A stretch of 64,000 bases of DNA from Desulfovibrio desulfuricans (GTDB taxonomy: Bacteria > Desulfobacterota > Desulfovibrionia > Desulfovibrionales > Desulfovibrionaceae), in assembly GCF_004801255.1 (NCBI RefSeq), contig NZ_CP036295.1, forward strand, positions 2,058,001 through 2,122,000, given 5' to 3'. Positions 1 to 64,000 of this stretch are shown here, piece after piece (within the stretch, counting starts at the first letter, position 1; each line of letters opens with the position of its first letter). The notes beneath the pieces are model-generated. The model had not been told where the DNA came from. It ran no database searches and was given only the letters and a program-made list of their open reading frames with translations. The position numbers and the translations under genes were made by a program.

Positions 1-476
1 CGCGGCAAGTTCATCGCAGACGGCCAGGATGGGAATACCTGCACGTGTGCGTGGATGATGCTTCCAGAGCTGCGTACACCGCCGTCCTTCCAGACGAAAC
101 AGCCAAATCGGCGGTAGAATTTTTATGGTTTGCCGTTTCATGGTACGCCTCACACGGCATCAAGATAGAACGAATTCTGACGGATAACGGATCTTGCTAC
201 AGGTCAAGGAAGTTTCGTGACGCCTGTCGTGAGTTCGGAATAACGCATAAGCGGACACGGCCTTATCGACCACAAACCAACGGCAAGGCTGAACGCTTCA
301 TCAGAACAGCAATGCAAGAGTGGGCATACGCAGAAACATATACCCACTCTTGGAAAAGAACAGCGTATCTGCCGATATGGACGCATCGTTATAATTTCTT
401 GCGACCACACTCGGCTCTTGGCAGAAAACCTCCAGCTTCAAGGCTGGGAGGGTGAACAACGTGTTGACACTCTACA
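1..476 (+). mobile_element. IS481-family element, right-end fragment (copy 1)
   Basis: The element enters from the left edge and ends at 476 with CTCTACA. This is the same terminal sequence as the transposase 3' ends of the copies at 54.7 kb and 58.8 kb. The flanking bases CCTAGG contain CTAG, as at the other two insertion sites. The left end lies outside the window, so the target duplication cannot be confirmed here. Confidence 0.9.
3..455 (+). CDS. IS481-family transposase, C-terminal part
   Basis: Partial CDS, open from the window edge to TGA at 453-455. It carries the rve integrase core: an Asp in ILTDNGS and, about 35 residues on, the Glu in NGKAERFIRTA, the last two acids of the DDE triad. 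The first Asp is the one in CVDDASR. It is nearly identical to the intact copy on the minus strand near 55 kb; the C-terminal tail differs by one visible residue (RKPPAS against RKPQAS). No frameshift is seen in the visible part, so this copy may be functional. Confidence 0.9.
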   Translation, partial: RQVHRRRPGWEYLHVCVDDASRAAYTAVLPDETAKSAVEFLWFAVSWYASHGIKIERILTDNGSCYRSRKFRDACREFGITHKRTRPYRPQTNGKAERFIRTAMQEWAYAETYTHSWKRTAYLPIWTHRYNFLRPHSALGRKPPASRLGG

Positions 477-673
477 CCTAGGCGCGGATTATTGCTGCGG
501 CATCGGGGGCGGCGCAAGCCGCCCAGACCTGATCTGCCACGCAGCCCCTGCAACGAAAATCCATTCCACCTATCGGCCCCCGACAGGCCCGCCCCCCCTC
601 TGGCCCGACCCTTTTGCAACCCAATCCGGCAAGGCCTCTCCATGGCCCGCTCCGGCGACGCAGCAGATACTCC

Positions 674-1825
674 ATGACAGAACCGCTTTTGCCGACATTG
701 CAAAACCTTTCCGCCCAAACGGCCCGTCTGTGCCTTGAGGTGGAGCGGTTTTGCCTTGTGCGGCTGGGGCTTGCGCGCGGTTCAACGCTGCTGCTCGCCC
801 TCTCTGGCGGGGCGGATTCCACAGCTCTTGCGCTTGTGCTGCACCTGCTTGCCCCACGCCTCGGGCTGACCCTGCACGCCATGAGCGTCGACCACGGCCT
901 GCGGGAGGAATCCGCACAGGACGCTGCATCTGTACTGCAATTGTGCCAGCGGCTGGGCATTGCCTGCACGGTGCGGCAGGCCGATGTGCGCGGGCTGGCC
1001 GCAAGCGGCGGCATCAGCGTTGAAGACGCGGCCCGCAGACTGCGCTATGCTCTGCTGGAGCGGCAACGCACCGCTCTGGGAGCCGACTTTATCGCCCTTG
1101 GACACCATGCCGCAGATGTAAGCGAGGACATATTGCTGCGCCTGACGCGCGGCACTGGCTGGCCCGCCCTTGGCGGCATGGTCGCCCGCGACGACGAGCG
1201 CCGTCTGCTGCGCCCATTGCTGGCCTCTGACGCGCACGCACTTAAAGACCTGCTGCGCGAATGCGGCCTCGGCTGGTGCGAGGATGCCAGCAACCAGAGC
1301 CGCCAGTACAAGCGCAACAGGCTGCGCCTCGATGTATTGCCCCTGCTGCGACAGGAAAACCCGGCGCTCGACCGCACCCTGCACGATCTGTGGCAGCTCG
1401 CCCGGCTTGATGAAGATTACTGGAATAAAACGCTGGACGCGGCTCTGGTTGCGCACCCATGGATTGTGGGGGAGCCTGCGGCGGAGTTGCAGAAGGATCA
1501 AAGCACTGCCAGCGGCCCAAGTCTGACCCTGCCCGCAGGGTTGCTGTCGGCGCTGCACCCAGCTGCTCGATTGCGCCTGTATATGCGGGCTGTGCGTTGG
1601 TTATGCCGTCCTGCGACGGGGAAGGCAGGTGTGGACTCTGACAGTATGGGCCAGCTTCACGGCCAGGCCCGCGCCCGTACCCTTCTGGCGCTGGACGACG
1701 CCCTTGCCAAGGGGCGGGGAAACACGCTGTTTCAGTTGCCTGGCGGGCTGGTGGCGTACCTGAAGGGAGGAAGTGTTGTTTTTGGGCGCTGCGCGGTGGT
1801 TTCGTTGCAAGACTTCACGCCTTGA
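674..1825 (+). CDS. tilS: tRNA(Ile)-lysidine synthase TilS
   Basis: ATP-dependent cytosolic ligase that attaches lysine to C34 of the CAU-anticodon tRNA-Ile, switching decoding from AUG to AUA. The N-terminal PP-loop ATPase motif SGGADST is about 40 residues in, followed by the family blocks SVDHGLR and ALGHHAAD. At 383 residues it is a normal bacterial length. I chose ATG 674 because the frame extends upstream to 614 only with low-complexity, non-homologous residues; there is no clear Shine-Dalgarno sequence at either start. It stands alone between the IS fragment and the nfr operon. Confidence 0.93.
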   Translation: MTEPLLPTLQNLSAQTARLCLEVERFCLVRLGLARGSTLLLALSGGADSTALALVLHLLAPRLGLTLHAMSVDHGLREESAQDAASVLQLCQRLGIACTVRQADVRGLAASGGISVEDAARRLRYALLERQRTALGADFIALGHHAADVSEDILLRLTRGTGWPALGGMVARDDERRLLRPLLASDAHALKDLLRECGLGWCEDASNQSRQYKRNRLRLDVLPLLRQENPALDRTLHDLWQLARLDEDYWNKTLDAALVAHPWIVGEPAAELQKDQSTASGPSLTLPAGLLSALHPAARLRLYMRAVRWLCRPATGKAGVDSDSMGQLHGQARARTLLALDDALAKGRGNTLFQLPGGLVAYLKGGSVVFGRCAVVSLQDFTP

Positions 1826-1967
1826 TCGCGAGAGATTTATCAATGCCCGCGCCACTGCAACGAAACAGATTACTTGCCGACAGGATACTATCGTCGGCAC
1901 GAATGCTGCATAAATTCAGGGTGTCTCTTCGCAGACACGCGTAACCAGTAGCCGGAAATTGAACCAG

Positions 1968-4253
1968 ATGAATTTTACTGACGTTGCCATGCCCTATATT
2001 TTGCTTTGCCTTCAACTTGTGTTGTCGGGTCTTGGCATCGTTTTTTTAGTTAGCGGCATTGATGAATTTTTTATCGACTGTATTTATCTTGTCTTTAAAG
2101 CGTATCACAAGCTTTTTATCAGACGCAAATACCCGCCGCTGACGGAATCGCAGCTGCTTTCCATACCTGAGCAACCCATTGCCATAATGATTCCCTGCTG
2201 GGATGAGTCTGACGTTATCCGGCGCATGCTTGATAATACAATAAAAACTGTCAATTATTCAAACTACCAGATTTTTGTCGGCACATACCCCAACGACCCC
2301 CAAACCCAGCGCGAGGTGGCCCTGGCAAGCGAGGTCTACGGCAACGTAAACAGAATCGTATGCCCCAAGGATGGCCCCACCAACAAGGCCGACTGCCTGA
2401 ACTGGATTTACGCCGGTATCCGTCACTATGAAAAGCAGCACGGCGTAGAATTTGCCATCTACGTGATGAACGACTCAGAGGACATTGTACATCCATTATA
2501 TCTAAAGCTTTTCAACTATCTTATTCCGCGCAAGGACATGGTGCAGCTGCCGGTTTTTCCCATGGTGCTGCGGTGGTGGAACTTTACCGCCGGGCACTAT
2601 GCCGACGAATTTGCCGAAAACCACGCCCGCGACATGCTGGTGCGCGAAATTTTGAGCAAATCCGTGCCGTCGGCTGGCGTCGGCAGCGGGTACAGCCGCC
2701 GCGCACTGGAACTGCTGGCAGCGGACAGCAACAACCAGCTTTTCAACATTGATTCCCTTACCGAAGACTATGACTTTGGCATGCGCATGCGCAAATTTGG
2801 CCTGCGCCAGATTTTTGTTCGCCAGATTTTGCATCGTCAGATAAGCCGCACAAGCAGGTTCACCGGCAGGCGGTATACGACCTCAAAAAGGGAATATATC
2901 GTTATCAGAGAATTTTTCCCCCGCACATTCACCTCGGCAGTACGGCAAAAGTCGCGCTGGATCATGGGCATAGCGCTTCAAGGCTGGGCGAGCATAGGCT
3001 GGCAGGGCAACTTTTGGACCCGCTACATGCTGTACCGGGACAGAAAGGGCCTCGTAACCAACATCGTCAGCATGACGGCAAACGTCGTGGTGCCCGTGGT
3101 CGCCCTTATCTGGCTGTATACGCAGATCAAGCCCGATGCCTATAATTATCCCCCCATTGTCGAACGGGATACCTGGCTTTGGTATTTACTGCAGATCAAC
3201 CTGTTCTTTTTCTTTTGGCGGTCGTTCTGCCGTCTGCTTTATGTATATTTTGTATACGGCTTTGGCGAGGCGCTCCTTTCCTTTCCCCGGCTTATCTGGG
3301 GCAACGTGATCAACTTTGCGGCAACAATGCGGGCTTTCAGGCTTTATGCCCGCTATTTGCTGACCGGCAAAGTCATTGCCTGGGACAAAACCGACCACGT
3401 CTACCCCTCCGAAGAAGACCTGATGGCCTACCGACGCAGGTTGGGCGACCTTATGCTGGAAAGGCATTTTATCACCACCTCCCAGCTTGACGAAGCGCTC
3501 GCCCGGCAAAAGGAATCGGGCCTCCCCCTTGGGCACGTATTGCTCGATATGGGGATGACAACCGAGGACAAGCTGATTCAGATTCTTGGCCAGCAGTTTC
3601 ACCTTGAAACCAAGGATGTTGACCCGTTTTTGACGCCGATGGACGCGTTGACGGCCATTCCCCGTAAAATGGCCCTGGCCAACAGCGCCTTTCCCCTTGA
3701 AATCAGGCCGTCGGGCGAACTTGCCGTGGCGGTGGAAAACCCGCCCTCGCAGCAGGCCATTACCGAAATGGAACGGGCTGCAGGCCGCGCCATTGTGCTG
3801 TATCTTGTGACCAAGAGCGATCTGGCCTACGCCCTGCGCTTCGGTTTTGACCGCATCGCCGCCGCAAATTCACAGGAAACCATGCAGCTGGTGCAAAAAA
3901 TCAAAAACTCCGGTCTACTGACAGACGAGCAGGTGGAAAACGCCTTTCGCCAGCAGCGCAAAACATATGCCCGGCTGGGAGACGTGCTGGTTCAGGAAAA
4001 AATGCTGCAGTACAAGCAGTTGAAAGAAGCTGAAGCGCGATATTTTGCCCTCAGCAACCCAAGGGAACGGTTTGGCGTTTACCTCGTCATCCAGGGGTAC
4101 ATCACCCGAGACCAGCTGGTGCAGGCGCTTAAGCTCCAGGAACCCACCTGCGCAACACTGCAGTGTACCCTGCTCCAGCTTGGCTATGTATCGCAAAAGG
4201 ATATTGATGCCCTTGAAGCCCTGCCGCCCCAAAGCGAGGTCAGCCATGCCTGA
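1968..4253 (+). CDS. nfrB: NfrB-like glycosyltransferase with c-di-GMP-binding MshEN modules
   Basis: Inner-membrane family 2 glycosyltransferase of the NfrB type (phage N4 adsorption protein B), about 761 residues. An N-terminal membrane segment (residues ~8-30) precedes the GT2 core with an acidic NDSED motif, TEDYD and the processive QKSRW motif, then further membrane helices (~365-470). The C-terminal ~290 residues contain MshEN-type repeats: RLGDLMLERHF and PLGHVLLDMG, then a second pair RLGDVLVQEKM and RFGVYLVIQG. In E. coli the NfrA/NfrB pathway makes a secreted polysaccharide under c-di-GMP control (family knowledge). A TTG lies at 1959 in frame; I prefer ATG 1968, though neither has a strong ribosome site. 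It overlaps nfrA by 8 bases. Confidence 0.88.
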   Translation: MNFTDVAMPYILLCLQLVLSGLGIVFLVSGIDEFFIDCIYLVFKAYHKLFIRRKYPPLTESQLLSIPEQPIAIMIPCWDESDVIRRMLDNTIKTVNYSNYQIFVGTYPNDPQTQREVALASEVYGNVNRIVCPKDGPTNKADCLNWIYAGIRHYEKQHGVEFAIYVMNDSEDIVHPLYLKLFNYLIPRKDMVQLPVFPMVLRWWNFTAGHYADEFAENHARDMLVREILSKSVPSAGVGSGYSRRALELLAADSNNQLFNIDSLTEDYDFGMRMRKFGLRQIFVRQILHRQISRTSRFTGRRYTTSKREYIVIREFFPRTFTSAVRQKSRWIMGIALQGWASIGWQGNFWTRYMLYRDRKGLVTNIVSMTANVVVPVVALIWLYTQIKPDAYNYPPIVERDTWLWYLLQINLFFFFWRSFCRLLYVYFVYGFGEALLSFPRLIWGNVINFAATMRAFRLYARYLLTGKVIAWDKTDHVYPSEEDLMAYRRRLGDLMLERHFITTSQLDEALARQKESGLPLGHVLLDMGMTTEDKLIQILGQQFHLETKDVDPFLTPMDALTAIPRKMALANSAFPLEIRPSGELAVAVENPPSQQAITEMERAAGRAIVLYLVTKSDLAYALRFGFDRIAAANSQETMQLVQKIKNSGLLTDEQVENAFRQQRKTYARLGDVLVQEKMLQYKQLKEAEARYFALSNPRERFGVYLVIQGYITRDQLVQALKLQEPTCATLQCTLLQLGYVSQKDIDALEALPPQSEVSHA

Positions 4254-7200
4254 CAGCACCACGCCGTTGAAGCACAGGCGACGGCCCCGCACCCGCCAGC
4301 TGCTGCGCTGGAGCATCCCGGCCCTGCTGGCGCTGTGGCTTGCGCCCACGGTCACGCCCGTAGCGGCTGCCGACGCGCCCCGGCAAAACGAACCGGCCCA
4401 GGCGTCCAAAGGCTTTTTTCAGGACCGGCTGAACCTCTTCAAGAGCTACCCGCACCTGGACATGGCCTACCGCAGGCAGAACCAGGGGCAGCTTGAGGAA
4501 GCGGCAAAAGAATTCCAGCAGTACCTCGCCCTGCGGCCAGACGATGCCAAGGCGAGATCTGACTACATGAACCTTCTTTTTCGTATGGAAAAGTACGCCG
4601 AAGCCCTGGCCCTGCTCGACGGGCTGCCCGATGCGGATACAAATTACGACCTGCAGCAGCTCAAGGCCTCCATATTTATCAAGCAGGGGCGCTCGGCAGA
4701 GGCCCTCGACGCGTACGCCAAATCTCTGGCCGCAGCGCGTAGCGATGCGGAAAAGCTCACTGTATTGCAATCTATGGCCTATCTGAGCCAGCAAGGCGGC
4801 CTGCTGGAACAGGCCAACCAGTACCTTGCCCAGGCGCGGGCCATAGCCCCGCACAATGCCCCTCTGCTGCAAAAGCAGGCCGCCATCGCCAGCATGGCGG
4901 GCAACAAGGGGGAGGCCGTACGGCTGAGCAGAGAGCTGACAATCATTGATCCCTCGCCGCAAAACCGCACCACCCTCGCCAACAACCTTTTTGCCGCCGG
5001 GCAGTACGCCCAGGCCGCTGACGAGTACGCCCATCTGACAGACAGCGACAGCCAGATGCTGCTCAAGGCGGGCCTGAGCTTTGCCGCAGCGCATGACAAC
5101 GCCAACGCCGTGCAGTACCTTGAAAAATATCTTGCACTCAACGAGCCCCGTCAAACCGGCGATGCCATGCTGGCCTTGGGCAACGCCTACACAGAGCTGG
5201 GCGACGGCACGCAGGCGGCACGCACGTACAGAGAGTATCTGGGCTTTGCCACAGAGCCGCGCCAAAAAGCCGCCGCCCTGCTGGCGCTGGGCAATGCCTA
5301 CGCCATAGCAGGCGATGCCCGCAAAGCCTATGAAACATACGACACGGCCCAAGCCCTGTCCGAAGAGTTTTCGCCAGCTGAAAAAAAACAGCTGTACACG
5401 TCACTGGGCTTGTCAGCGCTGGCTGCATCCTCGCCCGAGCTGGCCCTTAAGCCTTTGCAGACGGCCCTGCCCCTGCAGGAGAACCTGCAAAACAAGAATC
5501 TTGTGCTGCAGTCGCTCGCGCAGGCCCTCACCTCGCTGGGCAACCTGCAAGAGGCCGCAGAGGCATGGCGAACCGCAGCGGCGAGCCCCGGCGTCACGCC
5601 TCAGGGCCTGGCCCGCTGCAACGAAAACCTGGGGTATATCCTGAGTTCGCTCGGCGACCATGCGGGAGCGCGCGAGGCCTTTGCCCGCGCCGTTGCCGCA
5701 GGCGGCCCCAGCTGGGAACTGATGCTGGCTCTCGCCCAGGCGGACTTTATGACCGGGCGCTTCAACGACGCCCTCGAGCATTTTGAAAAATCAGAACAGT
5801 TGCGCCCATCGCCCGACACCAGGCTGGCCCTGGGTCACACGTATGAACGGCTGGGCAAACTGGGACTGGCCATCGTCAACTTTCAGAGCGTCGCCGCCCA
5901 CATCCGCACTCTGCCTGCCGCCCAGCAGAATGAATATTATAAAAGCATGGGCTACCTGTATTCGGTAGAATCACGGTACGACGCGGCTGTGGAAGCATAC
6001 GGCAAGGCGCTGACGCTGCGCTACGACGACGCCACCGCCGTCAGGCTTGGGCGTGCGCAGCGCATGTCAAACCAGCTGGACGCGGCCCGCCAAACGCTGG
6101 AGGCCGTCAACGCCCAATCACTGGATGCGGATATGCGCCTGCTGCGGCTTTCTGAGCTGGCGACCATTGCCGACCAGGAGCAGCGGTACCCCGACGAGGA
6201 TGCCTTGCTGCAAGAGGCCCTGGCCCTGCGCGACACCGCCGATCTCAACTTTCGCCTGGCATCGCTCAAACGCCGGACCAATCAGCTGCCCGACGCCATC
6301 CGGCTGTACCGCAAAACTGTTGAGCTGGAAGACTCCGGCTCGGCACAGGCGGCCCTTGGCTACGCCCTGAGCGACGACGGCCAGTTTGCCGCCGCGGCTC
6401 GGGCCTTTGAGGCCGCGCTGCAAAAGGAAGAAGGCCTCGCCCCCCTTTATGAAGACCTTGGCTATGCTTATATGCACGATTCGCAAAACAGCCGTGCGGC
6501 TGAGGCTTTCAAACGCGCCATAGACAACGCCCTGGCCCAGGCCGATGCTGTTGACGGCGACAAGGACGCCGCCGACAAGGCTTACAGACTGCGCAAAGAA
6601 GTCACCAAGCTGCAGACCCACCTGACCACAACGGCCTATCTTTCTTATGCGCCCGGCGCAACGGGCAGCACAAGCTGGTCGGGCGGCGACTCGTCGCGCA
6701 CGGTGCGGTCGGGCGGCGGCGTTGAGCTGGCCTGGATTCCGCCATTTATCGGCCTGCGCGACGACCGCATTTTGCAGGTTATAGGGCGCGTCAGCGCCAA
6801 CCTTGATAAAAACAATTCATTTTCATTCGACAACAAGTCCTGGCAGGGCGCGGTGGGCCTGCGCTACAAACCCTTCCAGAGCCAAAACCTCAGCGTGGGC
6901 GTGGAGAGGCTGTTTCATCTTGGCAGAAATGCCGAAGACAACTGGCTTTTCCGTGCCATGTATTCCTGGTCCGACGGGCTTGACCTGCAACCCGGCAAGG
7001 ACTTCTGGAACTACTCGTTCATATACGGCGAGTACGACTACTACGCCGACTACAACGCTCGCAGCGCCCTATACGGCGAGGTCAGACAGGGCGTAACCTT
7101 TAACCTGTACGACAAATGGCTTGTTTCGCCCCATCTGGTTGGCGACTTCAAACTGATTGAACCGGACAGGGACCAGGATTCACTGGCTGAGATCGGGGCA

Positions 7201-7365
7201 GGCTTTTCGCTGCGCTACCTGTTGCCTGCCCATGCCTATGAAGTGTCGCGCTCGTCGCTGGAATTTTTGCTGCAATACAAGTACGGAACGCTCTTTCACG
7301 CGCTGAGCAACAATAAAAATAACAACATCAATTCCGTGTTTCTTACAACCATCATTACTTTTTAG
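4246..7365 (+). CDS. nfrA: NfrA-like TPR/beta-barrel outer-membrane protein
   Basis: Outer-membrane partner of NfrB, about 1039 residues. ATG 4246 overlaps the nfrB stop and gives a signal peptide: basic residues, a hydrophobic stretch ending PVAAA, then processed protein. Residues ~60-830 are a long TPR array with repeated signatures such as ALGNAYTELGDG, LALGHTYERLGKLG and YEDLGYAYMHDSQ. The last ~230 residues alternate aromatic and polar residues like a beta-barrel and end in Phe, the usual outer-membrane insertion signal. An upstream in-frame ATG at 4045 lies wholly inside nfrB and is rejected. Expected role: export of the polymer made by NfrB; in E. coli it is also the N4 phage receptor. 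Confidence 0.88.
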   Translation: MPDSTTPLKHRRRPRTRQLLRWSIPALLALWLAPTVTPVAAADAPRQNEPAQASKGFFQDRLNLFKSYPHLDMAYRRQNQGQLEEAAKEFQQYLALRPDDAKARSDYMNLLFRMEKYAEALALLDGLPDADTNYDLQQLKASIFIKQGRSAEALDAYAKSLAAARSDAEKLTVLQSMAYLSQQGGLLEQANQYLAQARAIAPHNAPLLQKQAAIASMAGNKGEAVRLSRELTIIDPSPQNRTTLANNLFAAGQYAQAADEYAHLTDSDSQMLLKAGLSFAAAHDNANAVQYLEKYLALNEPRQTGDAMLALGNAYTELGDGTQAARTYREYLGFATEPRQKAAALLALGNAYAIAGDARKAYETYDTAQALSEEFSPAEKKQLYTSLGLSALAASSPELALKPLQTALPLQENLQNKNLVLQSLAQALTSLGNLQEAAEAWRTAAASPGVTPQGLARCNENLGYILSSLGDHAGAREAFARAVAAGGPSWELMLALAQADFMTGRFNDALEHFEKSEQLRPSPDTRLALGHTYERLGKLGLAIVNFQSVAAHIRTLPAAQQNEYYKSMGYLYSVESRYDAAVEAYGKALTLRYDDATAVRLGRAQRMSNQLDAARQTLEAVNAQSLDADMRLLRLSELATIADQEQRYPDEDALLQEALALRDTADLNFRLASLKRRTNQLPDAIRLYRKTVELEDSGSAQAALGYALSDDGQFAAAARAFEAALQKEEGLAPLYEDLGYAYMHDSQNSRAAEAFKRAIDNALAQADAVDGDKDAADKAYRLRKEVTKLQTHLTTTAYLSYAPGATGSTSWSGGDSSRTVRSGGGVELAWIPPFIGLRDDRILQVIGRVSANLDKNNSFSFDNKSWQGAVGLRYKPFQSQNLSVGVERLFHLGRNAEDNWLFRAMYSWSDGLDLQPGKDFWNYSFIYGEYDYYADYNARSALYGEVRQGVTFNLYDKWLVSPHLVGDFKLIEPDRDQDSLAEIGAGFSLRYLLPAHAYEVSRSSLEFLLQYKYGTLFHALSNNKNNNINSVFLTTIITF

Positions 7366-7377
7366 TGGAAAACCAGT

Positions 7378-8427
7378 ATGCGCTACGCACGTTACCTGCT
7401 GTTTTTATTACTGGTATGCACTATCCTTGCTCCCGCGACAGCCGGAGCAAAGGACAGAACGCCGCGCTTTACAAGCACGTTTATGCAGTTGTGGGACACG
7501 CACTCCACCTGGGAGAGCACCCGCTGGAACGACCTGTTTGCCTCGCTGCGGGCCATTGGCATTACCGAAGTCATTGTCCAGTGGACAACCAGCCACGACA
7601 GTGCAGGCCCGGCCAGCGCGGCAATGGCGGAAGGCGCGCAGGCCCCGCGCCGCGCGGCAGCTCCCCTGCGCCTGCACCCGGCCCTGCCCCTCGTGCTGCA
7701 GGCGGCCAAGGCGCAGCATATGCAGGTTGTGCTGGGCCTCGCCCATGACCCGGCCTACTGGGACAAAATCAAATCAGAACCAGAGCTTGTACGCCGCTAC
7801 CTGCGCCAGCTGGGCAACGTCAGTCTGCAGGCTGCCCGCGCCGCAATGTTGCTGCCTGACAGCAAAGAGGTGGTCAGCGGTTTTTACATTCCGCAGGAAA
7901 TTGACGACAAAACGTGGCTCGAACCAGAACGACAAAACGTGCTTGTGGAGTACCTGACTAATCTGAGGGCTGGGCTGCAAACAGCTGCTCCGGGCCTGCC
8001 CGTGGGCATATCGGGATTTTCCAACGCCTTTGCCGAACCGGCCATGCTGGAGCGGTTCTGGCAAACGCTGTTAAAAAAATCCGGGATAGCGCGCCTGCTG
8101 TTTCAGGACGGCGTGGGCGTGCACAAGCTCCGGCTGCAGGAGACGGGCCTGTTTATGGCGGCGGCGGCGCGCGCAGCGCTGCAGGCTGGTGCAACGCTGA
8201 CCCCTGTGGTCGAAGTCTTTCGTCAGGTTGACGGCCCACCGGTCAACGACAAGCCATTTCGCGCCGTGCCCGCAGGCATGTCTGGCCTGCAACGCCAGCT
8301 GGCCATTGCCTCGGCGCAACCCCACGCGGGCATTGCGGCGTTTAGCCTGCCCGAATACTGCTCTCCATATGGCATCAAGGGGGCGGCCTCGCTTTACGCG
8401 CAGTATAAGGCCTACATCCGCCGCTAG
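7378..8427 (+). CDS. Secreted DUF4434 protein (YbcH-like), third nfr gene
   Basis: Protein of 349 residues with an N-terminal signal peptide (hydrophobic residues ~5-22, cleavage near TAGAK). The body resembles the DUF4434 glycoside-hydrolase-like TIM-barrel family: an early FMQLWDTHSTW block, GITEVIVQWT, VVLGLAHDPAYW and GFYIPQEIDD, with acidic residues where such folds place catalytic ones. E. coli carries a DUF4434 protein, YbcH, next to nfrA/nfrB, so the context supports a periplasmic enzyme acting on the Nfr polysaccharide (inference). It starts 12 bases after nfrA and closes the operon. No activity has been assigned from sequence. Confidence 0.78.
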   Translation: MRYARYLLFLLLVCTILAPATAGAKDRTPRFTSTFMQLWDTHSTWESTRWNDLFASLRAIGITEVIVQWTTSHDSAGPASAAMAEGAQAPRRAAAPLRLHPALPLVLQAAKAQHMQVVLGLAHDPAYWDKIKSEPELVRRYLRQLGNVSLQAARAAMLLPDSKEVVSGFYIPQEIDDKTWLEPERQNVLVEYLTNLRAGLQTAAPGLPVGISGFSNAFAEPAMLERFWQTLLKKSGIARLLFQDGVGVHKLRLQETGLFMAAAARAALQAGATLTPVVEVFRQVDGPPVNDKPFRAVPAGMSGLQRQLAIASAQPHAGIAAFSLPEYCSPYGIKGAASLYAQYKAYIRR

Positions 8428-9594
8428 CCAGTCTGGTTATTCAGCACAGCAGCCGCAGCGCACAAAGCCGACCAAAGGCTGCCGAGTGCCGGCGGCCGTG
8501 CGCCATCCACAACCTGCACCCGCACTCTGACAGAAAAATACTTTTATTTTAAATAATTAGATACATTGGCGTCGCCAACTCGCGGGGTCTTGGCATCATG
8601 CTTGTCGACAGATTGTACAGCAAGTACAACCGGGCATGTCGCTCCAGTCTACGTTCATGCGCAAATGAAATTACCTAACAACTTATTTTTATTAAGTAAA
8701 TTTTGTTTTACAGAACAGCCTTTACGGAAAATCCGCAAATTCGACACAGCTCATTTGCTTATATGGCAAAATTTTCGGTAATAGTTTTGCTGCACAAACT
8801 GTCCTGAAACATGAATCAGACAACTTCATTGCAAACAGATTAACAATTATTTATACATATATATACATATCATTACATACACACAAAAAAATCTTTGGGG
8901 GCGTTGAAACGAAATTTATTTTTTTCAGAACAAAGTTATGTGAAATTTCGGCAAATATCATCCTGCTATCTGTTTATAAAAACAATTAACCAATCATTGG
9001 AGCATGTCCTGCAGACAGCCTCTGGAATCATCGATTTGACGCCTGCGCATAAAATATTTATTTTGCCGACCAAGTTAATGCTGTCTCAACAAATTTTGCC
9101 GTCTTGCCCTGCCCCACACAAAGATCGCTTGAGATGAAGCTGCATGGATAACCCGCCTTAACTTGGTTAAAACGGGCGTGCACGTTGCGCTTGCCATCAT
9201 GTGGCAACGCACTGCCACCAGCTGGGCTACAATTTTTAGGACGCGCTAACTACGAGAGATATCTGACTGTTATTCTGCCTGGCCAGACCGGCATGCGTTA
9301 TTCACTGCTGACGCTGGGGCAAATTGATGCTACGCTATCATTTGAGAATAGTGCATGTAAGAATAAGTCCGCTATAACCGCCGCAGAAAAAAATTTACGC
9401 TTGGAGCATTTTAAGACAACAGGACAAGCATCATGTTTCTTTGACGCAGTAAATATTTATTTTGAGATACGACACAATGCAACTGGCTTGACTGTATTGC
9501 GATAACATTGCGATGCAAAGTCAATATTGGAGATGAAGTAATCAATATCTCTACTAATACAAGCACAATATAATACAGGTTTTGGAATACTACC
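8428..9594. other. Intergenic region, AT-rich, no convincing gene
   Basis: About 1.17 kb between the nfr operon and the GntR gene. Three short plus-strand frames (8566, 8895, 9185) have no recognisable domains and no ribosome sites, and I do not call them. Two operator-like signals lie close together: TGTCGACA at 8603-8610 (the core of the ATTGTCGACAAT sites near 26 kb) and the inverted repeat TTGTAC-N5-GTACAA at 8613-8629. Confidence 0.6.
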
Positions 9595-10254
9595 ATGCTG
9601 AATGACAGAAAAAAACAGGCTTACAATTACCTTAGGAATGCAATCATTAGCAATGAGCTTGCCCCTGGAGCGCCCATTCGCGAACAGGAGCTGACAAAGC
9701 GCCTGAAAATGAGCCGTACCCCCATCCGCGAGGCCATGCGCGAATTGGAAAAAGATGGGCTTTTGATCAGCTACCCTGCCAGGGGCACCTTTGTTTTGGT
9801 GGTATCGCCTTCAGATGCTGCTGAAATTTATGATCTGCGGATACTGTGCGAACTTTGGGCGCTGGAGCAAGGCCTGTCGAGGATGCACGACAGCGAGATT
9901 GAAATTATCAACAGGCTTACCAAAGAAGCCGAGACAAATATCGACTGGGAAAAATTTCATCTTTCTGACCTGCTGCTGCACAACCTCATTATTGAAAAAA
10001 GCTACAACAAAAGGCTGGTGTCGTTTATACAGGCCATTAACGGTCAAATTGAACGCATCAGAAGATTCAATGCCAAGGGCAAGGCCAGATATGACCTTGG
10101 TATTGTAGAACACAAAAAAATTCTCAATGCTCTGTTCAACAGAAATCTGCCCGCCGCCAAAAAAGCGCTGGAAGAACACCTGCGCACAAGCCGGTCTACC
10201 GCCATTGAAATTGCCAAAATGTTTGAAATGCAGTCCGTGCCCCATAAATCCTGA
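9595..10254 (+). CDS. GntR-family (FCD subfamily) transcriptional regulator
   Basis: DNA-binding regulator of 219 residues. The N-terminal winged helix (residues ~5-70) has the GntR signature: LAPGAPIREQEL, MSRTPIREAMREL and the wing YPARGTFV. A C-terminal all-helical FCD ligand domain (~80-205) contains paired His/Asp residues of the kind that bind metal and a carboxylate effector. FCD regulators typically respond to organic acids, including lactate-type 2-hydroxy acids, which fits the downstream island. It has no Shine-Dalgarno sequence worth naming. It is convergent with the porin gene and separated from it by two hairpins. It is a candidate for binding the ATTGTCGACAAT sites at 26 kb (inference). 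Confidence 0.88.
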   Translation: MLNDRKKQAYNYLRNAIISNELAPGAPIREQELTKRLKMSRTPIREAMRELEKDGLLISYPARGTFVLVVSPSDAAEIYDLRILCELWALEQGLSRMHDSEIEIINRLTKEAETNIDWEKFHLSDLLLHNLIIEKSYNKRLVSFIQAINGQIERIRRFNAKGKARYDLGIVEHKKILNALFNRNLPAAKKALEEHLRTSRSTAIEIAKMFEMQSVPHKS

Positions 10255-10332
10255 TTGCCCCTCTCCTCTATACGACACTTTCCCGCGATTATTTGCAGCA
10301 ATGCGCTTATGTGCGCTTGCCGATTGAGCAAA

Positions 10333-10359
10333 AGCGCCCATGGGAAGGACATGGGCGCT
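10333..10359. terminator. Inverted repeat between convergent genes (1)
   Basis: Perfect 10-bp arms AGCGCCCATG / CATGGGCGCT with a 7-base loop, lying downstream of the GntR gene and also downstream of the porin gene on the other strand. No strong U-tract follows. Confidence 0.6.
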
Positions 10360-10368
10360 CAAGGGAGA

Positions 10369-10399
10369 GGAAGGGGCGCGAGGCAAATGCGCCCCTTCC
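10369..10399. terminator. Inverted repeat between convergent genes (2)
   Basis: Perfect 11-bp arms GGAAGGGGCGC / GCGCCCCTTCC around a 9-base loop, immediately beyond the porin stop codon on the minus strand. It is probably the porin terminator, or a bidirectional pair with the hairpin at 10333. Confidence 0.65.
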
Positions 10400-10415
10400 T
10401 TGTCGTGGAGGAGGG

Positions 10416-11930
10416 TTAGAACTGATAGACGAAGGTCACGCCCACATTCCAGGCGTCGCGCACGTTGTCGCTCTTGCCGTTCATACGGCTGTTGCCCCAG
10501 ACGGTCTTGGACTTGTCAAGGTACAGGGCATCGTAGTTTGCATCGAGGTAGACAACAAAGTTGTCGTACATCTTGTACTTGTTGCTCAGGCCAAATTCGA
10601 GCACGCCGTCATTGCGCGTCAGATACAGGCCTTCACGCCCGGCGATGCTGCCGTCGTTGGCAGACATCCATGAGCCACTGGAATTGTTGATCTTCTTGAG
10701 AATGCCCGGATCGTTGGTACCGCCCATGTAGTTGATGCGGATGGTGTGGGAGAGGTTGTCGATAAAGCTCATGTCCTTCAACCGGGCGCCAATGCCCCAA
10801 AGGCCGGACATGGACTTGCCCACGAGGCTGTCGCGGCCCATGATCGGGTCGCCATGGAAGGCAAAGCCAGAGAAATCGTTGGGGTTGTTGGGGTGCATGA
10901 AAGGCATACGCTCCGAACCGTTGCCCAGATTATCGTCGTCGCCTGAGGCGTACCAGCCGTAGAGGCCGGGGGTGCTCCAGTCAAGCTTGTATTCCAACAG
11001 CACCGTACCCAGCCAACCAGACCTGTTCATGGAGCTGTCGTCATACTGCACTGAGCCGTATTCGAAATCCCACGAAATTCTGAACGGATCAAAAACCGTA
11101 ACCTGCCCGGGCAGGCCGAACCATACGGCATTGCCGTACTGCGACAGCTTCTGGTTATGACGCCCGCCGTAGAGGGGCAACAAGCCCGAGCGCAGCGAAG
11201 AGCCAGAGGCGTTGCTGGCGTAGGTGTATATCTGGGTGTTGTTGACGGAGTTATAGTTGATGGCGGGTCCGATGCCGGCATACATGCCCCAGGGGGTTAC
11301 CTTGACGCCGTCAAAGGTCAACGGCACGGTCAGGCCGAAGGCATCAAGGTTGTCCATATAGTTGGCGTAACGGTTGGTCGCCGAAGTGGAGTTGTCATTA
11401 AGAATGCGGGCCCAGAATGCGGTGACGCCCACGTTTTCATTGAAGGCGTACGAAGTGGTGATGGCCGCCACGTCGTCAGCGAGCACCTGGTTGCTGTTGA
11501 TGAAATCGGGCAGCTGCATGGGCTGAATACCCATACGCACTTTCAGATCGGTCTGCGGAACCATCCAGTCAAGGTAAGCACCCTTGACCTTTATCCAGGT
11601 GCTGTCGGCGCCAAGCGCGCCACCGCTGGAATTGGCGCCCCAGTACTGGCCCATGCCACGGTTGTAGCCCCCAATCTCAAACTGCACGGTTCCTGACAAA
11701 TTTTCCGAGGCTACGGCTTCGAGCTGCAACCGGACCATCTGATTCGCTTCAAATTCATCTTCAGACTGGTTAAACCCGGTTCGGCCACCGCCGCCAGTAA
11801 AGGAACCGTTCTGGCCGTAACTGAAGTTATACGACCAGCGGCCCTTAGCCTTGAAATCGACGGCATTTGCCCCTGCCGGCAGCGCAAACAACAGGCCTGC
11901 CGCCAAGAGTAATACTGCTATCTTTTTCAT
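10416..11930 (-). CDS. Outer-membrane porin (Desulfovibrio homotrimeric-porin type)
   Basis: Porin of 504 residues. Start ATG 11930 is supported by AAGGAG 12 bases upstream and by the signal peptide that follows (MKKIAVLLLAAG..., cleavage after GANA); the frame extends further upstream but without a signal. The mature part alternates aromatic, Gly and polar residues as expected for a 16-18-stranded barrel and ends in YQF, the C-terminal Phe insertion signal. It starts the mature region with a strand like FKAKGRWSYNFSYG, typical of the abundant porins of Desulfovibrio. It probably admits small anions or organic acids; specificity is not readable. Confidence 0.87.
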   Translation of the reverse strand: MKKIAVLLLAAGLLFALPAGANAVDFKAKGRWSYNFSYGQNGSFTGGGGRTGFNQSEDEFEANQMVRLQLEAVASENLSGTVQFEIGGYNRGMGQYWGANSSGGALGADSTWIKVKGAYLDWMVPQTDLKVRMGIQPMQLPDFINSNQVLADDVAAITTSYAFNENVGVTAFWARILNDNSTSATNRYANYMDNLDAFGLTVPLTFDGVKVTPWGMYAGIGPAINYNSVNNTQIYTYASNASGSSLRSGLLPLYGGRHNQKLSQYGNAVWFGLPGQVTVFDPFRISWDFEYGSVQYDDSSMNRSGWLGTVLLEYKLDWSTPGLYGWYASGDDDNLGNGSERMPFMHPNNPNDFSGFAFHGDPIMGRDSLVGKSMSGLWGIGARLKDMSFIDNLSHTIRINYMGGTNDPGILKKINNSSGSWMSANDGSIAGREGLYLTRNDGVLEFGLSNKYKMYDNFVVYLDANYDALYLDKSKTVWGNSRMNGKSDNVRDAWNVGVTFVYQF

Positions 11931-12095
11931 CCTCTGCTTCTCCTTTCTTAACTGTGCACAACACACAAAGCCTCTGCCACTCTATTTACCAGGTGCATGC
12001 AGTGCAGCGTTCGTTCCTCAATAAACACAACCCAGACAATGCACCTGGCAAAAAAACATATCTATATTGCAACTATAAGTTGCATTAGCTGCTTG

Positions 12096-12380
12096 TTATC
12101 CAAACCTGTATTCAACACCGAGAGTTCCACAGGGGTACTCCCATTTTTTTATAATTGTTTTTCCGCACAAGACGCGGCATGTTCCGCATTCAAGACATCC
12201 TGCATAGTCGAAGATTATTGCGCCGTCTTCGCCACGCTTGTACAAGCCTGCAGGACAGGCCATCATCAGCTTTCTGAACTCTTCTGGATCAGGGTTGTCG
12301 ACCAGTTCAATATGAGCGTTGCTTTCATCCACATAAAATTTGTTGACGCCAAGTTTGACATCCACGTTTACGCTGTTCAT
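12096..12380 (-). CDS. fixX: Ferredoxin-like protein FixX
   Basis: Ferredoxin of 94 residues, partner of FixC. It has CPAGLYKRG and CLECGTCRVLC, the Cys arrangement of a bacterial [4Fe-4S] ferredoxin fold adapted to ETF:quinone oxidoreductase. Its ATG overlaps the fixC TGA (ATGA), so the two are translationally coupled. In FixABCX complexes FixX links FixC to the quinone or ferredoxin side of electron flow. Confidence 0.93.
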   Translation of the reverse strand: MNSVNVDVKLGVNKFYVDESNAHIELVDNPDPEEFRKLMMACPAGLYKRGEDGAIIFDYAGCLECGTCRVLCGKTIIKKWEYPCGTLGVEYRFG

Positions 12381-13663
12381 ATGGAACGCACTCCTTTGAA
12401 GCCGTCTTTCATCAGGTTCAGGGGGCCAACCTTTTTGACCTCGCCCCAGAGTTTTTTCCAGAGGGGCTGTTCCGGCCCGTTGATGGTGAACATCTGGCGC
12501 ATCACGGCTGCGGCCATTTGCGGGTAATCGTTAAAAATTCGAGAATTATCCAAAAATGCTGGCAGGTTTTTATAAAGATTCATGTCCTTCATGATGAAGC
12601 TTTCATCCAGAAGGGTTTTGTAGGAGGCAAGACCGGCTTCGCTGAAATCATTTGCCTTGCGGGCGGCCATAACCGCCTTGGCCGCGGCTTCGCCAGAAGC
12701 CACCGCCAGATCCATGCCCCGCACCGTGTAGCCCACGTTGAGGCAGAAGCCCGCAGCGTCGCCCGCGATCAGCACCCCGTCACCCACAAGCTTGGGCACC
12801 ATGTTGAGCCCGCCCTCGGGCACAACGTGCGCCGAGTACTCAACAAGCTTGCCGCCGCTCACCAGGGGAGCCACCGCCGGGTGATTTTTAAAGTCTTCGA
12901 GCATTTGCGGCACGCTCTTGTTGGTGAGGGCCACGCTGTGCAGGCCAAACACAAGGCCCAGAGAAACGGTGGTTTCGTTGGTGTAAAGAAAACCGCCGCC
13001 CAGGTATCCGTTGGAGGGGGACCCGGCAAACAGCCAGGCCATGCCGTCCTTGCCCACGCAGCCAAAACGGTCGGCCATCTGGGCGGGGCTCAGCTCTATG
13101 AGTTCTTTCACCCCCACAGCCACGGTGTGGGGCGTAACCTTGTCGACCATGCCGAGCTGTTCGCCCAGTATGGAATTGACGCCGTCCGCCAGTATGACCA
13201 CATGGGCCTCAAGCTCATCCTCGCCAGCTTTCACGCCGCAGACCTTGCCGTCACGCACGATGAGCTCTTCCACCCGCACGCCGGGGATAGGCTGCGCCCC
13301 GGCGCTTTCGGCCTTTTCCATAAACCACTGGTCAAACTTGCCGCGCAGGACCGTGTACGACTGCTCCTCGGGTTGCATGGAGCGCGCGGTCTGGTAGTCC
13401 ATGGTCACGGCGCTGTCCGCGGTCAGAAATGAAATCTTTTCGCGGGCGACGCGCCGTTCAATCGGAGCCTCGTCGGCAAACCCGGGCATGATCTTTTCCA
13501 GGCTGTGCGCGTAGAGACGCCCGCCGGTCATGTTTTTGCTGCCAGCGTAGTTGCCCCGCTCTATCAGCAGAACAGAGAGACCTTCCTTGGCAAGCAGATA
13601 GCCGGCGGTGCAGCCGGCCAAACCGGCCCCCACGATAATTGCGTCAAACTTGTCATCCGACAT
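12377..13663 (-). CDS. fixC: FixC, flavoprotein of the FixABCX complex (ETF:quinone oxidoreductase family)
   Basis: FAD protein of 428 residues. The N-terminal Rossmann motif is IIVGAGLAGCTAG; the second FAD motif is GDGVLIAGDAAGFCLN. Start ATG 13663 follows GAGGTGG; an in-frame ATG six codons earlier (13681) lacks this spacing. In bifurcating FixABCX systems NADH electrons reach ferredoxin/flavodoxin and quinone; in CaiA-type systems the complex delivers electrons to an acyl-CoA dehydrogenase. Here it shares strand and neighbourhood with an acyl-CoA dehydrogenase gene (17.2 kb), which supports the second reading. Confidence 0.92.
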   Translation of the reverse strand: MSDDKFDAIIVGAGLAGCTAGYLLAKEGLSVLLIERGNYAGSKNMTGGRLYAHSLEKIMPGFADEAPIERRVAREKISFLTADSAVTMDYQTARSMQPEEQSYTVLRGKFDQWFMEKAESAGAQPIPGVRVEELIVRDGKVCGVKAGEDELEAHVVILADGVNSILGEQLGMVDKVTPHTVAVGVKELIELSPAQMADRFGCVGKDGMAWLFAGSPSNGYLGGGFLYTNETTVSLGLVFGLHSVALTNKSVPQMLEDFKNHPAVAPLVSGGKLVEYSAHVVPEGGLNMVPKLVGDGVLIAGDAAGFCLNVGYTVRGMDLAVASGEAAAKAVMAARKANDFSEAGLASYKTLLDESFIMKDMNLYKNLPAFLDNSRIFNDYPQMAAAVMRQMFTINGPEQPLWKKLWGEVKKVGPLNLMKDGFKGVRSI

Positions 13664-13842
13664 AGCGCCACCTCTCGGCATAATTTTGCATCAGCCCTTG
13701 AAGCGTCATACGGGCCCGCACGAACTCGAATCTGTACCCTGCCGCCGCTGCGTCGCCTTGCCAGCAACTGGCCGCGCCTTGCGGCAAAAATCGTCCACAA
13801 CCGGCATACAATCACAACGGCAATGCAAGCTGCCTTGCTTTG

Positions 13843-13882
13843 CGGCTTTCCCGATCGGTGACGCATCCTCTCGGGAAAGCCG
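13843..13882. promoter_or_regulatory. Strong hairpin between fixB and fixC
   Basis: Perfect 12-bp arms CGGCTTTCCCGA / TCGGGAAAGCCG with a 16-base loop, in the 277-base gap between fixB and fixC. On the minus strand there is no U-tract after it, so it is more likely an mRNA stability or attenuation element setting fixAB above fixCX than a simple terminator. Confidence 0.5.
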
Positions 13883-13940
13883 TTTCCACGGGGGTTTATT
13901 ACGCCGACATTACTCATGTAAGTCAGCAATTTAACATGAT

Positions 13941-14876
13941 TTATTTCAACAAACTGGTCAGGCCGGGCAAAACCTTGTACAGGTCTCCCACAATGCCGTA
14001 GTCCACAAAATTGAATATGGGGGCGTTTTTGTCCTTGCTGACCGCTATGATCACCTTGGAGCCGTTGGCCCCAACCATGTGCTGGATCTGGCCGGAAACG
14101 CCCACGGCAAAGTAGACGTCCGCCTTCAGCATCACGCCCGAGACGCCAACGTAGCGCTCGCGCTCCATCCAGCCTTCGCCTTCAGCCACGGGGCGGGAGC
14201 AGCCAAGCTCAGCGCCAATGGCGCTGGCGAGGTTTTCCGCCAGGGCGAGATCTTCCTTTTTGGCAAAGCCGCGCCCCACGCACAGCACTCTTTTGGCTTT
14301 GCACAGGTCAACGGAGCTGCCCTGCTTTGACGTCAGCCCCACGACCTTGGGCATAACGGCCGGTGGCACAAAAACGCCCTGCTTCAGTTCGGCCTTGAGT
14401 GAAGCGTCGGGGGCTGCAGGTTCGTACGAGCCGGAGGCCAGGCTAAGAACGCAGACCGGCGAGGTGATCTTTTCGCTGCCGGAGGCCAACCCGCCAAAAA
14501 CCATGCGGCTGACGGTGACGGCATCGGCAATTTCAATCCTGGTCACTTCATTGGCCACAGCCGCGCCAAGCTGCACGCCCATGCGGGCGGCCAGGGCGCG
14601 GCCTCGCTTGCTGGGGGGCACAAGCACCATGGCCTTTTTGCCGCATGCGGCAACCACGGCAGCAAAGGACGGTGCGTAATCTTCAAGCATTACGCCATCC
14701 TGCGGGGCGAATGTATATACGACACCGGCACCAAGCGATGCGGCGTACTGGGAGTCTTCGTCGGTTCCCACCACAAAAGCGCACACGTCTTCGCCCAGGG
14801 CGCGGGCCCCGGCAATGATTTCAGGCAGGCGGTCCCTTTTATCGCTGAACACAAAAATTATGGGCATTTTAGACAT
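13941..14876 (-). CDS. fixB: FixB, electron transfer flavoprotein alpha subunit
   Basis: ETF alpha of 311 residues. The C-terminal FAD domain carries the family signature around CVGRGF, YVGVSGVMLKADVYFAVGVSGQIQHMVG and the terminal DYGIVGDLY. The start has AAGGAG six bases upstream. It lies 16 bases after fixA and forms the heterodimeric ETF with it. Role: one-electron carrier between acyl-CoA dehydrogenase or NADH and the FixCX module. Confidence 0.93.
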   Translation of the reverse strand: MSKMPIIFVFSDKRDRLPEIIAGARALGEDVCAFVVGTDEDSQYAASLGAGVVYTFAPQDGVMLEDYAPSFAAVVAACGKKAMVLVPPSKRGRALAARMGVQLGAAVANEVTRIEIADAVTVSRMVFGGLASGSEKITSPVCVLSLASGSYEPAAPDASLKAELKQGVFVPPAVMPKVVGLTSKQGSSVDLCKAKRVLCVGRGFAKKEDLALAENLASAIGAELGCSRPVAEGEGWMERERYVGVSGVMLKADVYFAVGVSGQIQHMVGANGSKVIIAVSKDKNAPIFNFVDYGIVGDLYKVLPGLTSLLK

Positions 14877-14892
14877 TGCTCACTCCTTACAA

Positions 14893-15663
14893 CTAGTTCA
14901 AAATCTTGCGGATATTGGCCGCAAAAGCTGCGATCTGTTCTTCCGAATCGCCCTCGATGATCTCCCTCTTGCGATCTGTCTGATCAGGAGCAAGGATGGA
15001 GAGCATTGTGCTGGCGGGGTCAGAACTGTAACCGGCGTCAGCCAGCGCAATTTCTTCCACCGGCTTTTTGCTGGCGGCCAGAATGGCTTTCATGCTCGGG
15101 ATCTTGGGCACATTGATGTCGGTGGTGACAGAGAGAACCGCAGGCAGGGGCACGTCGACGATTTCCACTTCGTCCTCCAGATCGCGCTCTACCCGTGCGG
15201 TGGATCCGTTGATCGTGATTTTGCCCACGCTGTTGATGCTGGGCACGCCCAAAAGCTCGCCCAAAAGCAGGCCTGTCTGCTGCGCGTAAAGGTCAGCCGA
15301 GCCTTCGCCGCACAGGATGAGGTCAAAACCCAGCTTTTTTGCTGCTCCGGCCATGATTTTGGCGGTTTCACCAGGCAGTATCCCGACAAGGGCATCGTCG
15401 CCCACCACGGCAAGGCAGTCGGCCCCACGGGACAAAATATCCTTGCGAACCTTGGTGTTGCCCGTGCTCGCCTTATCGCCGACGGTCAGGGCGGTTACGG
15501 TGCTGCCCTCCTGGGCAGCCGCCAGTTCCACACTGGCTTCAAGGGCGTTCAGGTCATAAAGGCTGATCTTCAAACCGGCTTTGTCCAGCTTGAGGGTTTT
15601 ATCGCTATTTACGGAGATGTCCTGTTCTTCAGGAACAATCTTGCAGCAGGAAATGATTTTCAT
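14893..15663 (-). CDS. fixA: FixA, electron transfer flavoprotein beta subunit
   Basis: ETF beta of 256 residues. The N-terminal block MKIISCCKIVPEE, an AMP/FAD-binding ETF beta fold and the CGEGSADLYAQQTG segment are typical. Ribosome site GAGGAG lies just before ATG. It is the first gene of fixAB-CX; the 86 bases upstream separate it from an MFS transporter gene that may be co-transcribed. Confidence 0.93.
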   Translation of the reverse strand: MKIISCCKIVPEEQDISVNSDKTLKLDKAGLKISLYDLNALEASVELAAAQEGSTVTALTVGDKASTGNTKVRKDILSRGADCLAVVGDDALVGILPGETAKIMAGAAKKLGFDLILCGEGSADLYAQQTGLLLGELLGVPSINSVGKITINGSTARVERDLEDEVEIVDVPLPAVLSVTTDINVPKIPSMKAILAASKKPVEEIALADAGYSSDPASTMLSILAPDQTDRKREIIEGDSEEQIAAFAANIRKILN

Positions 15664-15749
15664 AGTTCTCCTCGCGTCTTATTAATTTAAAATTGATTAT
15701 GCCCTGTATCTTGATGGACAAGTCACGGAACAAATACAGTGCTTATGCT

Positions 15750-16958
15750 CTAGATTCCGTATTCCCTGGCCTCCCTGCACTTGTTCAGAACAATGGTCAG
15801 GACTGTTCCAAGGCTACCAAGCATAATGATAAAGATGGTCATTGGCGCATATGAACCACTGGTTCCATGCAGCAGCCCCGCCACGTAAGGTCCCAAAAAT
15901 GACGCCACAATGAGCACCATATTGACCATGCTGAAATTTACCGGGTAGTTGGATTCGCCATAAAAGGAGCGGATAAAAACGGCGTTCATGGGCAGCACGC
16001 CGCCAAAGCTCAGGCCGGTCAGCACAAAGCCAGCCACGGCAAGCTTGATATCGCCCATTCGCAAGGCGTACAGCAGGATGCCCCCTGCAATGCAAAAGCC
16101 CGCACCCACAAGCAGCATGACGCGCGCACGCCCGATTTTGTCGTACAGGCCGCCCACTATCACGCGCCCAAACCCGTTGCAGACGGAAACAACGCCTGCC
16201 AGCAGGGCGGCCTCATCCGCGCCTATGGCCATGCCCGCCATAAAGGGCACAGAATGGGCGATGAGCATGAGCCCGGCGGCGGAAAGCAGGCTCGACCATG
16301 CAAAAAATATCCAGAAGCTTGGCCGACGCAGCATGAGCGACGCCGTTATGTCCTCCCGTCTCTGCCCCCCGCAGGCTGCGGAATTTTCAGCGCAGAGCTG
16401 ACCGGCTTTGGGGGGGGCCATAACCGCAGAGCACAGCAGAATCACAACCGGAAACACCACGCCGATGGCAAAAAATGTCAGCCGCCAGCCGATGGCCTTG
16501 ACCAGCAGGCTGCCCGATGCCCCAAGCACCATGCCGCCAAAGCCAAAGGCCATCATTAAAAGACCCGAGATAAAGCCTGTACGGTCAGGAAACCAGCGCA
16601 AAACAGTGCTCAAAACAGCATTATAGGCCAAACCGACGCCAAGGCCGACTAACAGGCCGTAGGTCAGGTACAGCGCGGTCAGCGACGTGACGCGCGAGGC
16701 AAGGCAAAAGCCCGTGCCCATGGCCAGAGCGCATCCCCACAGGGCAACGCGCGAAGAAAATTTTTTCTGCAAAATGCCCGAGATCAGCCCGCCGATGCAG
16801 AACATCGACATGCATATGGAAAATGCCATTGATGTTTGCGATCGCTGCCAGCTAAATTCTTTCTCCATTGGCCCGGCAAAAACAGACCACGCGTACACCA
16901 CGCCAAGGAGAAGAAGCGTAAGCATTCCTGAAAGTGCTATCAGATGGCGCTTTTGCAT
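15750..16958 (-). CDS. MFS transporter, oxalate/formate antiporter (OFA) type
   Basis: Carrier of 402 residues with about 12 transmembrane segments and a hydrophilic loop near residues 190-210. The opening block LLLLGVVYAWSVF and GLGVGLAYNAVLSTVLRWFPDRTGFISGL are characteristic of the OFA (monocarboxylate exchange) family. Its position between the dehydrogenase block and fixABCX suggests it takes up the 2-hydroxy acid or expels the reduced carboxylate product (inference). No strong ribosome site was seen. Confidence 0.82.
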   Translation of the reverse strand: MQKRHLIALSGMLTLLLLGVVYAWSVFAGPMEKEFSWQRSQTSMAFSICMSMFCIGGLISGILQKKFSSRVALWGCALAMGTGFCLASRVTSLTALYLTYGLLVGLGVGLAYNAVLSTVLRWFPDRTGFISGLLMMAFGFGGMVLGASGSLLVKAIGWRLTFFAIGVVFPVVILLCSAVMAPPKAGQLCAENSAACGGQRREDITASLMLRRPSFWIFFAWSSLLSAAGLMLIAHSVPFMAGMAIGADEAALLAGVVSVCNGFGRVIVGGLYDKIGRARVMLLVGAGFCIAGGILLYALRMGDIKLAVAGFVLTGLSFGGVLPMNAVFIRSFYGESNYPVNFSMVNMVLIVASFLGPYVAGLLHGTSGSYAPMTIFIIMLGSLGTVLTIVLNKCREAREYGI

Positions 16959-17162
16959 CAGAGTGCCCGCTTTTCTTGCAATACGTTATTCATAATCAGC
17001 TCCAACCCATCTTTTGTTAGTATTTACTTGCCCGGTAATGTTCATTTTTTGCTGGAGCCGACATGTACAATATGTACGTTACATTTCATGTTTGCCGATT
17101 TGCCACGCAATCCGGTCCTGGTGCGGCTGCTGCAGCCGCAAATGGCGGCCTGCGCCATTTAT

Positions 17163-17192
17163 CGGCGGCCCCGGCAACAGCCGGGACCGCCG
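17163..17192 (-). terminator. Terminator-like hairpin after the acyl-CoA dehydrogenase gene
   Basis: 13-bp arms CGGCGGCCCCGGC / GCCGGGACCGCCG with one mismatch and a 4-base loop, 14 bases beyond the stop codon of the acyl-CoA dehydrogenase gene. It probably ends the dehydratase/dehydrogenase transcript before the MFS-fix group. Confidence 0.65.
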
Positions 17193-17205
17193 GACGCATG
17201 GCATC

Positions 17206-18345
17206 CTACCCGAGCACGTGCTTGGCAATGACGATCCGCTGAATCTCGCTCGTACCTTCAAAGATTTCGGTGAGCTTGGCTTCGCGGAACAGCCGTTCCA
17301 CAGGGTAAGATTTGGTGTAGCCCATACCGCCGTGCAGCTGGACGGCATGGTGGGTCACAAACATGGCGGTTTCGGCGCAGTACAGTTTGGCCATGGCCGA
17401 TTCCTTGCTGAACTTTTCGCCTGCATCCTTGAGGGCCGCGGCGCGGTACACCAGCATGCGGGCGCAGTCCACACGGGTGGCCATGTCGGCTATCATCCAC
17501 TGCACGCCCTGATTGGCGGCAATGGGCTTGCCAAACTGGATGCGTTCCTTGGTGTATTTAACGGTGGCGTCCAGAGCGCTCTGGGCCAGACCAAGAGAGA
17601 TGGCGGCGCAGCTCATGCGGCCGCTGTCCAGTGTTTCCATGGCGATCCTGAAGCCCTGGCCTTCCTTGCCCAGCAGATTGGAGGCAGGTATGACGCAGTC
17701 GCAAAAATCGACGGCGCAGGTTTCAGACCCGTTCATGCCCATCTTTTCTTCGGGCTGACCGATGGTGATGCCGGGGGTGCCCTTTTCAACCAAAAAGGCG
17801 GTGATGCCCTTGACGCCCTGGCTCTTGTCGGTCATGGCCAGCACAATAAACACTGACCCGGCGGGCGCGGCTGTGATCCACAACTTGGAGCCGTTGATCA
17901 CATAGGTGTCGCCCTTGCGCACGGCAGTGGTCTGCTGGCTGGCGGCATCGCAGCCGGCCCCAGGCTCCGAAAGGCAAAAGCAGCCGAGCTTGTCGCCGCT
18001 GATCATGCCGGGGATCAGGCGATCCTTGATTTCATCGTTGGCGTACTTGAGCAGAATCGGGATGGTAAGCGAGCACTGCGAGCCGATGATCATGGCATGG
18101 GCGGCGCTGACTTTGGCAATTTCCTCTGTGGCCAGCACATAGCTGATGGCATCCGCGTTGCTGGCGCCGTATTTTTCGGGCAGGCAGAAGCCAAACAGTC
18201 CCAGATCAGCCATGGGTTTGATGCTCTCGGACGGAAACCGGTGGTCTCTGTCGATCTCGGCGGCAATGGGGGCCACATGCTGTTCCACAAATTCCTTGAC
18301 CATGCCCTTGATCAGGGATTGTTCTTCGGTAAGCGAAAAATCCAT
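17206..18345 (-). CDS. Acyl-CoA dehydrogenase (short-chain type)
   Basis: FAD enzyme of 379 residues that interconverts acyl-CoA and trans-2-enoyl-CoA, exchanging electrons with ETF. Motifs: CFCLSEPGAGCDAA (FAD/substrate), LWITAAPAGSVFIV, QLHGGMGYTKSYPVERLFRE and the catalytic Glu in IFEGTSEIQR. Length and motif spacing match butyryl-CoA dehydrogenase and the AcdB/CaiA group. SD AGAGGA precedes ATG. With the dehydratase genes upstream and FixAB downstream it would reduce the enoyl-CoA product of 2-hydroxyacyl-CoA dehydration; the direction in vivo is inference. Confidence 0.93.
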   Translation of the reverse strand: MDFSLTEEQSLIKGMVKEFVEQHVAPIAAEIDRDHRFPSESIKPMADLGLFGFCLPEKYGASNADAISYVLATEEIAKVSAAHAMIIGSQCSLTIPILLKYANDEIKDRLIPGMISGDKLGCFCLSEPGAGCDAASQQTTAVRKGDTYVINGSKLWITAAPAGSVFIVLAMTDKSQGVKGITAFLVEKGTPGITIGQPEEKMGMNGSETCAVDFCDCVIPASNLLGKEGQGFRIAMETLDSGRMSCAAISLGLAQSALDATVKYTKERIQFGKPIAANQGVQWMIADMATRVDCARMLVYRAAALKDAGEKFSKESAMAKLYCAETAMFVTHHAVQLHGGMGYTKSYPVERLFREAKLTEIFEGTSEIQRIVIAKHVLG

Positions 18346-18437
18346 ACGAGTTCCTCTTTTTCAGACAGTTATGCGGGTGCTCCGCCAGCAACGGCAGGCG
18401 ACCGGGCATTCCCCCCCCGCTCGCCGCTTGCCTGGCG

Positions 18438-19601
18438 CTAGGGTCTTTCGTGCGCGCCGTTGCGCTTTGCGTAGCCGCGTATTTTCATGGGGCCGAAAAG
18501 CAGCAGCGGTATGACGGTAAGAATCAGGCCAAACAGCCCCATGTACGCAAAGCCCTTGGCCACAATGGTCACCAGGCCAAGCTGGGACACGGCAAATGCA
18601 TAAAGCAGTGTAATAAGAGCAATTATGCAGTTTCTCGAACGCAGTGAGGGTATTTTTTCCTCGGGCAGCAGCTTCCAGACCTTGGAATTCTCAAAGCGGC
18701 GCACCGAAGAGAACACAAAGGCGAACGCCGTAGAAATAAAGGCGAAGAACATGGCGATGGTGTAGAATGTACGCAGCAGGTTTTGATCAAGATGTTCAAC
18801 GATGTAGAGCACCGGAATCGGGATCTTTTCGCTGAGCACTTCGGGGTAGTAGCCAAGCAGCATAAAGCACACCAGGGACAGGCACGTGCCGTTGATCAGC
18901 ACGCCGGTTAAGGCGGCCTTGGCGCAATGCGCGCGGGTTTGCAGGGGTTCGGCCACCGAGACAAAAGGCGCGATAAAGGTTTGGAACGAGCAATAAATCA
19001 GGGTCATCCACAGAGCGTGGGTCCAGCTGAAATCGGCCGGGGCGATCTGGTTGTGGATGTTGGCAAGGATCACGTCCCACTTGGTATTGATGCCCACAGC
19101 CACCACCGCGCCCAAAAAGAACAGCAAGGCGACGGTCTTGATGCCTGCCAGACGGCGCACCAGCTCAGCGCCAAACACCGAGCACAAGAACACGATGGAG
19201 GTCATGATCATGGTGCCGATGAAATACGGAGTGCCAAACGAGTGCTCCAGAATGGACGAACCACCGGCGATGGCCGCTGCCGGAGGCATGCACAAAAAGA
19301 TGATGAAAACAGCATCTTGGAGGTTGGCGAAAATCTTGTCGTAAGGATAATAAAAGCGGTCAACCCACGACCGCAGGTCGTACGACTTGCTGACGCGCGC
19401 AAACTCCCACATCATAAAGACGCAGCAGCCCTGAATGCTCATGGCGAGGAAAGGAAGGAACACGCAAGTCCAGCCGCTGGTGAGAAAATACCGCACTTCT
19501 TGCTGCCCGGAGGCAAAACCGCCGCCGGAGTGCATGGCAAACCAGAAGGTTGAACACAACAACCAAGCAGGAATGAATTTTTTGGTCATACCCAGGCCCA
19601 T
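18438..19601 (-). CDS. YkvI-type multipass membrane transporter
   Basis: Protein of about 387 residues with 10-11 hydrophobic segments, resembling the COG3949/YkvI group (distant relatives of the amino-acid/sodium symporter LeuT superfamily). It opens with a hydrophobic SGGGFASGQQEVRYF block typical of that group. ATG 19601 and ATG 19589 are both possible; neither has a clear SD, and the longer upstream frame (to 19658) lacks a hydrophobic character. It sits in the dehydratase block, so it is a candidate permease for the amino acid or hydroxy acid substrate (inference). Confidence 0.75.
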   Translation of the reverse strand: MGLGMTKKFIPAWLLCSTFWFAMHSGGGFASGQQEVRYFLTSGWTCVFLPFLAMSIQGCCVFMMWEFARVSKSYDLRSWVDRFYYPYDKIFANLQDAVFIIFLCMPPAAAIAGGSSILEHSFGTPYFIGTMIMTSIVFLCSVFGAELVRRLAGIKTVALLFFLGAVVAVGINTKWDVILANIHNQIAPADFSWTHALWMTLIYCSFQTFIAPFVSVAEPLQTRAHCAKAALTGVLINGTCLSLVCFMLLGYYPEVLSEKIPIPVLYIVEHLDQNLLRTFYTIAMFFAFISTAFAFVFSSVRRFENSKVWKLLPEEKIPSLRSRNCIIALITLLYAFAVSQLGLVTIVAKGFAYMGLFGLILTVIPLLLFGPMKIRGYAKRNGAHERP

Positions 19602-19694
19602 TTTTTCAAAGGGTTGAGAACCGCTCCCGATACAGCACTGGCAAGCAGTGCGCCTCAAGCGCCGCCCGTTTTCATAAAACCGCCACCCATCAAT

Positions 19695-19727
19695 GTTCCC
19701 GCGCCGGAACCACTCCGGCGCGGGAAC
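19695..19727 (-). terminator. GC-rich perfect hairpin after the dehydratase subunit gene
   Basis: 13-bp perfect arms GTTCCCGCGCCGG / CCGGCGCGGGAAC with a 7-base loop, directly after the dehydratase subunit C-type gene (stop at 19733). With no U-tract, it may be a partial terminator or an RNA-processing stem between the dehydratase genes and the transporter gene. Confidence 0.6.
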
Positions 19728-19732
19728 ACCAG

Positions 19733-20863
19733 TCAGGCCGAAATCACGTCTGCAAATGTCTGCAACGCAGTGCGCGCCTGTTCAAAGCTGCGCATCTGCT
19801 GGTCAACCTCAACGCTCACCATGGGGATACCCGCTGCATCGAGGGCCTTTTTCACCATGGGGAAGTCGAATTCCTCGGGGTCGCAAAACTTGGTCATCAA
19901 AAAGACAACGCCCTGCGCGCCGTGCTTTTTGACCATGTCCACAAGCATGGGGCCGCGTTTTTTGTCGGGGTCGTACAGCACAGAGCAGCCCTCCATGTCG
20001 GAGATCTGTCTGGCCAGGGCATTGAAGGGGTCGGCGTCCGCCGGGACATCGGTGCGGTACTGGCGCGACTCCTGCGCCACTTCGTCCGCAACCACGGCAA
20101 ACTTGTTGTCGGCCAGCACCTGCAGCAGGGCCGGGCTGTCAGCCAGAATACCCGTGGTGACGACCTTGTGCCCGTTCCATTCCTTCACGGGCTGCTGGCG
20201 GCACTGTTCAATGATCTGCCGGACAGCGGCCGTATGCTCGGCCCTGTCCATAAAACCGCCGCTCTTGATGACGGCATTGCGCTGCGCGGGCGAGATCAGG
20301 TGGGGGTACAGCGCGGCCACATCGGAAAATTCACGCAGGGCGTCGCGCTGGGCATTGCAGGTGTCGATGGCCTTTTGCAGCGAGGCCTTGTCCACCTTGC
20401 GGCCCGAAATGGCCGACAGTTTTTCGGCAATGGCCACGTACTGCTTGCGCATAAACTCGACGCCAGCAGGCAGCTTGCGGTTTTGAGGATGGATAACGGG
20501 GATGAACGGGACGTTTTTGACGCCCACCTTCCAGTTTTGCCCCAGGCACTTCAGCGTGTCGCACAACACGGGGATCATGGCGCCGGAGAGCTTGTCGAGC
20601 TTGCCGTTCAGCCCCATCTCAAGGCAGGTCTGGGCAATGCCGCAGTAAAAGGAAGGAAAGTACTTCTTGGCGCTGGATATTTCCATTTCAGCGCCCCAGA
20701 CGGCAAAAGGCGTCATGCCGGCGGCGATCACCAGCTCGGCGGGCGAATACACGGGGAAGCAGCCAATGGCCTTTTTGCCCTGCGCCACCATTGCGTTCAG
20801 CTGCGCAGCCGGGTTGGCCGCCACATCACACAGTTTCTGAAGGGTATCGTTGAGCGTGCTCAT
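19733..20863 (-). CDS. 2-hydroxyacyl-CoA dehydratase, second subunit (HgdB/HadC/LcdB family)
   Basis: Iron-sulfur subunit of 376 residues. The N-terminal GCFPVYSPAELVIAAGM and the FYCGIAQTCLE and PVLCDTLKCLGQNWK blocks supply the conserved Cys ligands of the [4Fe-4S] cluster in the HadC/LcdB family. TAATG overlap couples it to the preceding subunit gene, with AAGGAGGCG as ribosome site. The heterodimer removes water from (R)-2-hydroxyacyl-CoA through a ketyl radical after one-electron activation. Substrate candidates are lactyl-, phenyllactyl-, 2-hydroxyisocaproyl- or 2-hydroxyglutaryl-CoA; sequence alone does not choose. Confidence 0.92.
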   Translation of the reverse strand: MSTLNDTLQKLCDVAANPAAQLNAMVAQGKKAIGCFPVYSPAELVIAAGMTPFAVWGAEMEISSAKKYFPSFYCGIAQTCLEMGLNGKLDKLSGAMIPVLCDTLKCLGQNWKVGVKNVPFIPVIHPQNRKLPAGVEFMRKQYVAIAEKLSAISGRKVDKASLQKAIDTCNAQRDALREFSDVAALYPHLISPAQRNAVIKSGGFMDRAEHTAAVRQIIEQCRQQPVKEWNGHKVVTTGILADSPALLQVLADNKFAVVADEVAQESRQYRTDVPADADPFNALARQISDMEGCSVLYDPDKKRGPMLVDMVKKHGAQGVVFLMTKFCDPEEFDFPMVKKALDAAGIPMVSVEVDQQMRSFEQARTALQTFADVISA

Positions 20864-22086
20864 TATGCTTTCGCCTCCTTATTGGCAGCCATCACTTCGC
20901 ACAAAGCTTCAATGCGGGTCTGGTACTGAGCTTCTGAGAAGACGCGGGGGTCAGCCTGGTCGCCATCAAAGGTAACGGTGGGGATGTGCAACGTGTCGCG
21001 GATGCGCCGCTCCACTTCGGGCATGATGCCGCTCCAGAGCTTGCAGCTTCTGTTGGTATGGATGATGGCGCCGTCGATCTTGTTTTCGCGACCCACGTTG
21101 ATGCGCATGTCGGCGGCACGCTCCAGAGACACGCAGTTGGGCACGTACGAGTAAGCGCGCATCATTTCGGCGGTGTTGTTGTAAAGAACGCCAAAGGCTG
21201 TAGCGTAGACTGTTGCAGTAACGTTAATGCCGTGCTCCTTGAGGGGAGCCGAGGTGGCGCGCAGGTAGGGCCAACAGGCGATGCCTTCAAACAGCACGCG
21301 ATACTTCTGTTCGCCCTTGTAGGTGGAGGCGCCGGTTTTGACGGCGGCCTCGTATTCGTCGGCAAGCTGCTCAAAAGCCTCGGCAGCCTCAACTGTGCCC
21401 CGGGCGCACACGGCAACGGCCATGTGGTTGAACAGGTCAAAACCGTTGAGGGGCGAAGGCACGTACTTGGTGAACTCGGCAGCGCGCAGCCAGGCCTTGG
21501 CCGTGCGCTGCGAAACATCCATTACTTCCTTGAAGCGCTTTTCAGAAAAGGGCTTTCCGGTAATTTCAGAAAGCTGCTGCATGGCATGGTCAAACTGCGC
21601 CTTGATGTATTCCACCGAAGCATCGTCGGTTTCGTAATCATTCTTGAACGGAATATCGATGAGGATCATGGGGATATTGCGTTCTTTGGCGATGTTTTCG
21701 TACCACTTGATCATGCAGTTGCAGATATTGTTGCAGCACAAAACAAAGTCAGGCTGGGGCATATCCATTTCTTCACAGCTGCCGATGTCAAGAAATGCCA
21801 GGCTGGTGCGCGCATAGGCGCAGATATCGTTGGAATACCCCAGACCTTCGGCGTGCTCGCACATGCGCAGGCCGCCGCCCTTGGCCGCAATGGCTGCCGC
21901 CTGGTTTTCGGGATAGACAACCTTGATGCCCAGGGTCTGCGGAATTTCCTGCGGAAAATTCGAGGCGCACCACCCCACCATCTCGCCGCGCTTCTTGGCC
22001 TCCCAGGCCTCTTCATAAGCTTTTGCGGCAATGTCGCGCAGTCGTATTTTTGCCGGCACCGGTTCGCCAACATTCTGTTCACTCAT
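20863..22086 (-). CDS. 2-hydroxyacyl-CoA dehydratase, first subunit (HgdA/HadB/LcdA family)
   Basis: Subunit of 407 residues. Conserved blocks: VGWCASNFPQEIPQTLG, YPENQAAAIAAKG, DICAYARTSL, FVLCCNNICNCMIKWYE and the late HTNRSCKLWSG, giving the Cys set and active-site Ser/His region of the family. Start ATG 22086 has AAGGAG; the longer frame to 22221 overlaps the activator gene and is rejected. It forms the dehydratase with the next gene and needs the activator encoded just upstream. Confidence 0.92.
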   Translation of the reverse strand: MSEQNVGEPVPAKIRLRDIAAKAYEEAWEAKKRGEMVGWCASNFPQEIPQTLGIKVVYPENQAAAIAAKGGGLRMCEHAEGLGYSNDICAYARTSLAFLDIGSCEEMDMPQPDFVLCCNNICNCMIKWYENIAKERNIPMILIDIPFKNDYETDDASVEYIKAQFDHAMQQLSEITGKPFSEKRFKEVMDVSQRTAKAWLRAAEFTKYVPSPLNGFDLFNHMAVAVCARGTVEAAEAFEQLADEYEAAVKTGASTYKGEQKYRVLFEGIACWPYLRATSAPLKEHGINVTATVYATAFGVLYNNTAEMMRAYSYVPNCVSLERAADMRINVGRENKIDGAIIHTNRSCKLWSGIMPEVERRIRDTLHIPTVTFDGDQADPRVFSEAQYQTRIEALCEVMAANKEAKA

Positions 22087-22102
22087 GGGATGTCTCCTTG
22101 AG

Positions 22103-22894
22103 CTAAGATTTTTTGGAACAGCTGTCGTACGCGTACAGGGCCGCGCCCAGAGCTCCGCACAGCACGGAGAGGGGCGATACCTGGATTGACGTATGCAGCT
22201 CTTCCGAAAGGATGCGCACAACTTCAGCGTCGGCGGCCACGCCGCCAGTCATGGCGACCAGGGGCGTGACGCCGACCCGTTTCACTAATCCTGCGGTTTT
22301 GCTTGCGATCGAATGATGGATTCCATCAATAATGTCAGGAATTGATACTCCGCTTGCGAGATGCGAAATAACTTCAGATTCTGCAAACACTGTGCATGTA
22401 GAGCTTATTTTGACAGACTTTGTTGCCTTTGCGCCAAGTGATGCCATTTCAGATAACTTGACCTCAAGCACTCTGGACATAACATCGAGGAATCTTCCTG
22501 TACCAGCAGCGCATTTGTCATTCATAACAAAGTTTACAAGCATACCTTGTTCTGAAATCTGCATGGCTTTTACGTCCTGACCGCCTATATCTATGAGCGT
22601 ACGTACTCTAGCAAACAGGCGCACGGCCCCCCTTGCGTGGCAGCTCAGCTCGCTCACCTCTTTGTTCGCCTCTTTGACCGAATTGCGCCCGTAGCCCGTG
22701 GCGCAGACAAAGGCTATGTCGCCAGCGCTTTTGCCGCAGGCCGCCAGGGCTTCGTCCATGGCCCTGCCAGGGCCGCTGGTGCCCGCACCTACGGCAACGA
22801 CCGACTTGGAGACGATGTCTTCACCGTTCTGCAGGATGATGCATTTGGAGGCGGAAGAACCGATGTCTACGCCCATTGTCAAAATGGAATTCAT
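22103..22894 (-). CDS. 2-hydroxyacyl-CoA dehydratase activator (HgdC/HadI/FldI family)
   Basis: ATP-dependent one-electron donor of 263 residues with the ASKHA (actin/hexokinase) fold. Phosphate loop GVDIGSSASKC at the N-terminus, LIDIGGQD mid-protein, and two cluster Cys in NDKCAAGTG and SSTCTVFAESEV; a homodimer shares one [4Fe-4S] cluster between these. ATG 22894 is used; a TTG two codons earlier is possible. The middle of the gene (about 22275-22600) is visibly richer in A+T than its ends. Order CoA-transferase, activator, subunit, subunit matches the clostridial had/fld operons. Confidence 0.93.
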   Translation of the reverse strand: MNSILTMGVDIGSSASKCIILQNGEDIVSKSVVAVGAGTSGPGRAMDEALAACGKSAGDIAFVCATGYGRNSVKEANKEVSELSCHARGAVRLFARVRTLIDIGGQDVKAMQISEQGMLVNFVMNDKCAAGTGRFLDVMSRVLEVKLSEMASLGAKATKSVKISSTCTVFAESEVISHLASGVSIPDIIDGIHHSIASKTAGLVKRVGVTPLVAMTGGVAADAEVVRILSEELHTSIQVSPLSVLCGALGAALYAYDSCSKKS

Positions 22895-22914
22895 GCACAA
22901 GACCTCATTTCACC

Positions 22915-24147
22915 TTACTTCCAGGCGCAAACTTCCTTATTGGCGATCATTTCGTCGATCTGTTCCTTGGTGTAGCCAAGGCTGCCAAGAATCTTGTAGT
23001 TGTCGCCGCCCACAAGGGGCGCCTGCTTGTATTCGGGCAGGCCCATTTCTTCAAAATCAATGGGGATACGCACGAGGGTACGGTTGTTGCCGTTGGGGTA
23101 TTGCATCTTGTAGAAGGAATCGACAGACCAGGCCTGCTTGTCTTCGAGGATTTCTTCCCAGGTCTGCGCAATGGAGAAGGGGATGTCGTGGGCGGTGAAT
23201 ATCTCGGCCCATTCCTTGACGGTCTTGGTCTGGAAGGCATCCCACAGGATGTCGTACAGCTCGGGCGAACGCTTGTGCTTGGCCACGACCTCCATCTTGG
23301 TGTAGCGCTCATCTTCGGCCAGATCTTCACGGCCGATGCACTTCATAAAGGTGGGATAGTACGCGTCGTAGACTGGCATGCAGATCTGGATGAAGCGGTC
23401 ATCCTTGGTCTTGTAGGCCACGATGAAGGGGCTGATGGTTTCGCGGCGGTCGATGGGGTACACCTGGCCGTAGTCGGTGTACTGCGCGCCCTGAATCATG
23501 ATGCCCTGGGTGTAGATGGCCGTGTGCAGCAGGTTGGTGGAGACCTTTTCACCCTTGCCGGTGCGCTGGGCGTTGATGTAGGCGGCAAGAATGCCCGCAG
23601 CCAGCATCATGCCGCACTGGTGATCGCCCAGACCGGGGACCACGTTCATGGGCACAGTGCCCTTTTGGTACAGGGTACCCAGCATGCCGCCGCGGGCAAA
23701 AAAGGCAGTGTAGTCAAAGCCGGGCAGGTCTTTGTCCGGTCCTTTTTCGCCGTAGCCGGTGGCATTGGCGTAAACAAGCTTGGGAAAAACAGTTTTGAGG
23801 TCGGCGTATGAAAGCTTGGCGCGTTCAAGCGCCTGAGGACGCCAGTTGGTAACAAAGATGTCGGCCTTTTCCAGAAGCTGAAAAAGAATTTTTCTGCCGC
23901 CGGGGCTCTTCATGTCCAGCCCCAGGCTCAGCTTGTTGGCGTTTTCAAGATCAAAGGTTGTGTTTTCGCTATGGTCCTGCGGGCGTCCCTCGGTGGGGGC
24001 AGTCCAGCGCAGGTTGTCCCCCTTGGCGCCTTCAATCTTGATAACCTCAGCGCCCATATCAGCGAGCATGCGCGTAGCGGAAGGAACGGCAATAAAGGTT
24101 GCCAGCTCCACAATTTTGACACCTTCCAGCAATTTTCTCTCAGACAT
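22915..24147 (-). CDS. Class III CoA-transferase (CaiB/BaiF; HadA/FldA-like)
   Basis: Enzyme of 410 residues that moves CoA between carboxylic acids through an aspartyl-CoA thioester intermediate. Family blocks: KIVELATFIAVPSATRMLADMGAEVIKIE at the N-terminus (only part quoted is diagnostic), NWRPQALERAKLSY, ATGYGEKGPDKD and GFDYTAFFARGGMLG, whose Asp is the expected nucleophile. SD AAGGAG precedes ATG. As HadA/FldA it would recycle CoA from the reduced acyl-CoA product to the incoming (R)-2-hydroxy acid. Confidence 0.92.
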   Translation of the reverse strand: MSERKLLEGVKIVELATFIAVPSATRMLADMGAEVIKIEGAKGDNLRWTAPTEGRPQDHSENTTFDLENANKLSLGLDMKSPGGRKILFQLLEKADIFVTNWRPQALERAKLSYADLKTVFPKLVYANATGYGEKGPDKDLPGFDYTAFFARGGMLGTLYQKGTVPMNVVPGLGDHQCGMMLAAGILAAYINAQRTGKGEKVSTNLLHTAIYTQGIMIQGAQYTDYGQVYPIDRRETISPFIVAYKTKDDRFIQICMPVYDAYYPTFMKCIGREDLAEDERYTKMEVVAKHKRSPELYDILWDAFQTKTVKEWAEIFTAHDIPFSIAQTWEEILEDKQAWSVDSFYKMQYPNGNNRTLVRIPIDFEEMGLPEYKQAPLVGGDNYKILGSLGYTKEQIDEMIANKEVCAWK

Positions 24148-24213
24148 TGATTTTCTCCTTAATTGCGGTGACTACAGAAATAACAATTTACTATTACCTT
24201 AAATGCACTATTA

Positions 24214-25827
24214 CTAAGCGCATTCAGCACTTAATTTATCTTTTAAGTATTGAATATTGATCTTACCATTATCATTTAAAGGCATTTCATCAATGATCAT
24301 AAACTTACTTGGAATCTTATAGTGAGCAATTTTTCCTTCAAGTTCACTTTTTAAACCATACTCACTCAACATATATCCTGAATATGGAATAACTACTGCA
24401 ATAGCTTCTTCGCCAAGGTCTTTTGAGTAAATACCAAATACCTTTGCCTGATGAACACCGGCAATTTTTTTCAATGCGCACTCAATTTCCATTGGGCTTA
24501 TATTTTCACCACCACGCACAATAATATCTTTAATTCTATAGGAGTAATGCCAATCACCATACATATCTACAAATCCAGCATCGCCAGTGTGGTACCAGCA
24601 CCTGTCATCCATCACCGTTGAAACCTGTCCGTGCAGGCCGAGGTACCCCCTCATCACATGAAATCCACGGGTCCACAGCTCGCCGGTTTCTCCGGGCAGC
24701 AGCTCATCGCCGGTTTCCGGATCGACAACCTTCATCTCCACACCTGGCAAGGGCACGCCGATGGTGGTGCACTTCAGCTCTATATCCGCGTCGGGAAATG
24801 TTTGCGTGCAGCAGGGCGAGGTTTCCGTTTGCCCATAAGCGATGGAAAGCCCCTGCATGCCAAGCCTGTTTACGATGGCAGCCACAAGTGATTCACTGCA
24901 CTGAGAACCGGCAATAATGCCTTTTTTGAGAACAAGATTATTTGATCCGCTCGCAGATACGGCTTCCAAGAGTCTTCCAAACATTGTCGGCACGCCGTGC
25001 AAGACAGTACATTTGTATTTTTCGCAATATTTTATGACGTCAGAGACCCTGTACCGCTCAAGTATTACCAGCGGAACGCCGCAGGCGATGCTGCCAATGA
25101 GACATGTAGAAAGACCAAAGCAATGGAATAGCGGCACTGCCATGCAGCACAGATCTTTTGCGGCATCCAGCCCGAGGCGCTGAATAGAGAGAAAGGCGTT
25201 GTTGACCAGGTTGTCGTGCGTAAGCATGACGCCCTTGGGTCGGCAGGTACTGCCAGAGGTAAACAGGATACAAGAAACATGCTGCGGCTGGACGGCTGCG
25301 CGGATGCCGGCATAAAAATCGGCGGAAAGGCTTGCGCCCAGAGATGCAAGGTCAGCAGTGCTCACAGATGAGGCAATGGAGTTGTCGCCAAGGCTTACCG
25401 AAAACTTGAGCGTCGATGGCTCGGCGGCGTCCGCGCCGTCCATAAACAATCCATCGACTATCGCCGCGTAATCCACATCGCGGTAGCCGTCCGCATAACA
25501 TATGCACGCGCAACGGGTGCGGCTGACAATGTCTTCAATCTCCGGTCTGGTCAGATGGATATTGACCGGCACAAAAACCGCTCCAAGTTTGATGGCCGCA
25601 AGCCCGCAGACAATCAGCGAAACCGAATTACACGACCAGCCCACAAAGGTATCACCTGCACGCAGGCCCTTGACCCACAACCCCCTGGCGTAGGCATCGG
25701 TCAACGCGTCAAGCTCGCTCCAGGACAACCTCTCGCCTGTGTTCGCCTGAATCAGGGCGTCCGTTTCCGGCCAGGTTTCGGCAGCGCGGCTGAGAAAGTC
25801 GCCAATGGTCATTGCAAAAGGCCTCAT
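24214..25827 (-). CDS. AMP-forming acyl-CoA synthetase
   Basis: Adenylate-forming ligase of 537 residues. Motifs: P-loop LFTSGSTCRPKGVMLTH, AYGQTETSP, ELWTRGFHVMRGY, YHTGDAGFVD and the C-terminal NDNGKINIQYLKD with the catalytic Lys. Start ATG 25827 has AAGGGG at good spacing; in-frame ATGs further upstream (25857, 25884) do not. First gene of the minus-strand operon, it would prime the pathway by making the first CoA ester. The last ~380 bases are clearly AT-rich, unlike most of the gene, suggesting a mosaic origin. Confidence 0.92.
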   Translation of the reverse strand: MRPFAMTIGDFLSRAAETWPETDALIQANTGERLSWSELDALTDAYARGLWVKGLRAGDTFVGWSCNSVSLIVCGLAAIKLGAVFVPVNIHLTRPEIEDIVSRTRCACICYADGYRDVDYAAIVDGLFMDGADAAEPSTLKFSVSLGDNSIASSVSTADLASLGASLSADFYAGIRAAVQPQHVSCILFTSGSTCRPKGVMLTHDNLVNNAFLSIQRLGLDAAKDLCCMAVPLFHCFGLSTCLIGSIACGVPLVILERYRVSDVIKYCEKYKCTVLHGVPTMFGRLLEAVSASGSNNLVLKKGIIAGSQCSESLVAAIVNRLGMQGLSIAYGQTETSPCCTQTFPDADIELKCTTIGVPLPGVEMKVVDPETGDELLPGETGELWTRGFHVMRGYLGLHGQVSTVMDDRCWYHTGDAGFVDMYGDWHYSYRIKDIIVRGGENISPMEIECALKKIAGVHQAKVFGIYSKDLGEEAIAVVIPYSGYMLSEYGLKSELEGKIAHYKIPSKFMIIDEMPLNDNGKINIQYLKDKLSAECA

Positions 25828-25907
25828 ACTTACCCCTTGATCAAATTCAGCATTCATAAATCGCGTCAGGGCACGCACCGCCAAACAGGTATTTCTTTAG
25901 AACTCAC

Positions 25908-25919
25908 ATTGTCGACAAT
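25908..25919. promoter_or_regulatory. Operator-like palindrome ATTGTCGACAAT, site 1
   Basis: Perfect 12-bp palindrome 81 bases upstream of the acyl-CoA synthetase start codon. It is followed by TAAAATTCA, a context shared with site 2. The TGT..ACA core fits the GntR/FCD operator consensus. Confidence 0.7.
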
Positions 25920-26211
25920 TAAAATTCAATTTGTTGAAAAAAAATATCATCTACCAAGTCAATTACAGAAAATTTGTGAGATAAATTCAGCTTATTAAAA
26001 ACAATAAAAAATATATTTTAAAGTAAAAGTCTAAAAAAAAATTCTAGTTGTATATATATTCATTCAATTACTATTGCAAAATTACTACTGCTTCTTCTTT
26101 TAAAGCCAAAACTAAATAACTATTATTTTTTTGTTTTACTTATTAAATAGATTTAACATTTATGAGTCACAACAAATACTGCTTCTGCTTGTCATAATAA
26201 TTTTATCATTC

Positions 26212-26223
26212 ATTGTCGACAAT
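26212..26223. promoter_or_regulatory. Operator-like palindrome ATTGTCGACAAT, site 2
   Basis: Identical 12-bp palindrome, followed by AAAAATTCA as at site 1, in the middle of the divergent region. Confidence 0.7.
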
Positions 26224-26428
26224 AAAAATTCATATTTTTTTATAATACCTTTTTTTCAATAGCTATTTCATCAAATGAAATTTTTCTCATATAAAAAAAA
26301 TCAATTAAAACAGAATAATATAAACAAATACCAATTGTCTCTCCCAAACACATCCACAAAGGCCCTAACCACTGCCTGGTGTTTTTTCGACTAGCCTCCT
26401 TTCATTTTGCTGTCAACAGCCATTTTTC

Positions 26429-26462
26429 AAAAAATTCAAATTGTCGACAATTTGAATTTTTT
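26429..26462. promoter_or_regulatory. 34-bp perfect palindrome containing ATTGTCGACAAT, site 3
   Basis: The 12-bp core lies at the centre of a perfect palindrome with arms running out through TTCAAA and A-tracts on both sides. As RNA it would form a bidirectional hairpin with a following U-run, so it may be both operator and terminator. Confidence 0.7.
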
Positions 26463-26635
26463 TTGTTCATCTTAATCCAAAGTCTCGTTTGCGCTAAAAA
26501 TCACAATCTAAGGAAATACCACTCATACTTTTACAATTTTGGACATGATTTTATTTAAAATAGACAGTATATCTATTTTTGAAAAAAAATTGTCACATAT
26601 GAATACTTTTACTATTGCAACTTATTATGTTTTTA

Positions 26636-26647
26636 ATTGTATACAAT
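26636..26647. promoter_or_regulatory. Operator-like palindrome ATTGTATACAAT, site 4
   Basis: Same half-sites as sites 1-3 with TA instead of CG at the centre, about 200 bases upstream of the MFS gene start. Confidence 0.6.
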
Positions 26648-26850
26648 GCAATAAATTAATTTTTACATTCTGCATTTTACATTAGTTGCGGATATTTTTT
26701 GTAAAAATAGCTTTTTTTTAAAAAAATATTATTTCTTTACTTTTTAAAAACACGATGAGAATGCTCTCTTTAGCAGAGCATCAAAAAGTTCGTTCCTCAA
26801 ACGTTCTGAAGCTGTTTTTGAGACTGAAAAAACAACTGGCGAGGTAGAAG

Positions 26851-28143
26851 ATGGCTCAAGCTATCGACACAGTTCATGCCCCAAGTAAAATCCGATGGCT
26901 TTTGCTTGGGATCGTCTTCATGTCATGCCTTGTTGCGTATCTGGACCGGGTTAACCTCTCGGTCTGCGCTACGTTCATTATGGAAGATATGAAATTTGAT
27001 CGAGTTCAGCTCGGCTATGCAATGTCGGCTTTTTTTGCCGCCTATGCCCTGACCCAAATTCCCGGCGGTATTTTGGCCGAGCGATGGGGCATACGAAAAA
27101 ACGGTGCTTTTGCAATGTTTTGGTGGTCGTTGTTTACATTTTTGACGCCCCACGCCTGGGGCTTTGCAAGTTTTGTAGTGGTGCGGTTTCTCTTTGGCCT
27201 TGGCGAAGGCCCGCTGTACCCCAACAACGGCTTCTTTTTTGCCAAGTGGTTCAGTTCTAAAGAAAAAGCCATTGCAAACTCGTGGATGAGCGCAGGCACG
27301 CTGCTTGGACCGGCCCTGGGGCCGCCGCTGACTGTATTTTTGGTGACGCACACGAGCTGGCACTGGGCCTTTTATGTATTTGGCTTTGCAGGATTTATCG
27401 CCACTGCGCTGTGGTGGATCTACGCCAGAGACACCCCGGCCGAGCATCCCAAGATCAATGATGCGGAACTGCTGATCATTACTGAACAGACCAACGTTCA
27501 GGATGCCGTTTCCGAGGCGTCCAAAAAGATCAAGACGCCCTGGGGCAAGTTCCTTAAAAACCATAGGTTCTGGGCCATTGGCTTTCAGTACATGGCCAAC
27601 AACTACATAACCTTTTTGTTTATGTCGTGGGTGCCGCTGTACCTGCAGCAATCGCGTGGCGTGAGCTTTACGCAGATGGGCGCGCTTGCCGGCTTGCCGT
27701 TTTTGGCGGCGGCCATCAGCACCGTTCTCACCTCCATTTTGAGCGACAAACTGGTGCGGATGGGCAAATCCAAAAAGCTTACCCGCTCTGCCTTTGGCTT
27801 TTTGGGCATGAGCGGCTGCGCTGTGTTTCTCTACTTTGCAACCCAGGTCGACACGGTTGCCCAAAACATCGCCCTGCTTTCCTTAAGCTACGGTTTCCTT
27901 GGCTTTAACCTTACCGCCGCCTGGGCGGCCTGCCAGGACATCGGCGGCAAGTACGGCGGCACGGTTGCCACCTGGATGAACTTTTGGGGAACCATTGCCG
28001 GTGTGGCCGCCCCGATTTTGACGGCTCTTTTCGTTGATTGGGTGGGTTGGGAAAACGCCTTTGTCATCAGCACCGGCATCGTCGGTTCTGGTGCGCTGAC
28101 CTGGCTGATTATCAATCCTGACAAAAAACTGGTCGAAGACTAG
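26851..28143 (+). CDS. MFS organic-anion transporter (ACS family)
   Basis: Inner-membrane carrier of 430 residues with 12 predicted helices. YLDRVNLSVCATFI in helix 1, GGILAERWGIRKNG after helix 2 and FGLGEGPLYPNNGFFFAKWF are hallmark blocks of the anion:cation symporter family, whose members import sugar acids and related hydroxy-carboxylates. Ribosome site GAGGT precedes ATG. First gene of the plus-strand branch, directly followed by a LarA-like gene, so it probably imports the 2-hydroxy or sugar acid on which LarA acts. Confidence 0.9.
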   Translation: MAQAIDTVHAPSKIRWLLLGIVFMSCLVAYLDRVNLSVCATFIMEDMKFDRVQLGYAMSAFFAAYALTQIPGGILAERWGIRKNGAFAMFWWSLFTFLTPHAWGFASFVVVRFLFGLGEGPLYPNNGFFFAKWFSSKEKAIANSWMSAGTLLGPALGPPLTVFLVTHTSWHWAFYVFGFAGFIATALWWIYARDTPAEHPKINDAELLIITEQTNVQDAVSEASKKIKTPWGKFLKNHRFWAIGFQYMANNYITFLFMSWVPLYLQQSRGVSFTQMGALAGLPFLAAAISTVLTSILSDKLVRMGKSKKLTRSAFGFLGMSGCAVFLYFATQVDTVAQNIALLSLSYGFLGFNLTAAWAACQDIGGKYGGTVATWMNFWGTIAGVAAPILTALFVDWVGWENAFVISTGIVGSGALTWLIINPDKKLVED

Positions 28144-28151
28144 GCAAACCA

Positions 28152-28187
28152 ATCCGGGCAGGCCATTTGCGACCTGCCCGGATTTTA
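28152..28187 (+). terminator. Terminator or attenuator between the MFS and LarA-like genes
   Basis: 11-bp perfect arms ATCCGGGCAGG / CCTGCCCGGAT, 10-base loop, then TTTT. Only 28 bases separate it from the LarA start codon, so read-through would be needed for co-expression unless LarA has its own promoter. Confidence 0.75.
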
Positions 28188-28214
28188 AACACTATGCTAG
28201 AAGGATGGCCGCAT

Positions 28215-29522
28215 ATGCAGTTCAATTTTCCTCCGATCGACATCCCTGTTGAGGGCCTCGACAAGGTCAAGCTCCCCAAAATGTATTCCATTACTCAGCG
28301 GTACGACGACCAGCGGGTTGCGGACATCTCGGGGCACCTTGCAGCGCAGCTTGAATCGCAGATCGGCAACAAGGGGGCCTTCAAAGGAAAAAGCATCGCC
28401 CTTACCGTGGGCAGCAGGGGCATACCCCACCTTGACGTCATGGCCAAAACCATCTGCGACCAGCTTAAAAAATGGGGGGCCGCGCCGTTTATCGTGCCCT
28501 CCATGGGCAGCCACGGCGGCGCTACGGCAGAGGGGCAGATAGAGATGCTGGCCGGGTACAACATCACCGAGCAGAGCATTGGGGTTCCGATCAAATCGTG
28601 TATGGATGTGGTGCAATATGATGCGCTTGACGACGGCACTCCACTTTACTGCGACAAAAACGCCTGGAGTGCGGACGGCATTGTTGTGTTCAACAAGGTC
28701 AAGCCCCACACCGATTTTCGCGGTGCGCACGAAAGCGGCCTGGCAAAAATGATCGCCATCGGGCTGGCCAAGCACAAGGGCGCGTCCATGTTCCACATGA
28801 AGGGCTTTGCCTGCTTTCCCGACGTGCTGCCTGTCATCGCCGAAAAGTTCATCAAAAAAGGTCCGCAACTCATGTTTGGCGTGGGCGTTGTGCAAAATGC
28901 CTACGACGAGGTCTGCAATATCGACGTGTGCCCCAAAGAGGGCATCATCAAGATGGATGCCGACCTGCTGGTCGTCGCCAAGGGCAAGATGCCGCGCTTC
29001 AAGTTTCAGGAATGCGATGTGCTTGTCATCGACGAAATAGGCAAAAACATCAGCGGCAACGGGCACGACCCCAACATTGTAGGGCGCAACAACTCCGGCG
29101 ACTTCCCCGAAGTGTTCACGCTCAAGCGTCTGGTTATCCTGGGCATAACCCCAGAATCGCACCACAACGCCGCAGGCATCAACCTTGCCGACATCACCAC
29201 CCGTGGGCTGCTTAATGACGTGGACTGGCGGGCCACATGGATCAACGTGCTCACCGCCAACCGGCCCAACGGCGGCAAAATTCCGGTCTATGCCGAAACT
29301 GACCGCGATGCCGTCATCATGGCCATTCGCACCGGCGACAATGTCGATTTTGAGCACCCACGGGTCGCCCATATTAAAAACACGCTCTGCATGACCAAAA
29401 TCGACGTTTCGGAAGCCATTTACAACGAAATCAAGGACAGGGACGACGTAAGCCTGATCAGCGGCCCCTTTGAGCTTGATTTCAATGCCGATGGTCGTCT
29501 CACGCCTCTTGAAGAAGCCTGA
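28215..29522 (+). CDS. LarA-like nickel-pincer-cofactor racemase/epimerase
   Basis: Protein of 435 residues of the lactate racemase (DUF2088) superfamily, which moves a hydride on 2-hydroxy acids using a nickel-pincer nucleotide covalently held by Lys. Candidate equivalents of L. plantarum LarA His108, His174, Lys184 and His200 are His100 (PSMGSHGG), His165 (KVKPHTDF), Lys178 (ESGLAKM) and His194 (SMFHMKG); the spacings are close but the motifs differ from true lactate racemase, so the substrate may be another 2-hydroxy acid. ATG 28215 follows AAGGAT; upstream in-frame ATGs are weaker. larC and larB lie 2.6 kb downstream. Confidence 0.82.
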   Translation: MQFNFPPIDIPVEGLDKVKLPKMYSITQRYDDQRVADISGHLAAQLESQIGNKGAFKGKSIALTVGSRGIPHLDVMAKTICDQLKKWGAAPFIVPSMGSHGGATAEGQIEMLAGYNITEQSIGVPIKSCMDVVQYDALDDGTPLYCDKNAWSADGIVVFNKVKPHTDFRGAHESGLAKMIAIGLAKHKGASMFHMKGFACFPDVLPVIAEKFIKKGPQLMFGVGVVQNAYDEVCNIDVCPKEGIIKMDADLLVVAKGKMPRFKFQECDVLVIDEIGKNISGNGHDPNIVGRNNSGDFPEVFTLKRLVILGITPESHHNAAGINLADITTRGLLNDVDWRATWINVLTANRPNGGKIPVYAETDRDAVIMAIRTGDNVDFEHPRVAHIKNTLCMTKIDVSEAIYNEIKDRDDVSLISGPFELDFNADGRLTPLEEA

Positions 29523-30038
29523 TCCTGCCCGGCGCGGCAGCCGTCAAGGCCTGCCCGCCTGTGCCGCGCGCCGGGCACCCAGGCGCTGCAGGGCAATGCA
29601 TGCCAGCCGTGCGCAACGCCCTGTGCGGTCTTGCCGTCCATCCTCACCCGTTGCGTGCGGGCTATCCCTACCGCCTGCGACAACGGGTAAGGATGGACGG
29701 CATACAAACCTCCAGCAGCAACCACGCTACGGCAGCATGGGCAAAGCTTCGGTCCTGCGGTCGCTGCATCATATACGCACAATAAAGTAAAACAGTATTC
29801 ATGTTTCAAACAATATTCTGTTTATTAGTATACTGCTTGCTTATTACAACGCACCGCACATCAAATAATTTTATTCTACAGCATTTATGACATATATTAA
29901 AGCATAATTTATAATTAACAAAAAAATTCTATCAATTTCGATTTTATTTTGCATACAAACCAACCAGGACGCATCTGAAATACAAAACTTCAAGAGAATA
30001 CAAATAAAAAATACGTATACCACAAGGAGCCTGCAGAT
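29523..30038. other. Intergenic region with a long hairpin
   Basis: Gap of 516 bases between the LarA-like gene and the chemoreceptor. The first half is GC-rich and contains the hairpin at 29633-29701; the second half is AT-rich and probably holds the chemoreceptor promoter. No gene is supported. Confidence 0.6.
29633..29701. repeat. Long imperfect inverted repeat, 21-base arms
   Basis: Arms 29633-29653 and 29681-29701 pair with one G:U-type mismatch around a 27-base loop. There is no U-tract next to it. It could be an RNA stability element, a small RNA or a relic of an element end. Confidence 0.6.
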
Positions 30039-32072
30039 ATGAAAGGAAGCGTCAGAATGAAGCTATTGGTGCCCTCCATAGCCATGCTGGTTTTATGCAT
30101 GGGGGTATCAAGCTATTTTTCTTCCCAAAAATCCGCACATGAGGCATCGCAGGTGCTGGTTGGCACGGCCCGGCTTGCGGCACAGGACGTAAGCAAAAAT
30201 CTTGATGATATGCTGTCATTTGTGTGCAACGTGCTGGCGCTCGAGAGCGGCAACGAGATACTTGACGGGCTGCTAACCGACAAGGGCCCGTCAGAGAGTG
30301 AATTTAACGATGCGGTCAAGCTGCTCAAAAAGCTCGTTGCAACCAGCAACCTTGTTTCCGCAGCCCGCGTCTACAACACGCAGGGCAAATGCATCGTCAG
30401 CGATACGGGGATTACCAATATAGATGTAAAGGACAGGGATTATTTTAAAAAGGTCATGACAGGCCAGACCAACATAAGCAACCCGCTTATAAACCGGGCC
30501 AACAACCTGCCCGTATGCGTCATATCAACGCCGATCATCCGCAACGGTAAAATCACCGGCGCGCTGATTGTGGGCATAGACCTGTCGCCATTTACCGAAA
30601 ACATGATCGCGCCCATTAAAATAGGCGAAAAAGGCTATGTGTACCTTGTGGACGGCAACGGCATCACGGTAAGCCACCCGGACGCAGCGCAGATCATGCA
30701 GCTCGACATCTCCCGCTTTGAATGGGGCCGCAAAATGCTCTCCACCGGCAACGGCAGCACTGAGTACTCATTTGACGGGCACGGAAAAACAGCCATCTAT
30801 GCCAAGGTCAAATCCACCGGCTGGATTGTGTGCGCCATTGTCAGCGAGGACGACACTACAGCCGTTGCCCGGGTCATATGGACATCGAGCATGGTTTTGA
30901 GCGGCGTCGGCGTGGGGCTTGTGTGTCTGATCCTCATTTTTATCGTCAATCCCATCCTGGCCGCCCTGCAAAAGTGCGTCGCATTTTCCGAGGCGGTCAC
31001 CATGGGCGACCTTGGCAAGCAGCTTGAAATCAACCGCACGGACGAGCTTGGCAAGCTTGGCCGCTCCCTGTCCATCATGGTTGAAAAGCTTAAAGAAATG
31101 GTGGCCACCGCCGAAATCAAGACGACGGAATCCGAGGAGCAGACCCGTAAGGCCAAGACAGCCATGGAACAGGCGGAAGAAGCCCGCCGCCAGGCGGAAG
31201 AAGCCAAGCGCGAGGGCATGCTTGCCGCCGCAGGCCAGCTCGAGGAAGTGGTGTCAATCATTTCTTCGGCATCAACGCAGCTGTCGGCGCAAATCGCGCA
31301 GTCGCACCAGACCACGCAAGAGTCGGCCCAATGCCTCGCTGAGGCCGCCGACGCCATGAACCAGATGACCGCCGCTGTGCACGATGTGGCCGCCAGCGCC
31401 TCAAGCGCGTCGAGCATGTCTGAAAAAACCAAGGCGAACGCCGAGGATGGGGCAAACATCGTGCGGGAATCCCTGCAGAGCATTGCCAAGGTCAACGAAG
31501 TGTCCATGGAGCTGAAAAAAGACATGACCCAGCTCAACGAACACGCGCAGGCCATCAACCGCATAATGGGCGTTATTTCAGACATTGCGGACCAGACAAA
31601 CCTGCTGGCGCTTAACGCGGCCATTGAAGCGGCCCGCGCGGGCGACGCAGGGCGCGGCTTTGCCGTTGTGGCCGATGAGGTGCGCAAACTGGCGGAAAAA
31701 ACCATGACCTCCACGCAGGATGTGGGCAATGCCATTACCGCCATCCAGAGCAGTACGACAAAAAGCGTCTCCGGCATGGACAACGCCCTGCAGCAGGTTG
31801 AAACGGCCACAGGCTGCGCGGGCAAATCCAGAGAAGCGCTGCAGCTGATTGTCAGCGATGTGGAATCCACAGCCGGGCAGGTGCGGGCCATCGCCGTTGC
31901 CTGCGAGCAGCAGTCGGCGGCCAGCGAGGCCATCAACAATTCCATTGAGCACGCCAACAGCATGTCCGAGCAGACGACCCAGGCCATGACCGAATCCGCG
32001 CGGGCCGTGGCCGACCTGGCCCAGCAGGCGCAAAAACTGAGCGCCCTGATCAGGGAAATGAAAAACGGTTAG
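30039..32072 (+). CDS. Methyl-accepting chemotaxis protein with periplasmic Cache sensor
   Basis: Chemoreceptor of 677 residues. TM1 ~8-27, a periplasmic dCache-like sensor ~30-275 (FSxDIxxxDRDYF-type segment [17 protein letters not shown]), TM2 ~280-305, HAMP ~305-360, a charged coiled coil rich in [10 protein letters not shown], then the signalling domain with the hairpin-tip block around [21 protein letters not shown] and [15 protein letters not shown] follows AAGGAG. It lies between the LarA-like and larC genes, so it may sense the hydroxy acid this island uses (inference). Confidence 0.93.
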
Positions 32073-32095
32073 GCGGCAAAACCATCAACACAAAA

Positions 32096-32133
32096 AAAGG
32101 GCCGGCAATGCAAAGCTGCGCTGCTGGCCCTTT
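32096..32133 (+). terminator. Terminator-like hairpin after the chemoreceptor gene
   Basis: 12-base arms AAAGGGCCGGCA / TGCTGGCCCTTT with one G:U pair. The right arm ends only 10 bases before the larC start, so it could also mask larC translation. Confidence 0.6.
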
Positions 32134-32143
32134 ACGGTATATC

Positions 32144-33043
32144 ATGAACATACTCTATTATGACTGCTTTTCCGGCATCAGCGGCGACATGAACATGGCG
32201 GCCATGATTGATCTGGGAGTCGACCCGCACTACCTGAAGGCCGAGCTGGACAAACTTGGCCTGGGTGCGGAATTTGAGCTGAAGGTCTCCACCTGCGCCT
32301 GCAGCGGCATCAAGGGCACGCAGGTGCATGTCTGTCAGGACGGGAAAAAGTACCACGATCGTGGTCATGCTCATAACCTTGCACATGACCTTGCGCATGA
32401 CCACGATCATGACCATGCCGCAGAGCCATCATGCGAGCATGCCGGACATGCGGAGCACCACCCCGCGCATGACCATGCTGTCGCCAGCGCCGCCCGCCAT
32501 GAGCACCACCACGCGCAGCACAGAAACCTTGCCGCCATAGAAGCCATCATCATGTCCAGCGACCTGAAGCCAGAGGTAAAGCAGACGAGTCTGCGCATCT
32601 TTGACCTCATAGCAAAGGCCGAGGCCAAAGTTCACGGCAAGCCGGTCGGCGAGGTGCACTTTCACGAGGTGGGCGCAACAGATTCCATTGTGGACATCGT
32701 GGGCGCGGCCATCTGTTTTCACGCGCTGCGGGTGGATGCCGTGTGGGCCTCGGCCATCGAGCTTGGCAGCGGGCTTGTCCACTGCGCCCATGGCGTCATG
32801 CCTGTACCGGCCCCGGCAACGACAGAGATAGTCCATGGGCTGCCCACAACCAGGGGCGGCACAGACCACGAGGCGACAACCCCCACGGGGGCGGCCATCA
32901 TAGCGGCGCTGACCAGCCGCTTTACCTCAACGCCAGCCATGTCCACCAGCAAAACGGGCTATGGCATAGGGCACCGTCAATCCAGCCGCCCCAACATGCT
33001 GCGGGTATTCCTTGCAAGCGACGACTGCCCTGCCCATATGTAG
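32144..33043 (+). CDS. larC: LarC-like nickel insertion protein, N-terminal (LarC1) part only
   Basis: Protein of 299 residues with the LarC opening YYDCFSGISGDMNMAAMIDLG, VHFHEVGATDSIVDIVGAA, and GHRQSSRPNMLRVFL. LarC is the CTP-dependent enzyme that puts nickel into the pincer cofactor. Residues ~75-135 are an extremely His-rich tract (HDHDHDH, HEHHH), expected to hold nickel. It stops at about the LarC1/LarC2 border: the usual ~140-residue LarC2 domain is missing, and larB begins 22 bases later. In L. plantarum the two parts join by programmed frameshift; no second part is seen here in any frame. Confidence 0.85.
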   Translation: MNILYYDCFSGISGDMNMAAMIDLGVDPHYLKAELDKLGLGAEFELKVSTCACSGIKGTQVHVCQDGKKYHDRGHAHNLAHDLAHDHDHDHAAEPSCEHAGHAEHHPAHDHAVASAARHEHHHAQHRNLAAIEAIIMSSDLKPEVKQTSLRIFDLIAKAEAKVHGKPVGEVHFHEVGATDSIVDIVGAAICFHALRVDAVWASAIELGSGLVHCAHGVMPVPAPATTEIVHGLPTTRGGTDHEATTPTGAAIIAALTSRFTSTPAMSTSKTGYGIGHRQSSRPNMLRVFLASDDCPAHM

Positions 33044-33064
33044 CGCAATTTCCAGGTACGACAA

Positions 33065-33808
33065 ATGACAAACGACATGTTGCAAGACCTGCTGTCAGCC
33101 GTTAAAAACGGCGGGCTCTCCGTAGCTGAGGGCATGAATGCCCTGCGTGATTCAGCTTTTCTGGATTTGGGGCATACAAAGTTCGACGCGCACCGCGCCC
33201 TGCGGAACGGATTTCCCGAGGTGGTCTACGGCGAGGGCAAAACGCCGGAACAGGTGGCCGAAATATTTTGTCTGCCGGGCACGCAGGGCAACATACTTGC
33301 CACGCGCGTTTCGCCCGAGATGGCCAGTCATGTCCAATCCCTATGTCCGGATGCCGAGTATAACCGGCTGGGGCGTACCCTGACCCTGGCCCGAAGCCCC
33401 CAGGTGTGGAAGCAGGGCGAGGTGGCCATTGTCACAGCGGGCACGTCCGACCTGCCCGTTGCGGAAGAGGCGCACGTAACCTGCGGCATGCTGGGGTGCA
33501 AGACCCGCATAATTTCCGACGTCGGCGTAGCGGGCATTCACCGCCTGCTGACGTGCCTGCCCGCCATCCGTTCCGCGCGGGTTGTCATTGTGGTTGCGGG
33601 CATGGAGGGTGCGCTGGCCAGTGTTGTGGGCGGCCTGATACCGCAGCCAGTTATTGCTGTTCCCACCTCTGTAGGGTACGGAGCCTCCTTTGCCGGCCTT
33701 TCAGCACTGCTTGGCATGCTCACCTCCTGCGCGAGCGGCGTTACTGTGGTAAATATAGACAATGGTTTTGGGGCCGCCTGCGCCGCTTGCAGAATAGCCA
33801 ATGCGTAA
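33065..33808 (+). CDS. larB: LarB, nicotinate dinucleotide carboxylase/hydrolase of pincer cofactor synthesis
   Basis: Protein of 247 residues that carboxylates nicotinic acid adenine dinucleotide to the biscarboxylic mononucleotide, the first step of nickel-pincer nucleotide synthesis. AIR-carboxylase-like (PurE-type) C-terminal half: VAIVTAGTSDLPVAEEA, VVAGMEGALASVVGGL and PTSVGYGASFAGLSALLGML are typical LarB blocks. LarE, the sulfur-donating enzyme, is not in this window and must be elsewhere if the cofactor is made. Confidence 0.93.
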   Translation: MTNDMLQDLLSAVKNGGLSVAEGMNALRDSAFLDLGHTKFDAHRALRNGFPEVVYGEGKTPEQVAEIFCLPGTQGNILATRVSPEMASHVQSLCPDAEYNRLGRTLTLARSPQVWKQGEVAIVTAGTSDLPVAEEAHVTCGMLGCKTRIISDVGVAGIHRLLTCLPAIRSARVVIVVAGMEGALASVVGGLIPQPVIAVPTSVGYGASFAGLSALLGMLTSCASGVTVVNIDNGFGAACAACRIANA

Positions 33809-33940
33809 CATGACAAAAACACTGCAGTAAACGCCGAGAGGCCAGACTGTCGCATTACACTGCGGGCTTTTCCGCTGCAGCCATCACACTACAGCAACAG
33901 CGCACTGCACAGCCGTATTTTTTCAGCAACAGGACACTAT

Positions 33941-34915
33941 ATGCGAATAGCCGTATTTGAAGTCAAGGATTGGGAAGAACAGTATTTTTGTCAGGCCGTC
34001 GCATCCGGCAGGTACACCCTTGAGCTCAGTGAAAACAAGCTCACAGCCGACCTCGCACGCACGCTCGAGGGCTTTGACGCGGTCTCTGTTCTTGAGAGCG
34101 CTCTGGACGCGCCTGTTCTCGACATCATGAAAAGCCGGGGCATACGGTTTATCACCACCCGCACAACCGGCTACGACCAGATCAACGTGGCGTACGCAAA
34201 ATCCATAGGCCTCAAGGTTGCCAATGCCCTGTACCCGTCAGATGCGGTGGCCGAATTTACAATCCTGCTCATGCTATTGAGCCTGCGCCACTACAAGGCC
34301 TCGCTGTACCGCGTGGCCACCAACGATTACTCGCTGGCTGGCCTGAAAGGCAAGGAGCTCAAAACAATGACCGTGGGCGTGGTGGGCACAGGCGGCATAG
34401 GCTCCTGCGTGGTGCGCCTTCTTGCCGGTTTTGGGTGCAGGATACTGGCCTACAACAAAAGCCAGAAGCCCGATCTGGCCGCGCTGGCGCAATACACCGA
34501 CATGGAGTCAATCTTCCGTCAGAGCGACATCATCACCTTTCATATTCCGCTGACCGATCAAACCCGGCACATCGTCAACGACGCATCGCTAGCCAAAATG
34601 AAGGACGGCGTCATCCTGATCAACACGGCCAGAGGCGAGCTGATGCGCACCGAAGCGCTTATCGCCGGGGTGGAGTCTGAAAAGATCGGGGCGCTCGGGC
34701 TGGATGTGTTTGAAGAAGAGCGCGACATCTACCACCGCTACCGTACTACAGACATCATAAAAAACCGCAATATGGCCTACCTGCGCCAGTTTCCCAATGT
34801 TGTCATGACGCAGCACATGGCCTTTTTTACCGAGACGAACATCAATTCAATGGTCTGCGACAGTCTGGACAACCTGTTAAAGATGCACGAAGGCCAGGGG
34901 TATTACGAAATATAA
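33941..34915 (+). CDS. D-2-hydroxyacid dehydrogenase (NAD-dependent, D-LDH family)
   Basis: Cytosolic oxidoreductase of 324 residues converting 2-oxo acids to (R)-2-hydroxy acids. Rossmann motif VGTGGIG ~148-154; catalytic Arg231 (TARGEL), Glu260 (DVFEEE) and His292 (TQHMAF) are all present. Length and motifs match D-lactate and D-2-hydroxyisocaproate dehydrogenases. It would provide exactly the stereoisomer that 2-hydroxyacyl-CoA dehydratases accept. It starts 132 bases after larB and probably belongs to the same functional group. Confidence 0.93.
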   Translation: MRIAVFEVKDWEEQYFCQAVASGRYTLELSENKLTADLARTLEGFDAVSVLESALDAPVLDIMKSRGIRFITTRTTGYDQINVAYAKSIGLKVANALYPSDAVAEFTILLMLLSLRHYKASLYRVATNDYSLAGLKGKELKTMTVGVVGTGGIGSCVVRLLAGFGCRILAYNKSQKPDLAALAQYTDMESIFRQSDIITFHIPLTDQTRHIVNDASLAKMKDGVILINTARGELMRTEALIAGVESEKIGALGLDVFEEERDIYHRYRTTDIIKNRNMAYLRQFPNVVMTQHMAFFTETNINSMVCDSLDNLLKMHEGQGYYEI

Positions 34916-34973
34916 TATCCATGCCATCCGGGTATTTTTTCTGCCCCGCAGGCTTCAGGCGCGCTGGTCAGAC

Positions 34974-35513
34974 TTACTGCGCGCTCAACGACAATTCCTG
35001 CCCGGTTACGCCGCAATAAACTATAAGCAGCTCGGCGCCCTCGCTGTCCGTGTACCCATAGTGCGGCTTGTTGACCATCTCGGCCAAAAAATCGCCCTGC
35101 GTGAGATGCTGCTCCTGGTTGTCGCGTTCACTCTTTACGGTCAGGCTGCCCTTATGCACATAGGCGATGTTGGGCATGGGGTGCGTGTGGCTTGCGAGCC
35201 GCGAGTTGGGCGGAATCACGATCTTTACAATTTTAATGTCCGCGTTGCCCGTCGGGTAAGCTCCGTATTCCGTACCATCCCATGACCGTACCGCCTCAAA
35301 CAGTAGGGTTTTGCTCACTCCCGCCGCAGGGGCCGTGGCGGCAATGGCCTGGCCAATGCCCGCGACCCGCTCCTTGCCGCCAGCCCAAAACCCTGCCCCA
35401 AATATGACCAGCCCCGCCACCACACCGAAAACCCAATTTTTTTTGAACACGCAAATCTCCACTTTCCGCTGCCGCCCCAGGGCCGCACCGTAGCCGTTTT
35501 TATGTTGACGCAT
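34974..35513 (-). CDS. Membrane-anchored cupin-domain protein
   Basis: Protein of 179 residues: a single N-terminal membrane segment (~26-44, GVVAGLVIFGAGFWAG) followed by a small beta-barrel cupin with the metal-ligand motif SHTHPMPNIAYVHKG and a second GDFLAEMVNKPHYG block. The domain would face the periplasm. A GTG at 35450 with GGAG upstream gives a shorter form and may be the true start. Function is not assignable from sequence; it is convergent with the dehydrogenase gene. Confidence 0.75.
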   Translation of the reverse strand: MRQHKNGYGAALGRQRKVEICVFKKNWVFGVVAGLVIFGAGFWAGGKERVAGIGQAIAATAPAAGVSKTLLFEAVRSWDGTEYGAYPTGNADIKIVKIVIPPNSRLASHTHPMPNIAYVHKGSLTVKSERDNQEQHLTQGDFLAEMVNKPHYGYTDSEGAELLIVYCGVTGQELSLSAQ

Positions 35514-35629
35514 TTATCCCCATCCAGTACCGACTACTTGCGCCATATCCCATATGTCGCTGCGTCCTCAACTTAACAGGTTAGACACGCAGAGTCATGC
35601 CAACAGACGGGGGCGTCATGCTCCGCAGG

Positions 35630-36166
35630 CTAGAAGTATTGCAAAAGCACCATGCCTGCAGCCCCCACCGCCAGCAGCCACAGGGCGTTGATGCGCGTGT
35701 ACATGACGCACAGCGTCGAAATTGCGGCAAAAACATAGGCCGCCCACCCGCCCTCAAGACTTTGCAAAAGTACATAGGCTGAAGCCAGAACCATGCCTGC
35801 GGCAACGGGGCGCAAGCCTGCTTCCAGGGCCACCTGCCAGCGTGCCCCCCTGTGATTTTTCCACACGCGGGCAATGCCGTACAAAAGCAGTGCCGTTGGA
35901 CCAAACATGCACACGGTTGCTACCAGCGCCCCCCAAAAACCAGCAACCTGCCAGCCTATAAGTGTCGCCAGCAGTGAGCCTGGCCCCGGCGCCATACGCG
36001 CAATGGCAAAATCGTTGAGAAACTGCGTCGCCGTCATCCAGCGATGGACATCAACCACCTGGTGCTGAATATCAACCACGACAGCTTGCCCGCCTCCCAC
36101 AGCAGCCAGCGAAAGTGGAGCGAACACACGCGCCAGATCAATGCAGAGTGCAAATTCAGATCTCAC
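35630..36166 (-). CDS. Chromate transporter family protein, second half-size subunit
   Basis: Protein of 178 residues with 5-6 hydrophobic segments. It has the ChrA blocks FAPLSLAAVGGGQAVV and ARMAPGPGSLLATLIGWQVAGFWGAL. I prefer GTG 36166, which overlaps the upstream TGA as GTGA and has GAGGAA before it, over ATG 36199 inside the upstream gene. Short ChrA proteins work as pairs with opposite membrane orientation. Chromate efflux is the family name; physiological anion unknown. Confidence 0.87.
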   Translation of the reverse strand: MRSEFALCIDLARVFAPLSLAAVGGGQAVVVDIQHQVVDVHRWMTATQFLNDFAIARMAPGPGSLLATLIGWQVAGFWGALVATVCMFGPTALLLYGIARVWKNHRGARWQVALEAGLRPVAAGMVLASAYVLLQSLEGGWAAYVFAAISTLCVMYTRINALWLLAVGAAGMVLLQYF

Positions 36167-36756
36167 TTGTGTTCCTCTGGCTTTTTCAATGCGCGCCAAT
36201 ATTCCATGGCAACTCCGGCAAATCCGCAGACCACAACTGTCCAGATTAACGACCAGTGCAATATGCCAGCCGCAACAAACGTTATCACCGTCAGTAAAAG
36301 CGGAAAAATGCGACGCGGCAGCAAAGCCACAGCCGTGATGCCCATTGATATTGACAGCCCGATTGCAGCTGCCGCCGCCCCGGCCAAGGCGATATGCGTT
36401 ACGGGAAACTGGGTCAGCTGGGCAAATGAAACTCCAAGCAGCACTATGAGCAGGGCCGGAAGAAACAAAATACCCATGATGCCCGCAAATGCCCCACGCG
36501 ATCCACCCAGCTGATAACCAATCCAGATTGCCATGTTTGACACGTTAACCCCAGGCAATGCCTGCGACAGGGCAAGACCGTTCAAAAAGGATTCTTCATC
36601 CATCCAGTGACGTTCGTAAACAAAAAGACGCATCATGCGCCCGCTCATTCCTCCGCCAAAACTGGTTAAACCTATCTGCGTAAAGGCAAAAAATATGTCC
36701 TTTACCCCTATAGGCGTACGGTTTTCGGGTGATTGCTTTTGCACAGCATTCAACAT
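36163..36756 (-). CDS. Chromate transporter family protein, first half-size subunit
   Basis: Protein of 197 residues with the ChrA signature FTQIGLTSFGGGMSGRMMRLFVYERHWMDEESFLNGLALSQALPGVN (only its core, TSFGGG and ALPGVN, need be seen). ATG 36756 is used; the preceding TTG codon is less likely. Translationally coupled to the second subunit gene. Nothing ties the pair to the hydroxy-acid genes. Confidence 0.88.
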   Translation of the reverse strand: MLNAVQKQSPENRTPIGVKDIFFAFTQIGLTSFGGGMSGRMMRLFVYERHWMDEESFLNGLALSQALPGVNVSNMAIWIGYQLGGSRGAFAGIMGILFLPALLIVLLGVSFAQLTQFPVTHIALAGAAAAAIGLSISMGITAVALLPRRIFPLLLTVITFVAAGILHWSLIWTVVVCGFAGVAMEYWRALKKPEEHK

Positions 36757-37503
36757 CAATGAACCCTTTGGATTTTCAGATGGCTATGAAATGACGGGCA
36801 AATACGCGGGCAGACAGAAGCAGACAGGCGTTGTCGAGTATCTCGACGCGGAGGCGGTGTTATTGAGGGCAGCTAGCACCGCACAGGGTGGTCACGGCAG
36901 ACAGATGCCATCTCTGCAGTAGGTACGAAGAAACCCGCCAGCTTGTCAAATTGCACCTTGCCCAGAGCCAGCCTGAAAGCCGCGACCGCAACGCTCCGGG
37001 CGCCCCGCCGCGCGGATGCCGTGCAGCCGCAAGCTCTCCCCAACGGTACGCCGCCCTCAGCAGGGATGCGCAAAAGAACTGCCGGGCATGCGGCGTAACT
37101 ATATCGTCAAGAATACTGGGGATCAAACTGCGCGCGAAGCGGCCACAGCAGGGCGAACCTGTCAAATACGATTGCACCCACAGCTAAAGATGAGTGGGCA
37201 TACGCGCAAACGTACACCCACTCACCAAACGCGACAGCGAATTTGCCACGCAAAAGAAGAACCAATACCGTTGGTAACGTCCGCACTGCGCCGTAACAAG
37301 CCCCACCAGCATCAAAGAGGACTGGGGGAGAGTCGCACGCAGGCGCTCCGGGGCCAATCCTTCCGTTTTTTTGCAAACCCGCAGGCAATCCAAGAAGCTT
37401 TGCCGCATGTTTTATTTCACGTGCGCGCATGCACGGTTGCCGCCTCTGGCAAGACGATTATGCGCAAAGCCGGATCCCAGGATTTTACCTCGGTTCGCAG
37501 GCC
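36757..37503. other. Gene-poor region with a transposase relic
   Basis: About 750 bases between the ChrA pair and the FMN enzyme gene. No intact gene is supported; the right half holds the degenerate IS481-like remnant described separately. Confidence 0.6.
37065..37345 (+). pseudogene. Decayed IS481-family transposase C-terminal remnant
   Basis: Translated in shifting frames, this stretch still resembles the transposase C-terminus: NCRACGVT against DACREFGIT, DEWAYAQTYTHS against QEWAYAETYTHS, and RPHCAVTSPTSIKEDWG against RPHSALGRKPPASRLGG. The nucleotides GAGTGGGCATACGC are identical to the live copies. Stops and frameshifts are frequent, and the sequence is too diverged to be a recent copy of the same element. 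Confidence 0.7.
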
Positions 37504-38520
37504 CTATGCAAAAATGACGTCTTCGTTGATGGCGGCAATGTCCTTGCAGCCTGTCAGAACCATGGTCTGCACCAGTTCGCCCTTGAGCTGGGCAATATAC
37601 TTGCTTACGCCCGCAGCTCCCCCGCCTATGGCAGCCCAGACAATCGGACGGCCAATGCCCACAAGGTCGGCCCCAAGCGCCAGCATCTTGAACACATCGG
37701 CCCCGCTGCGCACGCCGCCGTCCGCCATGATCGTTATCTGGCCCTTAACCGCTTTGGCAATCGCAGGCAGCACCCGCGCAGTACCGGGGGCATACTCCAT
37801 CACACGGCCGCCGTGGTTGGAAACAACAATGCAGTCCGCCCCGGCCGCCACAGCTTCCCTGGCGTCCGCGACCGTCATGATTCCCTTCAGGATAAACTTG
37901 CAACCGGCCTTATGGATTTTTTCAACAATCGCGGCCAGTTCCTTGGGGGATTTGGGGCCAACGGGGTGCCCCATCTTGCGCAGGGTAATCAGGCCGGCGG
38001 CATCGATATCCATGCCCACTATCTTGCATCCGCTGGCAAAAGAGCGTTCGAGCTTTTCGTCAAGCTCGTCACTCTCCCAGGGTTTGATAAAAGGAATACC
38101 GTGCCCCTTGGCCGCAGTTATGGCCGCAAAAGCAGACTGGGTAATTACCGGGGGCACGCCATCGCCGGTGCAGCCGATCACGCCCGCGTCCTTGCAGCCT
38201 TGCACCACGGCCTCGACATATTGCTCTTCGGTTACGGCATCATTAAAATTGAACATGCCGCCAATAGGTGCGGCCACTACGGGCATGTCCAGGTTCAGCC
38301 CAAGGCAGCTACAGGATGTGTCGGGAGCGCTGGCTGTATGGATGAGGCGCATGTTCAGGGCGATCTCCGCCAAGGCCTTGACGTTGTTTTTAAAGGCAGT
38401 GCCGCTGCCCAGCCCGCCCATGCCGGGCACCTCGCCCGCGCACGCTCGACCGTCGCAAATGGGGCAAAGACGGCAAGACCCCCGCATGAGTTCCTTGGCT
38501 TTCTGGCGAATATCTTTCAT
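37504..38520 (-). CDS. FMN-dependent 2-hydroxyacid-oxidising enzyme with N-terminal Cys cluster
   Basis: Protein of 338 residues of the lactate oxidase/glycolate oxidase TIM-barrel family. Catalytic and FMN motifs: PVVAAPIGG, ILKGIMTVADAR (FMN Lys), SNHGGR (catalytic His and substrate Arg), IMADGGVRSG and GADLVGIGRP. The N-terminus carries CRLCPICDGRAC, four Cys suggesting an iron-sulfur cluster or redox centre absent from classical members. ATG 38520 is set by GGAG in ATGGAGATTCGT just before it, rather than the ATG at 38532. Likely oxidises an (S)-2-hydroxy acid to the oxo acid, feeding or competing with the R-specific branch. Confidence 0.87.
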   Translation of the reverse strand: MKDIRQKAKELMRGSCRLCPICDGRACAGEVPGMGGLGSGTAFKNNVKALAEIALNMRLIHTASAPDTSCSCLGLNLDMPVVAAPIGGMFNFNDAVTEEQYVEAVVQGCKDAGVIGCTGDGVPPVITQSAFAAITAAKGHGIPFIKPWESDELDEKLERSFASGCKIVGMDIDAAGLITLRKMGHPVGPKSPKELAAIVEKIHKAGCKFILKGIMTVADAREAVAAGADCIVVSNHGGRVMEYAPGTARVLPAIAKAVKGQITIMADGGVRSGADVFKMLALGADLVGIGRPIVWAAIGGGAAGVSKYIAQLKGELVQTMVLTGCKDIAAINEDVIFA

Positions 38521-39080
38521 ACGAATCTCCATTATAATTAAAAAATACGGTCTGCTTATCTACAATGATAGCAAAAACCGCAATAGCTTACTATCAATAC
38601 AAACAACATGACTGACAGTTTGTCATTTATAAGAATACGCCCGCTTTACACAAAATGCAACAAAAATACGATGTTCATGATCTTGCGGCACGTAATAATA
38701 CCATAAAATTCAACAAATACAATAAAATAATAAGCTATAGTGCAAATTTCCCACCAGACTTCGCGCGGCAAGACTCAACGCCGCGCCCAGATGCTGCCGA
38801 GAATATGGATGTCTTTGATGATAATAATGTGTAATTTTGTATCGTCTTTTCGCCCACCATGGCCCTGTTGCAATGTATTTTTATGCAACACTGCCGCATG
38901 TAAAACACATTGCCCTGCCCCGTCGTGATACAGGCAATCACGCGAAAACTTTACTAAGTGTCAAGGGCATGCCAAACCTGCAACGGACGTTGTTGCCTGT
39001 GCCTTGACATTTATTGAATGATTCTGCGCGCTACCCCAAAAATCGGTGGTATTGCTAGGGCAAATATTTCAGGAGTTCAC
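38521..39080. other. Intergenic region, AT-rich, with a nested hairpin
   Basis: About 560 bases between the divergent FMN enzyme and ProX/YbaK genes. No gene is supported. TGTCAAGG at 38959-38966 pairs with CCTTGACA at 39002-39009, with a smaller GCAAC/GTTGC stem inside; function unknown. Confidence 0.6.
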
Positions 39081-39599
39081 ATGGATCAGCAGGAAAATCG
39101 AAAAAATGTTCTTCGCCACTTGGGACAACTTGGCGTGGATTACGCAATAACGGAACATCCGGCGGTTTATACCATCGAGGAGATGCTAAACTCGGGTATC
39201 AAGCTCATGGGCGAGGTATGCAAAAACCTGTTCATGCGAGATTCCGCTGGCAAACGGCATTTTCTCGTCACCATACCCAACGACAAAAAAGCCCCGCTGA
39301 ACATCTTGCAGCAAAAACTCGGAACATCCCGACTCAGCTTTGCGTCCGAGAAGCGCCTTGCCAGATACCTTAAGCTGCATAAGGGAGAAGTAACCCCCTT
39401 TGGCATTCTCAATGATGAAGGCCGCGATGTTGAGCTGGTATTTGATTCCACGCTTGAGGGCAACCCATGTCTGGGCGTGCACCCCAATGACAACACGGCA
39501 ACGGTATGGATTTCTTTTGCAGATTTGCACCGAGCGGTTGCCGCACACGGAAACCGTATCCATATGCTCTCTCTGCGCGGGGTAAGGTCACCGATATAA
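39081..39599 (+). CDS. Prolyl-tRNA-editing deacylase (ProX/YbaK domain)
   Basis: Free-standing aminoacyl-tRNA deacylase of 172 residues that hydrolyses mischarged tRNA. The YbaK core is complete: AITEHPAVYTIEEM, CKNLFMRDSAGKRHFLV (catalytic Lys region), and VTPFGILNDEG and GVHPNDNTATVWI. ATG 39081 has AGGAG six bases upstream; the frame runs further up to 39018 without a ribosome site. Monocistronic. Confidence 0.92.
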   Translation: MDQQENRKNVLRHLGQLGVDYAITEHPAVYTIEEMLNSGIKLMGEVCKNLFMRDSAGKRHFLVTIPNDKKAPLNILQQKLGTSRLSFASEKRLARYLKLHKGEVTPFGILNDEGRDVELVFDSTLEGNPCLGVHPNDNTATVWISFADLHRAVAAHGNRIHMLSLRGVRSPI

Positions 39600-39730
39600 G
39601 AGGCGTCAAATCTATTTTTATCCCAGGCAAAAAATCCCTGTATTTCTCCATTTGAGATTTTCACACAAAATCTAACTACCCCTTAGTTTTTTTCGTGCAT
39701 GTAAGAAGCTGTCATGGCGGGGATTTTTGC

Positions 39731-39819
39731 TTTCTGGCAAGAAAAAACGGTTTTTTATGCAGGAAGTGTGCTCTTTAGAACTCGACCGGAATAAAAAACC
39801 GTTTTGACGCAGCCAGAAA
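39731..39819. repeat. Palindromic repeat unit A
   Basis: Outer arms TTTCTGGC (39731-39738) / GCCAGAAA (39812-39819); inner perfect arms AAAACGGTTTTTTAT (39744-39758) / ATAAAAAACCGTTTT (39791-39805). The apical part contains AGTGTGCTCTTTAG-N-ACTCGACCG, identical in unit B. Confidence 0.75.
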
Positions 39820-39867
39820 CAAAAAGCGCCCCATGCCCCGCTTTCCCGGCGCAAGATGGATTTTGTT

Positions 39868-39954
39868 CTCAGGCAAGAAAGACAAGGCGACTTTGAGGGA
39901 GTGTGCTCTTTAGCACTCGACCGAAAAAGCCGCCGCTGTATGACGCAGCCTGAG
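39868..39954. repeat. Palindromic repeat unit B
   Basis: Outer arms CTCAGGC (39868-39874) / GCCTGAG (39948-39954), differing from unit A on both sides so that pairing is kept. It shares AAGAAA, AGTGTGCTCTTTAG (39900-39913), ACTCGACCG (39915-39923) and TGACGCAGCC with unit A at nearly identical spacing. Confidence 0.75.
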
Positions 39955-39975
39955 GGCAAAAGACGCTTGCGCCCC

Positions 39976-42774
39976 CTAGTGGGCGGAGCCCCAGTCACGC
40001 CCCTGCCCCCAGTCCACAACCAGCGGTACAGACAAAGCCGCGCCCCCCGGCATAACCCCGCTCATAAGCGCCGCCACCCGCTCGCCCGCAGCGGCAGCCG
40101 CGTCCGTGGGCACTTCCAGCAGCAGCTCGTCGTGCACCTGCAAAAGCAACCGCGCATCAAGCCGCTTCAACTCTGCATCATGGGCCACAGCCAGCATGGC
40201 AAGCTTGATGATGTCGGCGGCTGATCCCTGAATAACAGTATTGATAGCCTGCCGCCGCGCCAGGGCATAGTTCTGGCCGTTGGCGGAATGGATGTCGGGC
40301 AACAGGCGCCGCCGCCCGCCAAGGGTCGTCACATAGCCCTGCCGTTTGGCAACGGCCTCGACTTCTTCATAAAATTCCTTGAGGCCGGTGAGGCGCTCAA
40401 AGTAGCGGGCAATGAATTCCTTGGCCTCGTTGGAGCTGATTTTCAGCTCCTGCGCCAGTTTTTGCGCGCCCATGCCGTAGATAAGACCAAAATTGATGGT
40501 CTTTGCATTGCGCCGCTGGTCAGGGCTTACCTCGCCTGGCGGCAGGTCGTACACCAGTGCCGCCGTGCGGGCGTGGATGTCCTCGCCGTTGCGAAAGGCC
40601 TCAAGCAGCGCGGCGTCCTGCGACATATGGGCCAGCACGCGCAGCTCAACCTGCGAATAGTCGGCGGAAACCAGCAGATTTTGCGGCCCGGCGATAAAAC
40701 ACGAACGCATGCGCTTGCCCAGCGGCCCGCGCACGGGGATGTTCTGCAGGTTGGGGTTGCTGGACGAAAGCCGCCCCGTGGCCGTGGCCTTCTGGTTAAA
40801 GGTCGTATGGATGCGCCCGCGAGAATCCACAAGGCGCGGCAGCGGGTCCAGGTAGGTGGAGCGCATTTTTTCCAGCTTGCGAAACTGCAGGATGCTCTCG
40901 ACCACAGGGTGCTGCCCCGCCAGCTTTTCCAGTGTTTCCTGACTGGTGGAGGCCTGCCCGCCACGGGTTTTGCGCGGCGAGGGCAGCTTGAGGGCGTTAA
41001 AAAGCACCTCGCCGAGCTGCTGCGCCGAGCGGATGTTGAAGGTGGTTCCCACTGCGGCAAAAACTTCTTGCGTGAGACGGTCAATCTCGCTCTGCACGTC
41101 TAAAAGAAAAGTCTGAAAAGCTGCAGCGTCAATGCCCACGCCGCGCGCTTCCATCTGGGCCAGCACGGGCGTGAGCGGCAGCTCAAGCGCCCGGTAGAGT
41201 TCAAGCAGGCCATCGGCCTCCAGCCGCTGCTCCATAACGGCAGCCATGCGCAGAGCCATGCTGGCCGGGCCGTTGCCGCCCTGCCCTTCACGCAGGGGCG
41301 CGCCCCAGCGCACCGCCAGCCGGGGCCAGCCGTAGTCGCTTTCCTCGGGGTTGATGAGGTAGGCTGCCAGACCAAGATCAAAGAAAAAGGGAGGCGTGGC
41401 TTCGGTTGGCAGCTTGCACCAGCAGGCGGCGGCAATCAGCTGCGCCTTGAGGTCAGCCGTCACCAGTCGCTGCGCCCCGGCAAGCCAGGTGCACAAATCG
41501 TCTGTGGAGCCGCCCCAGCGAAAATCGTCGCTGCCAGCCACGCCCACATGCGGGGGCTTGCCCTGCCCGCCGGGCCAGACCACCGCCACCTCGCGCCCGG
41601 CGCAGGAGGGCAACAGCCCGGATTGGCCTATGAGCGGCGCTTCCGGCTCGTCGGCCACATCAAGCAGGCTCATCTGAGGGCCAGCTCCGGCTGAAGGGCG
41701 CGGCTTCGCAACGGCCTTGTCCGCTGAGACGTCCAGCAGGCCCTGCTGGGCGGGACGCGACACAGCAGACTGCAACGCAAAATCGTTGGGTGATGCCGCA
41801 CCAGCGGGTACAGCGCCTCCTGTCGGGCTGGCAGTGCTGCCCGCGCGCTGCGGGGCGGCCTCGGCCATCGCAGGGGCGCGGTGTTGCAGGCGGGCCAGAG
41901 CAGCCATGTCGCGCCGCAGGGCGTGCAGCTCAAATTCGTCAGCCATGGCCGCGCACTGGGCTTCGTCCAGCGGGGCTACGGTCATGTCGTCAATGGTCAG
42001 CTCCGTGCAGGTGTCGAGCGAGAGCGACGTAAGCTGCCGCCACAAAAACATGTTTTCAAGGTGATCGCGCAGCTTGTCCTGAATTTTTGGCGACAGCAGC
42101 GCAAAATGATCGCGGATATCCTCAAGCGTGGGACAGATTTCAAAAATCTTCTGCGCCGTCTTGGGGCCGATGCCCGGCACGCCGGGAATATTATCGCTCG
42201 TGTCGCCCACAAGGGCCTGCACATCGGCCCACTGGTCGGGGCGCAGGCCGCTCTCTGCCGTAAAATCGGCGGCTGAGAGCAGTTTTTCTTCCTTGGAGGC
42301 AGGGTCCCACATGTAGACGTTGGGGCCAAGGCACTGCTTGAGGTCTTTGTCGCCGCTCACGATAATCACGGGCCTCTGGGCCGAAAACCGCGCCGCCAGC
42401 GAGGCAATGCAATCGTCGGCCTCGCAGCCGTCCGAAATTTCCACGGGTATGCCCAGCGCCTTTACCATGCGCACAATGGGTTCCATCTGCCGCACCAGAT
42501 CTTCAGGCGTGGCGTCGCGGTTGGCCTTGTACAGCGGAAACAGGTCGTGCCGAAAATTTTTGCCCTTGCCGTCTTTGACAAACAAAAAAAGACCGGGGCG
42601 CTCGTCGCGCAAAATGCGCAACAGCACGCGGGTTACCACCACCAGCGCGTTGGTGGGAAACCCGTCGGAACGCTGCATGTTTTTGTTGGCAAAAAACCCG
42701 CGGTAGATAAAGGCGGAGCCGTCCATAAGAAAAAGCGGCTCGGCAGACAGATTGAGGCGTTGTTTCAGCGACAT
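39976..42774 (-). CDS. polA: DNA polymerase I
   Basis: Protein of 932 residues. N-terminal 5'-nuclease domain (FLMDGSAFIYRGFFAN, VSGDKDLKQCLG, GIGPKTAQKI), a middle 3'-5' exonuclease-like region (~330-560) in which the canonical DxE acidic residues are hard to identify, and a C-terminal polymerase domain with SADYSQVELRVLAH, RRNAKTINFGLIYGM and LLLQVHDELLLEVP. Start ATG 42774; the same frame stays open far upstream to 44247, but only as antisense of the mla genes. A Pro/Ala/Ser-rich linker lies at ~290-370. Divergent from mlaE. Confidence 0.95.
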   Translation of the reverse strand: MSLKQRLNLSAEPLFLMDGSAFIYRGFFANKNMQRSDGFPTNALVVVTRVLLRILRDERPGLFLFVKDGKGKNFRHDLFPLYKANRDATPEDLVRQMEPIVRMVKALGIPVEISDGCEADDCIASLAARFSAQRPVIIVSGDKDLKQCLGPNVYMWDPASKEEKLLSAADFTAESGLRPDQWADVQALVGDTSDNIPGVPGIGPKTAQKIFEICPTLEDIRDHFALLSPKIQDKLRDHLENMFLWRQLTSLSLDTCTELTIDDMTVAPLDEAQCAAMADEFELHALRRDMAALARLQHRAPAMAEAAPQRAGSTASPTGGAVPAGAASPNDFALQSAVSRPAQQGLLDVSADKAVAKPRPSAGAGPQMSLLDVADEPEAPLIGQSGLLPSCAGREVAVVWPGGQGKPPHVGVAGSDDFRWGGSTDDLCTWLAGAQRLVTADLKAQLIAAACWCKLPTEATPPFFFDLGLAAYLINPEESDYGWPRLAVRWGAPLREGQGGNGPASMALRMAAVMEQRLEADGLLELYRALELPLTPVLAQMEARGVGIDAAAFQTFLLDVQSEIDRLTQEVFAAVGTTFNIRSAQQLGEVLFNALKLPSPRKTRGGQASTSQETLEKLAGQHPVVESILQFRKLEKMRSTYLDPLPRLVDSRGRIHTTFNQKATATGRLSSSNPNLQNIPVRGPLGKRMRSCFIAGPQNLLVSADYSQVELRVLAHMSQDAALLEAFRNGEDIHARTAALVYDLPPGEVSPDQRRNAKTINFGLIYGMGAQKLAQELKISSNEAKEFIARYFERLTGLKEFYEEVEAVAKRQGYVTTLGGRRRLLPDIHSANGQNYALARRQAINTVIQGSAADIIKLAMLAVAHDAELKRLDARLLLQVHDELLLEVPTDAAAAAGERVAALMSGVMPGGAALSVPLVVDWGQGRDWGSAH

Positions 42775-42832
42775 GATTGCCCGGTGGTTTGGGTTTTCAA
42801 AAGATTGCAAGACGGTGCGCAGGCATGGACGC

Positions 42833-42868
42833 TTGCGAAGAATTTGCGCTACGCGTATAGTATAGTGA
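42833..42868 (+). promoter_or_regulatory. Predicted sigma-70 promoter of mlaE, apparently leaderless
   Basis: TTGCGA (42833-42838), 17-base spacer, TATAGT (42856-42861). Transcription would begin about seven bases later, at the mlaE start codon 42868. No Shine-Dalgarno sequence is present. Confidence 0.5.
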
Positions 42869-43995
42869 TGGAAACAAGTCCGCAAGTGACCGTATCTGTT
42901 CAGGGGCCGCTGTTGCGCGTGTGCGTTGGCGGGCGCTGGAATATGGACGAACCCTGGCCCAGGGAGGCAGCCGCCGCCCTGTCCCAGACCGCCGACCAGC
43001 GCATCCGCGAAGTGTGCCTTGCCAGCGAGGCCCTTGGGCAGTGGGACAGCACACTGCTTGTCTTTGTGGTACAGATGGTCAAAGCGGCTCGCGTCCGCAA
43101 TCTCACGTTGCGCACCGAGCTGCCCGAAGGACTTGAGCGCCTCATCAAGCTGGCCTTTGCCGTACCCGCCAAGGAGGGCTCGGCCCGCAGCAAGAGCACG
43201 GCGGGCTTTGTGACCCGCGTGGGCGAGAGCGTGCTGGCATTGCCGCCCAAGCTTTATGATTTTCTTAATTTTCTTGGCGAAGTGGTGCTTTCCATCTGGC
43301 GGCTGTTTTTGGGCCGGGCCAAGATGCGCCCCATGGACCTGTTTGCGGCCATGCACGAATGCGGGGTGGCAGCCCTGCCCATCATATCGCTGACCAGCCT
43401 GCTGTTTGGCCTTATTCTGGCCTTTGTGGGCGCTGTGCAGCTTACCCAGTTTGGCGCGCAGATATACGTTGCCGGGCTGGTGGGCATAGGCATGCTGCGA
43501 GTCATGGGTGCCATCATGGTCGGCGTTGTCATGTCGGGCAGGGTGGGCGCGGCCTACGCCGCCCTTATCGGAACCATGCAGGTGAATGAAGAGGTAGACG
43601 CCCTCTCCACGCTTGGCATTTCTCCCCACGATTTTCTGGTATTGCCGAGGGTGCTGGCCCTCATGGCCATGATCCCCCTGCTGACCCTGTATGCAGACCT
43701 GATGGGCATTATTGGCGGTTTTTTGGTGGGCACGGCCATGCTGCACCTCAACCCGCTGGAATACGTCAACGCCACCATCCAGATGGTTCCGTTCAAGCAT
43801 GTGATTATCGGTCTTGTGTACGGAACGGTTTTTGGCGCCATTGTGGCCGTGGCCGGGTGCTATCAGGGCATACGCTGCGGGCGCAGCGCCCAGGCCGTGG
43901 GCCAGGCCACCACCACCGCGGTGGTGCAGGCCATTGTGGGCATTATTGTGGCCACAGCCATCATCACCATCATCTGCAACGTGCTGGAAGTGTAA
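42868..43995 (+). CDS. mlaE: MlaE-family ABC transporter permease with N-terminal STAS-like domain
   Basis: Inner-membrane permease of 375 residues of the phospholipid-trafficking Mla/MCE system. Residues ~1-110 form a soluble STAS/MlaB-like domain; the permease follows with 5-6 helices and the blocks LFAAMHECGVAALPIISLTSLLFGLI, GVVMSGRVGAAYAALIGTMQVNEEVDAL and LPRVLALMAMIPLLTLYAD. ATG 42868 has no SD; the upstream open frame is antisense to polA and rejected. First gene of a four- or five-gene operon. Confidence 0.92.
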   Translation: METSPQVTVSVQGPLLRVCVGGRWNMDEPWPREAAAALSQTADQRIREVCLASEALGQWDSTLLVFVVQMVKAARVRNLTLRTELPEGLERLIKLAFAVPAKEGSARSKSTAGFVTRVGESVLALPPKLYDFLNFLGEVVLSIWRLFLGRAKMRPMDLFAAMHECGVAALPIISLTSLLFGLILAFVGAVQLTQFGAQIYVAGLVGIGMLRVMGAIMVGVVMSGRVGAAYAALIGTMQVNEEVDALSTLGISPHDFLVLPRVLALMAMIPLLTLYADLMGIIGGFLVGTAMLHLNPLEYVNATIQMVPFKHVIIGLVYGTVFGAIVAVAGCYQGIRCGRSAQAVGQATTTAVVQAIVGIIVATAIITIICNVLEV

Positions 43996-43996
43996 C

Positions 43997-44881
43997 ATGC
44001 CCGACGCCGCGCGACCTTCCATCGACCTTTCCCGCCTGAGCGCCGCCGAGGGAGCCCTTGCGGATGACGGCATACGCATACGGGTGCGCGACCTCACGGT
44101 GGGCTTTGGCTCGTTTGTGCTCATGCGCAACGTGTCGTTTGACGTGCGCGTGGGCGACATTTTTATGGTCATGGGCGGCTCCGGCTGCGGCAAAAGCACG
44201 CTGCTGCGCGTGCTCATGGGCCTCAAGGAACCACAACAGGGAAGCATCGCCTATAACGGCGAAGACTTCTGGAACGGTACGGAAGAAAGCCGCCGCCGCA
44301 TCATGCGCAGCACAGGCGTGCTGTTTCAGGGAGGCGCGCTGTGGAGTTCCATGACCCTGGCGGAAAACGTGGGGCTGCCCCTGCAGCAGTACACTGACCT
44401 GTCTGAAGATGAAATCAGGGAGCAGGCTTCGCTCAAGCTGGCGTTGGCGGGTCTGGCCGGTTTTGAAGACTATTACCCCTCGGAGATCAGCGGCGGCATG
44501 CGCAAACGCGCGGGTCTGGCGCGCGCGCTGGCCCTTGACCCGCAGATACTCTTTCTGGACGAGCCCTCCGCGGGGCTTGACCCCGTAAGCTCGCGCCTGC
44601 TGGACGACCTTATCCTCGAGCTGCGCGACAGCCTGGGCACGACCTTTGTCATTGTTTCGCACGAGCTGTCGAGCATTTTTACCATTGCCCGCAACAGCAT
44701 TTTTCTTGATGCGCAAAGCAGAACAGTCACCGCCAGCGGCAACCCCAGCGAGATGGCAAAGAACCCCTCCACCGACCAGAGCGCCATGCTCTTTTTGACC
44801 AGAGGCGGCATGCGCGGGCATACTGAAGCGCAGGCCGACGACGCGCAGGCGTCAACGTCACACAAGGAACAAGCCCGATGA
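43997..44881 (+). CDS. mlaF: MlaF-type ABC transporter ATPase
   Basis: ATPase of 294 residues: Walker A GGSGCGKST, Q-loop LFQGGALW, signature ISGGMRKRAGLARAL, Walker B LFLDEPSAGLD, switch His in IVSHEL. The MRKR variant after the signature is typical of MCE-system ATPases. It starts one base after the mlaE stop and overlaps mlaD by four bases. It powers lipid movement between the membranes together with MlaE and MlaD. Confidence 0.95.
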   Translation: MPDAARPSIDLSRLSAAEGALADDGIRIRVRDLTVGFGSFVLMRNVSFDVRVGDIFMVMGGSGCGKSTLLRVLMGLKEPQQGSIAYNGEDFWNGTEESRRRIMRSTGVLFQGGALWSSMTLAENVGLPLQQYTDLSEDEIREQASLKLALAGLAGFEDYYPSEISGGMRKRAGLARALALDPQILFLDEPSAGLDPVSSRLLDDLILELRDSLGTTFVIVSHELSSIFTIARNSIFLDAQSRTVTASGNPSEMAKNPSTDQSAMLFLTRGGMRGHTEAQADDAQASTSHKEQAR

Positions 44882-45846
44882 ACTCGCAATCATACAAGAC
44901 GACTGTTGGCGCTTTTGTGCTGGGGGGCCTTGCCCTGCTGGTCATGGGCATCATCCTGCTGGGCGGAGGTCGCCTTTTCAGCAATGACCTTGAATACGTC
45001 ATGTACTTTGACGGCTCGGTCAGCGGGCTTTCTACCGGCGCGCCGGTGGTGTTCAGGGGCGTGCCCATGGGCAGCGTTACGCGCATCAACCTGGTGGCCA
45101 ATTCGCGCGACTCCAACGTGACCATCCCCGTTTACGTGCGCATCGACGAGCGCAGCTTTGTCCGCGCCAGCGGCACGGCCACGCCTTCGGAATCTTTTCA
45201 GCAGGAGATCATCCGCCGCATGGTGCAGCGGGGCCTGCGGGCGCGCCTGCAGCTGCAAAGCCTCATCACCGGCCAGTACCGCGTGGAGCTTGATTTCTAT
45301 CCGTCCACGGCGGCCAACTTCCGCTCCGCTACGCCGGACATGGAAATTCCCACCATCCCCTCGCCCATCGACACGCTGCAGAGCACGCTTTCGCAGATGC
45401 CGCTTGAGCAGATGGTCAACTCACTAAGCGCCGTGCTGCAAAACCTGGCTCTGGGCCTGAGCGACGACAAACTTGGCAGGGCGCTCACGGCATTTACCGA
45501 AACCTTTCAGGAGGCCCACGGCATTCTGCACGCTGGCTCCATACGCAATAATACGGAGCAGGTTCTCAACAACCTGAGTTCTGCCAGCGACTCGGTGCAA
45601 AAAGAGCTGCCCGCCACCATGATCGCCTTCCGCGAGGGCATGCAGAGCATGGCCGTCGCGGCGGATCAGCTGCGCGTGGCCACGGCCTCGGCCCAGGGCA
45701 TACTGGGGCGCGATTCGCCCACCATGAACGACCTGCGCCGTCTTCTCAAGGAAAGCACCGATGCCATGCGCGCCATGCGTGCCCTGGCCGAAACGCTTGA
45801 ACGCAATCCCGAAGCGCTGCTCCGGGGTAAGCAAGGAACACGCTGA
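44878..45846 (+). CDS. mlaD: MlaD/MCE-domain periplasmic lipid-binding protein
   Basis: Protein of 322 residues with one N-terminal membrane anchor (~12-32) and an MCE domain (~40-115, containing FDGSVSGLSTGAPVVFRGVPMGSV). A long helical C-terminal region (~180-310) is predicted to extend through the periplasm, longer than E. coli MlaD (about 180 residues). ATGA overlap with mlaF and TGATG overlap with the next gene show tight coupling. Confidence 0.94.
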   Translation: MNSQSYKTTVGAFVLGGLALLVMGIILLGGGRLFSNDLEYVMYFDGSVSGLSTGAPVVFRGVPMGSVTRINLVANSRDSNVTIPVYVRIDERSFVRASGTATPSESFQQEIIRRMVQRGLRARLQLQSLITGQYRVELDFYPSTAANFRSATPDMEIPTIPSPIDTLQSTLSQMPLEQMVNSLSAVLQNLALGLSDDKLGRALTAFTETFQEAHGILHAGSIRNNTEQVLNNLSSASDSVQKELPATMIAFREGMQSMAVAADQLRVATASAQGILGRDSPTMNDLRRLLKESTDAMRAMRALAETLERNPEALLRGKQGTR

Positions 45847-46442
45847 TGCAACGCAATATCCTTATACTCTCGCTTGTGCTGCTTGCGCTTTTGAGCGGCT
45901 GCGGACGCAGCGCGCCCACGCGCTACTTCCTGCTAGAAAGCGCGCTCGACCCGGTCAAGGCCGACAGCCTGCCCAGCAAAAATCTGCGGGTGGCGCAGGT
46001 TACCGTACCGGATTATCTGGACCGCAACAGTATTGTCAGCCGCGTGAACGGACAGACCGAGCTGGTAGTCTCGCAGTTTCACGCCTGGGCCGAGCCTGTG
46101 GCGCACGGCGTACGCCGGGTGGTGCAGGAGGTGCTTACCCCTCCCATGCTTGCGGCCGGGTTTAATGTGCTGGCGGCAGGCGACGACACCAGGGCGGACT
46201 ATGTGCTGCTGATCGACTTGCAGCGCCTGGACGGCAACTTTGACTCCTGCGCCGTGCTTGAAGCGCGCTGGACGCTTAAAAACCGTCACGACGACGTGAT
46301 CGCCCGCGGCATCTATGCAGACGCAGAAGCGGTAAACGGCAAAACCTACGACACGCTCACCGCAGCGGAAAGCCGCATGGTGCGTCGCATGGCGGAGCAT
46401 CTGGGCAACCGACTGCCGGAACTGACACGGAGCAAACCATGA
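45846..46442 (+). CDS. ABC-type transport auxiliary lipoprotein (PqiC-like)
   Basis: Lipoprotein of 198 residues with a signal peptide ending in lipobox LLSGC (Cys ~19). The body matches the PqiC/ABC-transport-auxiliary family: RYFLLESA, LRVAQVTVPDYLDRNSIVSR and VLTPPMLAAGFNV. Likely outer-membrane-anchored partner of the MCE protein, closing the trans-periplasmic path. Overlaps both neighbours. Confidence 0.88.
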   Translation: MQRNILILSLVLLALLSGCGRSAPTRYFLLESALDPVKADSLPSKNLRVAQVTVPDYLDRNSIVSRVNGQTELVVSQFHAWAEPVAHGVRRVVQEVLTPPMLAAGFNVLAAGDDTRADYVLLIDLQRLDGNFDSCAVLEARWTLKNRHDDVIARGIYADAEAVNGKTYDTLTAAESRMVRRMAEHLGNRLPELTRSKP

Positions 46443-47536
46443 CCAGGGCCGAGGATGCAGACGACCCCGCGCGGGAGCAACGGTGCAACAAAATTCTGCT
46501 GGTGGACGATGCGCCGGAAAACCTGCGTATCCTCAGCGAATGCCTGCGCGACAAATACACCATCATGTTTGCCAAAAACGGGCCGGACGCCCTGCGGCTG
46601 GCCCGATACCAGCCGCCGCCGGACCTCATCCTTCTGGACGTGATCATGCCCGGCATGGACGGCTATGAAGTGTGCAGAAAATTGCGGGACGAAACGCAGA
46701 CGCGCGATATCCCCATTATGTTCATCACCGCCCAGAATGAAGAAACAGACGAAGCCAAGGGCCTCTCGCTGGGCGCGCAAGACTACATCACCAAACCCTT
46801 CCGCTCGTCCCTTGTACGCAACCGCGTAGCCAACCAGCTCAAATACAAACGCTATCGCGACCACCTCAACGACATGGTGTTCGAGCGCACGCACCAGCTG
46901 GCCCTCACCCAGGAGGCCACCATTCACGCCATGGCCAGCCTGGCCGAATGGCGCGACACCGAAACCGGCGCCCACATCAAACGCACGCAAAATTATGTAA
47001 AGACCCTGGCCCTCTACATTTCCCAGCTGCCCCAGTACAGGGACGAGCTGGACCTGGACTCCATCTCGTGGCTTTACCTCTCCGCCCCGCTGCACGACGT
47101 GGGCAAGGTGGCCATTGCCGATACCGTGCTGCACAAGCCCGGCCCCCTCACCGACGAGGAGTACGAGGCCATGAAGGAGCACACCACCCACGGACGCGCC
47201 GTGCTGGCCTCGGCAGACAAATTTTTGGGCGAAAACTCCTTTTTGCGCATCGCCAGCGACATTGCCTATTGCCACCATGAGCGATGGGACGGCAAGGGCT
47301 ACCCGCGCGGGCTGTCGGGCAGGGAAATCCCGCTTTCGGCACGCCTCATGAGCGTGGCCGACGTTTACGACGCGCTGCGCAGCAAACGCGTGTATAAACC
47401 CTCCATGCCGCACGAGACAGCCGTGCGCATCATTGTGGATGGCCGGGGAACCCAGTTTGACCCGGACATTGTGGACGCCTTTGTCGCCCTGCAGGAAGAC
47501 TTTCGCAATATCGCCAGCAAGTATTCCGACATGTAG
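46439..47536 (+). CDS. Response regulator with HD-GYP cyclic-di-GMP phosphodiesterase domain
   Basis: Protein of 365 residues. REC domain ~18-135 with phospho-acceptor Asp in LILLDVIMPGMDGYE and Lys in ITKPF; HD-GYP domain ~165-350 with HDVGKVAIAD, HTTHGRAVL, HHERWDGKGYPRGLSG and VADVYDALRSKRVYKP, so both the HD and GYP elements are intact. It should hydrolyse c-di-GMP when phosphorylated. ATGA overlap with the lipoprotein gene puts it in the mla operon. No histidine kinase gene is near. Its product could tune the NfrB polysaccharide system at the other end of the window (inference). Confidence 0.93.
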   Translation: MTRAEDADDPAREQRCNKILLVDDAPENLRILSECLRDKYTIMFAKNGPDALRLARYQPPPDLILLDVIMPGMDGYEVCRKLRDETQTRDIPIMFITAQNEETDEAKGLSLGAQDYITKPFRSSLVRNRVANQLKYKRYRDHLNDMVFERTHQLALTQEATIHAMASLAEWRDTETGAHIKRTQNYVKTLALYISQLPQYRDELDLDSISWLYLSAPLHDVGKVAIADTVLHKPGPLTDEEYEAMKEHTTHGRAVLASADKFLGENSFLRIASDIAYCHHERWDGKGYPRGLSGREIPLSARLMSVADVYDALRSKRVYKPSMPHETAVRIIVDGRGTQFDPDIVDAFVALQEDFRNIASKYSDM

Positions 47537-47578
47537 GGCGCCGGCGGCTGCGCGCGCAACCGCCGCACCCAGCCGGGG

Positions 47579-47959
47579 CTACCGCCCCTCATGCTCGGCA
47601 AACACGTCCCTTGCGGCAAAAAGCCCGTTGAGCGCAGCGGGAAAACCCGCGTACACGGCCATCTGCATGATGACCTCCATGATTTCCTGCCGCGTGCAGC
47701 CCACATGCAGGGCGGCGGCAATATGCACGCGCAACTGCGGCGCGGCATTGCCCATGGCAGTCAGGGCCGCCACCACGGCTATTTCACGGCTTTTCAGATC
47801 CAGCCCTGACCGAGAGTAAATATCGCCAAAAGGAAACTCCACAAGATACCGTGCAAAATCCGGGCTGATGGCCCGCACGCTTTCAAGCACCTCTTCTCCG
47901 CCCCTTCCGTCCACACGTTCCAGCATGGCAAGCCCTGCGGCATAACGATCATTCTGCAT
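47579..47959 (-). CDS. Carboxymuconolactone decarboxylase family protein
   Basis: Small helical protein of 126 residues of the CMD/AhpD-like family: FPFGDIYSRSGLDLKSREIAVVAAL and HVGCTRQEIMEVIMQMAVYAGFPAALNGL. The CxxC peroxidase pair of AhpD is absent, so the decarboxylase/dehydrogenase-type branch is more likely. ATG 47959 has AAGGAG; the frame continues upstream into the divergent regulator start and is rejected. It is probably controlled by the divergent LysR gene. Confidence 0.85.
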   Translation of the reverse strand: MQNDRYAAGLAMLERVDGRGGEEVLESVRAISPDFARYLVEFPFGDIYSRSGLDLKSREIAVVAALTAMGNAAPQLRVHIAAALHVGCTRQEIMEVIMQMAVYAGFPAALNGLFAARDVFAEHEGR

Positions 47960-48045
47960 AAAAATCTCCTTTAAGGCCGCTGCACCACGGCCACTGGCGA
48001 ATATGTATGCCGTTGCGCGGGCTTTGCCTCTTGCTGATTTGGTGA

Positions 48046-48060
48046 TACCTTTAAGGTATG
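48046..48060. promoter_or_regulatory. Putative LysR operator overlapping the regulator start
   Basis: Palindrome ATACCTT-T-AAGGTAT containing a T-N11-A LysR-box pattern. It spans the start codon of the LysR gene and lies about 90 bases upstream of the divergent CMD gene, as for autoregulated pairs. Confidence 0.55.
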
Positions 48061-49038
48061 GCAAACGATGTATTTGATACGCCGGACTGGCGGCTGCTGC
48101 GCTATTTTTCGATAGTTGCCCAAGAGGGCAGCATGCGCCGCGCCGCAGACAGGCTGTTTATGACCCAGCCGCCCCTGAGCCGCCACATGCAGCGTCTGGA
48201 AGAGATGCTGGGCGTCACCCTGTTTACGCGGCACAGCAAGGGACTGTCGCTGACCGCCGAAGGGCTGGCAGTGCTGCGCATAGCGCGCCCCGTGCTGGAG
48301 GCGCAGGACGCGGCGGCTGACCGCCTGCGCAATCTCGGACGCAGCGATGCGGCAAAAGCGGACAAGACGCTGACCGTCGGCCTGACGACCGCTTTTGAAC
48401 AGGGAGTTTTTTTGCGCTTTATCCAGCATGTGGAAACGCACTGGAGCGGCGCAACGCGCTTTGTGCGGCAGTCGTCCCCCCGGTTGGCGCGGGACGTACG
48501 CCGGGGTAAACTGGATGCCGCCCTGGTGGCCCTACCCCTTGACCATGCGGGCATACGGCTTTGCCCCCTGCCCTATGCCGAACCCCTGCTCGCAGTTTTG
48601 CCCGGCTGCCGCCACGACGCACCAGCCATGGCCCGCCCGGAGCAGGAACGTCTCTCCCTGCAAGGCCTCAACGACAGGCCTCTTTTTTGGTTCAGGCGCG
48701 AGAGCAACCCCGCCTTTTTTGACCACATGCGCGGCGTATTTGCACAGGTGGGGTTTGCGCCCGCCCATCTGGAAGAGCCGGAAGAATACGATGTGCTGCT
48801 GGCCCGCATTGCGCAGGGCGAGGGCATGGGGCTGTTGCCCCGCTCGTTTTCCGCCATTGGGCGCGAGGGTGTGGAGTTTTGCCCGCTGGCCGAGGCAGGA
48901 CTATTGCAGTTGCGCCTTGGGTTGGCGCTGCCCCTGCGCGACGGCGGCAACGGCGCTGCCGCAGATGCCGCCCTGGGGCAGGATGCCGCGCCGCCGGCCG
49001 AGCGCATGCTTGCGGACGCCGCCCGCTGCCTGGGCTGA
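48058..49038 (+). CDS. LysR-family transcriptional regulator
   Basis: Regulator of 326 residues. N-terminal winged helix-turn-helix (LLRYFSIVAQEGSMRRAADRLFMTQPPLSRHMQRLEEMLG; core SMRRAADRLFMTQPPLSR), then a periplasmic-binding-protein-like effector domain (~100-300). Divergent to the CMD gene, which is its most likely target. The C-terminal 30 residues are Ala/Asp-rich. The effector is unknown. Confidence 0.9.
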   Translation: MANDVFDTPDWRLLRYFSIVAQEGSMRRAADRLFMTQPPLSRHMQRLEEMLGVTLFTRHSKGLSLTAEGLAVLRIARPVLEAQDAAADRLRNLGRSDAAKADKTLTVGLTTAFEQGVFLRFIQHVETHWSGATRFVRQSSPRLARDVRRGKLDAALVALPLDHAGIRLCPLPYAEPLLAVLPGCRHDAPAMARPEQERLSLQGLNDRPLFWFRRESNPAFFDHMRGVFAQVGFAPAHLEEPEEYDVLLARIAQGEGMGLLPRSFSAIGREGVEFCPLAEAGLLQLRLGLALPLRDGGNGAAADAALGQDAAPPAERMLADAARCLG

Positions 49039-49099
49039 AGCAGGCCCTAAAAGGCGCAAGGGGCAGAGAGGTGGCGGGCTGAAAAGCACCGCACCGCGC

Positions 49100-49129
49100 A
49101 AAAAAGCCCGGCAGCCAAAGCCACCGGGC
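49100..49129 (-). terminator. grpE terminator
   Basis: Minus-strand hairpin with GCCCGG / CCGGGC arms followed by a run of six U (AAAAAA on the plus strand at 49100-49105). It lies 25 bases beyond the grpE stop. Confidence 0.8.
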
Positions 49130-49154
49130 AGAATGCGCACTGCGCAAAAAATAC

Positions 49155-49787
49155 TTACTGCTTTATCATGACCTTGGCTGGGCGCAGCAGGCGGTCGCCA
49201 AGCCTGAAGCCGCGCTGCATCACGCGGGCCACGGAGTTGGGCGCAAAATCGGGCCGGTCTTCAAATCCCACTGCTTCGTGCACGTTGGGGTCAAACTCTT
49301 CACCTTCTTCGCCCAGAGGCTTGAGTCCGTGCTTTTCCACCACATCAAGCAGCAGTTTGTGTGTCATGGCCACGCCCTGCAGCATGTCCTTGCAGGCTTC
49401 GTGCTTGCTGCCGTAACGCAGGGCCAGATCAAGGTTGTCCAGCGTGGGCAGCAGGTCGCCAAGGACCTTCTCCGCCGCGTAGCGCATCTGCTCTTCATGC
49501 TCGCGCGTGAGGCGTTTCTTGAAATTGTCCATCTCAGCGGCGGTGCGCAGGCGCATTTCGTTCAGCTCGGCCTTGCAGCGCTCTTCGGCGCTTTGTGCGG
49601 CTGCCGCTTTGTCGAGGGCGGCTTCGTCGTGCGCTGCGTCGGCAGCATTTTTGCCCGCGTTTTGCCCAAACAAAATGCCGTCTTCTTCAAGAAAACCATC
49701 TTCAGGCTTTTCGGGCTGGCACTCTGCCCGCTCGTCGGCGTGGCCGCCCTGCTGTCCGTAGGGATGGTTTATTTTATGACGCTGCAT
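49155..49787 (-). CDS. grpE: GrpE nucleotide-exchange factor
   Basis: DnaK cochaperone of 210 residues. N-terminal acidic/polar region, coiled-coil helix ~60-115 (AAEMDNFKKRLTRE), then the GrpE beta domain with VEKHGLKPLGEEGEEFDPNVHEAV and a C-terminal RGFRLGDRLLRPAKVMI. Strong ribosome site AGGAGG before ATG. It stands apart from dnaK, dnaJ and hrcA, none of which is in this window. No clear CIRCE element seen upstream. Confidence 0.95.
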   Translation of the reverse strand: MQRHKINHPYGQQGGHADERAECQPEKPEDGFLEEDGILFGQNAGKNAADAAHDEAALDKAAAAQSAEERCKAELNEMRLRTAAEMDNFKKRLTREHEEQMRYAAEKVLGDLLPTLDNLDLALRYGSKHEACKDMLQGVAMTHKLLLDVVEKHGLKPLGEEGEEFDPNVHEAVGFEDRPDFAPNSVARVMQRGFRLGDRLLRPAKVMIKQ

Positions 49788-49995
49788 GCTTCCTCCTGAA
49801 TCGACCCCTGACGGGTCTTGATGCTTTCAGTTAAGTAAGTATGCTTATCCTCCCTGTCAAGGCGCTGCCGTAACAGCACAAAGTTTTGCGCTGCCCCGCG
49901 CCGCCGCCCGCCATAGCGCCTCTGGCAGGCCATCTGCGCCTCGACATTCTGCGTCGGCTTCTGTATATTGCTCGCACCAGAAGAGGAACAGCACT

Positions 49996-51300
49996 ATGAC
50001 ATGCCGAATTTTGACGCTGCAACATGAACAGGAATGGCCCGCGCTGGCCCAGTGGCTGCAAGGGCGGCGCAACCCCGGCAACGGGGTGGAAAGCGCCGTT
50101 AACGACATTATCTCTGCTGTACGACAAAAGGGCGACGACGCCCTGGTGGAGTACACGCGCAATTTTGACTGCCCCGATTTCGCCCCGCCGCTGCGCGTCA
50201 GCGAGCAGGAAATCGCCAAGGCGGCCGCCTCGGTAACTATCGAAAGCCGTGAGGTTATCGGCGAGGCTGCTGCCAATATACGCTCTTTTCACGAGGCCCA
50301 GGTTGAAAAATCCTGGTTTCTCACCCGGCCCGACGGCAGCATTCTGGGTCAGCAGGTTACCTCGGTTGACGCGGGCGGCCTGTATGTGCCCGGCGGCCAG
50401 GGGGGCAACACGCCCCTTGTCTCCAGCCTGCTGATGAGCGCCATACCCGCCCAGGTGGCGGGCGTGCCGCGTCTGGCCGTGTTTACGCCGCCGCGCAAGG
50501 ACGGCACGGTCAACCCGCATATTCTTGCGGCCGCGCACCTGCTTGACATCGACGAGGTCTACCGCGTGGGCGGGGCATGGTCCATTGCGGCCATGGCCTA
50601 CGGCACGCAGACCATCCACCCTGTGGACGTCATTGCCGGCCCCGGCAACATCTTTGTCACCACGGCCAAGCGCCTGGTGCAGGGCTCGGTGGGCATAGAC
50701 ATGATTGCCGGACCCAGCGAAGTACTGGTGCTGGCAGATTCGTCGGCCAACCCGGCGTGGCTTGCCGCCGATATGCTTTCGCAGGCGGAGCACGACGCCC
50801 TGGCCTCGGCCATCTGCATTACCGACGACGCCCGTCTGGCCGACGCCCTGCAGCAGGAGCTCAAAAAGCAGTGCGCAGCCCTGCCCAGAGCCACCATCGC
50901 AGCCCGCGCGCTTGAAGACTGGAGCGCCATTGTGGTTACGCCCAACATCTCCATAGCTGTGGCTGTGGCCAATATGGTGGCCCCAGAACACCTTGAGCTG
51001 TGCACCCGCGACCCCTGGGCCGTGCTGCCGTTTATACGGCACGCCGGGGCCGTGTTTATGGGCCAGCACAGCCCCGAGCCTGTGGGCGACTATTTTGCCG
51101 GACCCAACCATGTACTGCCTACGCTGGGAACGGCGCGGTTTTCCTCGGCCCTTTCGGTGCAGACCTTCTGCAAAAAAACCAGCATTGTGGCCGCTTCTTC
51201 AACCTTTTTACAGCAGAATATGCAGTCCATAGCCGCCCTTGCCCGGCTTGAGGGCCTGGAAGCCCACGCCCGCTCCGTTGAAGCGCGTGGAAAAAAATAA
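49996..51300 (+). CDS. hisD: Histidinol dehydrogenase
   Basis: Zinc enzyme of 434 residues catalysing the last two oxidations of histidine synthesis. Family blocks: [26 protein letters not shown] (core YVPGG), [42 protein letters not shown] (zinc Gln/His) and [31 protein letters not shown] precedes ATG. No other his gene is near; purC follows 25 bases later, probably in the same operon. Confidence 0.96.
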
Positions 51301-51325
51301 AGGGCTGGAGGAATCAGGAGCCATC

Positions 51326-52207
51326 ATGAAAGTCGTGGTAAAAACAGAGATCAGCGCCTACCCTCTTCTTTCACGCGGGAAAGTGCGCGATATCTACGAT
51401 GTGGACGAAAAAAACCTGCTCATTGTCACCACTGACCGCATGTCGGCCTTTGACGTGATCATGAATGAACCCATCCCCTACAAGGGCGTGATCCTTAACC
51501 AGATCACCCTGTTCTGGATGGAAAAATTCAAGGATATCATTCCCAATCACCTGGTTGAAAGCGACGTTAACCGCTTCCCCGCTGCCCTGGCCCCCTGGAA
51601 GGACGAGCTTGAAGGCCGCGCCGTTATCGTGCGCAAGGCCAAACCCCTGCCGATCGAGTGCATTGTGCGCGGCTACATCACCGGCTCCGGCTGGAAGGAT
51701 TACAAGGCCACCGGCACCCTGTGCGGCTACAAGCTGCCCGCCAACCTGCGCGAATCGGACAAGCTGGAACCGGCGCTGTTTACGCCTTCCACCAAGGCCG
51801 AGCTTGGCAAGCACGACGAAAACATCAGCGTAGCCCAGGCGGCTGAACTGCTTGGCGCGGAAACCGCCGCCCAGGTCGAACGCACCACGCTTGCCATTTA
51901 CGAGGCCGGGCGCACACATGCCGCCGGTCGCGGCATTATCGTGGCGGACACCAAGTTTGAATTTGGCTTTATCGACGGCAAGTTGCACCTCATTGACGAA
52001 GTGCTTACGCCCGACTCCTCGCGCTTCTGGCCTGCCGACCAGTATCAGCCCGGTCAGGGCCAGCCCAGCTTTGACAAGCAATACCTGCGCGACTGGCTTG
52101 AAAAACAGCCATGGAACAAACAGCCCCCGCCGCCCGCCTTGCCTGAAGAAATCATCAAAGCCACGGCGAACCGCTATCAGGAAGCTTACAACATCCTGAC
52201 AAAGTAA
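51326..52207 (+). CDS. purC: Phosphoribosylaminoimidazole-succinocarboxamide synthase
   Basis: SAICAR synthetase of 293 residues, step eight of purine synthesis. [45 protein letters not shown]-type block ([14 protein letters not shown]) and [14 protein letters not shown] are diagnostic. AGGAG precedes ATG 51326; the upstream frame overlaps hisD and is rejected. It is the longer ~300-residue form used by many proteobacteria. Confidence 0.96.
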
Positions 52208-52322
52208 AAAATCAAGCGCGTCCGGCACATCAGTGTTGGACGCGCATTGGCGTGAAGGTCTCGGTACTTTTTTCACAAAGTTTCGGGTCTCTTCATCGAC
52301 CTGTCGTCCTCTGTCCGACAGC

Positions 52323-52350
52323 GCCGCGTTGTTACATGCGGCGGCTTTTT
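52323..52350 (+). terminator. Terminator between purC and fabI
   Basis: GCCGC / GCGGC stem with loop followed by seven U. A second GC-rich stem, GCGCGTCC / GGACGCGC (52216-52245), precedes it directly after the purC stop. Confidence 0.7.
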
Positions 52351-52427
52351 TTCGCCTGAACGGTCGCTGTCGCTATTTTGATACACCTCTGTCCGATTTT
52401 TCGGTTTGTATTTTTTCAGGAGGCTCC

Positions 52428-53198
52428 ATGCTGCTGCAAGGAAAGAAAGCTCTTATACTGGGTTTGGCCAACAACAGAAGCATCGCTTACGGCATTGCCA
52501 ATGCCCTTAAGGAACAGGGCGCCCGCCTGGCGTTCAACTATGTGGGCGAAGCCATCAAAAAGCGTGTCGAACCCCTGAGCGATGAGCTCGGCGGAGAATT
52601 TACGTTTCAGTGCGACGTTTGCGACGATGCGCAGATTCAGGCTGCCGCCGACCTCGTCAAGGAAAAATGGGGCGACCTGGACATACTTGTGCACTCTGTG
52701 GCCTTTGCCAACCGCGAAGACCTGGGCGGCCGCTTTGTCGACACCTCGCGCGAAGGCTTTCGGCTGGCCCTGGATGTTTCGGCCTACTCGCTTACCGGTG
52801 TCTGCCGCGCTTTTGAGCCCCTGCTGCACGAAGGCTCGTCGGTCATAACCATGACCTACCACGGCTCTACCAAGGTTATTCCCGGCTACAACGTCATGGG
52901 CGTGGCCAAGGCCGCGCTTGAGGCCTCCGTGCGCTACCTTGCGTGCGACTTTGGCACCAAGGGCATCCGCGTAAACGCCATCAGCGCAGGCCCCATCAAG
53001 ACCCTGGCAGCCTCTGCCGTTTCCAGCATGAAGGATCTGTGCAGCATTGTTGACCGAAACGCCCCCCTGCACCGCAACGTCACCACGGGCGACGTGGGCG
53101 GCACGGCCCTGTACCTTGCCTCTGACCTTGCCCATGCCGTGACCGGTCAGGTGGTCTATGTGGACAGCGGTTTCAGCACCATAGGCGTGATGGGCTAA
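52428..53198 (+). CDS. fabI: Enoyl-[acyl-carrier-protein] reductase (NADH), FabI type
   Basis: SDR-family reductase of 256 residues for the last step of each fatty-acid elongation cycle. ILGLANNRSIAYGIA gives the atypical NADH-binding start of FabI; the catalytic Tyr-x6-Lys is YNVMGVAK, preceded by GSTKVIPG; ISAGPIKTLAAS follows. Start ATG 52428 has CAGGAGG; the upstream frame is rejected. It is a monocistronic or two-gene unit with the small membrane protein downstream. Confidence 0.95.
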   Translation: MLLQGKKALILGLANNRSIAYGIANALKEQGARLAFNYVGEAIKKRVEPLSDELGGEFTFQCDVCDDAQIQAAADLVKEKWGDLDILVHSVAFANREDLGGRFVDTSREGFRLALDVSAYSLTGVCRAFEPLLHEGSSVITMTYHGSTKVIPGYNVMGVAKAALEASVRYLACDFGTKGIRVNAISAGPIKTLAASAVSSMKDLCSIVDRNAPLHRNVTTGDVGGTALYLASDLAHAVTGQVVYVDSGFSTIGVMG

Positions 53199-53306
53199 CG
53201 GCTTCTGTGGCTGCCCGCCGCATTTGCGGCGCTGGCGGCAACACCTGAACGTGCGCACGCGCACTGGCGCGGCCTCAGCGGCCTGAAGCCGTCAGAAGGA
53301 TCGATC

Positions 53307-53447
53307 ATGGACATCCTGACACTGAACGCACTGGGTATCACCGTCATGGCTATCTTCGGCCTGTGGGTCTTTTATCGTGCCGCCCAAATTACAAAAAAGC
53401 GGCGGCAGGATGATGAGCGCAAAAACAACGACCGCAAGGACGACTAA
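53307..53447 (+). CDS. Small membrane protein, 46 residues
   Basis: ATG 53307 follows AAGGA at good spacing. The peptide has one hydrophobic helix (~8-24, LGITVMAIFGLWVFY) and a strongly charged tail (KKRRQDDERKNNDRKDD), giving an N-out/C-in single-span topology. It lies between fabI and a hairpin terminator, so it is likely expressed. It has a general resemblance to CcoQ/DUF-type one-helix proteins, but I assign no family. Confidence 0.7.
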   Translation: MDILTLNALGITVMAIFGLWVFYRAAQITKKRRQDDERKNNDRKDD

Positions 53448-53489
53448 GGCCAGGCGCATCAACGTAACGCGCGCATGATTATGCCAGGG

Positions 53490-53511
53490 CCCGCAGGCAA
53501 TCGCCTGCGGG
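53490..53511 (+). terminator. Hairpin after the small membrane protein gene
   Basis: Nine-bp perfect arms CCCGCAGGC / GCCTGCGGG with a 4-base loop and a weak T-rich tail (TCCTGTTT). Confidence 0.65.
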
Positions 53512-53680
53512 TCCTGTTTCAGTCCGCAATGGCGCAATTTAAGCTTTTGGCAGGCTTGCAAAACAGGGCTGCGCCGGTCGTAAAAATTGCAACAAACTGC
53601 CCATATTCATTTTTTTTGCTTGCAATTGCTCACTGCCTGCTATATAGGTATTCGGCTTTGAGCGGTGAACATCACCGAAT

Positions 53681-53772
53681 GGAGAGGTGTCCGAGCTGGT
53701 CTAAGGAGCACGATTGGAAATCGTGTGTACGTTAATAGCGTACCGGGAGTTCGAATCTCCCCCTCTCCGCCA
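53681..53772 (+). tRNA. tRNA-Ser (anticodon GGA)
   Basis: Type II tRNA of 92 bases with encoded CCA. Acceptor stem GGAGAGG / CCTCTCC, discriminator G, anticodon stem CACGA / TCGTG enclosing TT-GGA-AA (anticodon 53716-53718), a long variable arm and the T-loop GTTCGAATC. Reads UCC and UCU codons. Followed by a strong terminator. Confidence 0.97.
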
Positions 53773-53780
53773 GATTTCAA

Positions 53781-53811
53781 GGGGTTACTGAAAAACAGTA
53801 ACCCCTTTTTT
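53781..53811 (+). terminator. Terminator of the tRNA-Ser gene
   Basis: Ten-bp perfect arms GGGGTTACTG / CAGTAACCCC, five-base A loop, then TTTTTT. Classic intrinsic terminator. Confidence 0.92.
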
Positions 53812-54038
53812 GTAACTGCCCGCTGCAGTTTGCAGTACTAGCTGAAAGCATCCCCAAGCCGCCGCAGCCCATCAGGTACAGCGCATCGTGGAACGATATC
53901 GCCATCACTTCGGCATTTGACATCTCGTTTTATCTCTCTCACGCCAGCCAGATTCGTCTAAATACGCTCACGGTCGTGCACTGCTCTTTATCTTACCGGC
54001 CTCAAATCAATCTGGCTCGCCTGCCCGATACAGAATTC

Positions 54039-54581
54039 ATGAATGCCCTCAACCAACATCTCTATTTGCTGCTGAATGCTGGCGACAACGCTTCCGCCCT
54101 CGCCATCCAGGCTGCCCGCCTGCTGGCTGAGCTGCCCGTGGGCCTGGGCATTGTCCTTGTGGTCATAGCATGGTGCAGGCAGAAAGAACGGCGATTTTTT
54201 GCGCGGCGCCTGCTCCTGTCCGTGGCGCTGGCCATGGGCGCGGCAGTAGCCGCTCGCGCGCTGTTTTACAATCCCCGACCTTTTGTGCTGGGCCTTGGCC
54301 GCATGCTGATCGAGCACGAGGCCACGTCGTCCTTCCCCAGCCTGCACGCTACATTTTTGTTTTCTCTGGCCTTGCCGCTGCTTGCCATGCATGGTTCGCG
54401 CAGTATTGGCCTTATGGTTTTTGCGTCGGGAATCATGGTCGCATGGGCGAGGATATTTGTGGGGGTGCATTACCCCTTTGACATGGCTGGCGCAGTTGTC
54501 ACCGCTGCAATGGCGACAGCCGTAGCCTGCGCCGTTGTAAAAAGAGCACGGCCGCCCCGCATTGTCTATCTGCAACGCTAG
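54039..54581 (+). CDS. PAP2-family membrane phosphatase
   Basis: Protein of 180 residues with ~5 transmembrane segments. The acid-phosphatase triad is recognisable: RALFYNPRP, SFPSLH and ARIFVGVHYPFD. Lys of the classical first motif is Arg here and PSGH reads PSLH. Such proteins dephosphorylate undecaprenyl pyrophosphate (BcrC-like) or lipid phosphates. ATG 54039 is favoured over 53976 because the hydrophobic pattern starts there; no clear ribosome site for either. It is next to the intact IS copy. Confidence 0.83.
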   Translation: MNALNQHLYLLLNAGDNASALAIQAARLLAELPVGLGIVLVVIAWCRQKERRFFARRLLLSVALAMGAAVAARALFYNPRPFVLGLGRMLIEHEATSSFPSLHATFLFSLALPLLAMHGSRSIGLMVFASGIMVAWARIFVGVHYPFDMAGAVVTAAMATAVACAVVKRARPPRIVYLQR

Positions 54582-54672
54582 CGCTGCGCGTGGCGGCAAC
54601 AAACGCACAATGGTGAAAGGCTTCATCCCCCCCGTACAGACACTGCAACGCAGGCAATATGGGTGCACTAGG

Positions 54673-55691
54673 TGTAGAGTGTCAACACGTTGTTCACCCT
54701 CCCAGCCTTGAAGCTTGAGGTTTTCTGCCAAGAGCCGAGTGTGGTCGCAAGAAATTATAACGATGCGTCCATATCGGCAGATACGCTGTTCTTTTCCAAG
54801 AGTGGGTATATGTTTCTGCGTATGCCCACTCTTGCATTGCTGTTCTGATGAAGCGTTCAGCCTTGCCGTTGGTTTGTGGTCGATAAGGCCGTGTCCGCTT
54901 ATGCGTTATTCCGAACTCACGACAGGCGTCACGAAACTTCCTTGACCTGTAGCAAGATCCGTTATCTGTCAGAATTCGTTCTATCTTGATGCCGTGTGAG
55001 GCGTACCATGAAACGGCAAACCATAAAAATTCTACCGCCGATTTGGCTGTTTCGTCTGGAAGGACGGCGGTGTACGCAGCTCTGGAAGCATCATCCACGC
55101 ACACGTGCAGGTATTCCCATCCTGGCCGTCTGCGATGAACTTGCCGCGTTCCCGCTTTTCTATGCCCAACGCCATCAATCTTGCCCAGCTTTTTGATGTC
55201 CAGGTGCAGCATTTGCCCTGGATTTTCCCATTGATAGCGCTGAATTGGTTCCTTGTGTTCCAGTGATGATAACCGTGAACAGGCAAGTTGCCGCAGAACA
55301 CGAAAAACACTGCTTCGGCAAATGCCCAGGCGTAGGGCGATTTCATCCCCGGTTTTTCTCTCTTTTCGCAGCGTGTATATCTGACAAAAATCAAGCTCAG
55401 ATAGTATGTTGCGACAATGTCTGGGGCGCGAACTGCGGTCTGCAAGTGCGTCTTGCCCACCATGAGCATGCCGACTTTTCCACTTCCTCGCGGTGCGCAA
55501 ACTTACGCCATAACCAGCCGCCACTTTTGCCGCTGGTTCATGCTGCATACGCCGCACCATTTCTTCTCGACTACGAACCGTCAGTTTGGCATTCTTATGG
55601 CTGTTCACCCTTTCCCTCTCTCGGTTTGCTGTGTGTGGTAACTCCAGCTTTACCGATTTGGGGAGGGTGAACAACCTATTGGAACATTACA
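54673..55691 (-). mobile_element. Intact IS481-family element (copy 2), 1019 bp
   Basis: Ends are TGTAGAGTG... on the left and ...ACATTACA on the right; both inverted ends share GTTGTTCACCCTCCC inside. The 6-bp sequence ACTAGG flanks both sides (54667-54672 and 55692-55697), the expected target duplication. It holds one transposase gene on the minus strand. Confidence 0.92.
54694..55608 (-). CDS. IS481-family transposase, intact
   Basis: Transposase of 304 residues from GTG 55608 (GGGA upstream). The frame reads further to TTG 55674, inside the IS end. N-terminal helix-turn-helix (AAKVAAGYGVSLRTARKWKSRH, ~25-50) and second HTH (DEIALRLGICRSSVFRVLRQL), then the rve core with CVDDASR, LTDNGS and NGKAERF as the DDE triad. 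No stop or frameshift. It shares sequence with the partial copy at the left edge and the broken copy near 58 kb. Confidence 0.93.
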   Translation of the reverse strand: MNSHKNAKLTVRSREEMVRRMQHEPAAKVAAGYGVSLRTARKWKSRHAHGGQDALADRSSRPRHCRNILSELDFCQIYTLRKERKTGDEIALRLGICRSSVFRVLRQLACSRLSSLEHKEPIQRYQWENPGQMLHLDIKKLGKIDGVGHRKAGTRQVHRRRPGWEYLHVCVDDASRAAYTAVLPDETAKSAVEFLWFAVSWYASHGIKIERILTDNGSCYRSRKFRDACREFGITHKRTRPYRPQTNGKAERFIRTAMQEWAYAETYTHSWKRTAYLPIWTHRYNFLRPHSALGRKPQASRLGG

Positions 55692-55739
55692 ACTAGGCCT
55701 GCGCATACAAGCAACTACTACAAGCGGACGCGGCGATGC

Positions 55740-56036
55740 TCACCTGCGGCGTGAACCAGTGCCCTCATACAGGGCAAGGACCTTAAAAATATCGTTCTGG
55801 TTTTGCGCAAGCTCATCATGTGCGGCATCGGCCTGCTGCTTGAGAATTTTCTCCGCCCGTTTCAAAAAGGCCTCAGCGCCTTTGGTCTTGTAAGTTTCTT
55901 CGCTGCCAACGCTGATATTGACTGTTTTTCCATCGCCAACAGGCGAAACCAGCATTTTTTGTCCATCATACAATATAAAAACTTTTTCATCTTTGCTTTT
56001 GAGCACATTCAAGACAAGTCTTAATTTATAATTCAT
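55740..56036 (-). CDS. Hypothetical protein, 98 residues
   Basis: ATG 56036 has GGAG at proper spacing. Soluble, Lys-rich protein with a beta-rich N-terminal half (FILYDGQKMLVSPVGDGKTVNISVG) and a helical C-terminal half (FLKRAEKILKQQADAAHDELAQ). Not recognised. It is close to the IS copy and in a region of lower GC, so it may be accessory DNA. Confidence 0.6.
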   Translation of the reverse strand: MNYKLRLVLNVLKSKDEKVFILYDGQKMLVSPVGDGKTVNISVGSEETYKTKGAEAFLKRAEKILKQQADAAHDELAQNQNDIFKVLALYEGTGSRRR

Positions 56037-56340
56037 ACTTACTCCATTTTTTTGCGCTATCAATTTAATATAATACAACACTATAATTGTTGTCTAAAAA
56101 TAATTTTTGAAAAATAATTTTAAATCACATATCTAGCTGAACCATTTGATAATAGTGCAATAAAAGATGTTTTTATTCAAAAATAACCATTATTTTAAAA
56201 AAATATTTGTTGACATTTCATTGACTCAGCCCTACTTTCACCTATCACTGATTGGGTATAGTAAATTTTTCGCCAGAGACTTTACATGGGTAAGGCTTCA
56301 AGCAGAAAGTCTACCTACCGTAACCCCCATGGAGTCTATA

Positions 56341-56607
56341 ATGGCTACTTCTATTTATGTCGGCAATCTTTCCTGGTCTGCCACCCAGGACGGCGTTGAA
56401 TCCCTGTTCAAGTCTTACGGTCAGGTTCTTTCCGTTAACCTGATTTCGGACCGCGAAACCGGCCGTGCGCGTGGTTTTGGCTTTGTTGAAATGGAAGACG
56501 GCGACGCCGTCAACGCCATCGCTGCTCTCGACGGCAAGGAAGTTGACGGACGCGCCCTGCGCGTCAACAAGGCCGAGCCCAAAAAGCCCGCCGCCCGCCG
56601 CTGGTAA
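56341..56607 (+). CDS. RRM-type RNA-binding protein
   Basis: RNA-binding protein of 88 residues, a single RRM: RNP2 IYVGNL near the N-terminus, RNP1 RGFGFVEM mid-protein, and a short C-terminal tail KKPAARRW. Similar small RRM proteins in cyanobacteria and proteobacteria act in cold adaptation or mRNA binding. The start is set by GGAG seven bases upstream. The 5' flank is AT-rich and long, which would allow a structured leader. Confidence 0.94.
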   Translation: MATSIYVGNLSWSATQDGVESLFKSYGQVLSVNLISDRETGRARGFGFVEMEDGDAVNAIAALDGKEVDGRALRVNKAEPKKPAARRW

Positions 56608-56630
56608 GACCACCAAGCATTGACTATGCA

Positions 56631-56662
56631 GAAGGCCGTGAGTAATCACGGCCTTCTTTTTT
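56631..56662 (+). terminator. Terminator of the RRM gene
   Basis: Ten-bp arms GAAGGCCGTG / CACGGCCTTC followed by TTTTTT. Confidence 0.93.
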
Positions 56663-56758
56663 GTATTGAGGCCCGTTGGCGGCACAGACCGCGACAAGCC
56701 CCATCAAACGATCCACAAATTACAAACCGTGTTGCCTGTCTGGCAGCGGTATAAAACA

Positions 56759-56780
56759 AGGGCCGCAATAGTACGGCCCT
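56759..56780 (-). terminator. Terminator of the 56.8-kb hypothetical gene
   Basis: Seven-bp arms AGGGCCG / CGGCCCT, followed on the minus strand by TGTTTTAT, 17 bases beyond the stop. Confidence 0.65.
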
Positions 56781-56797
56781 GATTTTATCGCTTGGTT

Positions 56798-57010
56798 TTA
56801 AAAAATCGCCGCGTCGAGGCGTTTCCGTAATTCACTAGCAAATGACCGCAAATTATTACTAAAATCATCTTTTTTTACTAACGATGTATTCATTCCCAAC
56901 CATTTATGCAATTTCAAATCATCTGATGCTGGCGGCAAACTATCAAGGTAATTATTCCAACCAGATAAAATTCGTTCTATCTCAACACGCTGTTTTGAGT
57001 TAATCCGCAA
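56798..57010 (-). CDS. Hypothetical protein, 70 residues
   Basis: Starts with TTG 57010, preceded by AGGAG eight bases upstream; the only nearby ATG gives a frame stopped at once. Small, charged, probably helical protein with RVEIERILSGWNNYLDSLP and LHKWLGMN. A terminator follows, supporting expression. No family recognised; AT-rich relative to neighbours. Confidence 0.5.
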   Translation of the reverse strand: MRINSKQRVEIERILSGWNNYLDSLPPASDDLKLHKWLGMNTSLVKKDDFSNNLRSFASELRKRLDAAIF

Positions 57011-57809
57011 AGTCCATTCTCCTATTCCTTTTCAAAAAAAAGTACCTCCTTTGCCGGGCAAGCAACAAACTGGTTTGCCAGGGCAAAATAAAATACAGGT
57101 TATTTATCTGCTGAAGCAGAAACAAAAATTTTCATGAGCTTTGATTGCTGCCCAGATGGGCAACATTGCCCACAGCGGAGCCTTCGGCTTTATACATGGA
57201 GAGCACCTGACAGGTGTCCTGCCCCGCTCGCATTTCATCCCATCCGGTCACGTCTGTTTGACAGGATTTCTACAATTTTTTTGATAAAATCATCCGCTCC
57301 TTTTGTTTTATGTGACACATTGTCATCAATGTTGATGTTCATTGTTTTCCGTTGCCAGCAGGAGTGATTGTCATTTCATGACCGTCTTCGATAGTAATTT
57401 TTTACTACCAACACTCTTAAGCGCTATGGGGGCCAGCTCATACATATAGTCCATAATCCAGCCCCTTCGCATTACTGTTGAATACAGAATAGCACCACAA
57501 GCAAAAACAGTCTGTATAATCATATAAAATTAAAAAAAATTATATAGAATGATATTATAGCAATACAACTTGTTTTGAAGATATTGATCAATCTTGCAGG
57601 ACGCCACCCGCGCCACGTCCGCCTTCACCCCGGTTTTGCCCGCATGTCAACCGCACGGTTATTGGCGTCGCACCCCAAACAGATATCCTCACTGCCAGTG
57701 CGCAACGCGCACGCCGCTTTCTGCTCAGCGCTGGAGCCGCACTGGTTGTTGACGCAAGGACAGTAACCGCTGCCGGAGTTGACGAATTGCACTCAGCCCT
57801 CGCGCTAGC
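57011..57809. other. Intergenic region with a possible gene relic next to IS copy 3
   Basis: No supported gene. The last ~190 bases (57620-57809) are GC-rich and read without stops in one frame, giving a protein-like end (RRFLLSAGAALVVDART...). The frame enters the IS copy and has no start or recognisable domain. A terminator sits directly beyond the IS at 58841, consistent with a gene tail cut off by the insertion. Not called as a gene. Confidence 0.45.
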
Positions 57810-58834
57810 TGTAATGTTTCCATAGGTTGTTCACCCGCACTTCAATCGGTAAAGCTGGAGTTGCCAGACAACAGCAAACCGAATGAGGAAGCGGGTGAAC
57901 TGCCATAAGAATGCCAAACTGACGGTTCGTACGTAATCGAGCAGAAATGGTTCAGAGGATGCTGCATCAACCAGCGGCAAAAGTGGCGGCTGGTTATGGC
58001 GTAGGTTTGCGCACCGCGAGGAAGTGGAAAAGTCGGCATGCTCATGGTGGGCAAGACGCACTTGCAGACAGCAGTTCGCGCCCCAAACGTTGTCGCAACA
58101 AACTATCTGAGCTTGATTTTTTTCAGATATACACGCTGAGGAGAGAGAGAAAAACCGGGGATGAAATAGCCCTACGCCTGGTCATTTGCCGGAGCAGTGT
58201 TTTTCGTGTTCTGCGGCAACTTGCCTGCTCACGGTTATAATCGATGGAACACAAGGAACCAATTCAGCGCTATCAATGGGAAAATCCAGGGCAAATGCTG
58301 CACCTGGACATCAAAAAGCTGGGCAAGATTGATGGCGTTGGGCATAGAAAGGCGGGAACGAGGCAAGTTCATCGCAGACGGCCAGGATGGGAATACCTGC
58401 ACGTGTGCGAGGATGATGCTTCCAGAGCCGCGCACGCCGCCGTCCTCCCAGACGAAACAGCCGAATCGGCGGTAGAATTTTTATGGTTTGCCGTTTCATG
58501 GTACGCCTCACACGGCATCAAGATAGAACTAATTTTGACGGATAACGGATCTTGCTACAGGTCGAGGAAGTTTCGTGAGGCCTGTCGTGAGTTCGGAATA
58601 ACGCATAAGCGGACACGGCCTTATCGACCACAAACCAACGGCAAGGCTGAACGCTTCATCAGAACAGCAATGCAAGAGTGGGCATACGCAGAAACATATA
58701 CCCACTCTTGGAAAAGAACAGCGTATCTGCCGATATGGACGCATCGTTATAATTTCTTGCGACCACACTCGGCTCTTGGCAGAAAACCTCCAGCTTCAAG
58801 GCTGGAAGGGTTAACAACGTGTTGACTCTCTACA
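57810..58834 (+). mobile_element. IS481-family element (copy 3), decayed
   Basis: Same ends as copy 2: TGTAATGTTTCC... on the left and ...GACTCTCTACA on the right. Flanks are GCTAGC (left) and GCTAGG (right), a target duplication with one change. The transposase gene is broken. Confidence 0.9.
57895..58825 (+). pseudogene. IS481-family transposase pseudogene
   Basis: Compared with the intact copy it has a small insertion near 57930 that shifts the frame and creates a stop, an in-frame TAA at 58238-58240 (CGGTTATAATCG against CGGTTATCATCA in copy 2), and a lost original stop that extends the C-terminus. The DDE residues in the second part are still present. Confidence 0.9.
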
Positions 58835-58840
58835 GCTAGG

Positions 58841-58869
58841 GCGGCAAACGCAGGTTTGCCGCTTTTTTT
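58841..58869 (+). terminator. Intrinsic terminator just outside IS copy 3
   Basis: Nine-bp arms GCGGCAAAC / GTTTGCCGC, 4-base loop, then seven T. It also insulates the arsR promoter from the IS. Confidence 0.92.
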
Positions 58870-58879
58870 CTGCATGCTC

Positions 58880-58915
58880 TTGACACTGATCAAACAATGT
58901 TGAAATATCATTGTA
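58880..58915 (+). promoter_or_regulatory. Predicted arsR promoter with overlapping operator, leaderless start
   Basis: TTGACA (58880-58885), 17-base spacer, AAATAT (58903-58908). Initiation would fall at about 58915, the ATG itself. CAATG-N9-CATTG (58895-58913) lies over the -10 region, where ArsR-family repressors usually bind. Confidence 0.6.
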
Positions 58916-59277
58916 TGGAAAGCAAAACCGCTGCAAGCATATTTGAAGCCCTCTCATCAGAGGTACGCCTGGATCTCTTCAGGCTGCTGGTCAAAAACGC
59001 CCCGAACGGCCTTGTGGCGGGCGACATCGCGCGGCAGTTGGGCATCCCCTCCACTAACCTTTCCTTTCACCTCAAGGCTGTTGTGCACAGCGGTCTTGTG
59101 ACGGTTGAAAAAGAGGGGCGCTTTATGCGTTACAAAGCCAACATCGCCCTTATGCTTGAGGTCATAGCCTACCTTACGGCAGAGTGCTGCTCTGCCAACC
59201 CCGGAGAATGCCAACGCTTCCGGGTTGCCAGTGGTGTACTGCCAGGAATTTTGCCCAGCATATTACCTGACCGCTAG
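58915..59277 (+). CDS. ArsR-family metalloregulator
   Basis: Winged-helix repressor of 120 residues. ALSSEVRLDLFRLL and GIPSTNLSFHLKAVVHSGLV are the helix-turn-helix. Paired Cys late in the protein (ECCSANPGEC) could form a metal or metalloid site; the classical ELCVCDL site in the recognition helix is missing. An in-frame ATG at 58897 lies inside the predicted promoter and is rejected. It heads a regulator-permease-thioredoxin cluster. Confidence 0.9.
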   Translation: MESKTAASIFEALSSEVRLDLFRLLVKNAPNGLVAGDIARQLGIPSTNLSFHLKAVVHSGLVTVEKEGRFMRYKANIALMLEVIAYLTAECCSANPGECQRFRVASGVLPGILPSILPDR

Positions 59278-59343
59278 CGGGATGCATTTTTTTTGTTTTT
59301 AAATATCAACATTTCAACAAATATCAAAATATGAGCACGCGCC

Positions 59344-60474
59344 ATGAGCAAACAAGACAAACAACAATGCTGCTGTGAGACAAACAGCCTGAAAAAAGCA
59401 GGCGCTTCATCCGGGCCTAACTGGAACAGCAAATACGCCCTTGTCATAACCGCCCTGGCGATATTGTGGGGAATGGCGTACGTGGCAATACAGCCAGCGG
59501 CCCACTGGCTGGCCGTCGGCGTTTTCGGTCTTGCGCAAGGTTCGCCCATGGCCGAATCGGTGGAGTTTTTCTTTTACGACACGGCTAAAATTCTGCTTTT
59601 GCTGGCGGCGCTCATCTATGCCATTGCCTGGGCGCGCGCTGGCCTCAATGTGGAGCGCGTACGCGACTACCTTAGCGGCAAGGCGCGCGGGCTGGGCTAT
59701 TTTTTGGGTTCGTCGTTCGGCGCCATAACGCCCTTCTGCTCCTGCTCCAGCATCCCGCTGTTTCTGGGTTTTACCACGGCCAATATCCCGGTGGGCATCA
59801 CCATGTCCTTTCTCATCACCTCGCCGCTCATCAACGAACTGGCGGTGGTTTTGCTGTGGGGGCTGCTGGGCTGGAAGATAACCGTGGCCTATGTGGTCGT
59901 GGGCATGGTCGCGGGCATTATCGGCGGCTACCTGATGGACGCCTTGCACGCCGACCGCTGGCTGCACCCCGCCATACTCGAGGCCATAGCCAGCATGCCC
60001 GCGCAACCGACCCCGGTTACGGCTTCCGCTTCCGCCCGCAAGATATCCCTGCGCCAGCGGCACGACTTTGCCTGGGGTGAAACCTCGTCCATTTTCAGAC
60101 GCGTATGGAAGTGGGTGATCATCGGCGTGGGCCTTGGGGCCGCCCTGCACGGTTTTGTGCCCGACAACTGGTTTGCGCAGCATCTGGGTGCGGGCGAATG
60201 GTGGTCGGTGCCGCTCTCGGTGCTGCTGGGCATCCCCCTGTATTCCAGTGTTACGGGCATTATCCCCGTGATGGAAAGCCTCCTGGGCAAGGGGCTGCCC
60301 CTTGGCACGACGCTGGCTTTCTGCATGAGCACCGTTGTGGTCAGCCTGCCCGAAATGATCATGCTGCGGCAGGTTATGACCCCCCGCCTGCTGGCTGTTT
60401 TTGTGGGCTATCTGCTGACTATGTTCACCCTGGTGGGCTGGCTGTTCAATTTGCTTGGATCATTCACGATGTAA
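59344..60474 (+). CDS. ArsP/DUF318-type permease
   Basis: Membrane protein of 376 residues with ~8-9 transmembrane segments. The signature FCSCSSIPLFLGFTTANIPVGITMSFLITSPLINE contains FCSCSS, whose Cys are typical of the permease family that includes ArsP (organoarsenical efflux). An N-terminal CCCET motif adds a soluble metal-binding site. Likely exports a thiophilic metal or metalloid compound. It follows arsR by 66 bases and is followed by a thioredoxin-like gene. Confidence 0.9.
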   Translation: MSKQDKQQCCCETNSLKKAGASSGPNWNSKYALVITALAILWGMAYVAIQPAAHWLAVGVFGLAQGSPMAESVEFFFYDTAKILLLLAALIYAIAWARAGLNVERVRDYLSGKARGLGYFLGSSFGAITPFCSCSSIPLFLGFTTANIPVGITMSFLITSPLINELAVVLLWGLLGWKITVAYVVVGMVAGIIGGYLMDALHADRWLHPAILEAIASMPAQPTPVTASASARKISLRQRHDFAWGETSSIFRRVWKWVIIGVGLGAALHGFVPDNWFAQHLGAGEWWSVPLSVLLGIPLYSSVTGIIPVMESLLGKGLPLGTTLAFCMSTVVVSLPEMIMLRQVMTPRLLAVFVGYLLTMFTLVGWLFNLLGSFTM

Positions 60475-60490
60475 AAACAGGAGAACGCAT

Positions 60491-60733
60491 ATGGAAATCA
60501 AGGTATTCGGCCCCGGCTGCACCCGCTGCGTAGAGGCCGAGGGCGTGGCGCGGCAGGCGGCGGCCCAGGCGGGTGGGGATATTACGGTAAACAAGGTGAC
60601 TGACTTCAGAGAGATCATGGCCGCGCGCGTCATCTCCACCCCTGCGGTCATGATTGACGGCAGTATAAAATGCACGGGCAGGGTTCCCAGCGTCGAGGAA
60701 GTGGCCCAATGGATTGAAGAGGCCAAAAGCTAA
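60491..60733 (+). CDS. Small thioredoxin-like protein (redox-active disulfide type)
   Basis: Thioredoxin-fold protein of 80 residues with active site GCTRCVEAE (CxxC) and the cis-Pro segment VISTPAVMIDG. SD AGGAG precedes ATG. Such mini-thioredoxins accompany ArsR/ArsP-type permeases in many anaerobes and may reduce the transported species or the permease Cys. Confidence 0.92.
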   Translation: MEIKVFGPGCTRCVEAEGVARQAAAQAGGDITVNKVTDFREIMAARVISTPAVMIDGSIKCTGRVPSVEEVAQWIEEAKS

Positions 60734-60863
60734 CCCTGCAGACCCGCATGGATATTTTCGGCCCGCCGCGCCCGGCAACCCGCTTGCCCCGCACGGCGGG
60801 TCACGCTATTGTGCGCTGTGTTCAGGGTGCAGTTTCGCCCACTTTCAACAAGGCCCAAAACCC

Positions 60864-61895
60864 ATGCACTATCCGCACATTGCCCTGCTCAAGACCGTGA
60901 GCCTTTTTCTGGTTGTGGTCATGCACTGCGTCATGTTCTTTGCCACGCCCTTTCCCTTCTGGAAGCTGTACGCCGATGCGCCGCAGCCCTTTGCCGACCT
61001 GCTCACGGCCATATCGGGTTCAACGCTGATTCAGTGCTTCATGCTGGCCTCTGGCTTTCTGTTTGCTGCCGCGTGGGATTCCGGCAAGCGCACCCCGCTG
61101 CAGCACCTGTTGCACCGTGGACGCAGGCTCTTGCTGCCCTGGTTTGGCGTGGGCATGCTGTGGATAGCGCCGCTGTACTGGCTTTTTTCCATCCCCGCCT
61201 TTGGGCACCCAGCCGACGCCAGCCTGCTGGAAACGTGGAAGACCGTAGCCCTCGGCCTGTTCACCGACCATCTGTGGTTTTTGCTGGTGCTGTTTTGGGT
61301 GACGGTTTTCTGGATTGCCGCCCTGGCGGCTCTGAACAAATGCGGGCGCGACACGGTTGTTGCGGGCGGGCTGACGGCTCTGGCAGCGGCACTGTGCCTG
61401 CAAAACTACGGCGGCTGGCTCAAGTGGTACTGCCTGTGGGAAGCGCCATCGTTCATTCTTTGCTACTATCTGGGCATTGTGGTTTTCAGAAACCACGAGG
61501 CGCTTGACGCGCTCTGCCGCAGGCGGCCTCTGGCCGTGGGCACCGGTCTGCTGGCGCTGATAATGCTGCTGTGGCCGTATGCCCTTGCCCCTGTGAGCGG
61601 CTGGGTTGTTTCACTGCTCTGCGCCCTGCTTGGCTATCATCTGTTTTTGCTGGCAGGCGGCATCTACCCCTGGCTGCAGGCCTTTGCGCCCTATGCCTGG
61701 TTTGAGCGCAACGGCTTTCGCCTGTATCTTTTTCACTTGCCCACGCCGCTGCTGGTCTTTATGTGGCTGTACAAACCTCTGCAGCTGCCGCCCGTGGCCT
61801 TTATCGTACTGAACATTGCCATAACCCTGACGGTGACGGCGGCCATTGTTGCCGCCAGCCGCAAGCTGGAGGCCCGGCTGGGCCTCAGGCTGTAG
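60864..61895 (+). CDS. Membrane acyltransferase (acyltransferase family 3)
   Basis: Integral-membrane protein of 343 residues with ~10 helices; LLKTVSLFLVVVMHCVMFF holds the catalytic-type His of the OafA/acyltransferase-3 family, and YLFHLPTPLLVFMWLYKP closes the fold. It would transfer an acetyl or other acyl group to a cell-surface or exported glycan. ATG 60864 is the first after an uncharged, non-membrane extension. No link to neighbours is evident. Confidence 0.87.
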   Translation: MHYPHIALLKTVSLFLVVVMHCVMFFATPFPFWKLYADAPQPFADLLTAISGSTLIQCFMLASGFLFAAAWDSGKRTPLQHLLHRGRRLLLPWFGVGMLWIAPLYWLFSIPAFGHPADASLLETWKTVALGLFTDHLWFLLVLFWVTVFWIAALAALNKCGRDTVVAGGLTALAAALCLQNYGGWLKWYCLWEAPSFILCYYLGIVVFRNHEALDALCRRRPLAVGTGLLALIMLLWPYALAPVSGWVVSLLCALLGYHLFLLAGGIYPWLQAFAPYAWFERNGFRLYLFHLPTPLLVFMWLYKPLQLPPVAFIVLNIAITLTVTAAIVAASRKLEARLGLRL

Positions 61896-61993
61896 CGGAT
61901 TGCCCCGCGCAGAAGGCACACATTCCCCCGCATTCCCAGCTCCGGCGTGCGCGTTGCGGCGCAACGCTCAAAACTTATTACGGGAGAGTCGCC

Positions 61994-62563
61994 ATGATGG
62001 GATTTATTAAACTGCTGTTGTCGTTTGCACCGTGGCTGTCGTTTTTAATCATTGCCCACGGCAGCATGTTTCGGCTGGAGCTTGGCTTGTGCGTTGCCCT
62101 GGGCCTCAGCATTATCATGGGTGTGCTGCGGCTGCACCGGGGGATAATTCTGTGGGTGGGGCTGGCCTTTTTCAGCGCGGCGGCAGTGCTTGTGATCGGT
62201 TTCAAAAACATGTGGACCGTGCAGTACATGGGCGTGCTGGCCAATGGCTCGCTGGCTCTGGGAACCTGGGCCGGGGTTGTCACCGGCAAGCCCTTTACCC
62301 TTGAGTATGCCAAGGACCACACCGACCCGGCGTTGTGGAGTTCGCCCTTCTTTTTGCGTTCCAATACCATCATAGCCTCGGCGTGGGGCGGCGCGTTTAC
62401 CTGCAACGCCCTGCTGGCCTGGCTGAAAATGAAGCAGCTCTTTTTTTCAGAACTTACCTGCGAGCTGCTCTCCTACACGGTGCTCATTGGCGTGGCCGTG
62501 TTTACGCAATGGTATCCGGCCTATCTGCGGGGTTTGCGGGCAAAGAGGACAGAGGCCGCATAG
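61994..62563 (+). CDS. Multipass membrane protein, 189 residues
   Basis: About five transmembrane segments; GGGAGAG ribosome site before ATG. The segment GKPFTLEYAKDHTDPALWSSPFFLRSNTIIASAWG, a polar loop between helices, recalls conserved blocks in the septation-protein/isomerase-like membrane families, but I cannot name the family. It may belong with the acyltransferase gene 99 bases upstream. Confidence 0.75.
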   Translation: MMGFIKLLLSFAPWLSFLIIAHGSMFRLELGLCVALGLSIIMGVLRLHRGIILWVGLAFFSAAAVLVIGFKNMWTVQYMGVLANGSLALGTWAGVVTGKPFTLEYAKDHTDPALWSSPFFLRSNTIIASAWGGAFTCNALLAWLKMKQLFFSELTCELLSYTVLIGVAVFTQWYPAYLRGLRAKRTEAA

Positions 62564-62758
62564 CTCCGCGCCGCCATTGAGACAGCGCGCCCCAATCCTC
62601 AGGCCGCCCACGCGGATACAGCGGTATCATGGCCCGCGCCGCATCCGGCGCCGGATTGCATATTGACAAGAGGGGCGAAGGGGAGCATGCGCTTTAACAC
62701 ATCATGCATCGGCCTGTTGGCAGGCCCGAATTTTTGTAACATTCAAGGATATCTTGCC

Positions 62759-62980
62759 ATGAAGAAGACCGCACTGATCCTTGCCCTGTTGATGAGCACC
62801 TTTATGCTCACCGCCTGTGGCTCCAAGTACATTGCCGTTACCAAGGATTACACCATTTACATCGGCACCAAAAAGCCCGTGATCAATCCCGAAAACGATT
62901 CCGTGAGCTTTGAGGACGATACAGGCAAAACCCACACCATCCCCCGCGAAGACCTCAAGCAGGTTCGTCCCCTGCCCTAA
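62759..62980 (+). CDS. YgdI/YgdR-type small lipoprotein
   Basis: Lipoprotein of 73 residues: signal peptide ending in lipobox LTAC (Cys ~18), then a small SH3-like beta domain of the DUF903 family (DYTIYIGTKKPVINPENDSVSFEDDTG; core TIYIGTKKP). AAGGAT upstream of ATG. Membrane-bound; function of the family unknown. Confidence 0.88.
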   Translation: MKKTALILALLMSTFMLTACGSKYIAVTKDYTIYIGTKKPVINPENDSVSFEDDTGKTHTIPREDLKQVRPLP

Positions 62981-63025
62981 TAAGCATCAATTTGCTTGGT
63001 CAGGCCGCGTCACAGAGCGCAAAAA

Positions 63026-63065
63026 GGCAGCCGCCCTACAGTCAATGGACCGTAGGGCGGCTGCC
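63026..63065. terminator. Bidirectional terminator between the lipoprotein and metQ
   Basis: Perfect 14-bp arms GGCAGCCGCCCTAC / GTAGGGCGGCTGCC with a 12-base loop; on the minus strand it is followed by UUUUU, so it ends the metQ operon. Confidence 0.9.
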
Positions 63066-63086
63066 TCAGTTATGGTCTGAAAAACC

Positions 63087-63863
63087 TTAGAACACGGGCA
63101 CGATGCCGCGTTCAACCAGGTTCTTCTGGATATACGCCTTTACTTCGGGCGACAGCACGGCCTTCATCAGGGCCTTGGCCTTGGGGCTGTCCTTGTCTTC
63201 GCTGCGCACAACCACAATGTTGGCGTAGGGCGATTCGCTGCCTTCCATGACAATGGCGTCGCGCGAAGGCACCAGACCGGCTTCGCCGGCAAAGTTGGTA
63301 TTGATGACGGAGGCTGTCACGTCGTCAAGGGTGCGGGGCAGCTGGGCGGCGTCAAGCTCGTGGAACTTGAGACCCAGGGGGTTCTTGGTGATGTCGGCCG
63401 CGGTCACAAGCGCACCGGACTTGATGGCGATGACGCCGTTGGCTTCAAGCAGACGCAGGGCGCGGGCCTCGTTGGTGGGGTCGTTGGGCACGGAGATGCT
63501 GTTGCCCTTCTTGAGGTCGGCCAGCTTTTTGATCTTTTTGGAGTACACGCCCAAGGGTTCGATATGCACCTTGCCGATAGAGACAAGGTCAAGCTTCTTT
63601 TCCTTGTTCATGTTGTCGAGATAGGGCTCGTGCTGGAAAAAGTTGGCAAACAGCTGCTTGCTGGCCAGGGCCATGTTGGGCTGCACGTAGTCGGTAAATT
63701 CCTTGATGACAAGGTTGTAGCCTTCCTTGGCCAGCAGGGGCTTGGCCGCCAGCATAATGTCCTTATGCGGGAAGGGGGTCACGCCGACAACGATGTCTTC
63801 AGCGGCGAACGAGGGGGCGGCCAGCGCCAGAACCATGGCCAGAGACAAAAGCAGACGTTTCAT
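63087..63863 (-). CDS. metQ: Methionine ABC transporter substrate-binding protein (MetQ/NlpA family)
   Basis: Binding protein of 258 residues. N-terminal signal peptide (MKRLLLSLAMVLALAAPSFA); unusually no lipobox Cys, so it is a soluble periplasmic form. NlpA blocks: IVVGVTPFPHKDIM, NFFQHEPYLDNMNKEK, VPNDPTNEARALRLLE and VINTNFAGEAGLVPSRDAIVMEGSESPYANIVVV. Downstream of the metI gene on the minus strand, the usual metNIQ order. Confidence 0.94.
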   Translation of the reverse strand: MKRLLLSLAMVLALAAPSFAAEDIVVGVTPFPHKDIMLAAKPLLAKEGYNLVIKEFTDYVQPNMALASKQLFANFFQHEPYLDNMNKEKKLDLVSIGKVHIEPLGVYSKKIKKLADLKKGNSISVPNDPTNEARALRLLEANGVIAIKSGALVTAADITKNPLGLKFHELDAAQLPRTLDDVTASVINTNFAGEAGLVPSRDAIVMEGSESPYANIVVVRSEDKDSPKAKALMKAVLSPEVKAYIQKNLVERGIVPVF

Positions 63864-63911
63864 AAGCGCTCCTGCAGGATAAAGTGGATAAAATTCACAC
63901 GCCGCCGGGGC

Positions 63912-64000
63912 CTAGCGCAATATCTTGTACAGAAAGTTGCACACGCCCTGGATAAGCAGCACGAGAAGACAAAGGATAATGACCGAATACACCATGATAT
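63912..64000 (-). CDS. metI: Methionine ABC transporter permease MetI, C-terminal end
   Basis: Only the last 28 codons are present. They encode a hydrophobic helix ending QGVCNFLYKILR before TAG, like the last membrane segment and tail of MetI. Its place directly upstream of metQ supports the assignment. Confidence 0.8.
   Translation of the reverse strand, partial: IMVYSVIILCLLVLLIQGVCNFLYKILR

Follow-up and report, generated by a model that had tools for sequence, protein, structure and literature searches.

Four palindromes in the divergent control region of a Desulfovibrio desulfuricans 2-hydroxyacid island as predicted operators of a GntR/FCD regulator

The island and its divergent control region

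The window analyzed here, a stretch of 64,000 nucleotides from the genome of Desulfovibrio desulfuricans, contains an island at 10416-34915 that is laid out in two divergent branches (Table 1). The island appears equipped for the uptake of a 2-hydroxy acid and for its racemisation, activation, dehydration, and reduction, and it reads as if such an acid served as an electron acceptor. Two HGD-D subunits and a BadF-type activator, the combination by which a dehydratase pathway is recognized, are encoded together in one cluster. Both subunits miss the respective HadB and HadC equivalog cut-offs and the substrate of the dehydratase was therefore left without assignment. Among 79 genomes of the genus, the dehydratase was detected (E <= 1e-60) in two, that of the window and one other that is 100% complete and is referred to below as G102, while the nearest dehydratases among the matches listed were those of Leminorella, Proteus, and Serratia (74-79%). 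One TGA was reported inside the G102 frame that matches a dehydratase subunit (L131, C3:89436-90791), and this may lie in an extension before the true start. Transposase-type integrase-core genes are present at 54694-55674 and 58244-58825, in the right part of the window.

The control region is the gap between the two divergent genes, which start at 25827 on the reverse strand and at 26851 on the forward strand. A first-pass annotation, made from the sequence alone, had described three exact copies of ATTGTCGACAAT and one of ATTGTATACAAT within 740 bases of this region, and these were borne out. The ATTGTATACAAT copy, at site 4, differs from ATTGTCGACAAT at two positions, and all four sites read TTGT-NN-ACAA, which places them within the TKGT-N2-ACMA form of the GT-N2-AC operator class of the FadR subfamily. 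The flank AAAATTCA, described as shared by two copies, was also found to be real, and all four AAAATTCA/TGAATTTT copies in the spacer are separated from a site by a single base, namely beside sites 1 and 2 and on both sides of site 3. The region is full of weak repeats, and the possible fifth site listed in Table 1 may be a product of chance, with one such word per kilobase. No convincing sigma-70 promoter was found to overlap site 1 or site 4, the region giving nine promoter-like matches against 6.2 expected, and no plausible match to a sigma-54 promoter was found in the control region.

Table 1. Features of the island, its control region and the proposed regulator gene (window coordinates)
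Feature	Position	Strand	Basis or remark
GntR/FCD transcription factor, proposed cognate regulator	9595..10254	+	Pfam, clade alignment, solved-structure matches
Desulfovibrio-type outer-membrane porin, left branch distal end	10416..11966	-	DESULF_POR1 4.5e-133
Electron transfer flavoprotein subunits and ETF-QO-like flavoprotein, FixA/FixB/FixC-like (our naming)	12377..15663	-	
MFS transporter, nearest L-lactate and oxalate/formate types	15750..16958	-	Below cut-offs
Acyl-CoA dehydrogenase	17206..18345	-	Pfam
Membrane-like protein, no Pfam/NCBIfam match	18438..19658	-	29% to proteins in two printed clostridial dehydratase loci
2-Hydroxyacyl-CoA dehydratase subunit, HadC-like	19733..20863	-	Below cut-off
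2-Hydroxyacyl-CoA dehydratase subunit, HadB-like	20863..22086	-	Below equivalog cut-off; start placed after activator overlap
BadF-type ATPase, putative dehydratase activator	22103..22900	-	Pfam
Family III CoA-transferase	22915..24147	-	Pfam
AMP-forming acyl-CoA ligase, first left-branch gene	24214..25827	-	Start ATG 25827-25825; Pfam
Divergent control region	25828..26850		27% G+C vs 56% for window
Predicted operator site 1, ATTGTCGACAAT	25908..25919		80 bp before left-branch start codon; then T-AAAATTCA
Predicted operator site 2, ATTGTCGACAAT	26212..26223		Then A-AAAATTCA
Possible weak fifth site, CTGTCAACAG (word CTGTCAACA)	26410..26419		31 bp centre to centre from site 3
Predicted operator site 3, ATTGTCGACAAT	26440..26451		Centre of perfect 34-nt palindrome 26429-26462
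Predicted operator site 4, ATTGTATACAAT	26636..26647		203 bp before right-branch start codon
MFS transporter, first right-branch gene	26851..28143	+	
LarA-type nickel-pincer isomerase, NCBIfam group 22	28167..29522	+	3.9e-142, above cut-off
Chemoreceptor with dCache domain	30039..32072	+	Pfam
LarC-like and, by AIRC domain, LarB-like nickel-pincer cofactor genes	32108..33808	+	
D-2-hydroxyacid dehydrogenase	33941..34915	+	Only first ~107 bp within the block shared with G102

Rarity of the palindromes and their conservation in G102

The frequency of the palindromes was compared with that in shuffled DNA. Across the window, ATTGTCGACAAT with up to two mismatches was found eight times against a shuffle mean of 2.02, and a count of eight was reached in none of 100 shuffles. 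In 2000 dinucleotide shuffles of the intergenic region of 1,024 bp (27% G+C), ATTGTNNACAAT occurred with a mean of 0.0035 and a maximum of 1, compared with the four copies observed, and the exact 12-mer, of which three copies are observed, was produced in none. The genome was then searched as one contig of 3,251,440 bases. The exact 12-mer ATTGTCGACAAT was located at four places, three of them in the control region, with none for the reversed-pattern control, and so this word is rare and not common genome-wide; its fourth copy, at 157675, lies within a long open frame. Without mismatch, ATTGTNNACAAT occupies six genomic places, four in the control region, and the sixth (2648750) is within a long frame. 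The looser TTGTNNACAA is common, with 84 genomic places against 22 for the reversed pattern, and the weight accordingly falls on the complete word and on its clustering. The matches listed gave no sign of a wider regulon, the copies of TTGTCGACAA at 1407994, 1951513, and 2777167 all being within long frames.

Collinearity with G102 covers 9519 to about 34047 and is made up of three segments with 84-90% DNA identity. A further collinear G102 match of 146 bp (71%) lies at 9036-9176, and other matches were found out of order. Alignment of the two control regions gave 714 identical columns out of 1035 (69%), with 124 of the 1024 twelve-column windows being identical throughout. A comparison of orthologous control regions had been proposed as a check on the palindromes, and in G102 the four sites proved to be kept in register, with 12/12, 10/12, 12/12, and 12/12 identical positions for sites 1 to 4, respectively. 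At site 2 the inner TGTCGACAAT is kept, and at site 4 the identity runs on for 22 further bases to the right. The spacings between the sites, 304, 228, and 196 bp in the window, are 303, 227, and 196 bp in G102 and so are maintained to within 1 bp. The conservation in register supports the prediction that the palindromes are operators rather than products of chance.

Conservation of the surroundings of the sites is mixed. The flank words are kept at sites 1 and 2, and of the three G102 copies two are beside a site and one is away from any. Conservation does not extend to the outer arms of the 34-nt palindrome centred on site 3, and in the fifth weak word nearby TGTCAACA is kept. A block of ~ 45 bp before the right branch (26718-26762), which contains no operator, is almost identical in G102 and is perhaps the right promoter or leader.

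The candidate regulator and the distribution of the 12-mer

The first-pass annotation had placed a GntR/FCD gene at 9.6 kb. This gene, 16 kb from the sites, was confirmed by Pfam, with the GntR (9.2e-18, 64.1 bits) and FCD (2.7e-17, 63.8 bits) matches both above cut-off. The protein displays the N-terminal GntR winged helix and the C-terminal FCD domain of the FadR (FCD) subfamily, and among the 19 shared-block proteins scanned with Pfam it was the only one found to have a DNA-binding domain. Its winged helix carries the sequence 40-SRTPIRE-46 and the pair Y60-P61. The ligand-binding group of FCD domains has the metal-ligand pattern D-x3-H ... H ... H, and residues D125, H129, H173, and H195 of the protein are invariant in the four members of its clade and align with the D/H/H/H of the solved structure 3sxy, so that metal binding is predicted. 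The clade profile also matched PDB 7xp0 ('Probable transcriptional regulator') at 1.2e-28, which we take to be PmiR. That protein reportedly senses 2-methylisocitrate, a hydroxy acid, to judge from the title of the PmiR paper.

The clade to which the candidate regulator belongs is a narrow one. A GntR match at E <= 1e-25 was obtained in four of the 79 genus genomes, including that of the window, with identities of 100, 94, 47, and 37%, and the 47% and 37% relatives, the next closest in the genus, are those of genomes G194 (89% complete) and G196. The members of the clade share the sequences SRTP-[IV]RE and YP-[AS]. A sample of 395 genomes across the phylum added no clade member at 1e-28. A profile search of 288 family genomes recovered, beyond these four, 12 loci with 27-34% relatives, one of which has TTGTNNACAA, and the same word was present at one of the 28 loci of 24-34% relatives from a separate search. 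The rarity of TTGTNNACAA at distant relatives indicates that the exact operator is a property of this narrow clade. Viral contigs gave no relative of the regulator, and nine plasmid records carry relatives with 32-35% identity.

The relationship between the 12-mer and the regulator was further studied across the genus. Both G194 and G196 are without the dehydratase, and each has the exact 12-mer once, beside the GntR gene. In G194 this sole copy follows the GntR stop codon by 95 bp and precedes an RraA-like gene, with 22 bp left to the earliest start codon that the next gene could use; a one-off copy, ATTGTCGACAAA, is found 26 bp ahead of the GntR start. The sole copy in G196 precedes the GntR start by 81 bp. 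The GntR neighbours in these two genomes (L127 and L128) encode RraA-like proteins, D-2-hydroxyacid dehydrogenases, and TRAP or TctA transporters, and here, then, a second, unrelated pathway type occurs with the same regulator clade and the same 12-mer. Overall, the 12-mer is present in 18 of the 79 genus genomes, comprising all four with the clade and 14 of the 75 without it (one-sided Fisher p 0.002). That the sole 12-mers of G194 and G196 lie at the genes of the nearest relatives, in genomes without the dehydratase, indicates that the operator follows the regulator and not the pathway. The predicted assignment of the operators to the GntR/FCD clade of the 9.6-kb gene is supported by this pairing.

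In the 14 non-clade genomes the 12-mer occurs at 16 places, three of them in a single genome (G178), and the background check covered one locus from each genome. No GntR relative was found within about 1.5 kb of the 12-mer at any of these 14 loci; 12 of the copies are in frames of at least 240 codons and two are outside long frames. Taken alone, then, the presence of the word is no proof of a link to the regulator. The three exact copies in G178 are on three contigs of a genome without a close relative of the regulator, and the one at the locus examined (L160) is in AT-rich DNA outside long frames. It could possibly be that another regulator uses the same word in G178.

It had also been suggested that one regulator serves both branches and possibly its own gene. 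The first part of this suggestion is favored by the pairing of the 12-mer with the GntR clade in G194 and G196, and by the position of the sites, which suits both branches; the part concerning self-regulation did not hold. Elements do exist before the regulator gene where they had been described (8603-8629), as TTGTCGACAG at 8602-8611 and TTGTACAGCAAGTACAA at 8613-8629, but they are 965 bp before the start codon and the longer one is at chance level, TTGTACAGCAAGTACAA having one match with up to two mismatches against 1.29 expected. Both are outside the block shared with G102, which begins at 9519, and outside the match at 9036-9176, and autoregulation through them was rejected. From 8612 to the start codon of the regulator there is no TTGTNNACAA even with one mismatch allowed, and the 10 kb before the G102 copy of the gene contain no exact TTGTNNACAA. 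An operator before the regulator's own promoter was thus found neither here nor in G102, unlike in G194 and G196.

Several other candidates within the island were rejected. The copy of TTGTCGACCA at 12295 is in a stretch kept in G102 that reads, by eye, as a FixX-like small gene, and the word itself is changed in G102; a second copy, at 13140, is inside the fixC-like gene. Before the chemoreceptor, TTGCATACAA at 29949 is not kept in G102. The cupin gene at 34974-35513 was considered as a rival regulator and rejected, as its product reads as membrane-anchored and Pfam gave no DNA-binding domain. This gene stands at the right edge, and in G102 its relative is found across the island, next to the end that carries the GntR gene.

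Proposed mode of regulation and likeness to known systems

One interpretation of these data, and to us a probable one, is that the four palindromes are operators of the 9595-10254 protein, which would act as a local, ligand-released GntR/FCD repressor of an island for 2-hydroxyacid uptake, racemisation, and reduction. A dimer would occupy each palindrome, with each half site, ATTGT, being contacted by one winged helix. Site 1 lies before the left operon, which comprises genes for CoA activation, the dehydratase, an acyl-CoA dehydrogenase, and Fix-like electron transfer, and site 4 lies before the right branch (transporter, LarA-type racemase, chemoreceptor, LarC/LarB, and dehydrogenase), while sites 2 and 3, in between, could let dimers bound at distant sites cooperate. 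Most likely, both branches would be repressed until a 2-hydroxy acid or a pathway product bound to the FCD metal site. A hydroxy acid is tentatively proposed as the ligand because of the pathway itself and because of the D-2-hydroxyacid dehydrogenase genes nearby, such a gene being found near all three kinds of clade locus, although sharing of the window copy with G102 is limited to its first ~107 bp. The spacings of the sites are mixed, not all being whole helical turns, and a consistent helical phasing was rejected; what speaks for looping then comes down to the maintenance of those spacings in G102. The outcome for the island is a named candidate regulator, an exact operator, and a small candidate regulon, and the inducer of the regulator would point to the island substrate.

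The alternatives differ in how the sites would be used and by which protein. The same regulator and operators could serve for activation of the branches, or for activation of one and repression of the other, and this was judged unlikely. It would accord with the finding that no site but site 1 comes within 200 bp of a start codon, and the right promoter could be located in the conserved block at 26718-26762, with site 4 then upstream of that promoter. However, the two G194 sites, 26 and 22 bp ahead of the GntR start and of the next gene's first possible start, respectively, are in the usual positions for repression, where promoters are expected, and thus favor repression; moreover, PrpR, which has the same motif, is a repressor according to the accessible text of its report (PMC9765439). 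It is less probable still, and by some distance, that the sites have a different reader, be it either of the genome's other two FCD proteins or a member of a different family. The genome does hold three FCD genes, and 43-45% relatives of the FCD protein encoded at 856649 are also present in G194 and G196; that protein, however, gave no match at 1e-40 in G102, which keeps all four sites, and the protein encoded at 1085703 has, as read by eye, Arg and Gly at the positions that favor TGGT. Both are unlinked to the island, and the pairing in G194 and G196 is explained by neither.

Hardly credible, finally, is the notion that a short dispersed repeat, or chance in AT-rich DNA, gave rise to the palindromes. 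The low G+C content of the region (27%) and its many weak repeats lend themselves to such a reading, but two copies of ATTGTNNACAAT never appeared in any of the 2000 shuffles of the region, any further exact copy in the genome is inside a long frame, and the sites stand out by their identity in a region that is 69% identical to its G102 counterpart. A repeat or chance origin was thus refuted as far as a sequence can do so.

The residues of the clade were set against published correlations for the FadR subfamily. In the accessible part of that study (PMC4494728), the GT-N2-AC class includes the sites of PrpR, UxuR, GntR, and others, and Arg at position 28 of the HTH together with Gly at position 59 correlates with the G in TKGT, and Pro at position 40 goes with avoidance of that G. 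In the clade, position 28 is Gln, Met, or Ala, position 40 is Pro, and position 59 is Ala or Ser; with no Arg 28, no Gly 59, and Pro 40, it fits TTGT rather than TGGT by those correlations. The same text gives a non-significant trend from Thr at position 39 to A/T at the central bases, and three of the four sites, having a CG centre, run against it. The divergons of Suvorova et al. 2015 (PMC4494728) resemble the present region in having GT-N2-AC palindromes between divergent operons, with weaker extra boxes near the sites. They differ in having, among those analyzed in the accessible text, one or two sites, whereas here there are four over 740 bp, with the regulator gene 16 kb away.

The closest likeness is to PrpR of Pseudomonas aeruginosa, a GntR/FCD repressor. 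The earlier statement that the core fits GntR/FCD operators agrees both with the GT-N2-AC class and with the predicted motif of this protein, which is the identical 12-mer ATTGTCGACAAT and is held by a 250-bp fragment that PrpR shifts (accessible part of PMC9765439). PrpR/PmiR (PA0797, tied to the PmiR paper in the accessible text of PMC13086498) thus shares with the present system the protein family, the 12-mer, and, as predicted here, the repression of an organic-acid pathway. In the text available, the pathway of PrpR is a different one, the 2-methylcitrate cycle, and its motif is before its own gene, one predicted site being reported 84 bp upstream; in the island there are four sites, and site 1 is 80 bp before a structural gene. 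Linked 2-methylcitrate-cycle genes, by which a PrpR orthologue would be recognized, were not found among the island proteins scanned. The operator class, the protein family, and the exact 12-mer are already known; what appears new to us is the regulon, the array of four sites, and the distance of the regulator gene.

Dehydratase loci of other bacteria were also examined. Relatives of the dehydratase subunits were collected at 80 loci, of which 70 remained after removal of near-duplicates, nine of these from the set L041-L055 and 61 from L056 or later. The first set, mostly from Enterobacterales, gave no GntR hit, and its nine non-redundant loci are without TTGTNNACAA before the ligase or activator gene. 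Five of the seven loci mapped in this set have the order ligase, CoA-transferase, activator, two subunits, acyl-CoA dehydrogenase, and FixABC-like genes, one of them with a LarA-like gene inserted, and the other two are short contigs.

The 61 loci of the second set are mainly clostridial, and their Stickland-type dehydratase operons contain homologous dehydratase, activator, ligase, and CoA-transferase genes. In this case, TTGT-NN-ACAA was found before the ligase or activator gene at 16 loci, with 18 hits against 2.33 expected from whole loci, an expectation that understates AT-rich spacers. No other of the 256 split palindromes was found at as many loci before the clostridial ligase and activator genes. 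Two others were enriched as strongly or more in L056-L120, namely ATAC-NN-GTAT (13 loci, 18 hits, 1.75 expected) and ATGT-NN-ACAT, also of GT-N2-AC form (11 loci, 12 hits, 0.93 expected), and these are possible operators of other regulators. In an earlier form of the test, TTGT-NN-ACAA was present at 14 of 35 GntR-bearing loci compared with 1 to 7 for five other palindromes. A GntR hit was located within about 1.2 kb of the site at 11 of the 16 loci, with none nearby at the other five, and all six of the GntR neighbours checked are GntR+FCD proteins. The clostridial sites differ in their outer bases, 16 of the 18 being C..G, in the form CTTGTNNACAAG, whereas A..T is found here, and the GntR neighbours are ~ 24-33% identical to the regulator and belong mostly to another sub-clade (EN, VSR, YPQRGT).

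These data suggest that FCD control through GT-N2-AC sites recurs in 2-hydroxyacyl-CoA dehydratase pathways. Among the literature matches listed, whose scope took in few subscription papers, no operator of this kind was described for dehydratase clusters. A bolder proposal, which we offer tentatively and regard as rather doubtful, is that GntR/FCD proteins and GT-N2-AC sites form a recurring code for these pathways across phyla, read by different FCD sub-clades, and that here one regulator and the conserved four-site array in its AT-rich spacer would make up a single nucleoprotein switch that responds to a 2-hydroxy acid and thereby ties together the transport of that acid, chemotaxis, racemisation, and respiratory reduction. 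Given the clostridial parallel, regulators of Stickland-type dehydratase operons could perhaps be assigned by the same approach.
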